64,000 nucleotides of DNA from Candidatus Endolissoclinum faulkneri L2 (lineage in GTDB: Bacteria; Pseudomonadota; Alphaproteobacteria; Thalassobaculales; Thalassobaculaceae), in the NCBI RefSeq assembly GCF_000319385.1, contig NC_019566.1, positions 1,069,266 through 1,133,265 on the forward strand, read 5' to 3'. The notes below the pieces were generated by a model. It saw only the letters and a program-made list of their open reading frames with translations, was not told where the DNA came from and made no database searches. The position numbers and the translations under genes are program-made. Below, in pieces: positions 1 through 64,000 of this stretch (the stretch's first letter is position 1; every line of letters begins with the position of its first letter).

Positions 1-1109
1 ATAATTTTATTTTGATGAGTCAGCATTGCTTTTTGTAAAATATTATCAGGAAATTATACAAGTAAGCCGTTAATTGCTCGTAACCATGCTCTAAAAGATG
101 AATTCTTTGATAACCAAATTGCGTGTCTGTATTTCATAGAAATAAATGCCAACTTAATCTAAAAATAAATTACTTTAAAATAGAAGTTTTTTAGAATACT
201 TGTCTATGATTTGATCGATAATACAGAAAATTAAAAATTAAATTTATCATTGTAAATGAATACTTGTCCTCTATAATTTGCACGTTTTTATTTTAAAATA
301 TATCTATAAAATGATAAAATCACTCTCAATAAAAAACTCATTTGAGATTTTTATTTAACTATTAATTTTTATTTAGTAGTAATTGATGAATTGTGCCTTA
401 AAATATTAAAAGTAAAATACTATACTCTATGGTATAGAGCAGATAATGAAATTAAAATTTATGTGATTGTAAACTAGACTGAAACTGATTTAAATAATTT
501 AATGCTAAATTACATTACTAGCTAGTTGTAAAAAAAATTTATAAATGCAATTTATTCGTTGTATAATATGCTTATATAAACTAAGATAAGCGAAAATAAA
601 TAATCAATACACTAAATTAGCTTGATGATTTAATTCACTGATTAAATATGCAAAGAATCGAATTAATTTGAGGTATTTTACTATTATTAAATAATAAGTT
701 TAATAGTAACAGTTAAATATTATTTACATCTTATTAAAGTAAGATTAAGTAAATATTACGCTAAGTGAAGTAAAAATTAATTCATAATCTCTACACAGCC
801 GTTATATTTATCAATATTGTTTCTTAAAGCATAGATTTAACTAAAAATTAACAAATTTACCTTAAAATTTGTTAATTACTAAAGTAACTACTTCTTTTAT
901 TACTTAAGTTTTTTTTGATTTAGAAAGAAATTTTACTATTCTAGTAAATACAAAAAACTGCTTATTAAGCTAAAGCAATAATTTAATCACGGTCAATTCA
1001 TACTGATCGCTTTGCTATAAAATTGTTTATCTGTATTTATTTTATCATGCTTAATAAATTACGTGAGTGTTTATAGTTTAGTTATAATTGACCGTAAAAG
1101 GAATATAAA
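1..1109. other. AT-rich stretch without a recognisable gene
   Basis: I see no gene-like reading frame, tRNA or conserved RNA here. A 12-bp inverted repeat with a 6-base loop lies at 847-876. A TATAAT hexamer at 562-567 has no good -35 partner. The last 40 bases form the leader of the aldehyde dehydrogenase gene. Confidence 0.6.
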
Positions 1110-2558
1110 ATGCTACGTAAAACTAACTTCTACATCAATGGAGCTTGGATTCCACCTACCTTACCTAACGATTTCGATGTAATTAACCCAGCGACTGAAA
1201 AGCCCGTCTGTGTAATCTCGTTAGGATCTAGCAAAGATGTTAACAAAGCAGTTACTGCAGCAAAAAATTCGTTCGATATCTGGAATAATACCCCTATAAA
1301 AGAACGCATACTAAAAATCGAGAAGCTGGCAGAGATTTATGAAATTCGTGTTGACGAAATGGCAAAAGCAATTTCTATGGAGATGGGTGCTCCTATTGAT
1401 TTGGCAATCAACTCTCAAGCTGCAGCTGGCATAGGACACATTAGATCATTTATTCGCGTGCTGAAAGAGTTCAAATTTGAGCATTATCTACGTGATGACA
1501 CCCCAGATGAATTCCTTATACACGAGGCGGTAGGCGTTTGTGGTTTAATTACTCCATGGAATTGGCCAATGAATCAAGTAACAATGAAAGTTATACCCGC
1601 GCTAGGAGTTGGTTGTACCGTAGTTCTTAAGCCATCAGAGATTGCACCTATGTCTTCGCTGCTTTTTGCAGAGTTTATGGATGAAGCTGGTTTTCTAGAT
1701 GGTGTGTTCAACTTGATAAATGGTGATGGCCCAACCGTTGGTGATGCAATAGGCCGACATCCTGATATTGACATGATAAGCTTTACCGGATCTACAAAAG
1801 TTGGCATTGGATTAACTCGATCCTCTGCGGATACAGTTAAACGCGTAGCTTTAGAGATGGGTGGAAAAGGAGCGAACATTATATTCGCCGATGCTAATAT
1901 CACTGAAGCAGTAAAGCGCGGTGCTATTCACTGCTTTAACAATACCGGACAATCTTGCAACGCTCCAAGCAGAATGCTAGTAGAGCGCTCAGTCTATGAT
2001 GAAGCAGTAGAAATTGCTTCTACTACAGCTAAAAATACCGCTATAGGTCAGCCAAATGAACACGGTAATCATATTGGGCCATTAGTATCTGAAGCGCAAT
2101 TTAACAAAGTACAAGACCTGATTCAATCTGGTATAGACGAAGGAGCTCGCCTAGTAGCAGGTGGTATTGGCAGACCAGACGGCTTCAATCGCGGCTATTT
2201 TGTGCAAGCAACAGTTTTTGCCGATGTAAATAATTCCATGAGAATTGCTCGTGAAGAAATCTTTGGCCCTGTCTTATCAATAATTCCATTCGATGACGAA
2301 GCGGAAGCAATAAAAATCTCAAATGATACTAAATACGGTCTAACTAACTACGTCCAGAGTGGTGATATACTCCGTGCCCAACGTATATCCCGTCATCTAC
2401 GCTCCGGCATGGTTGTGTTTAATGGAGCTTCACGACATCCAGAAAGTCCATTTGGCGGTTACAAGCAATCCGGTAAGGGTCGTGAAGGAGGAATATACGG
2501 TCTAGAAGAGTTTCTGGAAGTTAAAGCAATATCAGGATGGAATACAGTAATAAGATAA
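1110..2558 (+). CDS. NAD(P)-dependent aldehyde dehydrogenase family protein
   Basis: This 482-residue protein has the usual length and motifs of the aldehyde dehydrogenase superfamily, which oxidises aldehydes to carboxylic acids with NAD(P)+. The oxyanion asparagine is N151 (PWNWP), the cofactor-binding lysine K174 (LKPSE), the Rossmann loop FTGS at 225-228, the general base E249 (LEMGGK) and the nucleophile C283 (GQSCNAP). The substrate cannot be told from sequence. The AAAGGA-like Shine-Dalgarno just upstream of the ATG supports the start. The gene stands alone: over 1.1 kb of empty DNA lies upstream, and an inverted repeat 157 bp downstream may end the transcript. It is probably a cytosolic single-gene survivor of a larger catabolic set. 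I am sure of the family and unsure of the function. Confidence 0.93.
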   Translation: MLRKTNFYINGAWIPPTLPNDFDVINPATEKPVCVISLGSSKDVNKAVTAAKNSFDIWNNTPIKERILKIEKLAEIYEIRVDEMAKAISMEMGAPIDLAINSQAAAGIGHIRSFIRVLKEFKFEHYLRDDTPDEFLIHEAVGVCGLITPWNWPMNQVTMKVIPALGVGCTVVLKPSEIAPMSSLLFAEFMDEAGFLDGVFNLINGDGPTVGDAIGRHPDIDMISFTGSTKVGIGLTRSSADTVKRVALEMGGKGANIIFADANITEAVKRGAIHCFNNTGQSCNAPSRMLVERSVYDEAVEIASTTAKNTAIGQPNEHGNHIGPLVSEAQFNKVQDLIQSGIDEGARLVAGGIGRPDGFNRGYFVQATVFADVNNSMRIAREEIFGPVLSIIPFDDEAEAIKISNDTKYGLTNYVQSGDILRAQRISRHLRSGMVVFNGASRHPESPFGGYKQSGKGREGGIYGLEEFLEVKAISGWNTVIR

Positions 2559-3943
2559 CAAGGATAATGATTTATACCAGTAATCTATATCCATTGTGCA
2601 GTCATAAATGTGCATTAACGGTATGTAGCTGTCTTGCTTAAAGAAGACTTAACGTATTTGCGTTATATCTTAAAAAAATAAAACATCTACTCAAGCTACT
2701 TGAATGCTAAGAAAGACTAGGTACTTATTAGAATCAAATGTAATAAGTACCTAGTCGTAAGATACAAACACTTAATTCAATTTAAAAAATTGATAAAGAA
2801 AATATAGTACTCCAAAATGGATTTAATTTTAATTAGTTAAAAATTTTTTGTACGATTAAATTCTCATCATAATAAATCGCACTATTCTATTTAATAGTAA
2901 CTTGAAGAATAATTTTTCACAAAAATAACTTGTTGACTAATTTTCCTTTACGAATGATAAAAATGAATATCTACACTAATATTTATTTCGTAAACAAACT
3001 AGAATAAACTATAGACATGTGCTTTTCTTAAAAAGCACCACAACAAGCATTTCTAGCATTCTTATAATAATTTCAAAAGATCAAATAATTAGCGGATAAA
3101 AAGAAAAAAATTACTTAAAATATTTAAAAAGCATAATAATCGTGTCTATAATTCATCAAAAGATCAATGTTTTAATTTCGGTAATATTTTTACAACTGAT
3201 ACATAAAACAGACCTTCAGCATTTTTAGTTACATTATCAATATAATAAAGATAAACAAATAGAAGGATTATAATTAGTGTTATTTAATTTATTAACTTCT
3301 CTCCACTTTAAATTAAGTAAGCAAAAAAAATATTCTACAACAAATAAATGTTGAAGATAAAAAGGCACTTTTATCAACCACCATAGGTTTTTGCTTCTAA
3401 TACTTAAGCAAGTTCAATACAACAATAATAACCATAAAATTAATATTACTACCATTTTCTCAATTAAATTACAATCTATTACAACCTCTCCACTGGCATA
3501 CAAATCATCTGTTTTAACTTTGAAAAGTTGCATTAAACAATTGGTTAAATTGTGAATATAACCTTAATTTCTTACCACAGAACCTAATAACAATTAAGAG
3601 AAATGCCGTATAATTATCTACTAGTATTTGTGCGAAAGCCTAAATATCGTTCTATATTGCAGCAGTAGCAAACGATAATTTAGCTTGAATCAAATGCAAT
3701 GCCATGTCTTTACTAGAAATGCACCTCTTCTATGTTAACTATGAAATAGTACGTTCGCCAATTCATTAACTGCTAAAGATCATACTTACTCCACTATTAG
3801 ACACATTTTTAAAAAATCAAAGGATGTAAGTATATTCAAATAAAATTAATTTAGCAACTAGGTTAAAGCATAAACATAACTAATCGATCAATAACAAAGA
3901 TATTTGAAATATATATTTACAAACTAGTTTTATTAGCTATGGA
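2559..3943. other. AT-rich stretch without a recognisable gene
   Basis: This stretch contains the 16-bp inverted repeat at 2715-2756 and a small 8-bp hairpin with a CTTA loop at 3019-3038. Between about 3600 and 3790 the base composition is closer to coding DNA. The minus strand there gives two short open stretches (including DMALHLIQAK and AFAQILVDNYTAF) broken by stops. They could be a decayed gene downstream of the FAD oxidoreductase, but I cannot name the family and do not call a pseudogene. Confidence 0.5.
2715..2756. repeat. Perfect inverted repeat, 16-bp stem, 10-base loop
   Basis: Arms 2715-2730 and 2741-2756 are exact reverse complements. The repeat lies 157 bp after the aldehyde dehydrogenase stop and could end that transcript, but no T-run follows, so a canonical intrinsic terminator is not shown. 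Confidence 0.75.
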
Positions 3944-5383
3944 TTATACTACCTTTCCAGGATTAAGAATTCCGGCAGGATCCATGGAATTTTTGATAGA
4001 TCCCATAAGATCCATGGAAACTTTATCCTTATAATAGGCAAGTTCTTTACGTTTAAAACGACCTATGCCATGCTCAGCACTGATCGATCCTCCCATTTCC
4101 ACAACAATTTCATTAACAACCCGACTAAACTCTTCATAACGAGCCAAGAAAGCATTTTTATCGCCGTGTTCTGAAATTTGTAAATTATAGTGCAAATTGC
4201 CGTCACCAATATGACCAAAAGCAACCAAGCGTATATTAGGTTCAATTTCTGCCAATTTAATCCAGGCAGTATCATAAAACTCGGCGATGCGCGACACTGG
4301 CACTGAAATGTCATTTTTGATGGACGCACCCTCAATTCTTTGGCTTTCAGAAGCATTTTCACGCAGCTTCCAAAATGCTTGGCGTTGGGTTTCGTTTTGA
4401 GCAATAGCGGCATCAATCACTAGTCCAGATTCAAAAGCATTACTCAAAATTGATTCCAAGCGTTCTGATATTCCACTATCTACCGAAGCGCTGGAAACTA
4501 ATTCTATCAGAACGTAGAAATCATAGCGTTCTTTCAAAGGATCCTTGCAATCAGCAATATGTTTCATTACTAGATCAATCATCAAACGAGGCATTAACTC
4601 AAAGGTTTCTACCGCGTCACCACTCTCTGCCCGAGCAATTCCTAGCAAAGTAACTGCAGCATCGACATTAGGTACAGCGCAGAATGCACTGCAAACTTCG
4701 GTTGGTTTAGGAAAAATCTTTAGCACGGCTGCGGTTATAATACCAAGTGTGCCTTCGGAGCCGAGAAAAAGATGCTTAAGATCATAACCAGTATTATCTT
4801 TCCGCAATCCACGTAATCCGTTCCATATCCGCCCATCTGCCAGCACAACTTCAAGTCCAAGTACTAGATCACGAGCATTGCCATATCTTAGTACGTTAGT
4901 ACCGCCGGCATTAGTCGACAAATTACCACCTATCATCGCACTACCTTCAGCAGCCAAAGATAACGGAAAATAGCGATTCGCTTTAGAAGCAGCATTCTGT
5001 AAGTCTTTAAGAATGCACCCAGCTTCTACGGTTATAGTATAATTATCAGGATCAACATTTAGAACTTTATTCATTCGTGCAAGCGATACAATGATCTCCT
5101 CACCACTATTGAGTGGTATTGATCCACCGCATAAAGAAGTATTACCACCCTGAGGAATAATCGAAATACATCCTTCTGCACAGAGCGTAACTAATTTAGC
5201 AATCTCTTCTGTAGTTTTAGGTCTAACTACCATAAGCGCTTCAGCTCTACAAATACCACGCCAATCTGTCATATATGGCAGCATGGATTCAAGATCGTTA
5301 GTCCAGCCTTTTGGCCCAACTACTTGCTTAATACGTTCCAGTACATTAATAAAATCCGGTCTGTTTGCAGTAATATTAGCCAT
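3944..5383 (-). CDS. FAD-binding oxidoreductase, D-2-hydroxyglutarate dehydrogenase / GlcD-like
   Basis: The protein belongs to the vanillyl-alcohol-oxidase flavoprotein family that oxidises D-2-hydroxy acids (D-2-hydroxyglutarate, D-lactate, glycolate). The N-terminal FAD-binding-4 domain is visible in PQGGNTSLCGG, NAGGTNVLRYGN and GSEGTLGI. The C-terminal FAD-oxidase domain has the metal/substrate histidine motifs GHIGDGNLHYN and EHGIG. I place the start at 5383 (MANITANR, 479 residues). An in-frame ATG at 5398 exists, but an AGGAG Shine-Dalgarno (5395-5391) sits inside those first codons, 7 bases before the second ATG. The gene follows tsaC on the same strand with about 125 bp between them, so the two may share a transcript. 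D-2-hydroxyglutarate dehydrogenase is the most likely role; the exact substrate is inferred. Confidence 0.88.
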   Translation of the reverse strand: MANITANRPDFINVLERIKQVVGPKGWTNDLESMLPYMTDWRGICRAEALMVVRPKTTEEIAKLVTLCAEGCISIIPQGGNTSLCGGSIPLNSGEEIIVSLARMNKVLNVDPDNYTITVEAGCILKDLQNAASKANRYFPLSLAAEGSAMIGGNLSTNAGGTNVLRYGNARDLVLGLEVVLADGRIWNGLRGLRKDNTGYDLKHLFLGSEGTLGIITAAVLKIFPKPTEVCSAFCAVPNVDAAVTLLGIARAESGDAVETFELMPRLMIDLVMKHIADCKDPLKERYDFYVLIELVSSASVDSGISERLESILSNAFESGLVIDAAIAQNETQRQAFWKLRENASESQRIEGASIKNDISVPVSRIAEFYDTAWIKLAEIEPNIRLVAFGHIGDGNLHYNLQISEHGDKNAFLARYEEFSRVVNEIVVEMGGSISAEHGIGRFKRKELAYYKDKVSMDLMGSIKNSMDPAGILNPGKVV

Positions 5384-5390
5384 AGCTGTT

Positions 5391-5395
5391 CTCCT
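5391..5395 (-). promoter_or_regulatory. Shine-Dalgarno AGGAG that fixes the FAD oxidoreductase start
   Basis: AGGAG lies 7 bases upstream of the ATG at 5383 and overlaps the first codons of the longer possible reading frame (ATG at 5398). This makes the shorter protein the better annotation. Confidence 0.7.
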
Positions 5396-5508
5396 CATAA
5401 CGAGGTAATAAAATTTTGTAAAAAAAGTTAAAGCAACAAGGCTTATTCAAGCAAAAATCAAGATATATTACTGATAGGTGATAATATGTATAATCATAAT
5501 TCATACAA

Positions 5509-6447
5509 TCAAACTGCAGCACGTTGTAGACGATCATTAATAGCGACCCCAAGCCCTCTACGAGGGATAGGAGCGACTGCAATGGTTTTAATGCCTGGCA
5601 GATCAAGAGTACGCAAATAAGCAAATAAATTAGATGCAGCTTCCAGCAAATCACCCAATGAACTAAGATCCATATCTGCGCCCAGCTGGCCAGCAAAATC
5701 CAACCCTACCTCTCCATCCCATAACTCGGTGGCATTCAAGCGCAGCGATGCAATTGGTGCATAATGACTAGCCAGCATTCCAGGAGACAATAATCTAGCA
5801 TTATCACTGGCAAGCTTAATAGGACCTACTACTTCCTCTATTTGTTCCTGAGTGACGGCTCCTGGACGTAAAAGCCTGGGTATTCCACTAGACACATCTA
5901 AAACCGTACTTTCCACACCCAGCATGCAACAACCACCATCTAGAATAATTTTTAATCCATCAAAACCCTCTGCTATTACATGATCGGCTGTAGTCGGACT
6001 CAAACGCCCAGAGCGATTAGCACTCGGAGCAGCTATTGGTCGACCAATTTCCGAAAGCAAAGCGCGAGTTGTAGGATCACCTGGTACTCTAATAGCCACA
6101 GTATCCATATTTGCTGACGTTAAACAAGCAAGCGGAAAACCGTCCATTAATTTCATCACTAATGTTAAAGGGCCAGGCCAAAAAACATCTGCCATAGCAA
6201 GGGCTGCAGAAGTAGCTTGACCAATAGCAAAAGCAGATCTCGCATCATGTACATGGCTAATAAGTGGATTATACAGAGGTCGTGCCTTGTAAGCAAATAT
6301 CTTCGCTACCGCCATTTCATTAGTTGCATCTCCACCAAGACCATATACTGTCTCGGTTGCAAAAGCAACCAAACCTCCATTAAGTATAACTCTTCCAGCT
6401 TCGGCTCGAGCCATTGGATCGTTTATAGAATAAACATGCGTATACAT
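5509..6447 (-). CDS. tsaC: L-threonylcarbamoyladenylate synthase (Sua5/TsaC, two-domain)
   Basis: This enzyme makes threonylcarbamoyl-AMP from threonine, bicarbonate and ATP, the first step of the t6A37 modification of ANN-decoding tRNAs. The N-terminal YrdC fold shows ATETVYGLGGDA from residue 30, the K54-A55-R56-P57 motif with the following NPL, and S142-A-N144. Residues from roughly 200 to 312 form the extra Sua5 domain, so this is the long Sua5 form rather than short TsaC. No strong Shine-Dalgarno precedes the ATG; the start is chosen because the Sua5 fold begins a few residues later. It lies upstream of the FAD oxidoreductase on the same strand. The t6A pathway is near-essential, which fits its survival here. 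Confidence 0.93.
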   Translation of the reverse strand: MYTHVYSINDPMARAEAGRVILNGGLVAFATETVYGLGGDATNEMAVAKIFAYKARPLYNPLISHVHDARSAFAIGQATSAALAMADVFWPGPLTLVMKLMDGFPLACLTSANMDTVAIRVPGDPTTRALLSEIGRPIAAPSANRSGRLSPTTADHVIAEGFDGLKIILDGGCCMLGVESTVLDVSSGIPRLLRPGAVTQEQIEEVVGPIKLASDNARLLSPGMLASHYAPIASLRLNATELWDGEVGLDFAGQLGADMDLSSLGDLLEAASNLFAYLRTLDLPGIKTIAVAPIPRRGLGVAINDRLQRAAV

Positions 6448-7482
6448 ATATAATACTTTAAGAAATGCAGCAAAAATAACCTAAAGTGTCGCCTAAATAA
6501 CCCATAATAAATAATTATCATGCGCTAACTACGATAATTAAACTAACATATCAGTGAATATGCCAAGCTAATCAAGAAGGATAAAGCTAAAAATACGATT
6601 AAGCACTGCAAAAAAAACTGTCTGTACAAATGACATTTTCTCAGGTGGATTAGGTATCAGCGTTAAAATACAAGCAGTATAGATACTAAAATTTGAACAA
6701 ATACTCAGTTAATGCAAGAAAATATTTTTCATGCAAAAATTTGCCCCTTGCGGTAATGGAATGAAAAGTAAGATCATTTGACAATCAATTCAAATAAAAA
6801 AACATCAAATATGAAAAATTTTTTCCAGTAAATAATCTTTAGTTAATTATCAACATTTCCCAGAACCGCACTCTAAAGCCGAATTATTTCAAACTAATTC
6901 GCATTAAGATAATATCAAAAGATGATAAATTTGTTAAGATAACGCCGACTATCTTATAATTAAAAATCATGCTATCCTGCTAATTTATAGAACATGATTT
7001 AACAGGATAAGCATTAATCTAACAATCTTGAATAAGTAGATTTGAACTTCGTTTAGTTTTATGATATGTTCCACGCCTACTTGTATAGCTAAGATAAAAA
7101 AATAAACTATTAAGTGAGATGACGAGATAATGAGTCGTATGGATTTGATTTTTTACTTGAATTTATTACAAGCCTTACTTTGAATTAAACTTTGTTACCC
7201 TATACCAAAGATAAAAATGAATTACTGACTTTAGCGTTATCCGTTTATACACTTAAGATGAGGACGTAAGTATTAAATTAGTCATTACGTTATTAACCTG
7301 GAGTGGAGTACTGAATGATTATCATTAATCTATTTAACGCGCACCTCAGCAAAATATTATTTTATCATTCCTGTTTTTTCATACGCATTTAAAGAATAGT
7401 ATATTGTTGCTTTCTGAGCTTGAAATTTATATTGCAGCCTTACAAAAAATTATAATTAGCTGCAATTCAAGGAAAAATTTCC
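6448..7482. other. Noncoding stretch upstream of accB with competing hairpins
   Basis: No gene is recognisable. The stretch separates divergent tsaC and accB. At 6964-7014 two stems compete for shared bases (see separate entry). A 13-base string CAATCTTGAATAA at 7023-7035 recurs at 10422 and 36409. The 3-dehydroquinate dehydratase gene aroQ often found upstream of accB in alphaproteobacteria is not here. Confidence 0.5.
6964..7014. promoter_or_regulatory. Possible RNA structure with two mutually exclusive stems upstream of accB
   Basis: Stem A pairs 6964-6971 with 6993-7000 (8 bp). Stem B pairs 6969-6979 with 7003-7014 (11 bp, one bulged base). They overlap at 6969-6971, so only one can form in full. 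If stem B is trimmed to 6973-6979 with 7003-7009, the two interleave as an H-type pseudoknot. It lies about 470 bp upstream of accB on the same strand. Function is not known. Confidence 0.25.
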
Positions 7483-7926
7483 ATGAAGAATAATTTGGAA
7501 GAAAATTTGATTCGCAAACTAGTCGAGTTATTAAAAGAGAATGAACTAGGCGAACTGGAATACGCGACAAGTGACCTACGTATTCGTATATCTAATCCAA
7601 AGATTAATGCAGCTTATACTACACAAGTATCAGCTTCTACTACAACTGCAGCAATATCAGATTCAGATACAAGCGGAAATACAGTAGAAGATGGCGATGT
7701 GATACCTTCACCAATGGTTGGAACTGCTTATCTTGCTCCAGAGGAGAATGCCGCAGCCTTCGCACCCATTGGCTCTAGCGTACGTAGTGGCCAAACAATT
7801 ATGATAGTCGAAGCGATGAAAACTATGAACCCAATCCCAGCTCCAAGAGCCGGCAAAGTTAAGGCAGTGCATGTACAGAACGGGCAGCCTGTAGAATTTG
7901 GTCAGCCGCTTTTGGTCCTAGAATAA
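7483..7926 (+). CDS. accB: Biotin carboxyl carrier protein of acetyl-CoA carboxylase
   Basis: AccB carries the biotin that AccC carboxylates and the AccAD transferase uses to make malonyl-CoA for fatty acid synthesis. The 147-residue protein has the usual architecture: a helical N-terminus, a Thr/Ser/Ala-rich linker around residues 43-70 and a C-terminal biotinyl domain. The biotinylation motif EAMKTM places the modified lysine at K113. The second methionine position shows M as in most family members. The ATG lies after AAGGAAAA. accC starts 30 bp downstream, so the two are almost certainly co-transcribed. Protein-level confidence is very high. Confidence 0.97.
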   Translation: MKNNLEENLIRKLVELLKENELGELEYATSDLRIRISNPKINAAYTTQVSASTTTAAISDSDTSGNTVEDGDVIPSPMVGTAYLAPEENAAAFAPIGSSVRSGQTIMIVEAMKTMNPIPAPRAGKVKAVHVQNGQPVEFGQPLLVLE

Positions 7927-7956
7927 TTTATTTATTGCTCAGGGGGCTAGTAAAGC

Positions 7957-9300
7957 GTGTTTAGCAAGATAATGATCGCCAATCGCGGGGAAATTGCTCT
8001 TCGCATTCATCGTGCTTGTCGTGAAATGAGTATCAAAACAGTAGCTATACACTCGACAGCAGATGCTAACGCCATGCATGTAAGACTTGCAGATGAAAGT
8101 GTGTGTATAGGTCCGGCATCAGCAATCGATAGTTATCTCAATATACCTGCCATTTTATCAGCAGCTGCTATCACTAATGTTGATGCAATTCATCCAGGGG
8201 TGGGTTTTCTATCGGAAAACGCAGCCTTTGCTGAAATCGTTGAAGCTCATGGTATTACGTTCATTGGTCCCAGGTCAAAGCATATCCATTTTATGGGCAA
8301 CAAAATCACAGCTAAAAAAATGATGATTAAGCTTGGCATTCCGTGCGTACCAGGCTCTGAAAAGCCAGTGGATGATATAAGAGCAGCTAAAGATGAAGCT
8401 AATCGTATCGGCTATCCTGTAGTAATTAAAGCTGCGAATGGCGGCGGTGGACGCGGTATGAAGGTTGCCAATAGTCCAAATAACATTGAAGAAGCTTATA
8501 CAACTGCTCGACGCGAAAGTGCTGCTGCCTTTGGCAATGAAGCTGTTTATATAGAGAGATATCTTGAAAATCCTCGACATATTGAAATTCAAATTGCCGC
8601 TGACAATCACAACAACGTGATTCATCTCGGAGAGCGTGATTGCTCTATTCAGCGTCGTCACCAAAAAATCATCGAGGAAGCTCCATCTCTAGTTCTTACG
8701 CCGGCTGTGCGCGATAATATTGGTAATCGCATTGTCGCTGCTATGCGCAATATGGGGTATTGTAGCCTTGGTACTATGGAATTCCTTTACGAAAAGGATG
8801 AGTTTTACTTTATCGAAATGAATACTCGTTTACAAGTCGAACACCCGATCACCGAAGCGATAACCGGGATCGACTTGGTCCGTCTGCAGATTGAAATCGC
8901 AGCTAACAAGTCGTTAGGCATAGCACAGCAAGACATAACTTTTAACGGACATGCAATTGAATGCCGCATAAATGCTGAAGATCCTTGCACATTTCAACCT
9001 AATCCAGGAAAAATTAATGATTACCATCAACCTGGCGGGTTAGGTGTGCGTGTAGATAGCGCACTTTATGCCGGTTATAGTGTACCATCACATTACGATA
9101 GCTTAATAGCCAAAGTAATTATACACGGGGCTAATCGTCAAGAATGCCTAATGCGTGCTGAACGAGCATTGGGTGAGTACGTAATCAGTGGAATTTCGAC
9201 AACTATTCCATTGCATGCAAATCTACTGCTAGATCCAATTTTTCGCAGCGGGGAATACTCCATTCGTTGGTTGGAAAGGGATTATTTATCTAAATCCTAA
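7957..9300 (+). CDS. accC: Biotin carboxylase subunit of acetyl-CoA carboxylase
   Basis: AccC is the ATP-grasp enzyme that carboxylates AccB-biotin with bicarbonate and ATP. At 447 residues it matches the bacterial family. Visible are the glycine-rich lid NGGGGRGMK (161-169), HQKIIEEAPS (235-244, with K237 at the position of E. coli K238), the metal-binding glutamate E287 and the active-site RLQVEHP (291-297). Translation begins at GTG, preceded by an AGGGGG Shine-Dalgarno; the N-terminus MFSKIMIANRGE aligns with the family without extension. It sits 30 bp behind accB. The leucyl/phenylalanyl-tRNA-protein transferase gene aat, which commonly follows in alphaproteobacteria, is absent from the next 460 bp. 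Confidence 0.98.
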   Translation: MFSKIMIANRGEIALRIHRACREMSIKTVAIHSTADANAMHVRLADESVCIGPASAIDSYLNIPAILSAAAITNVDAIHPGVGFLSENAAFAEIVEAHGITFIGPRSKHIHFMGNKITAKKMMIKLGIPCVPGSEKPVDDIRAAKDEANRIGYPVVIKAANGGGGRGMKVANSPNNIEEAYTTARRESAAAFGNEAVYIERYLENPRHIEIQIAADNHNNVIHLGERDCSIQRRHQKIIEEAPSLVLTPAVRDNIGNRIVAAMRNMGYCSLGTMEFLYEKDEFYFIEMNTRLQVEHPITEAITGIDLVRLQIEIAANKSLGIAQQDITFNGHAIECRINAEDPCTFQPNPGKINDYHQPGGLGVRVDSALYAGYSVPSHYDSLIAKVIIHGANRQECLMRAERALGEYVISGISTTIPLHANLLLDPIFRSGEYSIRWLERDYLSKS

Positions 9301-9762
9301 TTAATCTCATTGTTAGCAGAGCTGTGCGTATCAGATTACGTAGTAGTTTACAACTGCAATAATTCAATATCGGAGATACAAACGGAGCTGCTTTTACTAA
9401 TGTATATTCGTAGATATTTTTATCATTAACTAAGAAGCAAATTAGCCTAGATTATTCTTCCTTGATACCCAATAGCTATTGCTACTATGCTGTTGGAAAA
9501 ACTTTAGTAAATAAAGTAGCATTCGCCAAGGCATTCTTCAGAGAGGATGCATATTTAATCGAATAACCGATAATTCAAAAGTGTCATTAGTTAATTTGCT
9601 TACTTAACTTAAAAGCAAGTTGCTTTACTTTGAAGAATTTAGTTCGCTAATAATTATCCAACTTTTTCAATGCAAAAGTTCTCTGAACAAAAGTTCAGCC
9701 AATTAATCCTTGATATTAGCAATAGCAAAAAAAATTAACTTAGTTTAATGATAAGCGAATTA
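9301..9762. other. Noncoding stretch where aat would be expected
   Basis: This stretch separates convergent accC and the DUF2155 gene. Many alphaproteobacteria carry aat here. I find no open frame or recognisable Aat motif on either strand, so the gene appears to have been lost and eroded past recognition. Confidence 0.5.
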
Positions 9763-10188
9763 CTAATCGTCTATAAAATTACTTCTACAAGATATCAACC
9801 AAATGCTATAAATAGGATGCTCCACCGCATGTAAGCTAACGCTAGAAGCAAACATCCAACCAGTAAACAAATCACATATTTCTTCGTCCGGTAACTGATC
9901 TTCAATATGTAGAAATGCTGCACTTTCTGGCGGCAGAATTGGAGGCAAGTCTTGGCAAGTATCAACACGTATCCTAAATGTACCAAAGGACACAATGTGT
10001 CCAATCATCACCTCAAAAGAGGTGATCCTTCCAGTAACCTTATTTAATCCCTGCAAAACAGCAACATTGTGCTGGCGCCATTCATTTTTAAGTGGAAGAA
10101 TTTGAGCGCAAACGTCAAAAGCTTGTAGATTAATACTAGCTCCCATGCACACAGAGGCAATAGTTCTTAATAAGCCTACTTGACTCAT
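9763..10188 (-). CDS. DUF2155 domain-containing protein, likely exported
   Basis: The 141-residue product matches the alphaproteobacterial DUF2155 family, known mainly by conservation. The family core is visible: NVAVLQGLNKVTGRI (about 41-55), FGTFRIRVDTC, a PPESAAFL segment, LFTGWMFASS and VEHPIYSIWLISC near the C-terminus. Two cysteines (DTC and ISC) sit where the family usually has a pair and could form a disulfide. The first 25-30 residues are hydrophobic and may be a signal peptide, although the cleavage site is not clear. In relatives this gene sits between aat and the NDUFA12 gene. Here NDUFA12 and mlaD lie upstream on the same strand but 1.6 kb away. No molecular role is established; an envelope function is a guess from the signal-like N-terminus. 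Confidence 0.88.
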   Translation of the reverse strand: MSQVGLLRTIASVCMGASINLQAFDVCAQILPLKNEWRQHNVAVLQGLNKVTGRITSFEVMIGHIVSFGTFRIRVDTCQDLPPILPPESAAFLHIEDQLPDEEICDLFTGWMFASSVSLHAVEHPIYSIWLISCRSNFIDD

Positions 10189-11826
10189 ACTTTAAAAGTA
10201 TCCATGCTCTATTTTATCCTCAATAATTTCTATTATTCTGTTAGATATCAGATTTGTATCTTAATGACAAAGGAATGTTTCTGTAAAAAAAAATTACTAA
10301 TGAAATATTTAAAATAAATTAATCTTATTAATTAATAAGCAGTTTAGGTATTTTCTTAAATAGCCAATTATTTACATTTCTCAAAATATATCAGTTGATA
10401 TCTTCTGGAAAATCACTTTAGCAATCTTGAATAAGAAACTATTTGTACCACTAAAAGGTTTGTAATTAAACACTAACATTTTTAAGTAAAAAATATTAAG
10501 ACAATTTTTCAAATAATTTGCTTACTAGAAAAAGTAATATTATATTATAAAGATGATTTAAAACAATTAATGTAATTATTATTAGATAATAAACTTAGTT
10601 TTACTATTTTAGCACATTTAGTAATTATTATAGTGATAAATCATTTATCTAATTAATACAATTAGAGATAAAAAATTATAGCAGTTAAGTAACTTATCGA
10701 TCTGCTATGAAGTAGCAAGCAAAATATCGAACAATAAATTTTTACAATAAATATGCCAGCAGAAATATTCAATCAGGCATATTACAGAATTAAATAAATA
10801 TTAATTAGCGCAATATTAAACCAATTATGAATAGCTCTATACTTGCCAGCTTTCCCTGTTTACTTTTCACAATCTTTCAAAAATACAAATTGTTTCATAA
10901 GATATAAGGCATAATATTCGCTGATAAATATCCAAAAATAATCTAAGTTGTTATAATAACGCGCTAATTTCTTAATACAAACATACCACAAATTTACTAC
11001 TATTATTAAGAAACAACGCTTCAAAAAGTGATAACTAAAAGCTAGGTTAAACAACTAATTATATAACACATCCTTAACACCCAAATAGATCAAAAGTAAT
11101 CTTGCTAATAAAACGTTATAAAAAGCAAATTAAAAAAGGATTAGTGAATAATGCAATAGCTGACAACTTAAATTTTTAAAAAAAAAGAAATATTTATTGC
11201 TATTCGTTTACTATACTTAAGTAACCATGCTAATGGTTATGTCCAAAAAAACAAATTATGCAAGTAATTTAACGCTAACTATTTATCATAATTAATAAAG
11301 AAATACTAATGAATTATCCATGAAAGATTTCAGGCTAATCTATTTCTCTATAAAAGCAAAATTTAATAAGTTAAGAGTAGGGTTTTTAATAATTAATACA
11401 GCTAATTTAAATTAAACTAATATTAGATATTATTTTATCTATAAAAACTAATCAATGCAACAGCAGAAGATTTAAAAATTAAACTTAAAACTTTTAATTA
11501 AATGTATACACAAAATAATCTTAATAAGATATTATATGATTCTAACTAAAATAACAACAATCATCTAAAAAGATGAGGTAATAAGATTGCAATGAAATAT
11601 CAATTAGTAATATTATTAGTTTAATATTAATCTACCTTATACTCACCTTCAACATTAACGGTTATTCCAGTTACGTGCCAAAAAAATAAAAAAACTCCAA
11701 TCAATTGATGATAATTTAAGATAAAACCAATCTATACATTCTTATATCTTTAAATTTTAAAAAAAGCAAAGCCGATTAAATTATCTATGCAAAATTTAGC
11801 TGCTTACATTTAATACTTTGTGAAAA
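10189..11826. other. 1.6-kb AT-rich stretch between mlaD and the DUF2155 gene
   Basis: No gene is recognisable. A 64-codon open frame on the minus strand (10860-11054) encodes a low-complexity hydrophobic/basic peptide with no Shine-Dalgarno and is probably chance. A second copy of CAATCTTGAATAA lies at 10422-10434. Confidence 0.55.
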
Positions 11827-12336
11827 CTAAAAACCTGGCTTGCCTGATTGAGTCTTGACAGGATTTAATTCGCTTAATTGAGGTCTACTATCTATTCTAG
11901 CTGACTGGAAAATAAAACGGCTCATCATCTGAACAAAGTCAATAGCTTCTTGAGTTATTTCGATTCTTTCACCCGGCTTCAATATCTTTTGATCACCGCC
12001 AGGTAGCAAATTAACATAATTATTACCGAATAAGCCGTCACTGGAAATAGCAGCGCTAGAATCTATGGGAAGCTTAATAGAATTATCAATACTCAAAGTA
12101 ACTTTTGCTAAGTAGGTCTTTGGATCTAAAGATTGCCCTGATACAGTACCAATTTTAAGGCCAGACATGCGAACATCACTACCTGGCTTTAGACCACCTA
12201 CAGTGGTGAAATAAGCAGTAACATCATATTCATTTCTCATGTTGAACTGCGAAAAAGTATATACATAGAATAGAAACACTCCAGCAAAGGCTAAAACAAT
12301 TGCTCCTATCAATGTTTCAATTAGAGATTTACTCAA
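11827..12336 (-). CDS. mlaD: MlaD-like MCE-domain lipid transport protein
   Basis: MlaD is the inner-membrane-anchored periplasmic ring of the MlaFEDB ABC system that keeps phospholipids out of the outer leaflet of the outer membrane. The protein has one N-terminal transmembrane helix (SLIETLIGAIVLAFAGVFLF region) and an MCE domain with TTVGGLKPGSDVRMSGLKIG and the hallmark DGLFGNNYVNL segment. The longest frame starts at a GTG (12360) and would overlap the upstream gene by 20 bases. I prefer a TTG at 12336, five bases after the upstream TGA, with AGGA about 10 bases before it; it gives the usual short N-terminus before the helix and 169 residues. The other mla genes are not in this window. 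Confidence 0.88.
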   Translation of the reverse strand: MSKSLIETLIGAIVLAFAGVFLFYVYTFSQFNMRNEYDVTAYFTTVGGLKPGSDVRMSGLKIGTVSGQSLDPKTYLAKVTLSIDNSIKLPIDSSAAISSDGLFGNNYVNLLPGGDQKILKPGERIEITQEAIDFVQMMSRFIFQSARIDSRPQLSELNPVKTQSGKPGF

Positions 12337-12340
12337 TGGA

Positions 12341-12715
12341 TCATATTCCTGCCGAATCACTCGGCGTCCAGGGTTGGTAATCTCCTGTTGCCTTATCGCG
12401 CTTAGCGCCTTCTAAAAGGTGACCTGCTGGACGATAGGCATAGAGCGTTCCGGTAAGATTTGGCTCATGTTTCTTCTGCCAAACAAAGCGTCGAGAATCG
12501 GTTTCCTCGGGCACTTCATTGCTGACATGATGTAGCCAGTGATGCCAATTTGGTGGAATTTTAGAAGCTTCTACAAGACCATTGTAGATAACCCATCTCA
12601 TCTCGCGACCATTTCGCAGAACGCCACGGCAATGGATGTAATATTTGTTACCATAAATATCTTTACCAACAAATTTGCCATTTATGTAAGTATATATCCT
12701 CATTTCAAACTTCAT
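12341..12715 (-). CDS. NDUFA12-type accessory subunit of NADH:ubiquinone oxidoreductase
   Basis: The 124-residue protein is the alphaproteobacterial homologue of the mitochondrial 17.2-kDa complex I subunit (NDUFA12/B17.2), an accessory protein on the matrix/cytosolic arm. Characteristic segments are GNKYYIHCRG, MRWVIYNGLVEASKIPP, NWHHWLHH, PNLTGTLYAYRPAG and the C-terminal GDYQPWTP. Its retention argues that a proton-pumping complex I with the mitochondrial-type accessory set is still in use. mlaD follows on the same strand with an overlap or a 4-base gap depending on its start, so the two are probably coupled. AAGG lies about 9 bases before the ATG. Nothing is broken. Confidence 0.93.
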   Translation of the reverse strand: MKFEMRIYTYINGKFVGKDIYGNKYYIHCRGVLRNGREMRWVIYNGLVEASKIPPNWHHWLHHVSNEVPEETDSRRFVWQKKHEPNLTGTLYAYRPAGHLLEGAKRDKATGDYQPWTPSDSAGI

Positions 12716-13818
12716 TGCTCAACCTTAATTAGTATATCAAACTACAATATCCTTATCACATTTATAAATCGATATCGTTTCTTAATGTTTACAAACTTAT
12801 CTTAGTAGGTTTACCAAAGTTATTAAATATTGGACTTAGTAATCTAAATAATCGATAAAATGCAACAAAATATCAGTAAATTAATAATTAAATAATAATT
12901 TACTACTCTATCTACAAACTAATCATTTTACCTAACAAACAATACAAAATTTAATCATTTTTATACAAGAACGTGCTGTAGTATATGAAATCATTCAGTG
13001 CTAATCAAAATCTAGCAAAAAAAATCCTAAATTCAATATAACATACTTCATCAATTAAATAATCCAGTTTCTTTAATAATCCTTAGCAAGTAGATTAATT
13101 TATCCTCCTAGCAAATTATCGACAAAAACTTTATACAAATCTATTGGTATGACTTAGATAATAAAGCTGTTTGTTTAGCCGAAGCACAGTATTGACTGCA
13201 CTTTTAAGCCTTAAATGTAATCGTAATATATACATGCTTAGCTTAATTAGCTGTGCTATTGTTCATTAGCTAGAATAGATTAATTTTAATTCTTTTCACA
13301 TCAATGAGCACGAATAACTAATTATACAAAGCTATGTTAAGTTCAGTATCATGAAATAAAATAATAATCATAAACAAGTTAATTATACTTAAATAATATT
13401 AATTATCATTAAGATTACAATGAAATAGTAATAAATAAAATTAATAATTAACTGCGACAACGAATATTAGAAATATTATTGCTCAAAAACAAATTAAACA
13501 CATTACAAAATTAAATAAAATATTTTAAATAAAACAAACTAGATAACTGATTACAGCTCTAAAATATATTCAGTTATATATAGCAAGTTGTATTAATTTT
13601 TAAGTCATCAAAATCAAAAATTAATACAACTAATTAATGTAATACAATTGTTGAATAACATGCATAGATAAACAATAATAATACTTACCAAAGTAATTCA
13701 TTCAAATTAAAGTATAAAAACTACCTCTAATTCAAAACGTTTTTATGTCTCTCATTAAGAGAGACAAGGCATAACTTATTACAAATAAACACCCATCAGT
13801 AAAATTAGGAAACTTATT
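12716..13818. other. AT-rich stretch without a recognisable gene
   Basis: I see no gene. A perfect 16-bp inverted repeat with a 14-base loop lies at 13586-13631. The stretch ends at the 3' side of the minus-strand tRNA-Leu. Confidence 0.55.
13586..13631. repeat. Perfect inverted repeat, 16-bp stem
   Basis: Arms 13586-13601 and 13616-13631 are exact reverse complements around a 14-base spacer. It lies about 190 bp past the 3' end of tRNA-Leu(CAA) in the direction of its transcription. Confidence 0.75.
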
Positions 13819-13905
13819 TGGTACCCCCGGTTCGACTCGAACGAACAATTTCTTGCGAAAAACAGATTTTGAGTCTGCCGCGTCTACCGATTCCGCCACG
13901 GGGGC
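13819..13905 (-). tRNA. tRNA-Leu, anticodon CAA
   Basis: Read on the minus strand, the acceptor stem GCCCCCG (13905-13899) pairs with CGGGGGU, with one G-U pair at the end. Discriminator A73 and an encoded CCA tail follow (13822-13819). The D arm holds GGCGGAATCGGTAGACG. The anticodon loop CUCAAAA gives CAA for UUG codons. The long variable arm is typical of class II leucine tRNAs, and the T loop reads GTTCGAGTC. A possible promoter (TTGTTA, 17 bases, TATGAT) lies just upstream at 13952-13924. Confidence 0.97.
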
Positions 13906-14815
13906 TAGAATCATAGAATTCTTATCATATAGATAATACAAGTCAATAACAAATTATTACCGCTAGCCTAGAAAATTAATTTAAATATTATTGGTGATTC
14001 TTGTCAATTAAGCATGCTTAGCTTAGTCGAAGCGATAACCGATTACCATGTTACTTTATAATATATTAACACATTAAATTGCTTTAAGCAGACGACGTGA
14101 ACTATTTGAAAAGTCCAAAGCATCTGTCGTAAAAACTATAAAAATAAACAAAAAAGTTACACAATCAAATATGCAGTTTAATCTATTAATAATTTCCATA
14201 GGGAAAATTACCTCAAACGCTTAGTTACTAATTGACTAGCGATTGCAAGTTAGATATAATCATAAATTATTCAGAATTTGATAAATTACTTTATAATTCT
14301 TAGGGAATAAATAGTTAAAATAAATTTAAAAAGAAAACTACTAATTTATTTCATAGTATACAAAAGTAATCTATTGATTTTGTGTGTTAAAAAAAATCTT
14401 ATGCATCTGCATATAAGATATCCTTATTTAATAAATTAATAAAAAACTTTTAGTTACGCCAAAGACAACCAAAAGCTAAATAAAAACATTCAATAAGCAC
14501 TGATTAAGGAAAATTAACTTAAATTCAGCAAATTATAACTCACACAATCAAAGCTTATATTGCCTTGGTCAAGTAAAATTATTTCTATCTTTCCCCGCAG
14601 GCTGCTAGCCGAAATCAAGTTTAATGATGAATAAATAAAGATTGCCTAAAATTTTTATCACCTTTCATTGATAATACTAGTGGTTTTTCAGAAAAAAGAA
14701 ATTAGCAATACAAAAAATTACTCAACAGTGCGAAAAAATATCCCATAATAAGCCATAAACAATTATAATTAATCGCTAATCGACTATAATGTGAGTATAA
14801 TAATTAAAAAATTTT
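13906..14815. other. Spacer between the two tRNA-Leu genes
   Basis: This 0.9-kb AT-rich stretch has no recognisable gene. It holds the putative tRNA-Leu(CAA) promoter at its left edge and an imperfect small hairpin around 14397-14420. Confidence 0.55.
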
Positions 14816-14900
14816 TGGTGGCCCCGGAGGGACTCGAACCCTCACGCCATAGGCTCGCGATTTTAAGTCGCGTGCGTCTACCAAATTCCGCCACGGGGCC
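14816..14900 (-). tRNA. tRNA-Leu, anticodon UAA
   Basis: On the minus strand the acceptor GGCCCCG pairs with CGGGGCC, discriminator A and an encoded CCA follow (14819-14816). The anticodon loop CUUAAAA gives UAA for UUA/UUG codons, the commonest leucine codons expected in AT-rich genes. A class II variable arm (GAGCC UAU GGCGU) and a T arm GGGTTCGAGTCCC are present. It is the second of two leucine tRNAs on this strand about 0.9 kb apart. Confidence 0.97.
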
Positions 14901-15384
14901 AGTATATCATGCGGAGCAAAATACTCGTAATGTAGTCTTGACATAATTTTTTTAAACCAAACGCATCCTACTTACACTGAATATAATTTAGATATGTTAA
15001 TTTTGATATATTTTTTACGTATAAATAGACTTTTTTATCATAAAATAAAAATGGCAACATATAATGTCTCATTGTTTCCTAATTGGCTATTAAATATAGC
15101 ATAACAAAATAAAATAATTAGATTTAATTGTTTTGATGTCTTTTAGAAAAACCAACTATTAGCATATACGGCATTAATTATTTTTTATTATAAATTAGAA
15201 AACACCTTAATTTATGATTGTAAAACTAAAATAATAAAATATTAAGATATTATTTTATTATTTTAATGAAAATTCTAACCATATGTTGAATACTACCTTA
15301 TTCAAACAAATTTTTTTTCAAAAAATCTTGCGAATTACCACACTAAGGTTTTTAGTAAACTTAAAATTAAAGTTAAGAAATTCA
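14901..15384. other. Noncoding stretch upstream of rsmH; no mraZ
   Basis: The dcw cluster normally opens with mraZ just before rsmH. Here 480 bp of AT-rich DNA holds no open frame resembling MraZ, so the cluster starts directly at rsmH. The T-rich block ending near 15260 probably contains the rsmH promoter, but I cannot pick hexamers with confidence. Confidence 0.5.
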
Positions 15385-16383
15385 GTGAATAGTAGAATAC
15401 ATATTCCGGTGCTATTGTCTGAAATGTTAACTGCACTAGCTCCTATTTCAGGGAAGTGTTATCTAGATGGCACTTTTGGTTCTGGTGGTTATACTCGGGC
15501 AATATTGGAAAAAGCTGATTGTACTGTTCTTGCCATTGATCGAGACCCTGAATCAATTGCTCGTGCCCAAATCATGAAAAAAGAATTTAATGATAGAAAG
15601 AGAAAGCATCTTATTCCCTTACAAGGCAGATTTAGTCAAATGTATACGCTTGCTAAAACTGCTGGATATTCTACTGTAGATGGCGTAACCCTTGACTTAG
15701 GCTTTTCTTCTGCACAGATGGACAATCCTAAACGTGGCTTCTCTTTTCGCTTCGATGGACCACTTGACATGCGGATGGAAAGTAGTGGCATGACAGCTGC
15801 TGATTTAGTCAATACAGCAAGCAAAAAAGAATTATCCGATATTATTTTCTATTTAGGAGAAGAGCGTTACGCCTGTCGTATTGCCAAAGCAATTGTCGAG
15901 GCAAGGAAAATTGTTCCTATTAACAGGACAAGTGATCTTGCTGCTCTTGTTCGGCGTTCACTGCCTTATTCAAATTACAAGAGTATTGATCCAGCTACTC
16001 GTACCTTTCAAGCTTTACGCATTTATGTGAACAATGAACTTGAAGAACTTGAGCATGGTTTGGATGCCGCAGAACAATTATTAGCTCCTGGTGGTAAGCT
16101 TGCAGTAGTTTCTTTTCATTCGTTGGAAGATCGAAAGGTAAAGCTTTTATTACGTAAGCGTTCTGGGCATGATCCCAACCCCTCACGCTATGATCTAGAA
16201 GCTATTGCTGGCAAATGCACAGGCTTTTCGCCTACTTTTGTCAATACACTATTTCCACTAATCCTTCCACAGAAGGACGAGATTGCGCAAAACCCTCGTG
16301 CTCGTTCTGCTCGTTTACGAATTGGTTATCGCACTGAAGCTTTAGCATGGAGATTACAAGAAAAAAGCAATAAAATTGTTTAA
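15385..16383 (+). CDS. rsmH: 16S rRNA (cytosine-1402-N4)-methyltransferase
   Basis: RsmH (MraW) methylates N4 of C1402 in the decoding centre of 16S rRNA using S-adenosylmethionine. Diagnostic segments are HIPVLLSEML at the N-terminus, the SAM loop LDGTFGSGGYTRAIL, IDRDPES, LDLGFSSAQMDNPKRGFSF, RTFQALRIYVNNELEEL and VVSFHSLEDRKVK, ending with the usual NPRARSARLR. The open frame extends to an ATG at 15283, but those 34 extra residues are family-foreign. I choose the GTG at 15385, seven residues before HIPVLL, giving 332 residues; its Shine-Dalgarno is weak. It is the first gene of the dcw cluster here. The next gene in alphaproteobacteria would be ftsL then ftsI, and both are missing. Confidence 0.93.
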   Translation: MNSRIHIPVLLSEMLTALAPISGKCYLDGTFGSGGYTRAILEKADCTVLAIDRDPESIARAQIMKKEFNDRKRKHLIPLQGRFSQMYTLAKTAGYSTVDGVTLDLGFSSAQMDNPKRGFSFRFDGPLDMRMESSGMTAADLVNTASKKELSDIIFYLGEERYACRIAKAIVEARKIVPINRTSDLAALVRRSLPYSNYKSIDPATRTFQALRIYVNNELEELEHGLDAAEQLLAPGGKLAVVSFHSLEDRKVKLLLRKRSGHDPNPSRYDLEAIAGKCTGFSPTFVNTLFPLILPQKDEIAQNPRARSARLRIGYRTEALAWRLQEKSNKIV

Positions 16384-16882
16384 CATTTTTTATTTGTTGG
16401 TTAGCAATAAGTATTGAATAGTGATTTTTTTAAAAACAGTTTAATACAAACTAACTTACCATATTAAATCCTAGCACTAATTAACTTTGCTTTTAATAAC
16501 ATTTCCTTAGCTGAATTAATCTTTAAGTATTATTTTTCTTTCAAGGCCTTACCAGATTAAGGATTTTTTTAGAAAAAACAATAAACCTAGAAAAAAAAAT
16601 TATTGCATTAATATTAATAATATTATGGCAAAACCTGCTACAAACATTATAGATACCATCATCTTTACCATATTGCTTTTTTAATAAAGCAACTAAGAAA
16701 TACTAAATAAAAAGCTAGAGCACTATAATTTATAGTAAACATAGTGTAATACGCGGGCAATATCATTGCACAAAACAATTTGTATATTTTTACGATAAAT
16801 CTCTATTGAACAATAGAATGTGATTAAATTTTAACCTTATATATTATGCGAATCAGTTTAGCGAAATACTGAAGTTAGAGTC
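16384..16882. other. Gap where ftsL and ftsI are expected
   Basis: Between rsmH and murE alphaproteobacteria typically carry ftsL and ftsI, together about 2 kb. Here there are only 499 bp, AT-rich and stop-dense in all frames. I found no penicillin-binding motif (SxxK, SxN, KTG) context or other remnant. The right end must supply the promoter or ribosome-binding region for murE. Confidence 0.7.
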
Positions 16883-18346
16883 TTGCGTCTTTCTGCTCTT
16901 ATTAATTATCAAGATTTATCATCCATGACACTGGTTTCGGAAGATCCAGAAATACTCGGACTAACAGCAGATAGCCGTAAGATACAACCAGGATTTTTAT
17001 TTGCTGCCCTCCCCGGCTCTAGATTAGATGGCCGCAACTATATACTTGAAGCTATCGCTAACGGTGCAATAATTGTCTTAACAACACCAAATATTATTGA
17101 ATGTGCTGTTGGAATAGTACGTGACAAGAATCCTCGCCGCCAACTGGCTTTAATGGCTGCCCGCTTTTACAGCAAGCAGCCGAAAACATGCGTCGCTGTA
17201 ACTGGCACCAACGGAAAAACCTCAGTAGCTGATTTTACCAGACAAATATGGCATAGTGCCGGATATTTGGCTTCATCAATTGGCACCTTAGGAACCACTG
17301 TAGAAAACATCATTACCAATTCAAACTTAACAACTCCAGACGCGGTAGAAATTCACAAAATACTACACAACCTCGCTCAAGCAAATATTAATCATTCTGT
17401 TTTAGAAGCTTCTAGTCATGGACTAGACCAGTTTAGGCTTGACGGTGTGCATATTAGGACTGCTGCTTTTACTAACCTAACGCGTGATCATTTCGACTAT
17501 CATATCAATATTGACAATTATCGCAGAGCTAAGCTTGGCTTATTTGAAAGAGTAATGCTCTCGGGCGGAACTGCTGTGATAAACATTGATTCGCCAGAAT
17601 TTAATAATTTCTATACGGTAGCAAAACGTAATCAACACCAGATTGTATCTTACGGAATGCATTCGAGTGCTAGACTGCGTATTATTAGCCAAAGGATACA
17701 ACCGAACGGCCAAGAGCTAGAGATTACTATCGATGGAAATTACTATCTGGTCAAATTAACCCTAATTGGTAATTTCCAAGCTTGGAATGTTCTATGTGCT
17801 TTAGGTTTAGCGATAAGTAGTGGTACACCCATACGACTGGCTTTAGAAGCTTTGCCTTTGTTAACCAGCGTACGCGGGCGCTTAGAGCGAGTAGCAGTAC
17901 TAGAAAATGAAGCTGCAATTTATGTTGATTACGCTCATACTTCACATGCTCTGAAATCGGTTCTGCAAGCAGTTCGTCCTCATACGAATGGGAAACTCTG
18001 GTGCATACTTGGCTGCGGCGGCGATCGTGATCCTGGTAAACGATCAATGATAGGTGCTACTGCTGGCGAATACGCTGACCGAGCAATCATTACTGATGAC
18101 AATCCTCGCTCCGAGAACCCGGCCAAGATTCGAGCCACCATTCTTGCAAGTTGCAAAAATGGCATAGAAATCTCTGACCGACGTACTGCAATATATGAAA
18201 CTATTGCCAAACTAGATACTGGGGACATACTAATAATAGCTGGAAAGGGTCATGAGAATGTACAGGAAATTAACGAGATGAAATATCCATTAAACGACTC
18301 ATGCATTGTTCGTGAAGCGATTACTGCAATAAAGTATTCAAGATGA
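16883..18346 (+). CDS. murE: UDP-MurNAc-L-Ala-D-Glu:meso-diaminopimelate ligase
   Basis: MurE adds meso-diaminopimelate to UDP-MurNAc-L-Ala-D-Glu in cytoplasmic peptidoglycan precursor synthesis. At 487 residues it is full length. The ATP-binding loop is GTNGKTS at 108-114, the carbamylated lysine is expected at K217 (RRAKLGL), and the amino-acid specificity motif DNPR at 406-409 indicates meso-DAP rather than lysine. Translation starts at TTG (16883), with only a weak GA-rich ribosome-binding site; no ATG gives a better N-terminus. Its stop overlaps the murF start by four bases (ATGA), so the two are translationally coupled. The neighbouring ftsI is gone, but murE shows no sign of decay. Confidence 0.97.
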   Translation: MRLSALINYQDLSSMTLVSEDPEILGLTADSRKIQPGFLFAALPGSRLDGRNYILEAIANGAIIVLTTPNIIECAVGIVRDKNPRRQLALMAARFYSKQPKTCVAVTGTNGKTSVADFTRQIWHSAGYLASSIGTLGTTVENIITNSNLTTPDAVEIHKILHNLAQANINHSVLEASSHGLDQFRLDGVHIRTAAFTNLTRDHFDYHINIDNYRRAKLGLFERVMLSGGTAVINIDSPEFNNFYTVAKRNQHQIVSYGMHSSARLRIISQRIQPNGQELEITIDGNYYLVKLTLIGNFQAWNVLCALGLAISSGTPIRLALEALPLLTSVRGRLERVAVLENEAAIYVDYAHTSHALKSVLQAVRPHTNGKLWCILGCGGDRDPGKRSMIGATAGEYADRAIITDDNPRSENPAKIRATILASCKNGIEISDRRTAIYETIAKLDTGDILIIAGKGHENVQEINEMKYPLNDSCIVREAITAIKYSR

Positions 18347-19737
18347 CCGCTCTATGGACACGTACCGCCGCTGTTGAAGCGACCAAAGGTCAGATAGTCG
18401 GAGACAATTGGTCCGCTTATGGAATAAGCATCGATAGTCGTAAAATTAAAACAGGTGATATTTTTATCGCACTACCAGGGAAACGTGTCGACGGGCATCA
18501 ATTTGTCATCTCTGCCCTGAATTTAGGTGCTTCTGCTGCTCTAGTCTCACACATACCAAATGGCCTAGATAACGCGCCTTTGCTTATAGTAAAGGATGTC
18601 TTAAAAGCGCTGAAAGATTTAGCACATTTTGCTCGAGCACGTTCTAATGCGCGGATAGTAGCTGTAACCGGCAGTGTCGGTAAAACTGGGACCAAGGAAA
18701 TGCTTGCCAGGACCCTTGGCGCAGATGGAAAAACCATAGCTAGCGTTGGTAACTTAAACAATCATATAGGCGCACCAATGTCGTTGGCTAGCTTGCCAGC
18801 AGATTGCGATTTTGCAGTGTTTGAGCTTGGTATGAACCATTCCAACGAAATTAGACCGCTAGCCCAAATGATAGCACCGCATGTTACTATAATAACTAAT
18901 GTTGAGCTCGTACATACCGAATTTTTTAATAGCATCGAGGATATTGCTGACTCCAAAGCTGAAATCATGGAAGGCCTTCTGCCTGGTGGAATTGCTGTCT
19001 TGAATGCTGATAACAGTAGCTTTGTAAGATTACGCAAAAGAGCTCAAGCGCTATGCATAGATCAAATCGCTACCTTTGGGCGTGGTGCAGCCTGCGATAT
19101 ACGTGGTATCAAAATTGAACCTTTCAGCGATGGCACAAAAGTAATTGCTAGCGTGGCAGGTAAAGAAATTAGCTGGACAGTTGGTTGTATCGGTCTTCAC
19201 TGGGGGTTGAATAGCCTTGGAGTTATTGCCGTCCTTCATGCCCTAGGTCTTTCAATTATACCATTACTCAAACAATTATCTGTATTTTCACCCTTACGTG
19301 GTCGAGGTAATCAAGTAATGATTACTACCATAGACAATGGTATTGCTTTATTGATCGACGAAAGCTACAGTGCTAGTCCTAAAAGTATGCGAGCAGCATT
19401 GTCTGTATTTGCCGCAACCCGGGGAAAGCGTAAAATTGTAGTACTAGGGGATATGCTAGAGCTAGGCAACATAACCTCGATTGCACATGCTAACTTAAAA
19501 AATACTATTGATGATATAAAACCAGAATTAATCTACTTATGCGGAGATGGAATGTCTCATTTACGTGAAGCCTTGGGTCGAGACCGTATAACTTTGTGGA
19601 CCAAAACAGCCAATGCACTTGTAGAATCAGTCGTAAATAACGTAACGGATGGAGATGTCGTCCTGGTAAAAGGAGCTTTTGCTATGGGAATGCAAAAAAT
19701 TGTATCCGCTCTTGAAAAGAAAAGGAATATTCTATAG
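18343..19737 (+). CDS. murF: UDP-MurNAc-tripeptide:D-Ala-D-Ala ligase
   Basis: MurF joins D-Ala-D-Ala to UDP-MurNAc-tripeptide, completing the pentapeptide. The 464-residue protein has the three-domain Mur ligase layout: an N-terminal uridine-binding domain with DSRKIKTGDIFIALPG, the central ATPase loop GSVGKTGTK (110-118), and a C-terminal domain with DESYSASPKSMRAAL and VVLGDMLELG. The second D-Ala partner enzyme, Ddl, is encoded further along the cluster. The ATG overlaps the murE stop by four bases. mraY follows after 30 bp. Confidence 0.97.
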   Translation: MTALWTRTAAVEATKGQIVGDNWSAYGISIDSRKIKTGDIFIALPGKRVDGHQFVISALNLGASAALVSHIPNGLDNAPLLIVKDVLKALKDLAHFARARSNARIVAVTGSVGKTGTKEMLARTLGADGKTIASVGNLNNHIGAPMSLASLPADCDFAVFELGMNHSNEIRPLAQMIAPHVTIITNVELVHTEFFNSIEDIADSKAEIMEGLLPGGIAVLNADNSSFVRLRKRAQALCIDQIATFGRGAACDIRGIKIEPFSDGTKVIASVAGKEISWTVGCIGLHWGLNSLGVIAVLHALGLSIIPLLKQLSVFSPLRGRGNQVMITTIDNGIALLIDESYSASPKSMRAALSVFAATRGKRKIVVLGDMLELGNITSIAHANLKNTIDDIKPELIYLCGDGMSHLREALGRDRITLWTKTANALVESVVNNVTDGDVVLVKGAFAMGMQKIVSALEKKRNIL

Positions 19738-19767
19738 AAATGCGTGAATTAAAATAATAATATCAAG

Positions 19768-20853
19768 ATGATCTACGACTTTATTGCTAATAAGCTTCCT
19801 GTTATTAGTATATTAAGCTCTTTAAGTTTTCGCTTTAGTGCAGCACTGCTAACGGCATTATTTATTTCTTTTGTTTTTGGGCCAAAAGCAATACATTACT
19901 TAAAAAGTAATCAAGTGAATGGTCAGCCAATTCGTAATGATGGTCCAGAAAGCCACCCTATAACTAAAAAGGGTACGCCTACTATGGGCGGATTAGTCAT
20001 TTTAAGTGCACTAATAATCTCCACTGTATTATGGGCAAAGCCGTCGAATGTGTATGTTTGGACTACTTTATTTATTAACATTAGCTTCGGCATAATTGGA
20101 TTCTTCGACGATTGGCTAAAGATAAATAGAAAAAACATCAAAGGATTAAAAATTAAGTTGAAGTTGGCATGCCAATTCATTGTTGCTACAGTAGCAACAT
20201 TAGCTATCATTTCTACCGTTGAAAGAACAATAGCCTTTGGTATAATTGTACCATTATTTAATAATATTTTATTCAATCTAGACTGGTTTTTTATTCCATT
20301 TGCTATTTTTACGATGATCGGTACTGCAAACGCAGTAAATCTAACCGACGGTCTTGACGGGTTAGCTATCATGCCAATAATTATCATTGCTAGTGTATTT
20401 GCGTTGATATCTTATATTGCTAGTAATACATCACTCGCAAGCCATCTGCATATTTACCACTTACCAAATACTGGGGAAATGACAATTGTCTGCGGTGCGC
20501 TGATTGGAGCATGCTTAGGTTTTCTTTGGTTTAATGCTCCGCCAGCTACAGTATTCATGGGCGACACTGGATCATTATCGTTAGGAGCAACGCTTGGAGC
20601 AATAAGTATCATCACTAAGCAAGAATTGATGCTAGCTATCGTTGGTGGTCTATTCATAATGGAAACAATTTCAGTTGTCATGCAAGTCGCTTCTTTCAAA
20701 CTAACAGGCAAACGCATCTTCCGAATGTCCCCTTTACATCATCACTTTGAAAAAAAAGGCTGGCAAGAATCAACTATAGTGATCCGATTTTGGATTATCG
20801 CAATTGTTTTAGCTTTGATTGGTTTATCTACATTAAATTTTAGTTTGACGTAA
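19768..20853 (+). CDS. mraY: Phospho-MurNAc-pentapeptide translocase (lipid I synthase)
   Basis: MraY transfers phospho-MurNAc-pentapeptide to undecaprenyl phosphate to give lipid I at the inner membrane. The 361-residue protein is polytopic, about ten helices. Essential acidic residues are present: D114-D115 (FFDDWLK), D194 and D197 (NLTDGLDG), D266 (FMGDTGS), together with the HHH motif at 324-326 (SPLHHHFEKKG). The stop shares one base with the murD start (TAATG), so murD is coupled. All catalytic residues that I can check are intact, which contrasts with the lost division genes around it. Confidence 0.98.
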   Translation: MIYDFIANKLPVISILSSLSFRFSAALLTALFISFVFGPKAIHYLKSNQVNGQPIRNDGPESHPITKKGTPTMGGLVILSALIISTVLWAKPSNVYVWTTLFINISFGIIGFFDDWLKINRKNIKGLKIKLKLACQFIVATVATLAIISTVERTIAFGIIVPLFNNILFNLDWFFIPFAIFTMIGTANAVNLTDGLDGLAIMPIIIIASVFALISYIASNTSLASHLHIYHLPNTGEMTIVCGALIGACLGFLWFNAPPATVFMGDTGSLSLGATLGAISIITKQELMLAIVGGLFIMETISVVMQVASFKLTGKRIFRMSPLHHHFEKKGWQESTIVIRFWIIAIVLALIGLSTLNFSLT

Positions 20854-22229
20854 TGATAAAATTAGATTTCGCAAAAAATAAACGCTACGCTGTCATGGGA
20901 CTTGGAATATCTGGAATGCTAGCAGCTCGAGCATTAGCAGAAGCCGGTGCTGATGTTTTAGCTTGGGATAATGTAGATAATGCTCGCAATCACGTTAGTG
21001 GTATAGAAGGTGTGAAATTAGAAAATCTAGCCATCCGAGGACTTGACAAAGTCGATGCTTTAATTCTTTCCCCTGGCATCCCGCATACCTACCCAAAACC
21101 ACATCCAGTAGCTGCAGAAGCCAAGAGAAGAGGTTTACCCGTCATAGGTGACATCGAATTAATGCTGCGTGCTCTCCCTAATCGCAAAAGTGTAGTTATC
21201 ACGGGCACCAACGGCAAATCTACCACTACTGCCCTAATCGGCCACCTATTAGGCTCAATTGGATTAAGAGTTGAAATTGGCGGCAATATAGGACGTCCTG
21301 TATTAAATTTGAATGACCCAGGTCACGAGGGAATACTAGTACTAGAACTAAGTTCATACCAGCTTGAACTTACCCCATCAATTGCACCAACTATAGCGGT
21401 ATGGCTTAATATAAGTATTGATCACATAGAAAGGCACGGTAATTTGGCTGGCTATGTTGAAGCTAAAAAACGAATATTTGCTAACCAGCACGGCAATAGT
21501 ACAGCTATAGTAGTTGTCGATGATGAACCCTCTACTATAGTTGCTAATGCATTGCGCCAAAATGGGAATAATTTAATCGAGGTCTCTCAGAAGCGACAGA
21601 TTCTTGGTGGTATTTATGTTGATCAAGGCTTTCTAATTGATGCGCGATCAAACCAATCACACAAAATATTTGATCTTAACTGTGTTCAATCTTTACCCGG
21701 TGCACATAATAAACAAAACGCCGCAGCCGCAGCTGCCGCTTGCTTGGCCCTCGGCTTTAGTCGTGAAGTAATAGCAAAAGGCATTACTTCGTTTGCAGGA
21801 TTAGCACATCGTTTAGAATTAGTTGCGGTGTATGACAATGTCGCTTATGTAAATGATAGCAAAGCAACCAATGCTGCTGCTACAGCACAGGCTCTTAGTT
21901 ACTACAATACAATTTATTGGATTGTAGGTGGATGCGCTAAAGAGGGTGGTATTGAGCAACTAGCACCTTGGTTTAATCGAATTAAGCGTGCATATCTGAT
22001 TGGCGAAAGTGCTTGTGCTTTCTTACACCAAATCGGTAACGGTTGCCTTACTGTGTTATCATATACACTTGAAAGAGCAATACGCCAAGCACATGCCGAA
22101 GCATTGGAAGATAATATTGTGGGTGCGACGGTACTGCTATCACCAGCTGCAGCTAGCTTCGATCAGTTCCCTAATTTTGAAGTTCGCGGTGCGCAATTTA
22201 AAGCGTTAGTCCACACACTCACTTCCTGA
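20853..22229 (+). CDS. murD: UDP-MurNAc-L-alanine:D-glutamate ligase
   Basis: MurD adds D-glutamate to UDP-MurNAc-L-Ala. The 458-residue protein has the N-terminal Rossmann-like domain (YAVMGLGISGMLAAR), the ATP loop GTNGKSTTT (118 onward), the LELSSYQLE motif and the C-terminal AHRLELV and NDSKATNAAAT segments typical of MurD. It overlaps mraY by one base. In related bacteria ftsW follows directly; here 539 bp of noncoding DNA follow before murG. Confidence 0.97.
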   Translation: MIKLDFAKNKRYAVMGLGISGMLAARALAEAGADVLAWDNVDNARNHVSGIEGVKLENLAIRGLDKVDALILSPGIPHTYPKPHPVAAEAKRRGLPVIGDIELMLRALPNRKSVVITGTNGKSTTTALIGHLLGSIGLRVEIGGNIGRPVLNLNDPGHEGILVLELSSYQLELTPSIAPTIAVWLNISIDHIERHGNLAGYVEAKKRIFANQHGNSTAIVVVDDEPSTIVANALRQNGNNLIEVSQKRQILGGIYVDQGFLIDARSNQSHKIFDLNCVQSLPGAHNKQNAAAAAAACLALGFSREVIAKGITSFAGLAHRLELVAVYDNVAYVNDSKATNAAATAQALSYYNTIYWIVGGCAKEGGIEQLAPWFNRIKRAYLIGESACAFLHQIGNGCLTVLSYTLERAIRQAHAEALEDNIVGATVLLSPAAASFDQFPNFEVRGAQFKALVHTLTS

Positions 22230-22768
22230 CTATGAGGTCATCTGGTTATTATTGTAAGTCAATACTTATTAGATAACTTCCGTAAAAATTACGTTAGCTA
22301 CTATAGCTCTTGTTTACCTTAACAAAAAACCTATGCAAATTGGTATTATTTTTTTTGAAACTTTATTTTATACAGTCAGTCATTTGTTAAATAATTGGGC
22401 CATGTATAATAGCCATTTTTACCTATTGTAATATATCCTTTCATTGCTTCCTTTAAGCAAAGGAATAGTTTGGTATTCTAGTATAAATTTTCATTCTTAT
22501 GATTTTATAACCAATAGTTACATGCAACAAGTTTATTTTTCTATTTGTAAAATAACCTTTTGTGCTTATTATTCTGAATAATGAGAGAACCTTTAATCTC
22601 AAACAAAAATAAAATAAATTAATCTTAAAATATCATAAATTATGAAAGATAATTACAATTAGGTATACTCTGTCGGCCGTAGAACAATGATACAAATTCT
22701 TTCCTTGGTTATTATCATGACACACTATCTGATAAATGCTATTTTAGCAAAGGCTAGGAAATAATAGC
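22230..22768. other. Gap where ftsW is expected
   Basis: ftsW (about 1.1 kb) normally lies between murD and murG. The 539 bp here are AT-rich with stops in every frame and no run of hydrophobic codons that would suggest a SEDS-protein remnant. Close to murG there is a TATACT hexamer (about 22663) that may contribute a new promoter, though the -35 is unclear. Confidence 0.65.
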
Positions 22769-23872
22769 GTGATCGACAGGCGTACTATTGTATTAGCTTC
22801 TGGAGGCACTGCTGGGCATATCTATCCAACCAAGGCCTTGGCTGAATTATTAGTTGCAAGCGGTTACCGAGTAGTCTTAATCACTGACACTCGTGGCTAC
22901 TATTTCAAAGAATCATTTGCTAATATTGAGGTGTATAAGATCAGAGCATACGGCATTGCCAAACTCAGCATTATTCAAAAAATTAAAGGTGTAACTAAAC
23001 TCCTTTTTGGATATTTAGATGCTTGTCGGTTAATAGATGAATTAAATCCTACCGCACTATTTAGCTTTGGAGGATATGCCTGTGTACCGACAGTACTTGC
23101 AGCAAGTTGCCGCGGTATTCCTATTATTCTTCACGAACAAAACGCCGTAGCTGGCAGAAGTAATCAGCTATTAGCTAAAAAAGCTTCAATTATAGCTACT
23201 AGTTTTGAGCAAATCGAAAAAATTCACAAACAAGATCAATATAAGATTATACTAGTTGGCAATCCAGTACGTGCAGAGATTAAAGCTATGCGGACAATAG
23301 ATCCGCCACCGCTAACACCAGATGGCCCATGCAAAATTCTAGTAACTGGAGGTAGCCAAGGTGCTAGCTTCTTTGCTACACTGATTCCAGCTGCCATTGC
23401 TCTGATACCAAAGCGAATTAGCTCTCGATTACACATAGCTCAACAGGCTAGGTTAAACGAGATTAAGCAAATAATAGCTGCTTATCGTGCGATAGGTATT
23501 GATGCCGATGTAAGACAATTCTTCAATGATATGCCAGAGCGTCTTCGCGCAGCACACTTAATGATTTGTCGCTCTGGTGCTTCCACATTAGCAGAAAATA
23601 CAGTCGTTGGTCGACCAGCGCTGTTAGTACCATACCCTAACGCAGTTGATGATCATCAAACAGCCAATGCTCGCGCTATAGAAGCAGCAGAAGGTGGTAT
23701 ACTTTTACCTCAAGCTAATCTTACGCCAGCATATCTCGCTAAATTACTCACAGATTTGTTTAGTAACACTAAACGGTTATCCTATATGACTTCTGCTGCT
23801 CGCGCTTATGGCCGACCAAACGCAGTGGAGGATCTTGCAAACACTATTTATCTATTGCGAGATCTTAGCTAA
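22769..23872 (+). CDS. murG: Undecaprenyldiphospho-MurNAc-pentapeptide GlcNAc transferase (lipid II synthase)
   Basis: MurG is the membrane-associated GT-B glycosyltransferase that converts lipid I to lipid II. Signature segments are GGTAGHIYP (12-20), FGGYACVP, LHEQNAVAGRSN, VTGGSQGA and the donor-binding RSGASTLAE followed by PYPNAVDDHQTANA. At 367 residues it is complete. Translation starts at GTG with AGGA about 11 bases upstream. It leads the second half of the cluster: murC begins 64 bp downstream. Because ftsW upstream is gone, murG may now need its own promoter. Confidence 0.97.
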   Translation: MIDRRTIVLASGGTAGHIYPTKALAELLVASGYRVVLITDTRGYYFKESFANIEVYKIRAYGIAKLSIIQKIKGVTKLLFGYLDACRLIDELNPTALFSFGGYACVPTVLAASCRGIPIILHEQNAVAGRSNQLLAKKASIIATSFEQIEKIHKQDQYKIILVGNPVRAEIKAMRTIDPPPLTPDGPCKILVTGGSQGASFFATLIPAAIALIPKRISSRLHIAQQARLNEIKQIIAAYRAIGIDADVRQFFNDMPERLRAAHLMICRSGASTLAENTVVGRPALLVPYPNAVDDHQTANARAIEAAEGGILLPQANLTPAYLAKLLTDLFSNTKRLSYMTSAARAYGRPNAVEDLANTIYLLRDLS

Positions 23873-23936
23873 GAATGCGGCAAAATCAATACCAAGACAA
23901 TCATCAGCATCCAGTATATTAACAAAACATCATCGC

Positions 23937-25352
23937 ATGAGCATTATCCCCTTTACAATAGGCATTATACATTTCATCGGTATTGGGGGGATAGGCATGA
24001 GCAGTATCGCTGAAATCCTGCATAGCCTTAATTATCATGTGCAAGGCAGTGATATTGCCCAAAATATCAATACAAAGCGACTTGAGCAACTTGGCATTAG
24101 GATATTTATAGGACATTCTGGAAATAATATAATTAAGGCTTCCGTTGTGGTTATTTCCAGCGCTATCAAGATGGATAATCCAGAGTTGATTGCAGCTCGT
24201 GAAAGAATAACACCAGTGGTACATCGCACGGATATGCTAAAGGAACTAATGCGCCTAAAGAGATCTATCGTCGTCTCTGGAACTCATGGCAAGACGACGA
24301 CAACCTCTATAGTTTCAGCAGTATTAAATAGCGGTAAAATTGACCCTACGATAATTAATGGGGGTATTATAAATGATTATGGAAGCAACGCTCACCTTGG
24401 AAAGAGCGAATGGATGGTAATAGAGAGCGACGAAAGCGATGGTAGTTTTACGAAACTACAAGCGACAATTGCAATAGTAACCAATATTGACCATGAACAC
24501 CTAGACTTCCACGGTTCCTTAGATAACCTAAAGCAAGCATTTGAAATTTTTGTGCGAAATATATCATTCTATGGCTTCGCTGTACTCTGCCTAGACAATC
24601 AAACAGTTGAGAGTATAATTCCACGAGTATTAGATAGAAGGATCATTACTTATGGATTTAATACGCAGGCAGATATTCGCGCCATTGATGTGAATACAAT
24701 CTCAAAGGGAGTAAACTTTACCGCAATAATTACCGATCGTATGCGCAAAAAAACAAGGAGCATAGATAACATATTTTTTCCAATGTACGGCCGACATAAC
24801 GTCCAAAATGCACTAGCTTCTATTGCTGTAGCTACTAATCTTGGCATTGATGACAATCAAGTGCGCAACGCATTGAAAAAATTCACGGGTGTGCAACGTA
24901 GATTCACCAAAATAGGTGAATCTGGTGGCATAAAAGTGATTGACGATTATGCGCACCATCCAGCAGAAATTGCTGCTTTGTTATCTGCTATTCGGGAGAT
25001 AACTAGAGAAAATCAGATCGTCGCAGTCGTACAACCACATCGCTATACTCGTTTACGTGACCTATTTGAAGATTTCTGTTGTTGTTTTAGGGCAGCTGAC
25101 CTTGTAATTGTCTCTGAGGTTTATGCTGCGGGCGAAACAAGTATAACAGGCATTAGTCGAGATGCTCTGGTATCTGGCTTACGAGCACATGGCCAGCAGA
25201 AGGTAATGCCCTTAATCAATCCCATAGAACTTGCTGGTATGGTGGTTAATTTTTGCGAGAAAGGTGATATAGTAATTTGTCTTGGGGCTGGTAGCATTAC
25301 TGAATGGGCCCATAACTTACCAGCTCAAATTGATCGCATTATCAGCAAATGA
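23937..25352 (+). CDS. murC: UDP-MurNAc:L-alanine ligase
   Basis: MurC adds L-alanine to UDP-MurNAc, the first amino acid of the stem peptide. The typical N-terminus PFTIGIIHFIGIGGIGMS starts at residue 5 when the ATG at 23937 is used (471 residues). The frame stays open back into murG (to 23808), but that extension is unrelated to the family, so I reject it. The ATP loop is GTHGKTTTT (115-123); ESDESDGSF, NIDHEHLDFHG and DDYAHHPAEI are the other MurC hallmarks. No clear Shine-Dalgarno is visible. murB follows after 124 bp. Confidence 0.96.
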   Translation: MSIIPFTIGIIHFIGIGGIGMSSIAEILHSLNYHVQGSDIAQNINTKRLEQLGIRIFIGHSGNNIIKASVVVISSAIKMDNPELIAARERITPVVHRTDMLKELMRLKRSIVVSGTHGKTTTTSIVSAVLNSGKIDPTIINGGIINDYGSNAHLGKSEWMVIESDESDGSFTKLQATIAIVTNIDHEHLDFHGSLDNLKQAFEIFVRNISFYGFAVLCLDNQTVESIIPRVLDRRIITYGFNTQADIRAIDVNTISKGVNFTAIITDRMRKKTRSIDNIFFPMYGRHNVQNALASIAVATNLGIDDNQVRNALKKFTGVQRRFTKIGESGGIKVIDDYAHHPAEIAALLSAIREITRENQIVAVVQPHRYTRLRDLFEDFCCCFRAADLVIVSEVYAAGETSITGISRDALVSGLRAHGQQKVMPLINPIELAGMVVNFCEKGDIVICLGAGSITEWAHNLPAQIDRIISK

Positions 25353-25476
25353 TCTATCCTAATAATGAATCAACACAGTATAATATAGTAATCTAATGCT
25401 ATATTAATTACCTAGCTTATCTGGCAAATTTATTATAAAGTAATTACATTCGATTAAACCACTACTGTAAGTAGCA

Positions 25477-26397
25477 ATGAATAAACTTATCGATCAACTG
25501 CCTAAAGTACGCGGCCAATATTATGGGGACACTTCGCTCGCACCATTAACATGGTTTAAGGTTGGCGGCCCCGCCGAAGTTTTATACTATCCTGCTGATG
25601 AAAAAGATTTGATCTGTTTTCTTGCTAATAAGCCCAATGGCGTGCCAGTAACAGTGATTGGACTCGGTTCTAATCTATTGGTTCGTTCCGGCGGATTAGA
25701 CGGTGTAGTAATTCGTTTACGCAAACCATTTGCCAAGATAACAATTAATGACGACAAGATAATCGCTGGAGCAGGCGCTTTAGATGTGACAGTCGCTGCT
25801 AAAGCACAAAAAGCTGGATTGGGTGGATTAGAATTCTTATCAGGCATTCCCGGATCTATAGGTGGTGCACTGCGAATGAATGCTGGCGCTTATGGTAAAG
25901 AAGTATGCGATGCATTAATATCAGCACAAGTCTTAGATCCTGTTGGCAATGTTTATATTATTTCTTCTGAAGATATGGGCTTTTCATATCGTAACAGCAA
26001 GTTACCAGTGGATTGGATTGTCATACAAGCAACTTTTCAGGCAAAGCCCGGGGTGGAAGCAAAAAATATTGCTAAAAGGATGCGCAAAATTCAAAGTGTG
26101 CGTAACAGTACTCAGCCATACCACGCACGCACATGCGGTTCTACCTTTACTAATCCATCAGGGGATAAAGCGTGGAATTTGATTAATAAAGCTGGCTGCT
26201 GCGGTTTACGCATAGGCAACGCCATGGTATCAGAATTACACTGTAATTTTTTGCTTAATATTGGAAACGCTACCTCAGATGATATCGAACGTCTGGGGGA
26301 AGAAGTTCGTTTTCGGGTTAAAGAAACTAGCGGTTTTGAACTAGATTGGGAAATTCACAGAATCGGTAAAATAGTAAATGTAAGGGAAGAAACATGA
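25477..26397 (+). CDS. murB: UDP-N-acetylenolpyruvoylglucosamine reductase
   Basis: MurB reduces UDP-GlcNAc-enolpyruvate to UDP-MurNAc with NADPH, using FAD. The 306-residue short-type (type II) protein shows FKVGGPAE (27-34), GLGSNLLVRSGG, SGIPGSIGGALRMNAGAYG, SYRNSKLP and the catalytic serine segment RTCGSTFTNP. Toward the C-terminus the sequence RIGNAMVSELHCNF holds the catalytic glutamate; cysteine replaces the usual alanine after the histidine, a mild change. The ddl start overlaps the stop by four bases (ATGA). MurA, which makes its substrate, is not in this window. Confidence 0.96.
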   Translation: MNKLIDQLPKVRGQYYGDTSLAPLTWFKVGGPAEVLYYPADEKDLICFLANKPNGVPVTVIGLGSNLLVRSGGLDGVVIRLRKPFAKITINDDKIIAGAGALDVTVAAKAQKAGLGGLEFLSGIPGSIGGALRMNAGAYGKEVCDALISAQVLDPVGNVYIISSEDMGFSYRNSKLPVDWIVIQATFQAKPGVEAKNIAKRMRKIQSVRNSTQPYHARTCGSTFTNPSGDKAWNLINKAGCCGLRIGNAMVSELHCNFLLNIGNATSDDIERLGEEVRFRVKETSGFELDWEIHRIGKIVNVREET

Positions 26398-27314
26398 GTC
26401 ATGCAAATAATCACATAGCTGTTCTAAGAAATAGCTCTTCTCCAGAGGGAGCAGTATCTTTATCGTCTGCTCGAGAATGTGCTAAGGCCCTACGCCAAAC
26501 AGGATTTCAGGTAAGTGAAATTGACATCGATTGTAACATAGCTTCTAAACTAAAAGCAATACAACCAAATGTGTGCTTTAACGCTTTGCATGGGCCAGTT
26601 GGCGAAGATGGTACAATTCAAGGCTTACTAAACATATTGGGCATCCCATACACTCACTCTGGCGTACTTGCTTCCGCTATAGCAATGAATAAGGCAATAG
26701 CAAAAAATATATTTTTTAGTAGAGGGTTACGTTGTCCTATTGGTAAAGTAGTTACACCTATTTCTTTTAAAACTAGGCAACCGATAGAACCTCCCTATGT
26801 AATAAAACCGGTTAACCAAGGTTCCAGTGTCGGTATTTGTGTTATTAAAAAAGGCGATGATCACCAACCAATCTGGAGTGAATGGAATTTCGGTAATCAA
26901 GTTTTAGTAGAAGAATTTATTGAAGGCCGTGAGTTAACTGTCGCTATTTTTGACGGTAATCCGCTAGAAATTACTGAAATAATCTCCTCGAATATGTTTT
27001 ACGATTATGAAGCTAAATATGTTAAAAAAGAATCTCGCCATGTTATACCAGCTCAAATACCTTTGTCAATTCGTAATGAAGCAATCAGTATGGCTCTCCA
27101 AGCACACGAGGCGATTGGCTGCCGTGGCATTAGCCGATGCGATTTTCGTTATGACGACACTAAATCAAATTCTGGTACCTTGTACCTTCTAGAATTAAAC
27201 ACACAACCAGGCATGACACCAACGTCACTTCTAGCAGAGCAAGCAGCTTTTCGTGGAATATCTTTTACAGAAATAGTCACCCGCATGGTAAGTAACGCCC
27301 AATGTGACTATTAA
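26394..27314 (+). CDS. ddl: D-alanine--D-alanine ligase
   Basis: Ddl is the ATP-grasp enzyme that makes D-Ala-D-Ala for MurF. At 306 residues it corresponds to the DdlB form found in dcw clusters. Visible are ALHGPVGEDGTIQG near the N-terminus, GIPYTHSG, VIKPVNQGSSVGI in the ATP-grasp domain, and LELNTQPGMT, which carries the metal- and substrate-binding residues. It overlaps murB by four bases. This is the last peptidoglycan gene of the cluster; ftsQ, ftsA and ftsZ should follow but do not. Two hairpins at 27425-27451 and 27600-27625 could end the transcript. Confidence 0.97.
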   Translation: MSHANNHIAVLRNSSSPEGAVSLSSARECAKALRQTGFQVSEIDIDCNIASKLKAIQPNVCFNALHGPVGEDGTIQGLLNILGIPYTHSGVLASAIAMNKAIAKNIFFSRGLRCPIGKVVTPISFKTRQPIEPPYVIKPVNQGSSVGICVIKKGDDHQPIWSEWNFGNQVLVEEFIEGRELTVAIFDGNPLEITEIISSNMFYDYEAKYVKKESRHVIPAQIPLSIRNEAISMALQAHEAIGCRGISRCDFRYDDTKSNSGTLYLLELNTQPGMTPTSLLAEQAAFRGISFTEIVTRMVSNAQCDY

Positions 27315-27424
27315 TAAGAAGATCTGTTAATTAATATATATCACGTTACAAACTTACAAACAATTCACAATGAATATTTTTATGACTTATTCACCCATTA
27401 TTATTTTTAATTAATTAGTTCGGA

Positions 27425-27451
27425 TTATTATCCTCCTAGAGAGGATAATAA
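27425..27451 (+). terminator. Hairpin downstream of ddl, 11-bp stem
   Basis: Arms 27425-27435 and 27441-27451 are perfect reverse complements with a CTAGA loop, 110 bp after the ddl stop. There is no long T-run, so termination is inferred from position only. Confidence 0.4.
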
Positions 27452-27599
27452 ATTAGAGTATTATGCCAGGCTATTACACTTGAAAAAAGTGATTAGCAAT
27501 AATTTATTGATATTGTTAGTATTCGCTTTGGCTATAAAATAATATAGTAATTTTATTAAGAATAATGGGCATATCTACTAGATATCACTCCTACAAAAC

Positions 27600-27625
27600 A
27601 CCCAAAGTAATAGGTTACTTTGGGT
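27600..27625 (+). terminator. Second hairpin downstream of ddl, 11-bp stem
   Basis: The stem ACCCAAAGTAA / TTACTTTGGGT has a TAGG tetraloop. It lies 285 bp after ddl and is followed by a run of A, so as a terminator it would fit the minus strand better. Its role is uncertain. Confidence 0.35.
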
Positions 27626-28011
27626 AAAAATACGCATGAGAGTAATGCTTATTACAATATACTAAGTAATTTTATACATCAATCCGAGTATGATGCTAAA
27701 ATAAGTTGTTTTTCTTTAAGAAATTCGAAGCATTAAAAAATAGTTTAATTTATATATTATTACCTATAATAGCATGTTAAGAATGTAAATATTATAATAC
27801 TTAAAGATATATTTCATAATTTTCTGTTATACATATAAAATTGATAAACTATTCACGTAAATTAGGGTCATTTACTCTGCAGTATTGCATATACACGCAA
27901 TATTATATTCTTTTATTTTCAATATTAAATACTAATAAGATTAGTACACATGATTTATGAGATTTTTAAAAAAAAATTTATAAAAACTGAAATTTAACAT
28001 CTGACTTTGTA

Positions 28012-28058
28012 TTTTAACTAATAATTATTTTTGTTATAAAAATAATTATTAGTTAAAA
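28012..28058. repeat. Perfect inverted repeat, 21-bp stem, 5-base loop
   Basis: Arms 28012-28032 and 28038-28058 are exact reverse complements around GTTAT. It lies 0.7 kb after ddl and 1.3 kb before lpxC, within the gap left by ftsQAZ. No gene is close enough for a simple terminator role. Confidence 0.85.
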
Positions 28059-29333
28059 GTAGCTAAAAAAAATCATCTGACTCAAAGTGTAGTTTTTCTA
28101 TTTTAGGATAAGATTTTATTCTTGCGTTTTTAGTGATAAAATCTTAGCAAATAAATATCCCAAGAAATTTGTTGTAATTTTCTTATGCTATTTTAACAGA
28201 CTATACGCATATATATAATATTTTTTATTAAAAAAACAAAATTGTTTAATTAAAATAAATTAAAGAATATTACATTTAATGTAATATCAATTTACTTTAC
28301 TTTTATAGTTAAATGAATTGAATAGTAACAATTACAGAAATATTATTAAATAATAAATGTACTTTACTACCGTTATTAGACTAATAAATATTTTATTATA
28401 ATAAATCGTGAATGTTATTAATTTTGTGGCCTTATTATTATAGTTAATTAATAAACCATCATACTTTAAAGAAATAAATATTTATAAAAATACCCGATTT
28501 GCTTAAATCAATCTTCATACTAGACCATCAAAGGTAAACATTGTTACATTAATAATGTTTTATGTTTATTATTTTTATTATATAAAAAATCGATAGAGTA
28601 AATACTACTAGTAATAGATTACTTTCCCAAATGATTGAGTAAAGATTTACTTGTTTTTAAAAACTATGCTTATCCCATAGAATAAAGCAATAAGCTTATT
28701 ATTTGTGGGAATAAAAATCACAAAAATCTTATTTAACTTTGATCAAATTATATTATATAATATTTGATATATAAATAAGTTTTGTATATTTTTCTCCTAG
28801 TAATCTCTTGTTAACTAAAATTTTGACTGCTATTTTAGATCTTATCTAATCACTACTTAAAACAATCTAACTTATTAATGCGCTCGCCGTAAATATTTTC
28901 TTATATAAGAAAAAATTCTTAATGATCTACTAAACCACTTAATCAAAGATTTGGAGCTAAAGTTTTATCAAATTAATTATGATTAACTTATCTCCACTGA
29001 TTAATATTGATCTTAAATTAACACAAAGAATTGCCTATTAGCAAGAATAATAAAGTTATTTAACTATAACTATCAGGCACTACTTAACTCAATCAAATTC
29101 TATTTTTGTATAATTATACCAAAAATAAAAAAATATGTGATGCAAGCAAACTTATTTAACTCGATAAATTAAGTAAATATTTTTTATACATTCTATCGGT
29201 AATCAACATAATTTTTATTAATAATTTATAACAAAAAATGAATTTATCATCTTTAGTGAAATGTATTTTATCCATTATAGTTTTTGCTCTGCTTCATGTG
29301 AAGATATACCATAAACACAAAATAATTGATATT

Positions 29334-29338
29334 GGGAG
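29334..29338 (+). promoter_or_regulatory. lpxC: Shine-Dalgarno GGGAG that fixes the lpxC start
   Basis: GGGAG lies 5 bases before the ATG at 29344. It would fall inside the coding region if translation began at the in-frame TTG at 29326, so the ATG is the better start. Confidence 0.7.
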
Positions 29339-29343
29339 TGACA

Positions 29344-30255
29344 ATGGCGACACGATTTTCAAAATATGAGACAGCGTTTCGCCAAAAAACTCTTAAGCAA
29401 TCCATTGCCTGCAGCGGAGTAGGACTGCACTCAGGCAAATATGTTACTATGAAACTTTGTCCAGCTCCAATAAATCATGGAATAGTCTTCCATCGCACCG
29501 ATATCAACGACTGTAACCAACTAATATCAGCAAGATACGATAACGTAGTTGATACAAAACTTTGTACAGTCATCGCCAATGAAGACAATATATGCGTTGG
29601 CACGATTGAACATTTAATGGCTGCCTTTGCTGGTTGTGAGATTAACAATGCTTTAGTTGAAGTTGATTGTACCGAACTAGCTATCATGGACGGATCTTCT
29701 GAGCCTTTTGTTTGCATGATTGATTCTGCTGGTATCGTCGAGCAAGATGCACCTCGTCAAGTCATTGAGATCCGCAAACCGATTACTGTTGACATGGATG
29801 ATAAAAGAGTAACGTTAAGCCCTGCTAATTGCTATGCAATCGATTTTGAGATTGATTTTGCAAGTAAAGCGATTGGTCGTACTGTATGGGGAATAGAGAT
29901 GGTAAACAGTACATTCCGAGATGAGATCGCACAAGCGCGCACTTTTGGATTACTAGAAGAAGTAGAATACTTACAAGCTAACGGATTAGCTCGGGGTGGA
30001 AGCTTAGATAATGCTATCGTAGTTGACGGTGATAAAGTATTAAACCATGATGGTCTGCGTTTTAAAGATGAATTCGTGCGTCATAAAGTACTAGATTGCG
30101 TAGGTGATTTATATCTTGCTGTTGCCCCATTAATTGGGCGTGTAAACGCAGTAAAAGCAGGTCACCAGATAAACAACGCTGCTCTACGAGCACTTTTCGC
30201 TGATCCAAGCGCATACGCGATTGTTGACTATGCGCATAGTCGTGTTATCGAATAA
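29344..30255 (+). CDS. lpxC: UDP-3-O-acyl-N-acetylglucosamine deacetylase
   Basis: LpxC is the zinc deacetylase that commits UDP-acyl-GlcNAc to lipid A synthesis, so the cell still makes lipopolysaccharide. The 303-residue protein shows SGVGLHSG near the N-terminus, the zinc/catalytic motif GTIEHLMAAFAG, the second zinc pair in RHKVLDCVGDLYL, and the general-base histidine in KAGHQINN. The frame extends six codons upstream to a TTG, but GGGAG placed 5 bases before the ATG at 29344 marks the real start. The gene closes the dcw cluster as in other alphaproteobacteria, but is separated from ddl by 2 kb of empty DNA in place of ftsQAZ. Confidence 0.97.
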   Translation: MATRFSKYETAFRQKTLKQSIACSGVGLHSGKYVTMKLCPAPINHGIVFHRTDINDCNQLISARYDNVVDTKLCTVIANEDNICVGTIEHLMAAFAGCEINNALVEVDCTELAIMDGSSEPFVCMIDSAGIVEQDAPRQVIEIRKPITVDMDDKRVTLSPANCYAIDFEIDFASKAIGRTVWGIEMVNSTFRDEIAQARTFGLLEEVEYLQANGLARGGSLDNAIVVDGDKVLNHDGLRFKDEFVRHKVLDCVGDLYLAVAPLIGRVNAVKAGHQINNAALRALFADPSAYAIVDYAHSRVIE

Positions 30256-31065
30256 CTGCTTTTAGCAACACAATAAATTCACTGCCCTATTATTTAAATA
30301 ATAGCTTCCTAAAAAGAGCCTTTAGCAAAATCAAATTAATATCTCTAATAAGTTTTAATTTGGCTATGGAATACCGGCAAATTACTCCATAATCCATTAT
30401 ACAAAGTATAAGGTATTATATTTAAACTATACCATTTTTTAAAACAGCCTAGTAACAGTTAAATTTAAAATTATTATATTATACAAACTAAAAATTAATC
30501 AATCCTTATAGACTATTAAGAGATTGTTTTAATAAATTAGACTATAAATTCTTTCTGAAGATAGGGCTTAAATTGTCCTCATCTTTCAAGCAATCTTAAT
30601 AAACACTTGATTATAGTCCGCCATGCTCAGTTTAAGCACAAGATTTGATTAAATACTATCTATAACAATAAAAGAAAAATAACTAATAAAGCAACTCCTA
30701 TCAGATAACCGAAGAAGTTTTCTTACTAGTTCTAAAGCAGTTTTTGCTTGCGGATCAAAATATTATATTACGACAGTAATTAGCAAAAAGTTTGTCTAAC
30801 TAGACTATACAAACTCATGAGTTTTGTTGTAATCTACCATAATTAAGATAAACATTATTTTATGAACTTTTTGACGTATACCATTGATAGATTGTGTTAT
30901 AAAACTAGTTTGATTTTATCATATTCAATATATTAATCTAATGATTAAATACGTAAAATCTTGGCAATAAAGTGCAAAAAATTTCTTTTTTTTTGACAAT
31001 AAATGTTTTTAAATAGTGCCTGATCACAAAACGCTTAAAATGTGCTTTAAAAATAGCAATCTAAT
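30256..31065. other. Noncoding stretch between convergent lpxC and grxD
   Basis: No gene is recognisable. An 18-base perfect palindrome (CTATTATTTAAATAATAG) lies at 30287-30304, 32 bp after the lpxC stop. It may help end both convergent transcripts, but lacks G+C in the stem. Confidence 0.5.
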
Positions 31066-31431
31066 TTATACTATATCGTTCGAATCAATAGATTCCCTTA
31101 GATTAATATCAATGCCGCAATTGTGAAAGAATTCAATCAATTCACCAGATTCAAACATCTCACGCACAATATCGGATCCACCAACGAACTCACCTTTTAC
31201 GTAAAGTTGGGGGATAGTAGGCCATTGCGAATACTCTTTAATAGCTTCACGAATAATTTGATCTTTAAGTACGTTAATACTTTTAAATTTAATGCCAAGA
31301 TTACCCAATATTTGCACGACAATAGAAGAAAAACCACATTGTGGAAATTCAGCACTACCTTTCATAAATAATAAGACATCACTACTAGCAATTTCCTGCT
31401 TAATTTTTCTTTTCATACAGTCATCAAGCAT
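31066..31431 (-). CDS. grxD: Monothiol glutaredoxin, Grx4 family
   Basis: This is a CGFS-type monothiol glutaredoxin that binds a [2Fe-2S] cluster and works in iron-sulfur cluster transfer, often with BolA. The CGFS active site is at residues 32-35, preceded by [12 protein letters not shown] and followed by [19 protein letters not shown], the glutathione-binding segment. At 121 residues it is slightly long at the C-terminus, with an extra tail after the usual end. The bolA partner is encoded 3.3 kb away on the same strand, on the far side of purL. No strong Shine-Dalgarno precedes the ATG. Confidence 0.95.
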
Positions 31432-31735
31432 TTTAAATATTCCTTTTAGTTTTCAGATTATTAAATGATCTCATTTTTGTGTATGAATAATAAACAAAAA
31501 AATCTTCTTTAATCTATAATCATCAGTCAAACTGATGATGCATCTAACTTTTCTTCATGCAAGATAACGATATCAAAAAAATAAACTATCGCGATACATT
31601 CGACCTTATTCTTAATAGTCAGCCAAACAACTTTTCTTAATTGAACTCTATCAAGAGATAGGCTTATGTCTGCTTGTGTAAACAAGCAGAGGTTTATCAG
31701 GTTATTTAGTTCTTCTTATCGTTCAGCATGCCTAA
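31432..31735 (-). other. Spacer between purL and grxD with two hairpins
   Basis: The spacer is 304 bp. It holds a 9-bp hairpin (TCTGCTTGT / ACAAGCAGA, 31669-31690) just after the purL stop and a 7-bp hairpin (CATCAGT / ACTGATG, 31521-31537). Either could end the purL transcript or stabilise its 3' end. In many alphaproteobacteria bolA would sit here; it does not. Confidence 0.45.
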
Positions 31736-33961
31736 TCAATTTTTATAGCTCATGTATGCTGGCATCCATTTTTCATACCTATAGCTTAATTCTTCCACAG
31801 AAATTATAATCATCCCATTAAGTGTCAATATACCAGTTTTATTAACAATACCAACTACAGTTGAGGGAACACTAGCAGATAAGGCATCGTCAATAACTTT
31901 CATAGGATATGAAGTAGCAACAATATATCTACCTTGCTCCTCACCAAAGCACCAAGCATGCAGCAAGGCGTCTTCAGGTTTAATTATATCAACACCAAAA
32001 ACCTTTAAGGCTAGCGCCATTTCAGCAATTGATACTAATAACCCACCATCAGAAACATCATGACAAGCGCTTACCACACCCTCAGCAATTAAACTACGGA
32101 CTAAATTACCAGTGCGCCTTTCAGCAACAAAATCAATTGGTGGGGGAGCGCCTTCTTCCCTACCTTCCAGTTCACGCAAATAAACTGAAGAGCCAAGCCA
32201 ACCGTCCTTATGATTAGCGGGCTGGCCAAGAACGACAAGAGTATCTCCAGCGGTTCTTAGGGCTAAAGTAACAATTTTAGAACAATTATCAATGACGCCA
32301 ACACCACCAACAACTGGGGTAGGCAAAATTGCATTACCGTTTGTTTCATTATAAAGCGAGACATTACCTGATACGATAGGATAATCCAAAGCTTGGCAAG
32401 CTTCTCTCATGCCGTTTATACACCCTACCATTTGACCCATAATTGTAGGATTTTGGGGATTACCAAAATTTAAATTATTTGTCACTCCTATTGGGGTAGC
32501 ACCAATTGCAATAATATTACGCCAAGTTTCTACTACTGCTTGGGCACCACCGATTTTCGGATCTGCTAAACAATATCGCGGAGTACAATCAACTGTGAGG
32601 GCGAGAGCTCGCTGAGTATTATGGATACGTATAACGCCGCTATCAGCTTCTCCCGGTTTGATTATAGTATCGCCCATAACTAAATGGTCGTACTGTTCCC
32701 ATATCCAACGTCGACTAGCCATGTCTGGGCATGACATTAACCTAGCTAAAGCCTCTCCCAGGGAAAACTGCGGTGCGGGCACGTCGATAGCTGCAATCAC
32801 TGGAGAAGAGACGATCGGTAAGTACGCACGATCATATTCTGGTGCTTCTCCGACCAATCGTCTAATTGGAATATCGCATTGCACAGTGCCATCCTTTTTC
32901 AATACTAGATGGCCAGTATCATTTACTGAGCCAATTATCGCAAAATCTAAGTCCCATTTTTTGAATATTACCTGCGCCTCATCCACACTTTCCCAACGCA
33001 TGATCATAAGCATACGCTCCTGACTCTCTGAGAGCATGATCTCATATGTACTCATTCCTAATTCGCGCACTGGGACTTGATCAAGGTCAAGTTCTACACC
33101 AACGCTTCCCTTGTCAGCCATTTCAATGCTAGCAGAGGTAAGGCCAGCAGCGCCCATATCTTGGATGGCAATTATGCAATCTCTATCCATAAGTTCCAAG
33201 CATGCTTCTAATAAGAGTTTTTCAGTAAACGGGTCGCCCACTTGGACTGTAGGTCGCTTATTCTCACTATCCTTATCAAATTCCTTTGATGCCATAGTAG
33301 CACCATGAATACCATCGCGACCAGTCTTAGCACCTGCATAAACCACTGGGTTACCTAAGCCAGCAGCAGCTGAATAAAAAATCCGCTCAGTTGAGGTGAT
33401 GCCTACAGTCATAGTGTTAACCAAAACATTATCATTGTAAGCAGGGTGAAAGTTAACTTCACCAGCTATAGTTGGTACACCAACGCAGTTGCTATAATCC
33501 CCTATGCCAGCTACTACACCTGAGAGCAAATGACGGGTTTTAGAATGTTTTGGATCTCCAAAACGCAAAGCGTTTAGATTTGCTATTGGTCGAGCGCCCA
33601 TTGTGAATATATCGCGTAAAATGCCACCAACACCGGTAGCAGCTCCCTGGTATGGGTTGATAAAGGATGGATGATTATGGCTTTCAATCTTAAAAACTAC
33701 CGCAATGCCACCACCAATGTCGATAACTCCAGCGTTTTCTCCTGGCCCCTGAATGACATGACTAGACTTTATTTCCAAGTTTTTCAGCCAACGTTTAGAG
33801 GATTTGTAGGAGCAATGTTCTGACCACATAACTGAAAATATGCCCAATTCATTTAAATTAGGATTTCTCCCAAGAATATTTATTATTAGTTTATACTCTT
33901 CCTGTGTCAAGCCGTGCTCAGATACCAAATTATCAGTAATAAAAGTATTTGTAATCATCAT
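31736..33961 (-). CDS. purL: Phosphoribosylformylglycinamidine synthase, PurL subunit
   Basis: PurL is the synthetase subunit of the small (PurLQS) FGAM synthase in purine synthesis; it aminates FGAR with ammonia supplied by PurQ. The 741-residue length and lack of a glutaminase domain identify the small type. Motifs include [15 protein letters not shown], the ATP/metal segment [22 protein letters not shown], and [18 protein letters not shown]. The start has two consecutive ATG codons (33961 and 33958); I keep the first. With purH at 57 kb, this shows that de novo purine synthesis is kept. PurQ and PurS are not in this window. Confidence 0.97.
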
Positions 33962-34751
33962 CTTGGACGCATAAATTATAGAAAAAAAGAATTATTAATC
34001 AATCTTTACAAAGCAAATTCTATATTAGATTTAAGCAAACAAATATACAAAGCTTAGATAATGTCAAGGCGTATTAGACATCAAATAAAATCGATTATTA
34101 TGCTAAGTATAAGTGTTAATTAAATATAAATCTACATGTAATAAACAAAATTAACTAAGGTTATATAAATACATAAATTAACATTCCTGCATCTATCTGC
34201 TTTCGATTAATCAATCTGATGTTAAAGCTTTAGTTGAAAGTTTTTTTAATATTTGTAGCTTCAATTGTTATCGAAAATAGCCGATAATATACCGAGTATA
34301 AAAAATAGCTGGCTGTAATTAGCTAGAAAAATTAACGTCGTTTACCGATTAAAATCTTTAATTATAGTTTCTCTGCGACCAACAAGAACAGCTTAATTTG
34401 TATCTCCTAGATCATAATAACCTATCGAATACATACAATGGTTCATCACTATTAATAAAAAATGAATTTATTAATAGTGATGAAAATAATAAAACAATTA
34501 TACATAAATATTGTTCTTAGAGTATAAACATATATAAGAACAATATTTTAGATACTTATAGGTGCTATTGTAAAGTTACCTAGAAGAACTGAACAAGATA
34601 ATAAAATTGCCAACAACTTATTTATTTAGCTCCATTTAGCAGATCGTTACTCAGGCTAAGCAATTAATTAAACATATTTCGATAAGGTTAATTACTTAAA
34701 TTTAATAAAATATTAATGTATAAACTAACTATATAATAATTATAAGCATAA
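33962..34751. other. Spacer between bolA and purL with two long hairpins
   Basis: This 790-bp stretch contains no gene. It contains an 18-bp perfect stem at 34442-34484 and a 14-bp stem (34506-34519 with 34535-34548). Both lie downstream of bolA in its transcription direction and may mark its 3' end, although the nearer is over 200 bp away. Confidence 0.5.
34442..34484. repeat. Perfect inverted repeat, 18-bp stem, 7-base loop
   Basis: Arms 34442-34459 and 34467-34484 are exact reverse complements. It lies 270-310 bp past the bolA stop on the minus strand and about 500 bp upstream of the purL start. Confidence 0.8.
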
Positions 34752-34979
34752 CTACTTGGGAATAGCTGTTTGGATGCTAAAAGCATGAATATCTTTATCT
34801 AAACTTTTCCCTAGGGCATTGTACACTATCTGATGCTGTTGCACAAGACTTTTACCCTCAAAAGCAGAAGATTCAACGTAACAAGAATAATTATCATCAT
34901 GCAAATGTTTAATTTTTACATAAGAATTAGGCATAGCTTGTTTGATTAAGTATTTAATTTCATTCTCTTTCATAATCAT
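34752..34979 (-). CDS. bolA: BolA family protein
   Basis: BolA-like proteins partner CGFS glutaredoxins in iron-sulfur cluster handling. The product has the class II KH-like fold sequence: VKIKHLHDDNYSCYVESSAFEGKSLVQQHQIVYNALG, split here by memory of the family into the conserved SSAFEGKS and QQHQIVYNALG segments, and it ends with HAFSIQT. The frame stays open to 35021, but an AAGG Shine-Dalgarno six bases before the ATG at 34979 and the family length (75 residues from there) favour the shorter form. It lies upstream of purL, not between purL and grxD as is common in relatives. Confidence 0.92.
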   Translation of the reverse strand: MIMKENEIKYLIKQAMPNSYVKIKHLHDDNYSCYVESSAFEGKSLVQQHQIVYNALGKSLDKDIHAFSIQTAIPK

Positions 34980-35154
34980 AATTAACCTTTTGCTTATTGA
35001 TGCTAAATTTAACTGTTTCATAGTAATAATATAGTATACTGCCTAGTTAATAAATTAACTTTCTAACTGAGATTTAAAAGCATATCTTTGCACGTCAATT
35101 AAGTATAATTTTTGCTATAAAATCAGCTGATCGGGAATAGGTTACCACAGATAT

Positions 35155-35185
35155 TATTCAAGTTAGTAAAATACTAACTTGAATA
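35155..35185. repeat. Perfect inverted repeat, 14-bp stem, 3-base loop
   Basis: Arms 35155-35168 and 35172-35185 are exact reverse complements around AAA. It is 176 bp upstream of the bolA start, so it may lie in the bolA leader or mark the end of something lost. Confidence 0.75.
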
Positions 35186-36431
35186 TAGGATGAAAAAGAA
35201 TATTCGCTTAGATCACAGTAATGCTATTTATAAAACATGGAAAAACTGCGCAACAATCGCTTTAATTTGCTTTGTGGAAAAGCATATAAATTCAATTTAA
35301 CTATATTTGTAATCAATTATCAAATTTAACTGGTGACGTTAAGGTATTAAAATAAAGCTTTTAAACAAAACAAGAATAGTTTAATAATCATGTTTTGGTT
35401 AACTAACAATCTATACAATTAATAGAGTTTATTCTAAATCGGAAAGTAAAAATTTTTTTTGATTATTATCAGCTAAGTAAACTATGATTTCATCAATCTA
35501 CGAATTAACCACTACCTAGTGATCTAATATTCCTAGCAATGCTAGGTAGTCTGATATAGCTATCATGAATAAAAATGACTCTATATCCTCAGAAAAATTA
35601 TTGTATACCCAATAACCAAATAATCCGGCTATTTTAGACTATATAGTCAGGCAAAATATTTTAAATTTTTAATTTAAAATATTCAAGAGAAAAAAGAGTA
35701 GTGTTCTCTAGAATAGGTTATCGAACAGCAATGTTACTTAAAATTTTCTTATCTAAGTGCAGCTGCTTTCGGTAAATAAATTGATTTTTGTGAGATAAAA
35801 TAGCATTAAGATTAGAAATAGATGACATATTTTGTTAACGCTTGTTGTTTTATAGTAAGCTGGATAGCCTCTTATTTGTTCATTCACACAACCTAAATCC
35901 TATCATGTTTTACTTATTAACCGATATTAGATTTACTATTAAGTAGTTGATATTATTGTAATTTAAGAAAATAGCAAATATAATTCATAATATGTTCTAT
36001 CTCATTAATTCACTGACATTGGTTATGCTAAAACTTATTTGAACAATAGCTTATAGTTAAGCTAGCAATCTAGCTGATAATTTACTACTTTTTTGAACTA
36101 AAAATAATGTATTTATTAAAATAAATTTAGCTTAATATATACATTACCAAACTTTAGCATTTAAACTTTACCCAAGTGGAATAGCAATCAATAATCTATA
36201 TTGATTTAAGATAAACATATATCCGCTACTTTGATGAAGGTAGTATATTCATCACCAGTGTATTTAGCAATAATCAATAACATATACATAAATTATTGAT
36301 TAGCTGTGATAGTAACAATTTTAAACAAGTTTTATTTTTGAAATATTAGATATAGAGAAAAGCAAGTTTCTTAGAAGAAAAATTTAATCAAAAATACTAT
36401 TCTAATAGCAATCTTGAATAAGCAAGTTAGT

Positions 36432-36477
36432 TAATAACTGCATTGCAAGAGAGTAATGCAGTTATTAAATTTTTTTA
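36432..36477 (+). terminator. Orphan intrinsic-terminator-like hairpin with T-run
   Basis: A perfect 14-bp stem (36432-36445 with 36456-36469, 10-base loop) is followed by A and seven T. This is the best intrinsic-terminator shape in the window, yet no plus-strand gene lies within several kb upstream. It may be a relic of a lost gene or the end of a small RNA. Confidence 0.5.
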
Positions 36478-37612
36478 TTACACCAATAAAATTACTGTTA
36501 CAACTAGTTACAATAATTATTTATGCAGATAAATTTATACACAATGAAAAATTCAGCAAAATAGATAAATGACGTTAGTCTAGTATTTAGTGCTAATACA
36601 AATAGCAAGATATTTTTGTAATCAATCAAATATTTGATTATAGTTATACCATCACACTATTAATCTTTGATAAAATTTGTATTGTTTTATATACTTGATA
36701 TAAATATTTGTATATAATTCCGCATTTAAAAATAAGAAATTTGTTTCCAATAAATGGAAAACTATTTGCATAAACAAACATAAGTCAATATAGCATTTAT
36801 TAACATCATATTAAATTAGTAAGTTCTTAGCTTTCGCTCCAAGTGAAAGCTAATACCTCATCAATAAATGCATACTTATTTCTTTATGAAATTAGCCTAG
36901 ATTAAAAATTATTATACCTTTAAAAAGTTAACTTTATTAGTTAATGAAATATTATCTTTAAAAGAATAAAATTAATCACTTTTTAATGATTCATTTTAAA
37001 ACAATACAAAAATTATTTTTTGCCAATAATTTGGTTCAATGGATAAAATACAGCACGGAAATTATTATAGCAAGTAAAATATTATCTAGCATATCGAAAT
37101 TATATTCTAAACTAGCCGACTGGCATCATAAACGGAACAACTTTTAAATACTACATCAAGTAATTGATAAGATCGGGGAAAAATTAAAAATACTTTAATA
37201 AAAATAAGTAATAGTGAAGGAGAAGATACTTTAATAGTAAGTCTATCCTGAAGCATTCGATTCACTTCATAACAATAATCAGCAAACTACGTAAAAAACA
37301 TCCAATTCGTTATTTATACTCATAACTGATTATAATTGTACAAAACAGCAAATAGATATTAATTTTTCATAATGTTTTAATAAATAAAACAAATTTTCGT
37401 TTATTAAAACGAACAAATTATTTTTATAACCGAATCAAAGCGACATTATCATATGTCGCCTACTATTTTCGTAACCAAAAATTTCTATATTAGAAATAGT
37501 ATAATTTTAACTTTTAAAATAAAAAAATCAATACAATACAAATCTACTAACATTTTGCATATAACATCTATTTTTAATTAACAACACCTTCCTTACAGGA
37601 TAAAACAAAAGT

Positions 37613-38012
37613 TTCAGACGGTCTATAAGCCGGGTTCTGTACCTAAGAAAACCTAGGTGACGGCCATTCATCTAGGACAGTCGTCACCGACCATCTCACG
37701 CGACCTACCCGAATGACTACGCAGGAACTCGTTTGCATATCTTTTTACAAGCTAGCATGCCATCCCTATTCGGTCTTGCTCCCGGTGGGGTTTACCTTGC
37801 CAATCCCGTTGCCGGAATTGCGGTGAGCTCTTAACCGCACCCTTTCACCCTTACCTAGAAGCTCAGAATCAAGAGACCTAGGCGGTTTACTTTCTGTGGC
37901 ACTATCCCTAGAGTTACCTCTGCCGGGTGTTACCCGGCACCGTGTTCCCGTGGAGCCCGGACTTTCCTCCCATATTAATTATAACGTATCGGCGGCCGTC
38001 CAACCGCCTGAT
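37613..38012 (-). ncRNA. rnpB: RNase P RNA
   Basis: This is the catalytic RNA that trims tRNA 5' leaders. On the minus strand the conserved 5' core GAGGAAAGTCCGGGCTCC, the P-loop region with ACAGAAAG and the 3' element AACCCGGCTTA are all present. The ends are set by the P1 helix: UCAGGCGGU at the 5' end pairs with ACCGUCUGA at the 3' end. The 5' GGCGGUUGGACGGCCGCC hairpin next to P1 is as in alphaproteobacterial type A RNAs. About 400 bases. It has a TTGACA promoter 7 bases upstream of P1 by the usual spacing and stands alone in noncoding DNA. Confidence 0.95.
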
Positions 38013-38018
38013 ATTTAT

Positions 38019-38047
38019 AAAGTATTTTATATTTTCTTAAATGTCAA
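38019..38047 (-). promoter_or_regulatory. Promoter of rnpB
   Basis: On the minus strand a perfect TTGACA (38047-38042) is followed by a 17-base spacer and TACTTT (38024-38019). The predicted RNA start at about 38012 lies 7 bases further on, exactly where helix P1 begins. The -10 is weak, so the call rests on the -35 and the spacing. Confidence 0.55.
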
Positions 38048-39200
38048 GTAAGCAATTATTATAATAATAAATTTATTAACAAAATTGCTATGTATTTAAA
38101 ACATGCTTAAACAGCAAGTTGCCAAAGTTAATTTAGCAAGTGAGCTAAATTGCTAATAAATATTTTTACCAATCTTAAACCTTCTTTATGTAAAAAACCT
38201 ACTTGTCTACTAGGAAGATGTAGTGATTATGACACAGTTCCTTACTGATTATAGAGAACAGTCAATGCCATAATTATAAGCATAATCGTTATTGTATCTA
38301 GATAGATTATACAAATTGATCAGTTCTGGTATATATAATATCATCCATAAAATTAATCATAATAACAACCCAATTAAAAAACTATTAGTACATTTATAAT
38401 AGCAAAGATTCCTCTTCGGAGGAAGAACATTATACTCTAGATGTCAACAATTTATTCTTCTATTATTAACAATTAGGATTATTGCAAAAATTCTCACCTA
38501 TCTGATTTTACTAGCTTTATCCTTACAGAAAAAGGAAAAAAAACAACGTCCAATACTGCAAGTATTTGCTAAATAAAAACTAAATTGCGAACATATAATA
38601 TATGTTCGCTGTTAAGATAAATAATCCTAGTAATCAAAAAATATTAAACATATATAAAATATAATTACAATGAATACAACTGAAATAATTATTGCATTTT
38701 ATAAAAAACAACCTGCACTATATTAGCTTATGCATGTTAATCTGCATTAATGATCTTAATCGATCACTGAAGGGTAAATGGAAATTTATAATATCAATTA
38801 AATAATCTAACTTAATAAGCAAATAGTTGTTTAAGCAAATAGCATAACTTTTATAAACTACAAATGTATCTAATATGCTAATTTCCGCCTGCTGCAGCGA
38901 AAAACAATTTTAGGATATCGTATAAGATATCTGTAAAAACCAATTTATTGAGTCAAGCTAGAAAAAACTTAGCAAGCTTTACAGTATTAATCCAAGATAA
39001 CCAAAACAGAATGTACTATTCAAGTATCATATGATCTGCTAATAAAAATATGTAAAAAATTTTTAACTAAAACAAGCAAGAACTACAAAATTAGCCAATT
39101 CTTTATGTTTTTGTTAATTATTAAAAATAATGCTATTATTTAGTTAACGAAATATTTTTAAGTAATTAATTTCTAGCGAATATAATAAAAAATCTAACAC

Positions 39201-39233
39201 ACAACTCTCTCAATCTCTGATTGAGAGAGTTGT
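39201..39233 (-). terminator. Hairpin downstream of the alpha/beta hydrolase, 13-bp stem
   Basis: ACAACTCTCTCAA pairs perfectly with TTGAGAGAGTTGT around a 7-base loop. On the minus strand the stem is followed within 12 bases by a run of T (GATTTTTT), which fits a terminator for the hydrolase gene about 200 bp upstream. Confidence 0.45.
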
Positions 39234-39428
39234 TGGCAGCTTTTAATTCAATAAAATATCTGCATTTGTAAGAAAAGTCATCATCATTTTAGTTAATAAA
39301 TCTAATCTAGATTGGCAATAAATTTTTACTGCTGCTTATGACAAAACGCAAATCATAATAGTACTTTTGCTTCTAAATAAAACACCAGCTATAGTTTAAA
39401 GGAGCGATTATTAATCATTACTACAAAC

Positions 39429-40202
39429 CTATATCTCCAACAGATCTGATGTTGCTCTCATCAATAATGAGAGATCGCGATTAGTTGACAATCGATGGCC
39501 CCCATCTTTTACAAGATGCAGCTGAACATCTTCGCTTTTCAGGCGATCTGCTAAAATAATTGACAACTGGTATGGTACGCTAGTGTCACGCATCCCATGA
39601 AGCAAACGAACTGGCGCTTTAATTGGGATTGGCTCGCGCATAATAAGATGATTACGACCATCCTCAATTAAATCCATTGTGATAATATAAGGTTGATCAA
39701 AAGAATCTGAGTTTTTTAGATAGACTCGCTCAGTAATAAGAGTATGGCGAACATTTTCGTCAAATTTTGCCCACATCAAGTCTTCGGTAAAATCTGGCGC
39801 GGCAGAAATGCCAACTATTCCAACAACGCGCTCAGGGCGGGCTAAAGCAAGAAGCAAAGCTATCCATCCCCCCATAGAAGAACCTACTAAAACCATCGGC
39901 CCTGATGTCAAGGAATCAAAAACGGTAATTGCATCCATTTTCCACTTACTAATAGTGCCTTCACGAAACGAACTTGATGATTGACCATGACCACGATAGT
40001 CAAATCGAGTGAAGGCCTGGCCACGTTTTCGGGCAAAATTTTCCAGTGCCATGGACCTAGTGCCAGTCATATCAGACATAAAACCACCGCAAAACATGAT
40101 ACCAGGTTTACTTCCCAAAAGGTGATAATATGCAAGTGTTTCACCATCTTGGGTAGTCAAAGTATCAGCCAAGGTTGCATCTATTTTTTCATTATATGAC
40201 AT
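39429..40202 (-). CDS. Alpha/beta hydrolase, ABHD10-like
   Basis: The 257-residue protein is a complete alpha/beta hydrolase. The nucleophile elbow GSSMGG puts the serine at S109, the acid is D206 (LLHGMRDTSVP) and the histidine H236 (GGHRLS), giving a full catalytic triad. The FDYRGHGQSS segment is the usual oxyanion-side motif. The overall pattern resembles the group that includes mitochondrial ABHD10 (thioesterase/acyl-glucuronide esterase), but the substrate is unknown. There is no signal peptide, so it should be cytosolic. It is divergent from the GT4 glycosyltransferase with 140 bp between the starts, which must hold both promoters. Confidence 0.88.
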   Translation of the reverse strand: MSYNEKIDATLADTLTTQDGETLAYYHLLGSKPGIMFCGGFMSDMTGTRSMALENFARKRGQAFTRFDYRGHGQSSSSFREGTISKWKMDAITVFDSLTSGPMVLVGSSMGGWIALLLALARPERVVGIVGISAAPDFTEDLMWAKFDENVRHTLITERVYLKNSDSFDQPYIITMDLIEDGRNHLIMREPIPIKAPVRLLHGMRDTSVPYQLSIILADRLKSEDVQLHLVKDGGHRLSTNRDLSLLMRATSDLLEI

Positions 40203-40342
40203 TAGCTTTATTCTTGTTAAAGTTAACTTCCGATATTAATTAGCACAGCTAATGTACTTGCTAACAATGAGAGTGATTAAACAAACAAATTACTTCTTAA
40301 CATTTATTTGAAAGACTTTGAAGCATTTTTAGCTAAACTCAT

Positions 40343-41500
40343 ATGATGAATAGTCCAACTATCTTACAATTGCTTCCTTCTTTAGTTTCTGGAGGAATTG
40401 AACGCGGCTCTCTAGATCTGGCTAAAGCCATTATCCAGGCTAATTGGCGATCGATAATAGTTTCGAGAGGCGGTCCACTTGTGAGTGAAGTAGAGCAAAT
40501 AGGCGCCACTCACATAAAACTTCCTATCCATTCTAAAAACCCTCTGTGCTGGCGAGCGACATTTAATTCATTAGTTAATCTGATTTATAGTGAAAATATC
40601 GATTTGATTCATGCACGTTCTCGCATTCCCGCTTGGCTTGGTCTGAATGCAACGAAAAGGAGTCGATTGCCGTTTGTCACTACCTTTCATCAACACCCAC
40701 ACACCTCTACTTTTATAAAACGAGGTTATAACTCAGTAATGGCGCGCGGAGATAGAGTAATTGCCGTCTCGCACTATATCGCAAATCGCTTGCTTGTCGA
40801 GTACAAAATAGATAAAGATCGGCTGAGGATAATTCCACGTGGAGTGGATCTAGAATTATTTGCCCCAAACAAAGTGCCAACAGAGCGCATTATTAGGGTG
40901 ATTAACAAATGGCAAATACCTAAGAGTATTCCAATACTCCTGATGCCAGGACGCCTTTCCGCTTGGAAGGGTCATCGGCTTGTGATTGATGTTCTAGCTC
41001 ATCACCTAAAGCGTGGTTCTTTATACTGCTTAATGGTTGGTGACTACACAGCTAAGCCAAAGATTAAGAAAGTGTTGGAATCTTATGCTCGTGCCTGTGG
41101 TGTAGATAAATTTGTCCAAATCGTTGGCTGCACTGACGATATGCCTGCTGTTTACAAGCTATCAGATGTAGTTGTTTCAGCCAGCTTAATTCCCGAACCC
41201 TTCGGTAGAGTAATGATCGAAGCTCAAGCTATGGGACGGCCAATTGTTGCTTTCAATCATGGTGGTGCACGCGAAACAGTACTTATGGGTGAAACCGGTT
41301 GGTTAGTAAAACCTGGCGATTCTAAAGCACTAGCTAATGGAATACTTACAGCGCTTAGTCTAAATAAGAGCGAGCGTGCATCTCTTGCCACAAAAGCGGT
41401 CGCTAATGTGAGAGAACATTTCTCATGCACCAAAATGTGCAACAGTACACTAAAAGTCTACAAGGAACTCTTAAACACACGAGGATATAGCCATTTATGA
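40343..41500 (+). CDS. GT4-family glycosyltransferase
   Basis: The 385-residue protein is a GT-B fold retaining glycosyltransferase of family 4. The N-terminal half shows SGGIERGSLDLAKA, the acceptor-side glycine-rich region. The C-terminal half has MPGRLSAWKGH and the EPFGRVMIEAQAMG segment with the E-x7-E motif that binds the sugar nucleotide, followed by GRPIVAFNHGGA. It probably adds a hexose-type sugar to a lipid-linked surface glycan such as LPS core or O-antigen; the linkage cannot be read from sequence. Two adjacent ATG codons open the frame and no Shine-Dalgarno is evident. The nearest glycan genes lie 2.8 and 5.3 kb further on, across noncoding DNA. Confidence 0.9.
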   Translation: MMNSPTILQLLPSLVSGGIERGSLDLAKAIIQANWRSIIVSRGGPLVSEVEQIGATHIKLPIHSKNPLCWRATFNSLVNLIYSENIDLIHARSRIPAWLGLNATKRSRLPFVTTFHQHPHTSTFIKRGYNSVMARGDRVIAVSHYIANRLLVEYKIDKDRLRIIPRGVDLELFAPNKVPTERIIRVINKWQIPKSIPILLMPGRLSAWKGHRLVIDVLAHHLKRGSLYCLMVGDYTAKPKIKKVLESYARACGVDKFVQIVGCTDDMPAVYKLSDVVVSASLIPEPFGRVMIEAQAMGRPIVAFNHGGARETVLMGETGWLVKPGDSKALANGILTALSLNKSERASLATKAVANVREHFSCTKMCNSTLKVYKELLNTRGYSHL

Positions 41501-44267
41501 TACTATATTAATCTTTTGAAAAATATCGCTTTGATGGCTCTGCTTTGGAAGAATCCTGTTTCTGCTTAGCCTCATACAAAAGATTGCAAACACAGCTTAT
41601 ATTGTTCATTGAATTACACTAATAAATCAACCTATGATAAATTACCAAAAATTCACTAATTATCAATTAATTCTGGTTTCTTTTTCAAGAATTTATTTAG
41701 ATTAATTTATGGATAGGCAGTGTTTCTGATCTGTGCGATCATCTGATTAAATGATTGCTTTTAAGGGATGACAAATTGTGATTAAAAAATCAAAGCATTT
41801 TAACTAGGGTATAATATCCATGATCTAATAAGAAATTAAGCTAAAATATAAAATTATTATTCTTGATTTTTTATAAACTATCTTTTTTATTTATCCAAAT
41901 AAAAGAGTTTTCATAGCATTTCATTGCTATGATTAGATTTAAATTGATAATTAAACAATGACTATTTACGCGATCACTCATAGTTTTTCTTTTGACATAT
42001 CGCATACATATTAAGAAGTAACGTTACTACCAAGTCTTCTCCTCTTGTTTACAAGCTAAAGTTGTACAGACCAATTGGTGTAGTTAGTCGATTTTTAATA
42101 AAAAAGAATGAATAATCTAATTGAGCTAATAGCAACTCGCTACAACACCACTTTTGATAGTAATGCTTATTTTGTTTCAAATAAAGATCCACAATACGCT
42201 GCAATCTAATTACAAATATCAACTATTCCCCCGCTCTATAATATACTTGCTATAAGTAAATATATTATAATATATATGCTAACTAAAATTGGTAATAATT
42301 CTTCTTAAGAAGATTTCCTTACGCTTACTTTGAAAAGTAATGACTGATAAATACTTGAATGAGTTATACTTCTAAGTAAAAATTTTATATATAAAAAGAA
42401 TAAATAATAAAGAACACTGTTTGCAAGTAATTATTTCATCAAATGGATTAAATAATCATTAGCAATAATAAAAAGATTATACAATCAAATAATATTAAAT
42501 TTATTACTTAATCTATCATACTAACTTTTGCCAGAGAATTTTAGTAATGTAGCATTACACATATTTTATTTTAAATTTTTCTATAAGTCAGAAGAAAAAT
42601 TAGTTAATTTCTATTCGTCGCTACATTAAAACTTATAGCTTGAATTAAATTAAATATTAATTTCTGATATACTTGAAAAAAATCAATCATTAATTGCATT
42701 AGATCGGGCTAATGATTAGCTATAAAAGACAATACCACATGATTATATGGCTAATGTTCTGATCGGCTATAAAATTTGTTTAATTAATACAAAGCCAACA
42801 AACCAACTTAAAGTATAAAGCCTGAAATCTTATAATAATTTTTATTTTTCTGCGGTGGTTCTATTAGCTCCATTGTTATTATGTCACTTTTTTTTAAAGA
42901 TTTAACATTTAACTAATATCTCTTATTGAACACAGCCAAAGACCGTTCAGCGAAATGCGAGAAACTACCTATGCTGTAATATAGTAAAAATTTTACTATG
43001 AAAGCTATTTTTGACTTTATCTAGCTATACACTGATAAAAGCAAGAAATGATTTCAAACTTTGCTAAAATAGAACAATAAAATTTTTAACGGTAAATTAT
43101 TAGTTTTTTTTAATTTTTATCCATAGCAATTTTATTGTCGGCAATAATAATTTTATTTGCCATCTTAAAACAAAAATACTGCTAATAAATTTAGCTAGTT
43201 TTGTCACATTTAATTTATTCTATTGCCAGTAGCTTTTTACATACTATTCCATTAGTAAAAGTAATCTAGATAAACACAGAGACATCATGATAAAATGTGG
43301 ATTTTATAATTATTTAGCTTGCAATTATCTTCGATAAGATGTTTCCATATAGCCATGGATGATTAAATTTTTCTTTATTCAAATAACTTTCTGTATTTAA
43401 CTAAAGCACTTTCACATTGATTCGCTAAATATTTTCTCGTTGCATAGTAAGTTGCGATGCAGCTTGTCTTGATAACAGATAAATTTATTTAATAGTTTGT
43501 TATTTATCCGTTGAGACCTAATCAATACAAAATACCGCGGCTCGCATGTGTATTTTTCATCATTTTTAATATGATACTTTATCATAAGGCAATCAAAGTC
43601 TAACAAAGTCATCAAGAGTATTCGTGATACTAAGCATAATCATCTTTTATCCGGTAGAAGTATATTTTTAAATTAGGTTACAAATCCTGTAGGTGCAAAA
43701 AGCAAATAACGTTTACTTCAACACAAAACACTCTAGATAATTATCTGCAACCAAGATCGTTGATGTTACTACTAAATTTTAGGGGCAGCTACCTATATAA
43801 TAATAACTAAGTAAAAACAATTTTCCAGTTAAGAAGTTAATATTCATTAGTTACTACCAAATTAAATGCCTACTTAGCTAAGCATAGCATACCTTAATAT
43901 TATTAATTTTACTCAATTTACTGAATATTTTTGATATCCAAATTAATCTGCACACCATTAGTAATCATACTAAATACTTGTGTATTGATTACTAAAATAC
44001 TATCACTTAACACTAAAAAAGAAACTGAAAAGTAACTATACAAAGCCAGTTTTAGGACTTAATTTCCTTTAAAGGTCAATTAAAAATAAAATTTATCAAC
44101 GGCAGCAAGCAGTAAACATTATTGAGGAGGAACATTTAACAAAAATTAATTATGCGCAAATTAGCATTTGCATCGATTAATGAGAACAATATTTTACCTT
44201 TTAGTATCAATATATTTATTGATATCATTTAAGATATACTTTATTCGGATAGTTATAAACTAACGCT
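41501..44267. other. 2.8-kb AT-rich stretch between glycan genes
   Basis: I see no gene. A hairpin TCATAGCA / TGCTATGA lies at 41911-41932, a 19-base near-palindrome at 42981-42999 and a 10-bp stem at 43958-43995. A 67-codon minus-strand frame (43412-43615) has no Shine-Dalgarno or recognisable family and is likely chance, although the DNA near 43500-43560 is less AT-rich than its surroundings. Glycan genes once between the survivors may have stood here. Confidence 0.5.
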
Positions 44268-45278
44268 ATGTCTATAATTCTAATATTTACTGTTCTTGCT
44301 GCCTTACTTTCTTTTTTTGCGACAAAAGCAATGCTGAATATATTACGACATTCAGCATTGCTTGATTATCCGAACAATCGTTCTAGCCATGTGATCCCAA
44401 CTCCACGCGGAGGAGGAATAGCAGTAATCGCTACTATTGCAGTTACGGCTATAAGCTGGGATATGTTGTTTGGACAGACTAATAGTAATCTCAGCATCCT
44501 GCTTTGTGCCACAATAGGACTCAGCGTTATCTCTTTCATTAACGATCTGAGCAACCTAACTGCTAGTTTACGTCTTACTGTTCATGGCATAGCCGTGATA
44601 GTAGGACTTTGGTCCTTAGATGGTCGTGGAGCTTTTGCAGCTTATCTACCGCAAATAGCAGACATAATATTAAGTGCAGTAGTTTGGCTTTGGTTTATAA
44701 ACCTTTATAATTTTATGGACGGGATAGACGGCATCGTTGCTAGCGAAACAGCATTCATTAGTTTCGGCATCGAAGGTCTTACTTATCTCGGGCTCGCTCC
44801 TACCTCATTACTAAACTTAAGTGTCTCTATCTTTGGGGCTTCTTTGGGATTTTTAATGTGGAATTGGCATCAAGCAAAAATATTTCTTGGCGACTCAGGC
44901 AGTATTCCTCTTGGCTTCATAATTGGTTATTTACTAATAGCCAATTCAAAACTAGGAGGTGCGGGTTTAGTAGCTTCTTTGATTTTGCCACTAGTGTTCG
45001 TAGTAGATAGTTCAGTAACACTGCTGCGAAGAGTAGTTCAAGGAAATAAAATAACGGAAGCTCACCGAGAACATGCCTATCAGTTGGCTGCTCGGGCTGG
45101 TTGGAAACATGACCGTGTGTGTTTAATAATATTAGCTACTAACGGCATTCTTATGATTTTATCATGGGGGGTATTATTAATAAATCCCTTGCTTTCACTA
45201 GTTTTTGGAATAATTGTATCTTTGGGATGTTTTTTCCTTTTTCTAAAGATTGGCACTCAAGCTCAAAAAACGGCATAA
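44268..45278 (+). CDS. WecA/WbpL-like undecaprenyl-phosphate sugar-1-phosphate transferase
   Basis: The 336-residue polytopic protein belongs to the MraY/WecA/WbpL family that loads a HexNAc-1-phosphate onto undecaprenyl phosphate to start O-antigen or similar glycans. Evidence: PRGGGIAV, the NFMDGIDG motif at 148-155, LGDSGSIPLGF (D209) and the cytoplasmic HREHAYQ histidine motif near the C-terminus. One oddity: the paired aspartates that bind Mg2+ in the family (DD near residue 92) read N92-D93 here. It lacks a clear Shine-Dalgarno. With the GT4 enzyme and the WbpM-like dehydratase it forms a reduced surface-glycan set. Confidence 0.9.
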   Translation: MSIILIFTVLAALLSFFATKAMLNILRHSALLDYPNNRSSHVIPTPRGGGIAVIATIAVTAISWDMLFGQTNSNLSILLCATIGLSVISFINDLSNLTASLRLTVHGIAVIVGLWSLDGRGAFAAYLPQIADIILSAVVWLWFINLYNFMDGIDGIVASETAFISFGIEGLTYLGLAPTSLLNLSVSIFGASLGFLMWNWHQAKIFLGDSGSIPLGFIIGYLLIANSKLGGAGLVASLILPLVFVVDSSVTLLRRVVQGNKITEAHREHAYQLAARAGWKHDRVCLIILATNGILMILSWGVLLINPLLSLVFGIIVSLGCFFLFLKIGTQAQKTA

Positions 45279-46821
45279 GATTTATTTTTTCAAGATAAAA
45301 CAAAACATGCTAATCTATATACTAATAAAATAATTAGATAAATGCTCATGAAAGAGAATATCTAGTTGGTCAGATTCTATAAGACAAGCATACGCGTATC
45401 AAAATACATATTGCAAATCAATTATTATTTGCTCTTACTCGCTTGCAAAAATATCAAAATCAATCTTATTATACTTATAATAAACCAAGTCTTATTAAAA
45501 ATAGGCATAAAATAAACTTAATCTAATCTCATAGGTATTTTTATTTTATCTACTAGTAGATCAATCTTAGTCTATTCAAGTAATAGTAATTATAAACAGT
45601 AAAATATATTTAATCATCCTTATTATAGCACTATTCGTACAAAAAAATAATAGTTTTCTTTTGAGGGAAAATTATCTCATTCTATATTTAAATAACATTA
45701 TCTTTTAACATGTTAATTAATAATTCTACTTGTATTAGACATGCAAAGACAATGTAAAATTTACAGCGGCGAAAATCTGAACTATTATTTTGTTAAATCT
45801 ATCATTCTACACTCTCTGTTAAAGAGAGTAAGCGAGACTAGTCGGATAAAAATCTAAATCTCATATAATAATAAAATTAACTTAATGTAGATCAGATATT
45901 TATCTATTAATTCATAATAATGGTAATATTGTAACACAATCCATTGTTATTTACTGCAAATTTTGCAAATTGATTTATCATAAATAAAAATCTTAAACAT
46001 TTTCGACGAGTTATCCATTTTAGCTGTATAAAAGGTTAGTTTGATTGTTACTGCTTGATCAGATATTATGTTCCGCATTACTTATCAAGTATCTAAATAT
46101 TACCATTATACATTATTTAGTAATAAATTCTATGATAAAAAATCAATAATACTTAAATATAAACTTAATATCTATAATATATTATTATGTTTAATAAGTT
46201 ATTTTGTTAATGTTAAAATTAACTAACTATTTTAAATAGCTGAAAATTTTCTATTAGAAATATACTTCTATTTAATTTTGGTTAGTTATACTTGAAAAGG
46301 TAATCAATCTTCCAAAATTACAATTAAGTAAGTTTTGCCTCTCCCAATGACGGCCAGAAGTATATCGATTTAAAACTGACAAACCTGTTATGCTAGAAAT
46401 CGCTAGTTATTTTTGTTAAATTTAACCATAACCATATAATGCAAAACATTACCAATACAGCAATCAGTAAAATTTATTTTTATAAAAATGTCTAAATAAA
46501 GCGTAATTAATAATATTCAATAGTTAATATACTTTAATGAAGAAAAGTAATCATCATATCCTACAAATTATCATTGTATGATGAATTGGATTGTTAAAAT
46601 AAGTAACATTATGTATTTTACTTATAAAGTATTTTATTTTACTTAAATTATATTTAGCAATATATTAGATGAAATATTTGACTAACATCTCTCTAACGAG
46701 AGATGGCGTTGATATTTTTAATTTTTCTGTGAATTAGCTATACATAATGAAATCCTAATCTATAACGATCTGAATCGCATCATCGTATGATGTGTGAATT
46801 ATTTGTAATCTCACTAACTTT
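45279..46821. other. 1.5-kb AT-rich stretch between glycan genes
   Basis: No gene is recognisable. An 8-bp hairpin CATCTCTC / GAGAGATG with a TAAC loop lies at 46686-46705, 117 bp before the dehydratase start. Confidence 0.55.
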
Positions 46822-48723
46822 ATGACTCAATATATGAAAGCACGTGCTTTCCAACGTTCCCTGTTAATTTTCGCCCATGACACAGTACTGGCCGCGATTT
46901 CGTTTCCATTAGCACTATACGTGCAAATTGGGGAACAAATGCCCCTTTGGCCAATACAGCTAATTCACACTTGGATACTAATCTTTACCTTCGTTGCACT
47001 TGGAGTGTTTATTCTAATGCGATTGGATATTGCAATATGGCGCTACACCTCAATTGTTGATCTAGGACGTATTGTACAGGCGGTGGTAATAAATATTTTC
47101 TGCTTTATCTTATTACAGTCAATCATTACTAGTTTTGATGCCTTACCCAACTCATTCTCAGTGATTGAGGCTATTATTTTATCGATCTTATTAATTCTTC
47201 CACGTATAAGCTATAAAATGCTAAAGGATGGCACTATTGCAGGAATGTTCAAGCATAAAAACACACATGGGAAAATACCAATTCTATTAGTTGGTGCAGG
47301 TGATGATGCTGACTTATTTATCCGCGAAACCATTCCGCGTTATCGAGTACCGTATACGGTAGTAGGTATTATTGATAATCGAAATTCCCGAACTGGAAGG
47401 CAAATTCGGGGTGTACCAATCTACGGGGGAATTAGCCAAATAAAAGACGTGATCGAAAAACTGAGCACTCATGGACTACGTCCGCAGCGTATCGTCATTA
47501 CAAGACGTACACTCAGTAGTGTGACGACACGCAAGTTACTCCAACAAGCGAATGCAATAGGCATCCCAGTAAGTCGTATGTCTGTCTTGGGTGCTTTGGA
47601 AAGTGTTGACAAAGCCGGAAAGCAATTGTACTTGCGTCCAATTAATATGGAAGACATGCTTGGCAGGCCGCAAGCAATTCTTGACCGTCCCTCTATGCAA
47701 AGAATAATAAAAGGGAAAAGAGTACTAATTACCGGGGCTGGCGGTACAATTGGATCTGAGTTAGTTCGCCAAATTGTTGACCTTAAACCGACTTGCATCA
47801 CTTTGGTTGAGCAGTCAGAATACGCCTTATATCGTATTGATCTGGAATTAGCAGAAATTGCTTCAAATCTACATTATACTGCGATGATCGGTGACGTACG
47901 TGACCAATCAAGAATAAACGAGATTTTAAAAGCTACTAAGCCAGAAATCATCTTCCACGCTGCTGCCCTAAAGCATGTTCCCCTAATGGAAAATAATATT
48001 TGCGACGCTGTTCTAACCAATGCTGTTGGTACTCGCATTATCGCGGATGCAGCTTGCTTTACAAGGGTTAAAACCGTAGTAGTAATTTCAACGGATAAAG
48101 CAGTTAACCCAACAAATGCTATGGGGGCTACTAAAAGGCTCGCTGAACACTATTGTCAAGCTCGCGACCTAGAAGGTGGTACCCGTTTTGTAACTACACG
48201 CTTTGGTAATGTCTTAGGGTCAAATGGCTCTGTGGTACCGTTATTTCAACGGCAATTAGAACATGGTGGGCCATTGACTGTCGCACATCCAGATATCACA
48301 CGCTATTTTATGACTGTGCGTGAAGCGGTAGAATTAGTCTTGCAAGCTGCTTCTTTGGAGAATGAGCGAGGTGGAATCACTGTACTGGATATGGGAGAGC
48401 CAATAAAGATCATTGATCTCGCATCTAGAATGATTAGACTAGCCGGGCTAACTCCTGGAAAAGATATCCAAATAGCTTTTACGGGACTTCGTCCCGGAGA
48501 TAAATTACATGAAGAATTGTTTCAAATGGATGAAACACTAAAAGCTACAAAAATTCCTGCCATACGGCACGCACAGCCCCGCACTACAAATCGTGCATTT
48601 ATACAAAGTGCTATGAAAGAACTGGAAGCCGCAGCTTCCTCAAGACAAACGATGGCTACCATGCAAATCCTAAGCCGCATAGTCCCAGAATATAAATTAT
48701 GTATGCTTAAAACGAAAAATTGA
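46822..48723 (+). CDS. Membrane-bound nucleotide-sugar 4,6-dehydratase (WbpM/CapD/PglF-like)
   Basis: The 633-residue protein is a large-type UDP-HexNAc 4,6-dehydratase. Residues 1 to about 130 hold roughly four transmembrane helices. A first Rossmann-like domain follows with GAGDDA (158-163), and the catalytic SDR domain begins with the NAD-binding loop GAGGTIGSE (305-313). The modified SDR active site STDKAVNP / MGATKR has D425, M434 and K438, as in enzymes that dehydrate UDP-GlcNAc toward bacillosamine or QuiNAc. It would supply a deoxyamino sugar, possibly the one moved by the WbpL-like transferase encoded 1.5 kb upstream. The ATG has no clear Shine-Dalgarno. An alternative start at M5 cannot be excluded. 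Confidence 0.93.
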   Translation: MTQYMKARAFQRSLLIFAHDTVLAAISFPLALYVQIGEQMPLWPIQLIHTWILIFTFVALGVFILMRLDIAIWRYTSIVDLGRIVQAVVINIFCFILLQSIITSFDALPNSFSVIEAIILSILLILPRISYKMLKDGTIAGMFKHKNTHGKIPILLVGAGDDADLFIRETIPRYRVPYTVVGIIDNRNSRTGRQIRGVPIYGGISQIKDVIEKLSTHGLRPQRIVITRRTLSSVTTRKLLQQANAIGIPVSRMSVLGALESVDKAGKQLYLRPINMEDMLGRPQAILDRPSMQRIIKGKRVLITGAGGTIGSELVRQIVDLKPTCITLVEQSEYALYRIDLELAEIASNLHYTAMIGDVRDQSRINEILKATKPEIIFHAAALKHVPLMENNICDAVLTNAVGTRIIADAACFTRVKTVVVISTDKAVNPTNAMGATKRLAEHYCQARDLEGGTRFVTTRFGNVLGSNGSVVPLFQRQLEHGGPLTVAHPDITRYFMTVREAVELVLQAASLENERGGITVLDMGEPIKIIDLASRMIRLAGLTPGKDIQIAFTGLRPGDKLHEELFQMDETLKATKIPAIRHAQPRTTNRAFIQSAMKELEAAASSRQTMATMQILSRIVPEYKLCMLKTKN

Positions 48724-49170
48724 CTATAAACCAAACTTGGCCAGGAGAATATATCTGTAATTCGATTTATTTTTTTAATTTGTTACTTCTAGACAGCAAA
48801 CAGTAATCAGCTTATCTTTAATCTCTTGTACAATCAATATATTATCTTTTACTTTAGAAATCCAGAAATAAATTGTAGATGATCTAGTTTTTACATGATT
48901 ATTATTAATTAATATTAAGATGCATCATCATTCATAATTTTATTAACATAAATTGACCTATTCCACTAATAAATACTAAAAATTAAATATTAACCAAAGA
49001 TTATTGGTAGTAAAACAATAATAATTTAGATTAAAAAATCTTTCTCTTATTAGAGATTATTGCTTAATTAATAAATCAACATACATGCTATAGTCTAGCG
49101 AGGTAGTATTAATCAAAATGATTAAAAATAATTACGCGCTATATTAGGATATTTTTATTTATAAGCGAAA

Positions 49171-49212
49171 AGATTATTAACAATAAAATAATTATTTTAT
49201 TGTTAATAATCT
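49171..49212. repeat. 42-base perfect palindrome with no loop
   Basis: The whole 42-base string equals its own reverse complement: 49171-49190 pairs with 49193-49212 and the central AT pairs with itself. It lies 450 bp after the dehydratase gene, too far for a clear terminator and without a T-run. Long loop-free palindromes are usually unstable in bacteria. Confidence 0.9.
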
Positions 49213-49384
49213 AACCAACAGGCATTTTGTATGCAAATATCCTTATGTCAAAACTATGTTGCCATTATAAAACACCAAATTTACATTTACATGCAAAAAA
49301 GTATGTTTTTCAGCTAAACAATTAGCTAATTACTAGTATGTCATTCACAGAATGAAATTTTTATCAGATAAAATTAACTTAACC

Positions 49385-49422
49385 TTTGATATTTATTAAT
49401 TTATATTTTAATAAATATCAAA
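49385..49422. repeat. Perfect inverted repeat, 15-bp stem, 8-base loop
   Basis: Arms 49385-49399 and 49408-49422 are exact reverse complements. It lies 170 bp from the 42-base palindrome, with no gene on either side for over 650 bp. Confidence 0.75.
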
Positions 49423-49566
49423 TTATTTAACTTAAAAAAAGTCTATGAAACATGTATTGTTCCATTTTTGCTAAAATTTATTCAATATCAAAGTATTGAA
49501 ATAAACCGATGTTAAACTTACTGTTGTTCAACATGATTCTATCCGATTTAATATTGAAACAACTGC

Positions 49567-49596
49567 TTGAAAATTAACAAAAATTTATGCTATAAT
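49567..49596 (+). promoter_or_regulatory. Near-consensus sigma-70-type promoter without a known gene
   Basis: TTGAAA (49567-49572), an 18-base spacer and a perfect TATAAT (49591-49596) form the best promoter match I found. A 29-codon ATG frame begins 56 bases downstream (49652-49741) but has no Shine-Dalgarno. In such AT-rich DNA a chance match is possible. Confidence 0.35.
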
Positions 49597-51411
49597 ACAA
49601 CATTTTATTGCTGCATAATATTATTATTAAGTCTTGATTCAGATACGAACTATGAAGTTTAATATAGACAACCAGGATATTTTGCAAATTATTGAGCACA
49701 ATCCAAAATTCAATAGCAATTTTGCAGAAAATTACAAGTGATTAAATTTATTTATGAAGTTAACCAAATTAGTACGCATAAGCATACAAGAAAAATCTAC
49801 CTGAATAGACAGGTCAAGAGAAAAAAATCAATAACAATATAGTTTTTGTTTAAATATAAATTTGATAAAAGCCATATTTTAAGACATTAATTATTAAGAC
49901 ACAATACTGATTAAGAGGTATAGATCTCTATTAAAAATACAGGTATGGAGAATAATTTAAGCTATTACTTAGTTGATGCGCGTTGAAGTTTTTTCAGATT
50001 AGTAAGATTGTCATAGATTATTTTTAATAAATTGCGTGTCGTTATGCAGTTTAAATGAAGTAAGTAATTAAATGATAAATCACCGTAAACACTTTTTGTT
50101 TCTTAAATAAAACACAAAAAGATTAAATCTCACATTAATGATCCTATTAATAATTAGATGATTAAATCATCGATATGGCCAATTTCAATCTTCTAATTTG
50201 TTGTGCAAAAATGAGTAAGAAATATTTTATAATAAGCAAATATAATATTGCGTAATAACTTTTTATAATTTGTAAATTCCATTAGCTTAGCCCTCAATCT
50301 TATAAGCTTTTCTATGATAGTATAGTTAATTTACTTAATAAGTAGTTAGTATTTTAGTACAAGATAGCATACTTCATATATCTTGAATAAAATAATAATT
50401 TTCTTTAGTCTAGAATATTTCTAACAATAAATCATTATCTATACGTTTTAACTTTATTGAAAGTGGCGTGATTTACTAATAACAAGATAATTAAACTTAT
50501 CAAAATAAATCAAATAAGCTACTAACTTCTTCTGAAGTTAATAAACAAACTCTTATATTTCATTAATCTAAAACTAAAATAATATAACTTTAAATAAAGT
50601 TCGATATCATTATAAATAGTATTTATATAATTCAGTAAAATTGAGCATAGCTCGATAAATAATTAATTTACTATGAAGTAATTTGTGTATAACTAGTTAT
50701 TTTTATTTATTGGTAAATAATGATTATTAAAAATCAAGTAAATAAAAAATTTTTATAATTAATATTGTGTCAAATTTAATAGCATTTGATTATGTATTTA
50801 AAAAAAAGAGAGCTCTTATTAGATTGCAATAAACAATACTAACATACTGTTATCAATATAAAGATTGATATTGTTTGAGGAAATTACGCTATAAACTATT
50901 TCAGCTTCTGAAGCAAGATTAGTACCTAGTTAATCTACGTTAAATCATCTTATAAAAAAAGATCAATTATACTTATCGTTACTAACTGTTTACCTGCGAA
51001 AGAATACGTCTTTACTATGCCTTGCAAGGCAAGTATCATTTTTGATATGAAATCATAATTATTAAATTAACTCAAGAATTGATCCCTAGATAAGCAGTGT
51101 CATTAAATATGACAATCAGCGTAGCTAAGATCAAAGCTTTTCAAGATACAACTATTCATCATAAAACTTAATCATAGAATCCTATGCGCATAAGTACTAA
51201 AGTCTACAAAGAAACGGTTAGGGTATTTAACACCGTGTCTTATGCTAAAATTCCGGCTTAGTTATAGATTTTCTCGGTTAAACTAATCTTAATAATGAGT
51301 TTTTAAGAGTAGTATGATTCTTTGATTAGTTGCTTGTATGCAAAGGAGCAGCAAACTGTATACGATACTCACCGGTGATGGGAAATCGCCAATGTTATCT
51401 TTGTGTGTAAT

Positions 51412-51417
51412 AAGGAG
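51412..51417 (+). promoter_or_regulatory. Shine-Dalgarno AAGGAG that fixes the DUF2061 protein start
   Basis: AAGGAG is 7 bases upstream of the ATG at 51425. A nearer ATG at 51418 is out of frame, and the longer frame from 51338 adds residues foreign to the family. Confidence 0.75.
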
Positions 51418-51424
51418 ATGGATC

Positions 51425-51640
51425 ATGATCAACTACTCGAAAACAACTCGCAAGCGTTCTCTCGCCAAAACCTTGACCTGGCGAGCAATGGCAACATTAG
51501 ATACATTCCTGATCAGTTTGATGATAACAGATAGTTTTGCTTGGGCCAGCTCAATCGCTAGCATAGAAGTGCTAACCAAGATGTTTTTATATTATGGCCA
51601 TGAGCGGTTGTGGTCACGATTTGAATGGGGTATCGATTGA
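51425..51640 (+). CDS. DUF2061 domain-containing small membrane protein
   Basis: The 71-residue product matches the DUF2061 family of small predicted membrane proteins: RSLAKTLTWRAMATLDTFLISLMIT, in which the first part RSLAKTLTWR and then TLDTFLIS are diagnostic, followed by ASIEVLTKMFLYYGHERLW. Two hydrophobic segments are likely. The family is often near sulfate-assimilation or transport genes, but none is present here and no biochemical role is established. The start at 51425 is chosen from the AAGGAG ribosome-binding site and the family length; the frame is open back to 51338. A perfect 11-bp hairpin 38 bp after the stop (51678-51702) may terminate it. Confidence 0.88.
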   Translation: MINYSKTTRKRSLAKTLTWRAMATLDTFLISLMITDSFAWASSIASIEVLTKMFLYYGHERLWSRFEWGID

Positions 51641-51677
51641 TGCAATTTAATAAACAGCACTAATATCATTGCTAATG

Positions 51678-51702
51678 AGCATAATATCCACGATATTATG
51701 CT
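51678..51702 (+). terminator. Hairpin downstream of the DUF2061 gene, 11-bp stem
   Basis: AGCATAATATC pairs perfectly with GATATTATGCT around a CAC loop, 38 bp after the stop codon. There is no T-run, so termination is inferred from location. Confidence 0.45.
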
Positions 51703-52475
51703 GACTGATGTCACTTATTTATAGATTTTTGGCAATTTATTACATGTATCCAAGGAATAACGTATTTATTTTACACTTAATTATATTTGCACTGATAATA
51801 ATTTTCAGATTTTTATTAAGAAATTTTAATCAATTATTTCATAATATCCTTTGAGATAAAAATTATCTATCATTAATATTCCACAGATGATGATATGGTA
51901 TACTGTAATATCGTAGTTTAATTATATTTTAATGTTATTATTTATTTAATATTATTTAAGTTGTCATAATCTTAAACTTAAGATAATGCACAGTAATTTA
52001 CATAAATCGAAAGCTTACTAAGTAGTATTTTGTCCTAATTTTGATAATATATTTTTTTTCTAAAAATCAAATGATTAAAAATTAATAAGTGATATGGTTT
52101 CTTTTACATATAATCTTTTAACTTTGCTAACCTAAGACAAATAATTACAATTTGTCCTAATTACTAACATAAGCAAATAATATTTAAATTATGTTATGAT
52201 TATTACTATATAGAGTTTTAATAATCATAAAATGTACTATACTTGATAACTTCAGCCATTATAAGAATAATTTTTTTAATGCTTCCCCTAAAGAACTAAT
52301 CGGGTTTAGCAAGAATTCCTTTTATTCATCAAACAGATAAACGATTTAAAATAAACTAAAATTAACTTATTAAGTCTAATCAGACTTTTTGTTTGGTGCT
52401 TAAGCATATCAACAAGCAGATTAGTATATTTAAAAGATATAATTAGTTAACTGATTAATTTAGTTAATTAGACTA

Positions 52476-52523
52476 AACAACAACAACAACAACAACAACA
52501 ATAATAATAATAATAATAATAAT
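52476..52523. repeat. Compound trinucleotide microsatellite (AAC)8(AAT)8
   Basis: Eight uninterrupted AAC units (52476-52499) are followed directly by eight AAT units (52500-52523). It lies 130 bp beyond the 3' end of tRNA-Gln. The two halves differ by a single C/T position in every unit, so one may have expanded from a variant of the other. Confidence 0.95.
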
Positions 52524-52653
52524 TAACTGAGAGAAGTAAAAATTATTTCAATATTTTAATATATCCTTAATTAACTTAATAAAAATACTACTTAATCTAT
52601 TTATAAATAAAGTTTTATAAGTGAGTAAGTGAAATATTAGTTGCTAATTGCAA

Positions 52654-52728
52654 TGGCTGGGGCGGCAGGATTCGAACCTGCGAATAACGATATCAAAAAC
52701 CGCTGCCTTACCGCTTGGCTACGCCCCA
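52654..52728 (-). tRNA. tRNA-Gln, anticodon UUG
   Basis: On the minus strand the acceptor UGGGGCG pairs with CGCCCCA, followed by discriminator G and an encoded CCA (52657-52654). The D arm reads GCCAAGCGGTAAGGC and the T arm GCAGGTTCGAATCCTGC. The anticodon loop UUUUGAU gives UUG. The anticodon stem GCGGU/AUCGU carries two G-U pairs, weaker than the usual stem but still formable. The 75-base length with CCA is normal. Confidence 0.97.
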
Positions 52729-54420
52729 CACAAAAGATATAAGGAGAGACTCACACTATAAACATTAATTTAGGTATAGACTACTAATTAAGTATTATAT
52801 TACATCTTTTAAGGAATGCTAAACATTTCTTTTGCCAACCTAGAACAAGTAATTATTTTAGGATATGATTGAAATGTAACAAATAAAACAACTATGTATA
52901 ATGTTTAGTTAAATCAATACATCGATTCCAATAATTACATGTAATATTTAATTGAATTAAAGATTATAAATATATCATATACTGCGTATAGCTATATATC
53001 TTTAAAGTTTTAACTACTTGAAGTGTTCTTTAGTATATAAAGCAACAATATTTACCCGAATAAATCCTTTTATATTAACAAAGGAATATAGTAACAAAGG
53101 GAGATTTTAACTAGCTAAATATTAAGATTATTTAATTAAATAGATTTAACATAAAAACACCTTATAATTTAATCTTCACTAGTGAAGCTAAATACATGCT
53201 AATTTATATTGTGATTTATTAAAAATAAAATTATCGTTGTTGTGACAATTGTATAACGAGTTAATTTATGCATTAGCTATACCATGGTTAATTCCTGTCT
53301 AAAGAGTTTATAAATATTTCTGAAGAAAATAAGGACTATTATGATTTAGTAACTAAATCACTAATTCATTGTCTTAGTCTATGATTAATATCTCTTAGTT
53401 AAAGAAGGATTTTTGCCTAATTTTTGTATTTAAATTTTTTACAAATTTTTAATTTGGATTTACTGCTGCACTGCACATCCTTAGTTAATCTTAGCAAGAG
53501 TGATGAAAAAAAGTATTTATTATTTATATAAATAAAGACTTTTATTATTCGCATTCAAATATTAAGCAATGAATTGCCCTTTGGAAGGACAATGATATAC
53601 AACCACTTCTACAATGTAGGGCTAATGCTATATAAATCACAATTATACTTTATTCTTCTGTTAGATTATTAGTTAAGGTTAAATTATTGATCTAAGAAAT
53701 AACCGTAATAATATTAAAGTTTTATCTAGGATAATCATATTTTTATAACAACACTAGTCTAGAACTTTTCCTATAAATAAAGTTTTTATTTTGATAAAAG
53801 CATAATATCTTTTCTTCTTCTTTTAAGCGAACGAACTTAAGATATTAATATTTAGAAATTTTTTATTAGACACAATGCCTGCACTCAAATAAGACTATTC
53901 GTACTTGGATTAATCGTCGAAAAACTTTTACTTAATGATCAAATTTCTGGCAGAGCAGCGTTTTGTAACAAGCACCCTATCGCATACTTTGATTAGCTAT
54001 TACAGTAGATTGTTATATAGAATACTCTTAATAAAATATTAAGAGTATTCTATATAACTTCAGCAAGAAATATTTGGTGAGATACTCAGTATTTAAATGG
54101 AAAAATAGCTATTTAAAACTATATCATATTAAGGCGAGAAGAAATATTCTTAAGCATTTCCTATTTAATTCCTTGTTTTAATTATTAAGATATTATTTAA
54201 ATTTATTTATTTAACTAAGCTTAAAATAAGCATATAGTAATTAATTATTTTAAACCTAAACTTTTAGAAAATTTTTTTAAAAGTAAATAGGAATTTAGTA
54301 ATTTTTGTGCAATAATTATTGCGTAATGCTTTAATCTACCGTATTAACTTACACAAGTAAATTAATACATTTTATTGCCTATTAATAACGTAAAAGAGAA
54401 AAACAAAGGAGCGAAATTAA
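52729..54420. other. 1.7-kb AT-rich stretch with a 22-bp hairpin
   Basis: No complete gene is recognisable. At 53562-53621 the minus strand has a short open stretch, ending VVVYHCPSKGQFIA then a stop, in DNA less AT-rich than its surroundings; it could be the tail of a lost gene, family unknown. The perfect inverted repeat at 54012-54058 and a small palindrome CTTCACTAGTGAAG near 53176 are the other signals. Confidence 0.5.
54012..54058. repeat. Perfect inverted repeat, 22-bp stem, 3-base loop
   Basis: Arms 54012-54033 and 54037-54058 are exact reverse complements around AAA, the longest stem-loop in the window. It lies 363 bp upstream of the copper chaperone gene and no T-run follows on either strand. 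Confidence 0.9.
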
Positions 54421-55008
54421 TTGTTAATGAATAGTAAATTCATTATAACTTGCTTTGTGTCAATTACAGGGATATTTTTTATCATCCCTATTTTTCCATC
54501 AATGAGTCAGAGCATTGATAATCCTCTTGCCCACTCTTCATCCAATAAGACAGATTATAATGAAAATGTCGCTTGCACTGATTCTCGGGTTGCTATGAGT
54601 AAAGGTATTTGCATTGAAAATGCATTTTCGCGAGCTAGTGTAGGTTCCCTCGAGAATGGTGTAGCCTTCTTAACCATTAAGAATACGAACATTGAAATAG
54701 ATAATCTTATTGGAGCAAAAACTCCGATTGCTGATCTAGCAGAGCTACATACCCATCTGAATGAAAATGGCGTAATGAAAATGCGCAGATTAGATTCAAT
54801 ACCTGTGGCAGGTAAAAGCGTGGTGATTATGCAACCGGGCGGTAATCATATTATGTTGATGGGTTTAAAGAAGGCTTTAAAGAAAGGAGATAGCTTTTGT
54901 TTAACTTTACTGTTTGAAAAAGCAGGTGAAATTACTTTTAATGTACAAATTGGAGAAATTGATGCGATGTCTAGTCCAACTGCTGATTTAGTTAATAATA
55001 TACGATAA
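54421..55008 (+). CDS. Periplasmic copper chaperone, PCu(A)C family
   Basis: PCu(A)C proteins bind Cu(I) in the periplasm and deliver it to the CuA centre of cytochrome c oxidase. The 195-residue precursor begins with a hydrophobic signal peptide (about residues 5-30). The copper motif is seen as H110 (AELHTHL), M119/M121 (GVMKMRR), H143 and M145 (GGNHIMLMGLK). About 30 extra residues lie between the signal peptide and the domain. The start is TTG at 54421, 9 bases after AAAGGAG; the ATG at 54427 would be 15 bases away, which is long. Together with the complex I subunit it points to an aerobic respiratory chain. The next gene, bacterioferritin, is convergent. Confidence 0.9.
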   Translation: MLMNSKFIITCFVSITGIFFIIPIFPSMSQSIDNPLAHSSSNKTDYNENVACTDSRVAMSKGICIENAFSRASVGSLENGVAFLTIKNTNIEIDNLIGAKTPIADLAELHTHLNENGVMKMRRLDSIPVAGKSVVIMQPGGNHIMLMGLKKALKKGDSFCLTLLFEKAGEITFNVQIGEIDAMSSPTADLVNNIR

Positions 55009-55636
55009 TTAGTAAATCGATTATCACTTAAATTTTTCCTGTTATTATTCACATATTGCCTTACTGCACTAAAGATTTTTGCTTGTAATTTATTATTCTA
55101 TCTTCTGATAGAATGCCCTAATAAAAAATGAACTTACATTTTATTTTCTGTGTATTGCCTAAAGAAGTAATTTTATCTTTTGATTAAATAAATAAATCAA
55201 CAATTTATTTATTGTACTAAAGTATAGCCCTATAGGCATATACTTTAGTACAATAATGGTTACGTTTTTACAATAAATAACTAATATTTAGATGAGTTTT
55301 TTACCTTGTGCAATAAGATGTAGTATCTTAGGTGTGATTTGATTATACATTGCCAGATTTTATAAAATTTTATAGCATTAGTAGCGATTAATAATCGTTT
55401 AATGATACTATGATTAATTAAAATGGTGTGAGTGATTGGCTTAGTTTTTTTTAATCAATATATAACAAACGAAGCTATTTGACTAGTTGAAGTTTGATGA
55501 TTGCGAAATGTAAAAAGTAGAAAAAATTGAAGATAAATTAGTAGTTTATTTATTACTTTTAACTCAACCGGAAATCCTGCATGGTATTTGTCTCAACAGC
55601 AACATAAAAATTATCTTCTGTTAAGTAAATTAAATT
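55009..55636. other. Spacer between convergent copper chaperone and bfr genes
   Basis: No gene is recognisable. An 8-bp hairpin (ATTCTATC / GATAGAAT, 55095-55114) and the 18-bp inverted repeat at 55209-55256 lie here and may end both convergent transcripts. Confidence 0.55.
55209..55256. terminator. Inverted repeat between convergent genes, 18-bp stem
   Basis: Arms 55209-55226 and 55239-55256 pair perfectly, and three more G-C pairs (GCC/GGC) can form inside after one bulged base. A T-run (GTTTTT) begins a few bases after the right arm. It lies 200 bp after the chaperone gene, so a terminator role is plausible for the plus strand. Confidence 0.5.
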
Positions 55637-56122
55637 TCATTCTGTAACATTACTAATCACACTTTTTAGGTGGATATAGTGTTCCGAGCCAATACGGCCG
55701 AGTAGTTCAAGCTGAGTCTTAAGATCATTCATGTGCTCTTCTTCGTCTTCGATAATCTGAACTAGAAGCTTACGGGTTACATAATCGCGAATCAATTCTG
55801 CATCAGCAATAGCACTTTGCAGAAAGTGTAAAGCATCAACTTCAATCGCAAGATCATACTCAATAATTTCCTTAACATTTTTTCCTATACGCAAAGTGTT
55901 TAGCGTTTGTAGGTTAGGTAAGCCATCGAGAACTAAAATACGTTTGATTAACTTATCAGCATGCTCCATTTCCTCAATGGCTTCGTGATAAGCTTTCTTC
56001 GAAAGATTATCTACTCCCCATTCTCCCAACATGCGTGAGTGTAAAAAAAACTGACTAATTGCCGTCAATTCATTTTTAAGAATGCAATTTAGATGTTCAA
56101 TAATTGTTTTTGTACTTTCCAC
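55637..56122 (-). CDS. bfr: Bacterioferritin
   Basis: Bacterioferritin forms a 24-subunit shell that oxidises and stores iron in the cytosol. All six ferroxidase ligands are at their canonical positions: E18, E51, H54, E94, E127 and H130. M52, which ligates heme between two subunits, is also present. At 161 residues it is full length. Translation starts at GTG; an ATG 12 bases upstream is out of frame. GGAG/GGAT sequences precede the start but with loose spacing. It converges with the copper chaperone gene and is divergent from purH, nearly 1 kb away. Nothing appears damaged. Confidence 0.96.
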   Translation of the reverse strand: MESTKTIIEHLNCILKNELTAISQFFLHSRMLGEWGVDNLSKKAYHEAIEEMEHADKLIKRILVLDGLPNLQTLNTLRIGKNVKEIIEYDLAIEVDALHFLQSAIADAELIRDYVTRKLLVQIIEDEEEHMNDLKTQLELLGRIGSEHYIHLKSVISNVTE

Positions 56123-57113
56123 GATAAATCCATCTCCATATCATTTAAGTGAGAACTATAGTATAATAATTAAAAAACACAAGCAATGCAAACATAATGG
56201 ATATAAACTATGCTAGATCACTATATAGAACAAACAATTACTTAATTATTTGACACAATTTTTAACTTATTTTAATGAATGAATGTGGTCACACCATTTA
56301 CCAATAATTGTCGTTATTTATTTAGCGTAAAAATGAAATAAAATTTGTTAAATAATACAAATGAATATGAAAAAAAGAATAGATTATGTTATACTTTAAT
56401 AACAAAAATCAAGATAGGCAGAAGCCTATATATTAAAGCAATCGAAATATTTTACTTAAGCCAATGCAAAAAATGCATTAAATAATAAACATAAAATATA
56501 ATACTACTATAACCAGCACAATAAGCGTTCTAATGGATGACTTTAGTAAAGTTTATAATATAAAGTAAATTTTACTACTAAAAATATTTAGTTATTATTT
56601 AATTTGATATGTTAAACTGATGAATACTTTACTTATTCTAAAGTACCATTAATAACTAATATCCTAGATTCAAACCCAATTTTTATTAAAAATAGAAAGA
56701 AATCTTGACAATTGGATTGATTGAGCGTCTGAATAATTTTGCCAGTTAACTTAAATCTTAATATTTCTGTAGATAAAATCTCTTCGTATCTTCATAATTT
56801 TTACTGAGAAAATGATGAATTAGTGCTGAAAATCTTAAGGTTTGGCATAACACAACAATGATATTACCGCACAAAGATTGTTTACGATTTTGAGTAAATA
56901 ACCTTTGTGGATTTAGATATTTGTCATATATGCCTGTGCGTGAGTGTATTTCAAAAATAAATACCCCTAAAAAATTCTTCTGCGAAGAAGTAAAAATTGA
57001 GATCTAATTAACTAAGCGCTAGGTATTTCTTAAATTTCAATAACCTGATTAACCGCAGATCTTTGAATGACGATAAGATTTAGTTTTTTAAACAACTGCT
57101 GAGTATTAACCAC
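56123..57113. other. 1-kb noncoding stretch between divergent bfr and purH
   Basis: No gene is recognisable. It must hold both promoters. A small hairpin CTTCT GCG AGAAG lies near 56976-56990, 120 bp before purH. Confidence 0.55.
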
Positions 57114-58700
57114 ATGACTTCTCCTGATTTGGTTCATATTTCCCGAGCATTAATATCCGTTTCCTGCAAAATTGGTCTTACCGAGTTTGCATCAACCTTG
57201 TCGCATATGGGAGTTGAAATTCTGTCTACTGGTGGCAGCTCCAAGAAAATCGCCGATGCTGGAATTCCAGTAGTAGACGTGGCAAAAATAACTGGCTTTC
57301 CGGAGATAATGGATGGGCGTATAAAGACGTTGCATCCATTGATTCACGGAGGGCTACTTGCTCGGCGTGATAAGGATGATCACGTTGCTGCTATGAATGA
57401 GTATGGAATATCTCAAATTGATCTTTTAGTAGTTGATCTTTATCCTTTTGAGATAACTCAATCTCGTGGAGTAGGTTACGATGAAAGTGTGGAGAACATT
57501 GATATTGGAGGACAAGCTATGATTCGTGCAGCCTCTAAGAATCATGAGTTCGTAACAGTTATAGTAGATGTGGATGATTATGGCCGGTTGCTTGATGAAA
57601 TGTACGCACACAATGGTTATACTACAATGGCGTTCCGTCGCAAGCTAGCAGCTATCGCTTATGGCCGTACTGCATCTTATGATGCTGCAATTTCCGTTTG
57701 GTTAGCCCGCGAGGCAGGCGAAATATTCCCACGTCGTTTTACTCTATCCGGCTTTTCTCCTCGGATGCTCCGTTACGGGGAAAATCCTCACCAGCAAGCT
57801 GCTTTTTACCGTACAACAGAAAAAAGATTTGGAGTATCTAATGCTGAGCAAATTCAAGGCAAAAAGCTTAGCTATAATAACTTGAATGATACTGCTGCTG
57901 CTTTTGAATTGGTGTCTGAGCTAGAAAGGCCAGGAATTGCTATCATAAAGCACTCAAATCCATGCGGCGTAGCTGTCGCTAATTTATTGAGCGAAGCTTG
58001 GGATGCTGCCCTCGCTAGTGATCCTATTAGTGCCTTTGGTGGCATAGTTGCGGCTAATCGCAAGATAGACTTTGTTACTGCAACAAAGATTGCTGCGATT
58101 TTTGTAGAGGTAGTCATTGCACCGTATTTTGATCAAGATGCATTAGAGGTTTTTATAGAAAAAAAAAATCTACGGGTACTAAAAACTGGCGGTATACCTG
58201 ATCCGACGTCTTCCGGCCTCATTATTAATAATTTATCGGGAGGATTACTGGTTCAATCCCGTGATACGGGAAGGATAAATCAAGATGAGCTGAAAGTAGT
58301 TACTAAGCGCTATCCAACCGAAGCGGAAATACGTGATCTTTTGTTAGCTTTTCGTATTTGTAAGCATGTAAAGTCAAACGCTATCGTTTATGTAAAAGAC
58401 GGATCTACTGCTGCTATTGGTGCAGGACAAACAAGTCGGATAGATGCTGCTAAAATTGCCGCTTTAAAGGCTAAGGAAATGGCTGAAGTAGCAGGCGAGT
58501 TGAAACCACGTACGTTTGGCTCGGTTGTTGCTTCTGATGCTTTTCTTCCTTTTATAGATAGTTTGATCATTATTGCTGAAGCTGGAGCAACTGCAATCAT
58601 TCAGCCAGGAGGATCCGTTCGTGACAAAGAGATTATCACTGTTGCCAATGAACGCAATCTTGCAATGGTTTTAACTGGCATGCGGCACTTATTTCATTAA
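57114..58700 (+). CDS. purH: Bifunctional AICAR formyltransferase / IMP cyclohydrolase
   Basis: PurH carries out the last two steps of IMP synthesis. The N-terminal MGS-like cyclohydrolase domain (about residues 1-145) shows KTLHPLIHGGLLARR and DLLVVDLYPFE. The C-terminal transformylase domain shows RYGENPHQQAAFY, LSYNNLNDTAAA, IIKHSNPCGVA (catalytic lysine and histidine), SDPISAFGGIVA and IIQPGGSVRD. It ends in TGMRHLFH as the family does. The 528-residue length is normal. The gene stands alone, without the rsmB and other neighbours often seen in alphaproteobacteria. No Shine-Dalgarno is evident before the ATG. With purL it indicates retained purine synthesis. Confidence 0.97.
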   Translation: MTSPDLVHISRALISVSCKIGLTEFASTLSHMGVEILSTGGSSKKIADAGIPVVDVAKITGFPEIMDGRIKTLHPLIHGGLLARRDKDDHVAAMNEYGISQIDLLVVDLYPFEITQSRGVGYDESVENIDIGGQAMIRAASKNHEFVTVIVDVDDYGRLLDEMYAHNGYTTMAFRRKLAAIAYGRTASYDAAISVWLAREAGEIFPRRFTLSGFSPRMLRYGENPHQQAAFYRTTEKRFGVSNAEQIQGKKLSYNNLNDTAAAFELVSELERPGIAIIKHSNPCGVAVANLLSEAWDAALASDPISAFGGIVAANRKIDFVTATKIAAIFVEVVIAPYFDQDALEVFIEKKNLRVLKTGGIPDPTSSGLIINNLSGGLLVQSRDTGRINQDELKVVTKRYPTEAEIRDLLLAFRICKHVKSNAIVYVKDGSTAAIGAGQTSRIDAAKIAALKAKEMAEVAGELKPRTFGSVVASDAFLPFIDSLIIIAEAGATAIIQPGGSVRDKEIITVANERNLAMVLTGMRHLFH

Positions 58701-61700
58701 AATGCAAGACAGGCATAGTTTTATGATATACATTTCAATTAGTTATGTAATAGCCATAAATATTTTTGCTTATCTAAGGTTATGATTAAATCAACTTACT
58801 CTGATTAGATTAGTCTATTAAAAATAAATATTAGTTAGTTTATCTTTTAAAATAGTTTCAAGATAAATTCGTTAACGTAATTATAAGAGCTGTGAGTAAT
58901 GAATCCATGCTGTACTGTTATATAAATAACAAGTCTATTAGACTAATTTTTCTATATACGTGTTAGTAAATTCAATATAAAATAATTTTTATGACAAGAG
59001 AAATGTTTTATTACAAAGGCTAATTTAGCCAGTGCTATCCTTTTGAGGTTTTAATAAAAGATAAGATTGTTATCTACAAGCTATTTGGCGAAATGATTAT
59101 AGTTATATTAAAAATTATTTTCGCTTGCACTCGATTAAGAATTTTACGTTAAAATGTTCGCAATCTGCTAAAATCAGCATTTTATTTTTTTAACATGATT
59201 TAAACAGCCAATTACCTAGTGTTGTATTAAAAACTTAATGAGCAATAGGCTTAGCCATACTTGAGATAATTTATTTAACTACATTACTGAATTTCTTTTA
59301 AAAAGAAACGATTGTTTAAGATTTACAATACATCCAACCTTGACAGAAAAAAACTCCAAGCTCATCGATCTTATAGCTTTGCTGTATCAGCTTATTATTT
59401 TTTGTTAAAATTGATGTGATTTTTCAATTATAGATTTGTCGTATTTATAGAAATTGTATACTTAATTACTAAGTAGTACATCACAAAAAATAATGACACG
59501 ATAATGATAATAGCTTTACATAATTATTTGATCTAATTTATTTGCTAGTTGAATAATAATTCAAGTGATGAGCTTTTGTTAGTGTTACATTCAAATATTT
59601 TGGTATAATCATACATTTCTACGTTTAGCTAAAATGAAATTAACGAATTACTGTAGCAGCTGGTAATTATATTTAGCATTATTAATGCATTATTTATTAA
59701 TAGCTGTCAACAAATATAAATAATAGTAAGAGTGGAGTCAGGATTGATTTTAAATTTGAAACTGTATGATAATTGATTTCATTTTTGAATGATTGTTTCA
59801 TACTTAACAGTTAAGTTAATTTCATTTACACAATTTATCTAAGAAAATAGGCATTTTACCTGCATGTTAATAATTTCTCATTTTTAATGTTAGCTTAATA
59901 AAAAGCTATTTAAATTTTAAAAAAAAGAGACAGACAATATTAATTGCTAATGCTAATAACTCTAGAAGATCAATACAATTTAATATTGCGTATTTGCTGA
60001 ATATTCTAGCCTACCCTTGGATAAGTATATTTATTCGTGGATTATTTATTCAAGAAATTTTTTTTCATTTTATACATACAAAGCAATTAGTTAATATAAC
60101 TATTTTGCTACTGGCAATTAAAAATTTTATTTTATAAGATAGTTTTATATTTTCTATCGACTAGAGTGATTTTTCTCTCACACTAAAGTCGCAGTTAAAT
60201 TTATCAAACAGGAATAATCGTATTAATATGGACAAACTTTAATAAATAAGTTTTTGTTAAAAACGTTATGCAAAAAAAATTTGCATCTCCAAGAATTTTC
60301 TTTACTAAAAAAGTAGAAGATTCAGCTAAGTTTTAGCTTATCATTATATATTTCTAAAAATCTTGAATTTACTTCAAAAGAAGTACATTTAACGCTTTAA
60401 TACAAAAATTAATAGCTAATCTTAAAAAGCTGTATAGGTATAGGTCTTAGTTTGCTTTTGCTCGTCGATTACTAACCATTAAACAAACACTAAACTAAGC
60501 TTTATAAAAAAGGTTACTTACTTAAAGTACCGTTATTAGCTACAAATAGTAACCAAAAAAAATTAAAAGATTTCATTAGCAATAAATTAATGCAAAAACA
60601 TACATAGCGGAGTAAAAAGCAATAATCTGTAATCGATAAAAATTAGCTCTAATTTACCAATGTATTTATATATTAATGCAACAAAACAAAATAGTGAAAA
60701 ATATTAGCTAGATTTGCTATTATCTATTACGTAATTTGATGGTTAAAATATTTATTTGATATTAATTTATCTGAGCAATTTTTAGTTTATTAAACATTTA
60801 CATCTTTAATTTTAAAAAATTAATTTTTTTGGTATTGATGTTGTTATGAAAGATGGCCTTCTTTCAAAATCCCAAGACAACAAGTTTATCTCTTAGTTCA
60901 GGGGATATTTCCATACAGTACAGTTTATAAAAATGTTGGTTTATTTAAACTCATTAAAATTTATCTACCATCAGGTACTTAGATCTTATTGCACGTGGCT
61001 ACAAATATTTAACCTTTAAGAAAAATGTATTTTTATTTGCAGTTATAATATCTTAGATATTAAGGAGAATTTTAAATAACATAATTAACAATGTAAAAAT
61101 TTGATGTCTACAAATTAATACATAAAGATCAGTTTTATCTAGAAAAAGTTTTATTCATAAAAAATTTCTTAGAAAGACTATAGTAAAAAAATCTTAAGCT
61201 AGCTATACATAATATGTAATGATCCGGGTAAAGTTTAATTTGATCAATTTCTGCTAATAACAATATTATCGTATTTATTGAAATAATAATATTGCTTTGC
61301 CCTACAAAGCAGAAAAATAAGTCACTATTTTTTAATGATAAAAAGATTTAACATTTTAATGCAATGAATATACCAATATCTAATAAAATGCTGCATCATA
61401 CTTATAGTAGATAAAATTTACACTATAGGATACTTCGTTACTGAGAAATTAAACTAAAATTATTGCTTTAGCAAAAGGTTTAACTAAAACTCCTTAAACT
61501 GCCACGATAACAGCATCTTCCTAAAGCGAAAACAATAATTGTCTACAATTAATGAAGAATTAATATATCAATTATGGATAGAATAGGATAATCTTAGAAT
61601 TATAATTATTAATTAGTGTATATTACTTTCTAGTCAAGTAATATACACTAGAATATACCAATCCCTTCCCAAACAATAGGCTACCGCTATCGCAATCATC

Positions 61701-62070
61701 CTATTGTTTTTCTTGATACATTAACAAGCTAAACAATCAGTATCCTTATAAAGATTTACAATTATGCACAACAAAAGCAAATGGTTAATGAGCTAAAAGC
61801 TAATTAACCTATCCTAAATAATTTTTACTATATTACTCCTCAATTTAACTATGTAAAAAACAAAAGCCTAGTTTACAATAGGCAATATTACTCAAAATAC
61901 TTTGCATGAAATCTTCTATACATATGCAATAATCCTACTATGTTCATACGTTGATGACTGAATATTCTATAGATATGAAATAATTAATAAATTAGGTATA
62001 ATAATTTATAGCATACAAAAGATTTGAATAGCTCCGTATCGAATTATGGTTTGACTTAAGGAATCATAAA
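58701..62070. other. 3.4-kb AT-rich stretch, the longest gene-free region
   Basis: I see no gene, tRNA or known RNA family on either strand; every frame is broken by frequent stops. The 15-bp inverted repeat at 61614-61650 and several short A/T palindromes are the only structure. The last 60 bases are the rpmI leader; AAGGAA about 8 bases before its ATG is the ribosome-binding site. Confidence 0.6.
61614..61650. repeat. Perfect inverted repeat, 15-bp stem, 7-base loop
   Basis: Arms 61614-61628 and 61636-61650 are exact reverse complements. It lies 420 bp upstream of rpmI, so it could mark the end of a lost upstream gene or lie upstream of the rpmI promoter. Confidence 0.75.
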
Positions 62071-62268
62071 ATGCCAAAAATGAAAACAAAAAGCAGCATA
62101 AAACGCCGCTTTCGTGTAACTAAGTCGGGAAATATTAAAGGCAATGGGGCATACAAGCGTCATATGTTGCGCAGACGTTCCCAAAAAATGAAGCGACAAG
62201 CTAGCGGAACGTTTCTATTATCAGAATCAGATCAAAAAATTATTAAGAGATTTATGCCTTACTGCTGA
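62071..62268 (+). CDS. rpmI: 50S ribosomal protein L35
   Basis: The 65-residue basic protein is L35: MPKMKTKSSIKRRF at the N-terminus, then GAYKRHMLRRRSQK. The AAGGAA upstream of the ATG and the family length support the start. Its TGA overlaps the GAGGAG ribosome-binding site of rplT, so the two are one transcript. Upstream there is no infC, which fits alphaproteobacteria, where infC is often elsewhere. Confidence 0.97.
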   Translation: MPKMKTKSSIKRRFRVTKSGNIKGNGAYKRHMLRRRSQKMKRQASGTFLLSESDQKIIKRFMPYC

Positions 62269-62279
62269 GGAGCAAATAG

Positions 62280-62654
62280 ATGGCAAAAATTAAGCGCGGT
62301 ACTACTACACACGCACGGCACAAAAAAATACTAAATGCAGCTAAGGGATACTACGGCCGTCGTAAAAATGTATTCCGAATTGCTGTTCAAGCAGTTGAGA
62401 AGAGTCGGCAATACGCTTATCGGGACCGACGTACACGTAAACGCAATTTTCGAGCACTATGGATACAACGCATTAATGCTGGTGTACGCCAACACGGCAT
62501 AACTTATTCGCGTTTTATGAATGGCATTAGGCTTGCGCGCATTGAGCTAGATCGTAAGATTCTTGCGGATTTAGCAATTCATAACCCTACTATATTTAAA
62601 AATATTATAAAAAATGCTGAAAACGCGTTAAGCCTTAATGAAACTAGCTTATAA
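62280..62654 (+). CDS. rplT: 50S ribosomal protein L20
   Basis: L20 binds 23S rRNA early in 50S assembly. The 124-residue protein has the family pattern [29 protein letters not shown], then [19 protein letters not shown] and [21 protein letters not shown] sits 7 bases before the ATG and overlaps the rpmI stop. The gene is slightly longer than E. coli L20 because of a short C-terminal tail. In many alphaproteobacteria pheS-pheT follow; here only noncoding DNA follows to the window end. Confidence 0.97.
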
Positions 62655-62844
62655 ATACAATAAGCTAGTTATCTTAAATTTATGCGTTCTATGTATCAAC
62701 TTAAAAAAAAGGTACCAAAATAATATTTTATTATATGCTCACAGATTAAAATTAAGCCAGAATAATCATAAGCTAAAATGGCTTTTAACTGATTAATTAT
62801 CTAAGGTAGTTTGTTGTAAAACATATTTATCATTCTTTGTTATA

Positions 62845-62890
62845 TTCCCTCAGAAGCAAATTTTTAGATAAAAATTTGCTTCTGAGGGAA
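62845..62890 (+). terminator. Perfect inverted repeat after rplT, 21-bp stem
   Basis: Arms 62845-62865 and 62870-62890 are exact reverse complements with an AGAT loop; the base of the stem is G+C-richer (CCCTCAGAAGC). It is 190 bp after the rplT stop and is the likely end of the rpmI-rplT transcript, although no clear T-run follows on the plus strand. Confidence 0.6.
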
Positions 62891-63109
62891 GAAATTATTT
62901 CAATTTATCTTCAGTAATTTAAAAAGCAAAAATATAACCTTGTTAATAATTTAACTGATTATCTTTAGATTATGAATAAATACTATAGTAATCCTGGTGT
63001 AAAAAATCTAATCTAACTATTGATAATTTACTTTTAACTAAATCAGAGCAAGCTTAGGAACAATTGATGCTACAACTTTTACATAAAAATCATGCTTATA
63101 AAAAATACA

Positions 63110-63145
63110 GTAAATAATTTAATATATTCAGATTAAATTATTTAC
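63110..63145. repeat. Perfect inverted repeat, 14-bp stem, 8-base loop
   Basis: Arms 63110-63123 and 63132-63145 are exact reverse complements in gene-free DNA, 455 bp after rplT. Confidence 0.7.
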
Positions 63146-63205
63146 TTCTAAAATGGATATACATGAGAAAATTAATAATTATCATGCACTCTAATCAAAT
63201 AAAAT

Positions 63206-63262
63206 AGTAAGTTAAATTTTTTCATAATTTATTTTACTTTATATATAAAAATTTAACTTACT
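63206..63262. repeat. Perfect inverted repeat, 16-bp stem, 25-base spacer
   Basis: Arms 63206-63221 and 63247-63262 are exact reverse complements separated by a 25-base A/T spacer. No gene is nearby. Confidence 0.7.
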
Positions 63263-63318
63263 TAACAGCCAGTCTAAAATTATCACTAGTATTTTAAAAT
63301 CAATAAGGTAATTGAAAA

Positions 63319-63402
63319 AATGTATTGTTAATACACATTAAATTACTATAAACTAAATTGTTTATAGTAATTTGCTAAATAAGCAATAGTAAACAATACA
63401 TT
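63319..63402. repeat. Nested inverted repeats forming a possible multi-stem structure
   Basis: An outer 11-bp stem (63319-63329 with 63392-63402) encloses a perfect 14-bp hairpin with a 6-base loop (63340-63353 with 63360-63373). A short TGCT/AGCA hairpin (63373-63376 with 63382-63385) can form beside it by giving up the end pair of the larger hairpin. The result would be a three-way junction. It could be a structured RNA or a cruciform; no known family is recognised. Confidence 0.4.
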
Positions 63403-64000
63403 ACTGGCTCTAACAGCAACAAGTATTAATCAAAACTATAATTAGTAGGCATAAAAATACCTAGCTTTATGGTCTTTTTATCTACGAAGCATTACAAGAA
63501 ATTAGCTCTTACTAGGATAAGGATTAATTAACTAACAAACTAAAACAACATAGTTAATTTTAAAAAAAATTAAAAAGATCAGCTTTACAAGCTTTGTTTA
63601 ATCGGTAAAGTTCTCAATTAAATTTAATTAGTTCGCCAACAAAGACATAATAGCTTAACAAAAGGACTACAGAAGATCATCTAACTTTATTAGCAAAATT
63701 ACTAATATAAAAGTATACCTAATGAGTCAGCTTCCAGCTGAAGATAGATAAAAGAATTATTTTAATACCAAAAATACTATTAAAATGCTAATGTAAGACA
63801 AATAATCTAAAAATAAACAACAATTTTTTATCTATCTAAGTTTTTTCTAGACTTTAAACAAGTTAAATATAATATTACTACTTCCTCGGTTAAATAAAAA
63901 ACTAATCTTTTTTAAGTTATTAATTTCCTTAATGGCAGAGAAAATTAATTTATAGTTATCTAACTTAATTATCTACTCAACGAGCAGTCATAACTAAAGG

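Follow-up and report, generated by a model that had tools for sequence, protein, structure and literature searches.

The 2,029-bp interval between ddl and lpxC in 'Candidatus Endolissoclinum faulkneri' L2 (positions 27315–29343) is, with high confidence, the decayed and half-deleted site of ftsQ, ftsA and ftsZ, a confidence that covers the loss and decay of the genes and does not extend to the mechanism of division. The loss itself is real and common to L2 and its sister strain L5. We propose that the three genes ceased to be maintained in the common ancestor of the two strains and that the unmaintained DNA then accumulated AT-biased mutations until it was no longer recognisable; about half of the original length is now gone in L2 and almost the whole of it in L5.

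E. faulkneri is an intracellular symbiont of the tunicate (sea squirt) Lissoclinum patella and is associated with patellazole production (PMC3851785). The original prediction had treated the sequence as a Rhodospirillales-type genome, and this alphaproteobacterium is indeed assigned to the Rhodospirillales. The L2 genome is a single contig of 1,481,191 bp, described in the published account as 1.48 Mb with a coding density of 57% (PMC3851785); the window analysed here is a 64-kb stretch of it (64,000 nucleotides). L5 (NZ_CP006745.1) is likewise a single contig, of 1,518,636 bp, and both genomes are about 99% complete. Our comparison set comprised four free-living congeners (same genus, including Thalassobaculum litoreum) and two further family members.

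In all six of these relatives the gene order is ddl-ftsQ-ftsA-ftsZ-lpxC. The spacing between ddl and lpxC in the congeners is ~4.2 kb (in the oriented T. litoreum locus, G002, from the end of ddl at 13042 to the start of the lpxC open reading frame at 17276), and the intervening products are, in order, FtsQ (about 293 aa), FtsA (431 aa) and FtsZ (about 543–550 aa). The claim that these three genes normally occupy close to 4 kb, of which about half remains, is therefore borne out, as are the coordinates given for the empty position, which runs from the base after the end of ddl (27314) to the base before the start of lpxC (29344). The protein sequence of FtsA is 97% conserved between the free-living congeners, so its disappearance in E. 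faulkneri is not a matter of gradual divergence.

The two bordering genes were said to be intact to their termini. For ddl (D-alanine-D-alanine ligase; 26394–27314, forward strand) this is correct: the product scores above cut-off with NCBIfam D-Ala-D-Ala ligase models, all 306 of its 306 residues align to the congeners, and dN/dS between L2 and L5 is 0.32. The downstream border, lpxC (29344–30255, forward strand, with its ATG at 29344), is also an intact gene, above cut-off for TIGR00325, with 92% identity to L5 and a dN/dS of 0.09, but the LpxC C terminus falls a few residues short of that in the congeners (303 versus about 311 aa), equally so in L5.

Between these borders we found no coding signal. 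The longest stop-free run in the interval is 51 codons, whereas dinucleotide shuffles have a median of 62, and a six-frame Pfam scan reading through stops returned no family above cut-off across 27315–29343. A sub-threshold match to DUF2934 in that scan (E 0.057) was taken as chance. We then aligned FtsQ, FtsA and FtsZ profiles to both strands of the interval by a local method that allows frameshifts and penalises stops, scoring the results against dinucleotide shuffles; all scores lay within the shuffle range. FtsW, FtsI and FtsK profiles, aligned to the forward strand in the same manner, also gave nothing above the shuffles. The same search recovers the L5 ftsK pseudogene with a score of 471, where shuffles reached at most 49. 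The original prediction that neither strand carries a tubulin or actin-fold signature thus agrees with both the six-frame Pfam scan and the two-strand FtsZ and FtsA alignment; decay is far advanced, as it had also proposed, and the near-intact ftsZ that a frameshift-tolerant alignment might have revealed was not found. Position is the one tie between the remaining 2 kb and ftsQ-ftsA-ftsZ, and some of this sequence may derive from other junk DNA.

The interval had further been called featureless. That description holds for open reading frames, Pfam families and Rfam families (an Rfam scan of the interval gave no match) but not for secondary structure, as a perfect AT-only hairpin with 21-bp arms and a 5-bp loop lies at 28012–28058. 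Long perfect hairpins (arms of 16–30 bp, loops of 3–10) recur in L2 and L5, mostly in intergenic DNA. Within the window they are found, besides this one, at 2715–2756, 34442–34484, 49171–49212, 54012–54058 and 62845–62890, and further examples lie at 6879–6942 of an L5 locus (L019) and at 3301–3355 of another locus (L020). A random 64-kb sequence at 22% GC yielded no such hairpins at the same threshold. The recurring hairpins may act as terminators or may arise from the mutation process itself.

In L5, ddl and lpxC almost abut, lying about 100 bp apart. What is left of the interval there is ~62 bp matching the L2 sequence just after ddl (27316–27377 in L2, forward strand; 76% identity over 62 bp, blastn E 2e-8) and ~30 bp matching the L2 sequence just before lpxC. 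A DNA search of the L2 interval in both genomes detected only short AT-rich matches and no homologous block elsewhere in L5, and relocation of the block was rejected on this ground. The hairpin, together with the ~62 bp next to ddl that can be aligned between strains, could be read as a sign that the remaining 2 kb is functional non-coding DNA, such as a regulatory spacer, a small RNA or a replication feature. We consider this highly improbable: nearly all of the sequence is gone in L5, no Rfam family matches it, similar hairpins occur at other places, and its GC content of 21.3% is the lowest among the gaps listed in the window. Because L5 has deleted nearly all that L2 retains, the interval is dispensable, and we regard the decayed DNA as functionless.

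Emptiness alone does not set this interval apart. The coding fraction of the window is 0.46, in agreement with the published genome coding density of 57%, and seven gaps of at least 2 kb contain no open reading frame of 100 aa, some of them holding tRNAs. Since gene-free gaps of 2 kb are common in L2, the ddl-lpxC gap is notable by its position alone. The longest gap in the window, 5.5 kb without an open reading frame of 100 aa (33962–39428; GC 26.7%), is probably another decayed block.

The absence of the three genes extends to the whole genome. The tubulin/FtsZ domain (PF00091) has no match anywhere in L2 or L5, whereas it is present in all four congeners and was detected in 13 of 14 control genomes; an FtsZ query found nothing in either strain even at an E value of 10. 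FtsQ_DivIB (PF03799) and FtsA, the latter sought through the MreB profile (PF06723), are each found in four of four congeners and in neither L2 nor L5. FtsZ is a near-universal protein: in a survey of 389 high-completeness genomes of the same class, the tubulin domain was present in 379, and the ten without it include L2 and L5. The missing FtsZ match in two draft family members (G008 and G013) was disregarded as probably due to gaps in their assemblies, since no lpxC match is present in G008 either and a contig end truncates lpxC in G013. Five near-complete genomes of about 0.9–1.0 Mb (G072, G161, G287, G339 and G387), which are all the sampled members of one family with small genomes, also have no tubulin domain. 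They keep two SEDS proteins, and in two of them (loci L126 and L127) FtsI-, mraY-, FtsW- and murG-like genes cluster together; this family is possibly a further FtsZ-less group, with a remainder unlike that of E. faulkneri.

These searches bear on two other readings of the interval. An intact or near-intact ftsQ-ftsA-ftsZ could have disappeared through a collapse or misjoin during assembly of L2, but we judge this very unlikely: L5, whose genome was assembled separately, is likewise devoid of the three genes and has a ddl-lpxC spacing of ~100 bp, FtsZ is missing from both single-contig, nearly complete genomes, and Kwan & Schmidt likewise searched for ftsZ and found none (PMC3851785). Alternatively, the genes could have been relocated, or a divergent filament protein encoded elsewhere could form a structure resembling the Z-ring. 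Tests of absence detect homologues only, and an unrelated or extremely divergent protein would escape them. We nevertheless give this reading very little weight, as neither genome holds a tubulin-domain match and FtsA, FtsQ, FtsW and FtsI, the partners that a conventional ring would recruit, have gone as well.

The comparison of relatives also allows the loss to be dated roughly. In simulations of neutral decay toward 22% GC, ftsQ, ftsA and ftsZ could still be detected in most runs up to ~0.5 substitutions per site but had mostly dropped below detection by 0.75; the lack of a recognisable remnant would be expected if decay went beyond about 0.75 substitutions per site. Divergence between L2 and L5 at fourfold sites is about 0.34 in total, or 0.17 per lineage. 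As 0.17 is well below the limit of detection, the genes would have been unmaintained well before the strains separated if neutral rates were similar, and we conclude that the loss probably predates the L2/L5 split, a date that holds under the equal neutral rates, chosen indel rate and 40% GC starting composition of the simulation. Kwan & Schmidt placed that split at 6–31 million years ago (PMC3851785).

The ftsI and ftsW genes are lost too, both from the same cluster and genome-wide, a result that goes beyond the original prediction. The murD-murG gap (22230–22768, 539 bp) is the ghost site of ftsW by synteny with the congeners, which hold an intact FtsW of ~375 aa at this position. The corresponding gap in L5 measures 798 bp; both are non-coding and align to each other at 69%, so decay of ftsW had probably begun before the strains separated. 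A frameshift-tolerant FtsW search of the L2 gap detected nothing. In the L5 gap (locus L019, 13346–14143) the same search gave a weak match (score 40) at a roughly collinear position; with p 0.02–0.07 depending on the frameshift penalty, it fails correction for multiple tests, and although it could be a last trace of the gene, we do not claim it as a remnant. The 499-bp rsmH-murE gap (16384–16882) is, by synteny with the congener FtsI, the ghost site of ftsI and presumably of ftsL too; alignment of FtsI to this gap was negative. Across the genome, the single SEDS protein is RodA, which passes the curated cut-off for RodA but not the one for FtsW, and the transpeptidases left are PBP2 and a PBP1A-type protein of 824–827 aa (labelled from its length and its congener counterparts), with FtsI absent.

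The neighbours of these sites are retained. Upstream of the ftsI site lies rsmH (15283–16383, forward strand; above cut-off for TIGR00006). The genes murE, murF, mraY and murD (16883–22229, forward strand) are intact and score above cut-off with NCBIfam equivalog or subfamily models, with dN/dS values of 0.18–0.26 between L2 and L5, and murG, murC and murB (22769–26397, forward strand) are intact NCBIfam equivalogs above cut-off, with a dN/dS of about 0.25 for murG and murB. Over all Mur and ddl genes measured, dN/dS ranges from 0.18 to 0.32. Both strains have an intact mreB-mreC-mreD-pbp2-rodA operon (L2 MreB, PBP2 and RodA exceed their NCBIfam cut-offs), and dN/dS is 0.05 for MreB, 0.22 for RodA, 0.18 for PBP2 and 0.31–0.40 for MreC and MreD. 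These low values indicate purifying selection, by which the wall-precursor and elongation genes have been kept functional since the split. Every testable septum-specific gene of the dcw cluster (ftsI, ftsW, ftsQ, ftsA and ftsZ) is thus gone while the wall-precursor genes are kept. Losses have also been reported more recently in each lineage, of dnaA in L2 and of ftsK in L5 (PMC3851785); we find ftsK intact in L2 and broken in L5 by 12 stop codons at 52463–52891, within the pseudogene published at 52194–53458 (PMC3851785).

How such cells divide is a separate question from the loss. The answer we prefer, to which we give nearly even chances, is that division proceeds without a Z-ring and that any wall synthesis accompanying it would be carried out by MreB, RodA and PBP2, by analogy with the proposal for Wolbachia supergroup J. 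A neat elongasome-based divisome has points against it, namely the loss of ftsK in L5 and the shape of the cells, which are described as irregular globules, possibly without a wall (PMC3851785), and would fit poorly with a working elongasome. The same description favours a different mechanism, in which division would be independent of the wall and driven by L-form-like membrane excess or by host-driven splitting, with the mur and mre genes serving shape or precursor supply or being on their way out. This is the main competitor of an elongasome-based mechanism and does not compete with the gene loss, and we treat it as a serious possibility, though somewhat short of even. FtsZ-independent proliferation of wall-less L-forms is established (PMC7434903, PMC5123018), and the recent losses of dnaA in L2 and ftsK in L5 fit growing host control; however, murE through ddl and mreBCD-pbp2-rodA are intact in both strains at dN/dS 0.05–0.40, and a wall-less life would not need them.

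A more specific form of elongasome-based division can be suggested tentatively, and we lean against it. Here an alphaproteobacterium of 1.5 Mb would have dropped its whole septal module gene by gene while the rest of the dcw cluster stayed intact, with MreBCD, PBP2, RodA and PBP1A taking over division, in an independent case that predates the split and that in L5 would operate even without FtsK. If true, the elongasome would be sufficient for division in a bacterium that retains the dcw wall-precursor genes.

The core fact, the loss of ftsZ, was already published in 2013. Kwan & Schmidt reported that ftsZ is missing in L2 and L5 with no pseudogene despite extensive searches, called its absence remarkable and considered the loss not recent (PMC3851785); in their comparison, which left out Chlamydiae and Planctomycetes, L2 and L5 are the largest ftsZ-less genomes (PMC3851785). 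The main text of that paper does not name ftsA or ftsQ, and its fts passages do not mention ftsW, ftsI, the ddl-lpxC site or the difference between 2 kb and 100 bp, while its Figure 5 may list some of these losses (PMC3851785). As far as we have checked, the site-level account, the length difference between L2 and L5, the rough argument on age and the finding that septal genes were lost while elongation and precursor genes stayed under selection appear to be new. The present analysis adds the exact site, its near-complete deletion in L5 and the selective removal of septal genes from among neighbours under selection.

Among known systems that divide with a reduced septal apparatus, Buchnera of Lachninae aphids is likewise a reduced endosymbiont with most septal genes gone, but what it retains is the opposite: ftsZ and ftsA persist, and the periplasmic enzymes of wall synthesis have been lost (PMC10591338). 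Chlamydia trachomatis is, like E. faulkneri, intracellular and FtsZ-less, and its MreB and PBP2 participate in division (PMC11975371). In contrast, Chlamydia keeps FtsK, FtsQLB, FtsW and PBP3/FtsI, and FtsK is needed for assembly of its divisome (PMC11975371); in E. faulkneri, FtsQ, FtsW and FtsI are absent from both strains and FtsK is intact only in L2, a complement that does not amount to a Chlamydia-type divisome.

E. faulkneri instead has the profile of FtsZ-less bacteria that keep the elongasome, with FtsZ, FtsA, FtsW and FtsI absent and MreB, PBP2 and RodA intact, and its closest parallel is Wolbachia supergroup J (wDcau and wCtub). These alphaproteobacterial endosymbionts also lack ftsZ, ftsA, ftsI and ftsW, as well as ftsL and ftsB, and retain mreB, pbp2, rodA and most lipid II genes (PMC8116671, PMC10591338). 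The two groups differ in that both Wolbachia genomes carry ftsK and one carries ftsQ, while mreC, mreD and PBP1 are missing according to a 2023 review (PMC10591338); E. faulkneri has lost ftsQ, and in L5 ftsK, and has kept mreC, mreD and the PBP1A-type protein. Wolbachia belongs to a different order, so the loss in E. faulkneri is independent. Even for Wolbachia, a role of the elongasome in septal wall synthesis is only proposed (PMC10591338). E. faulkneri and Wolbachia supergroup J thus represent two separate cases among the Alphaproteobacteria in which a similar set of genes is left, a similarity that is consistent with MreB, RodA and PBP2 being capable of carrying division and that gives a concrete prediction for imaging.
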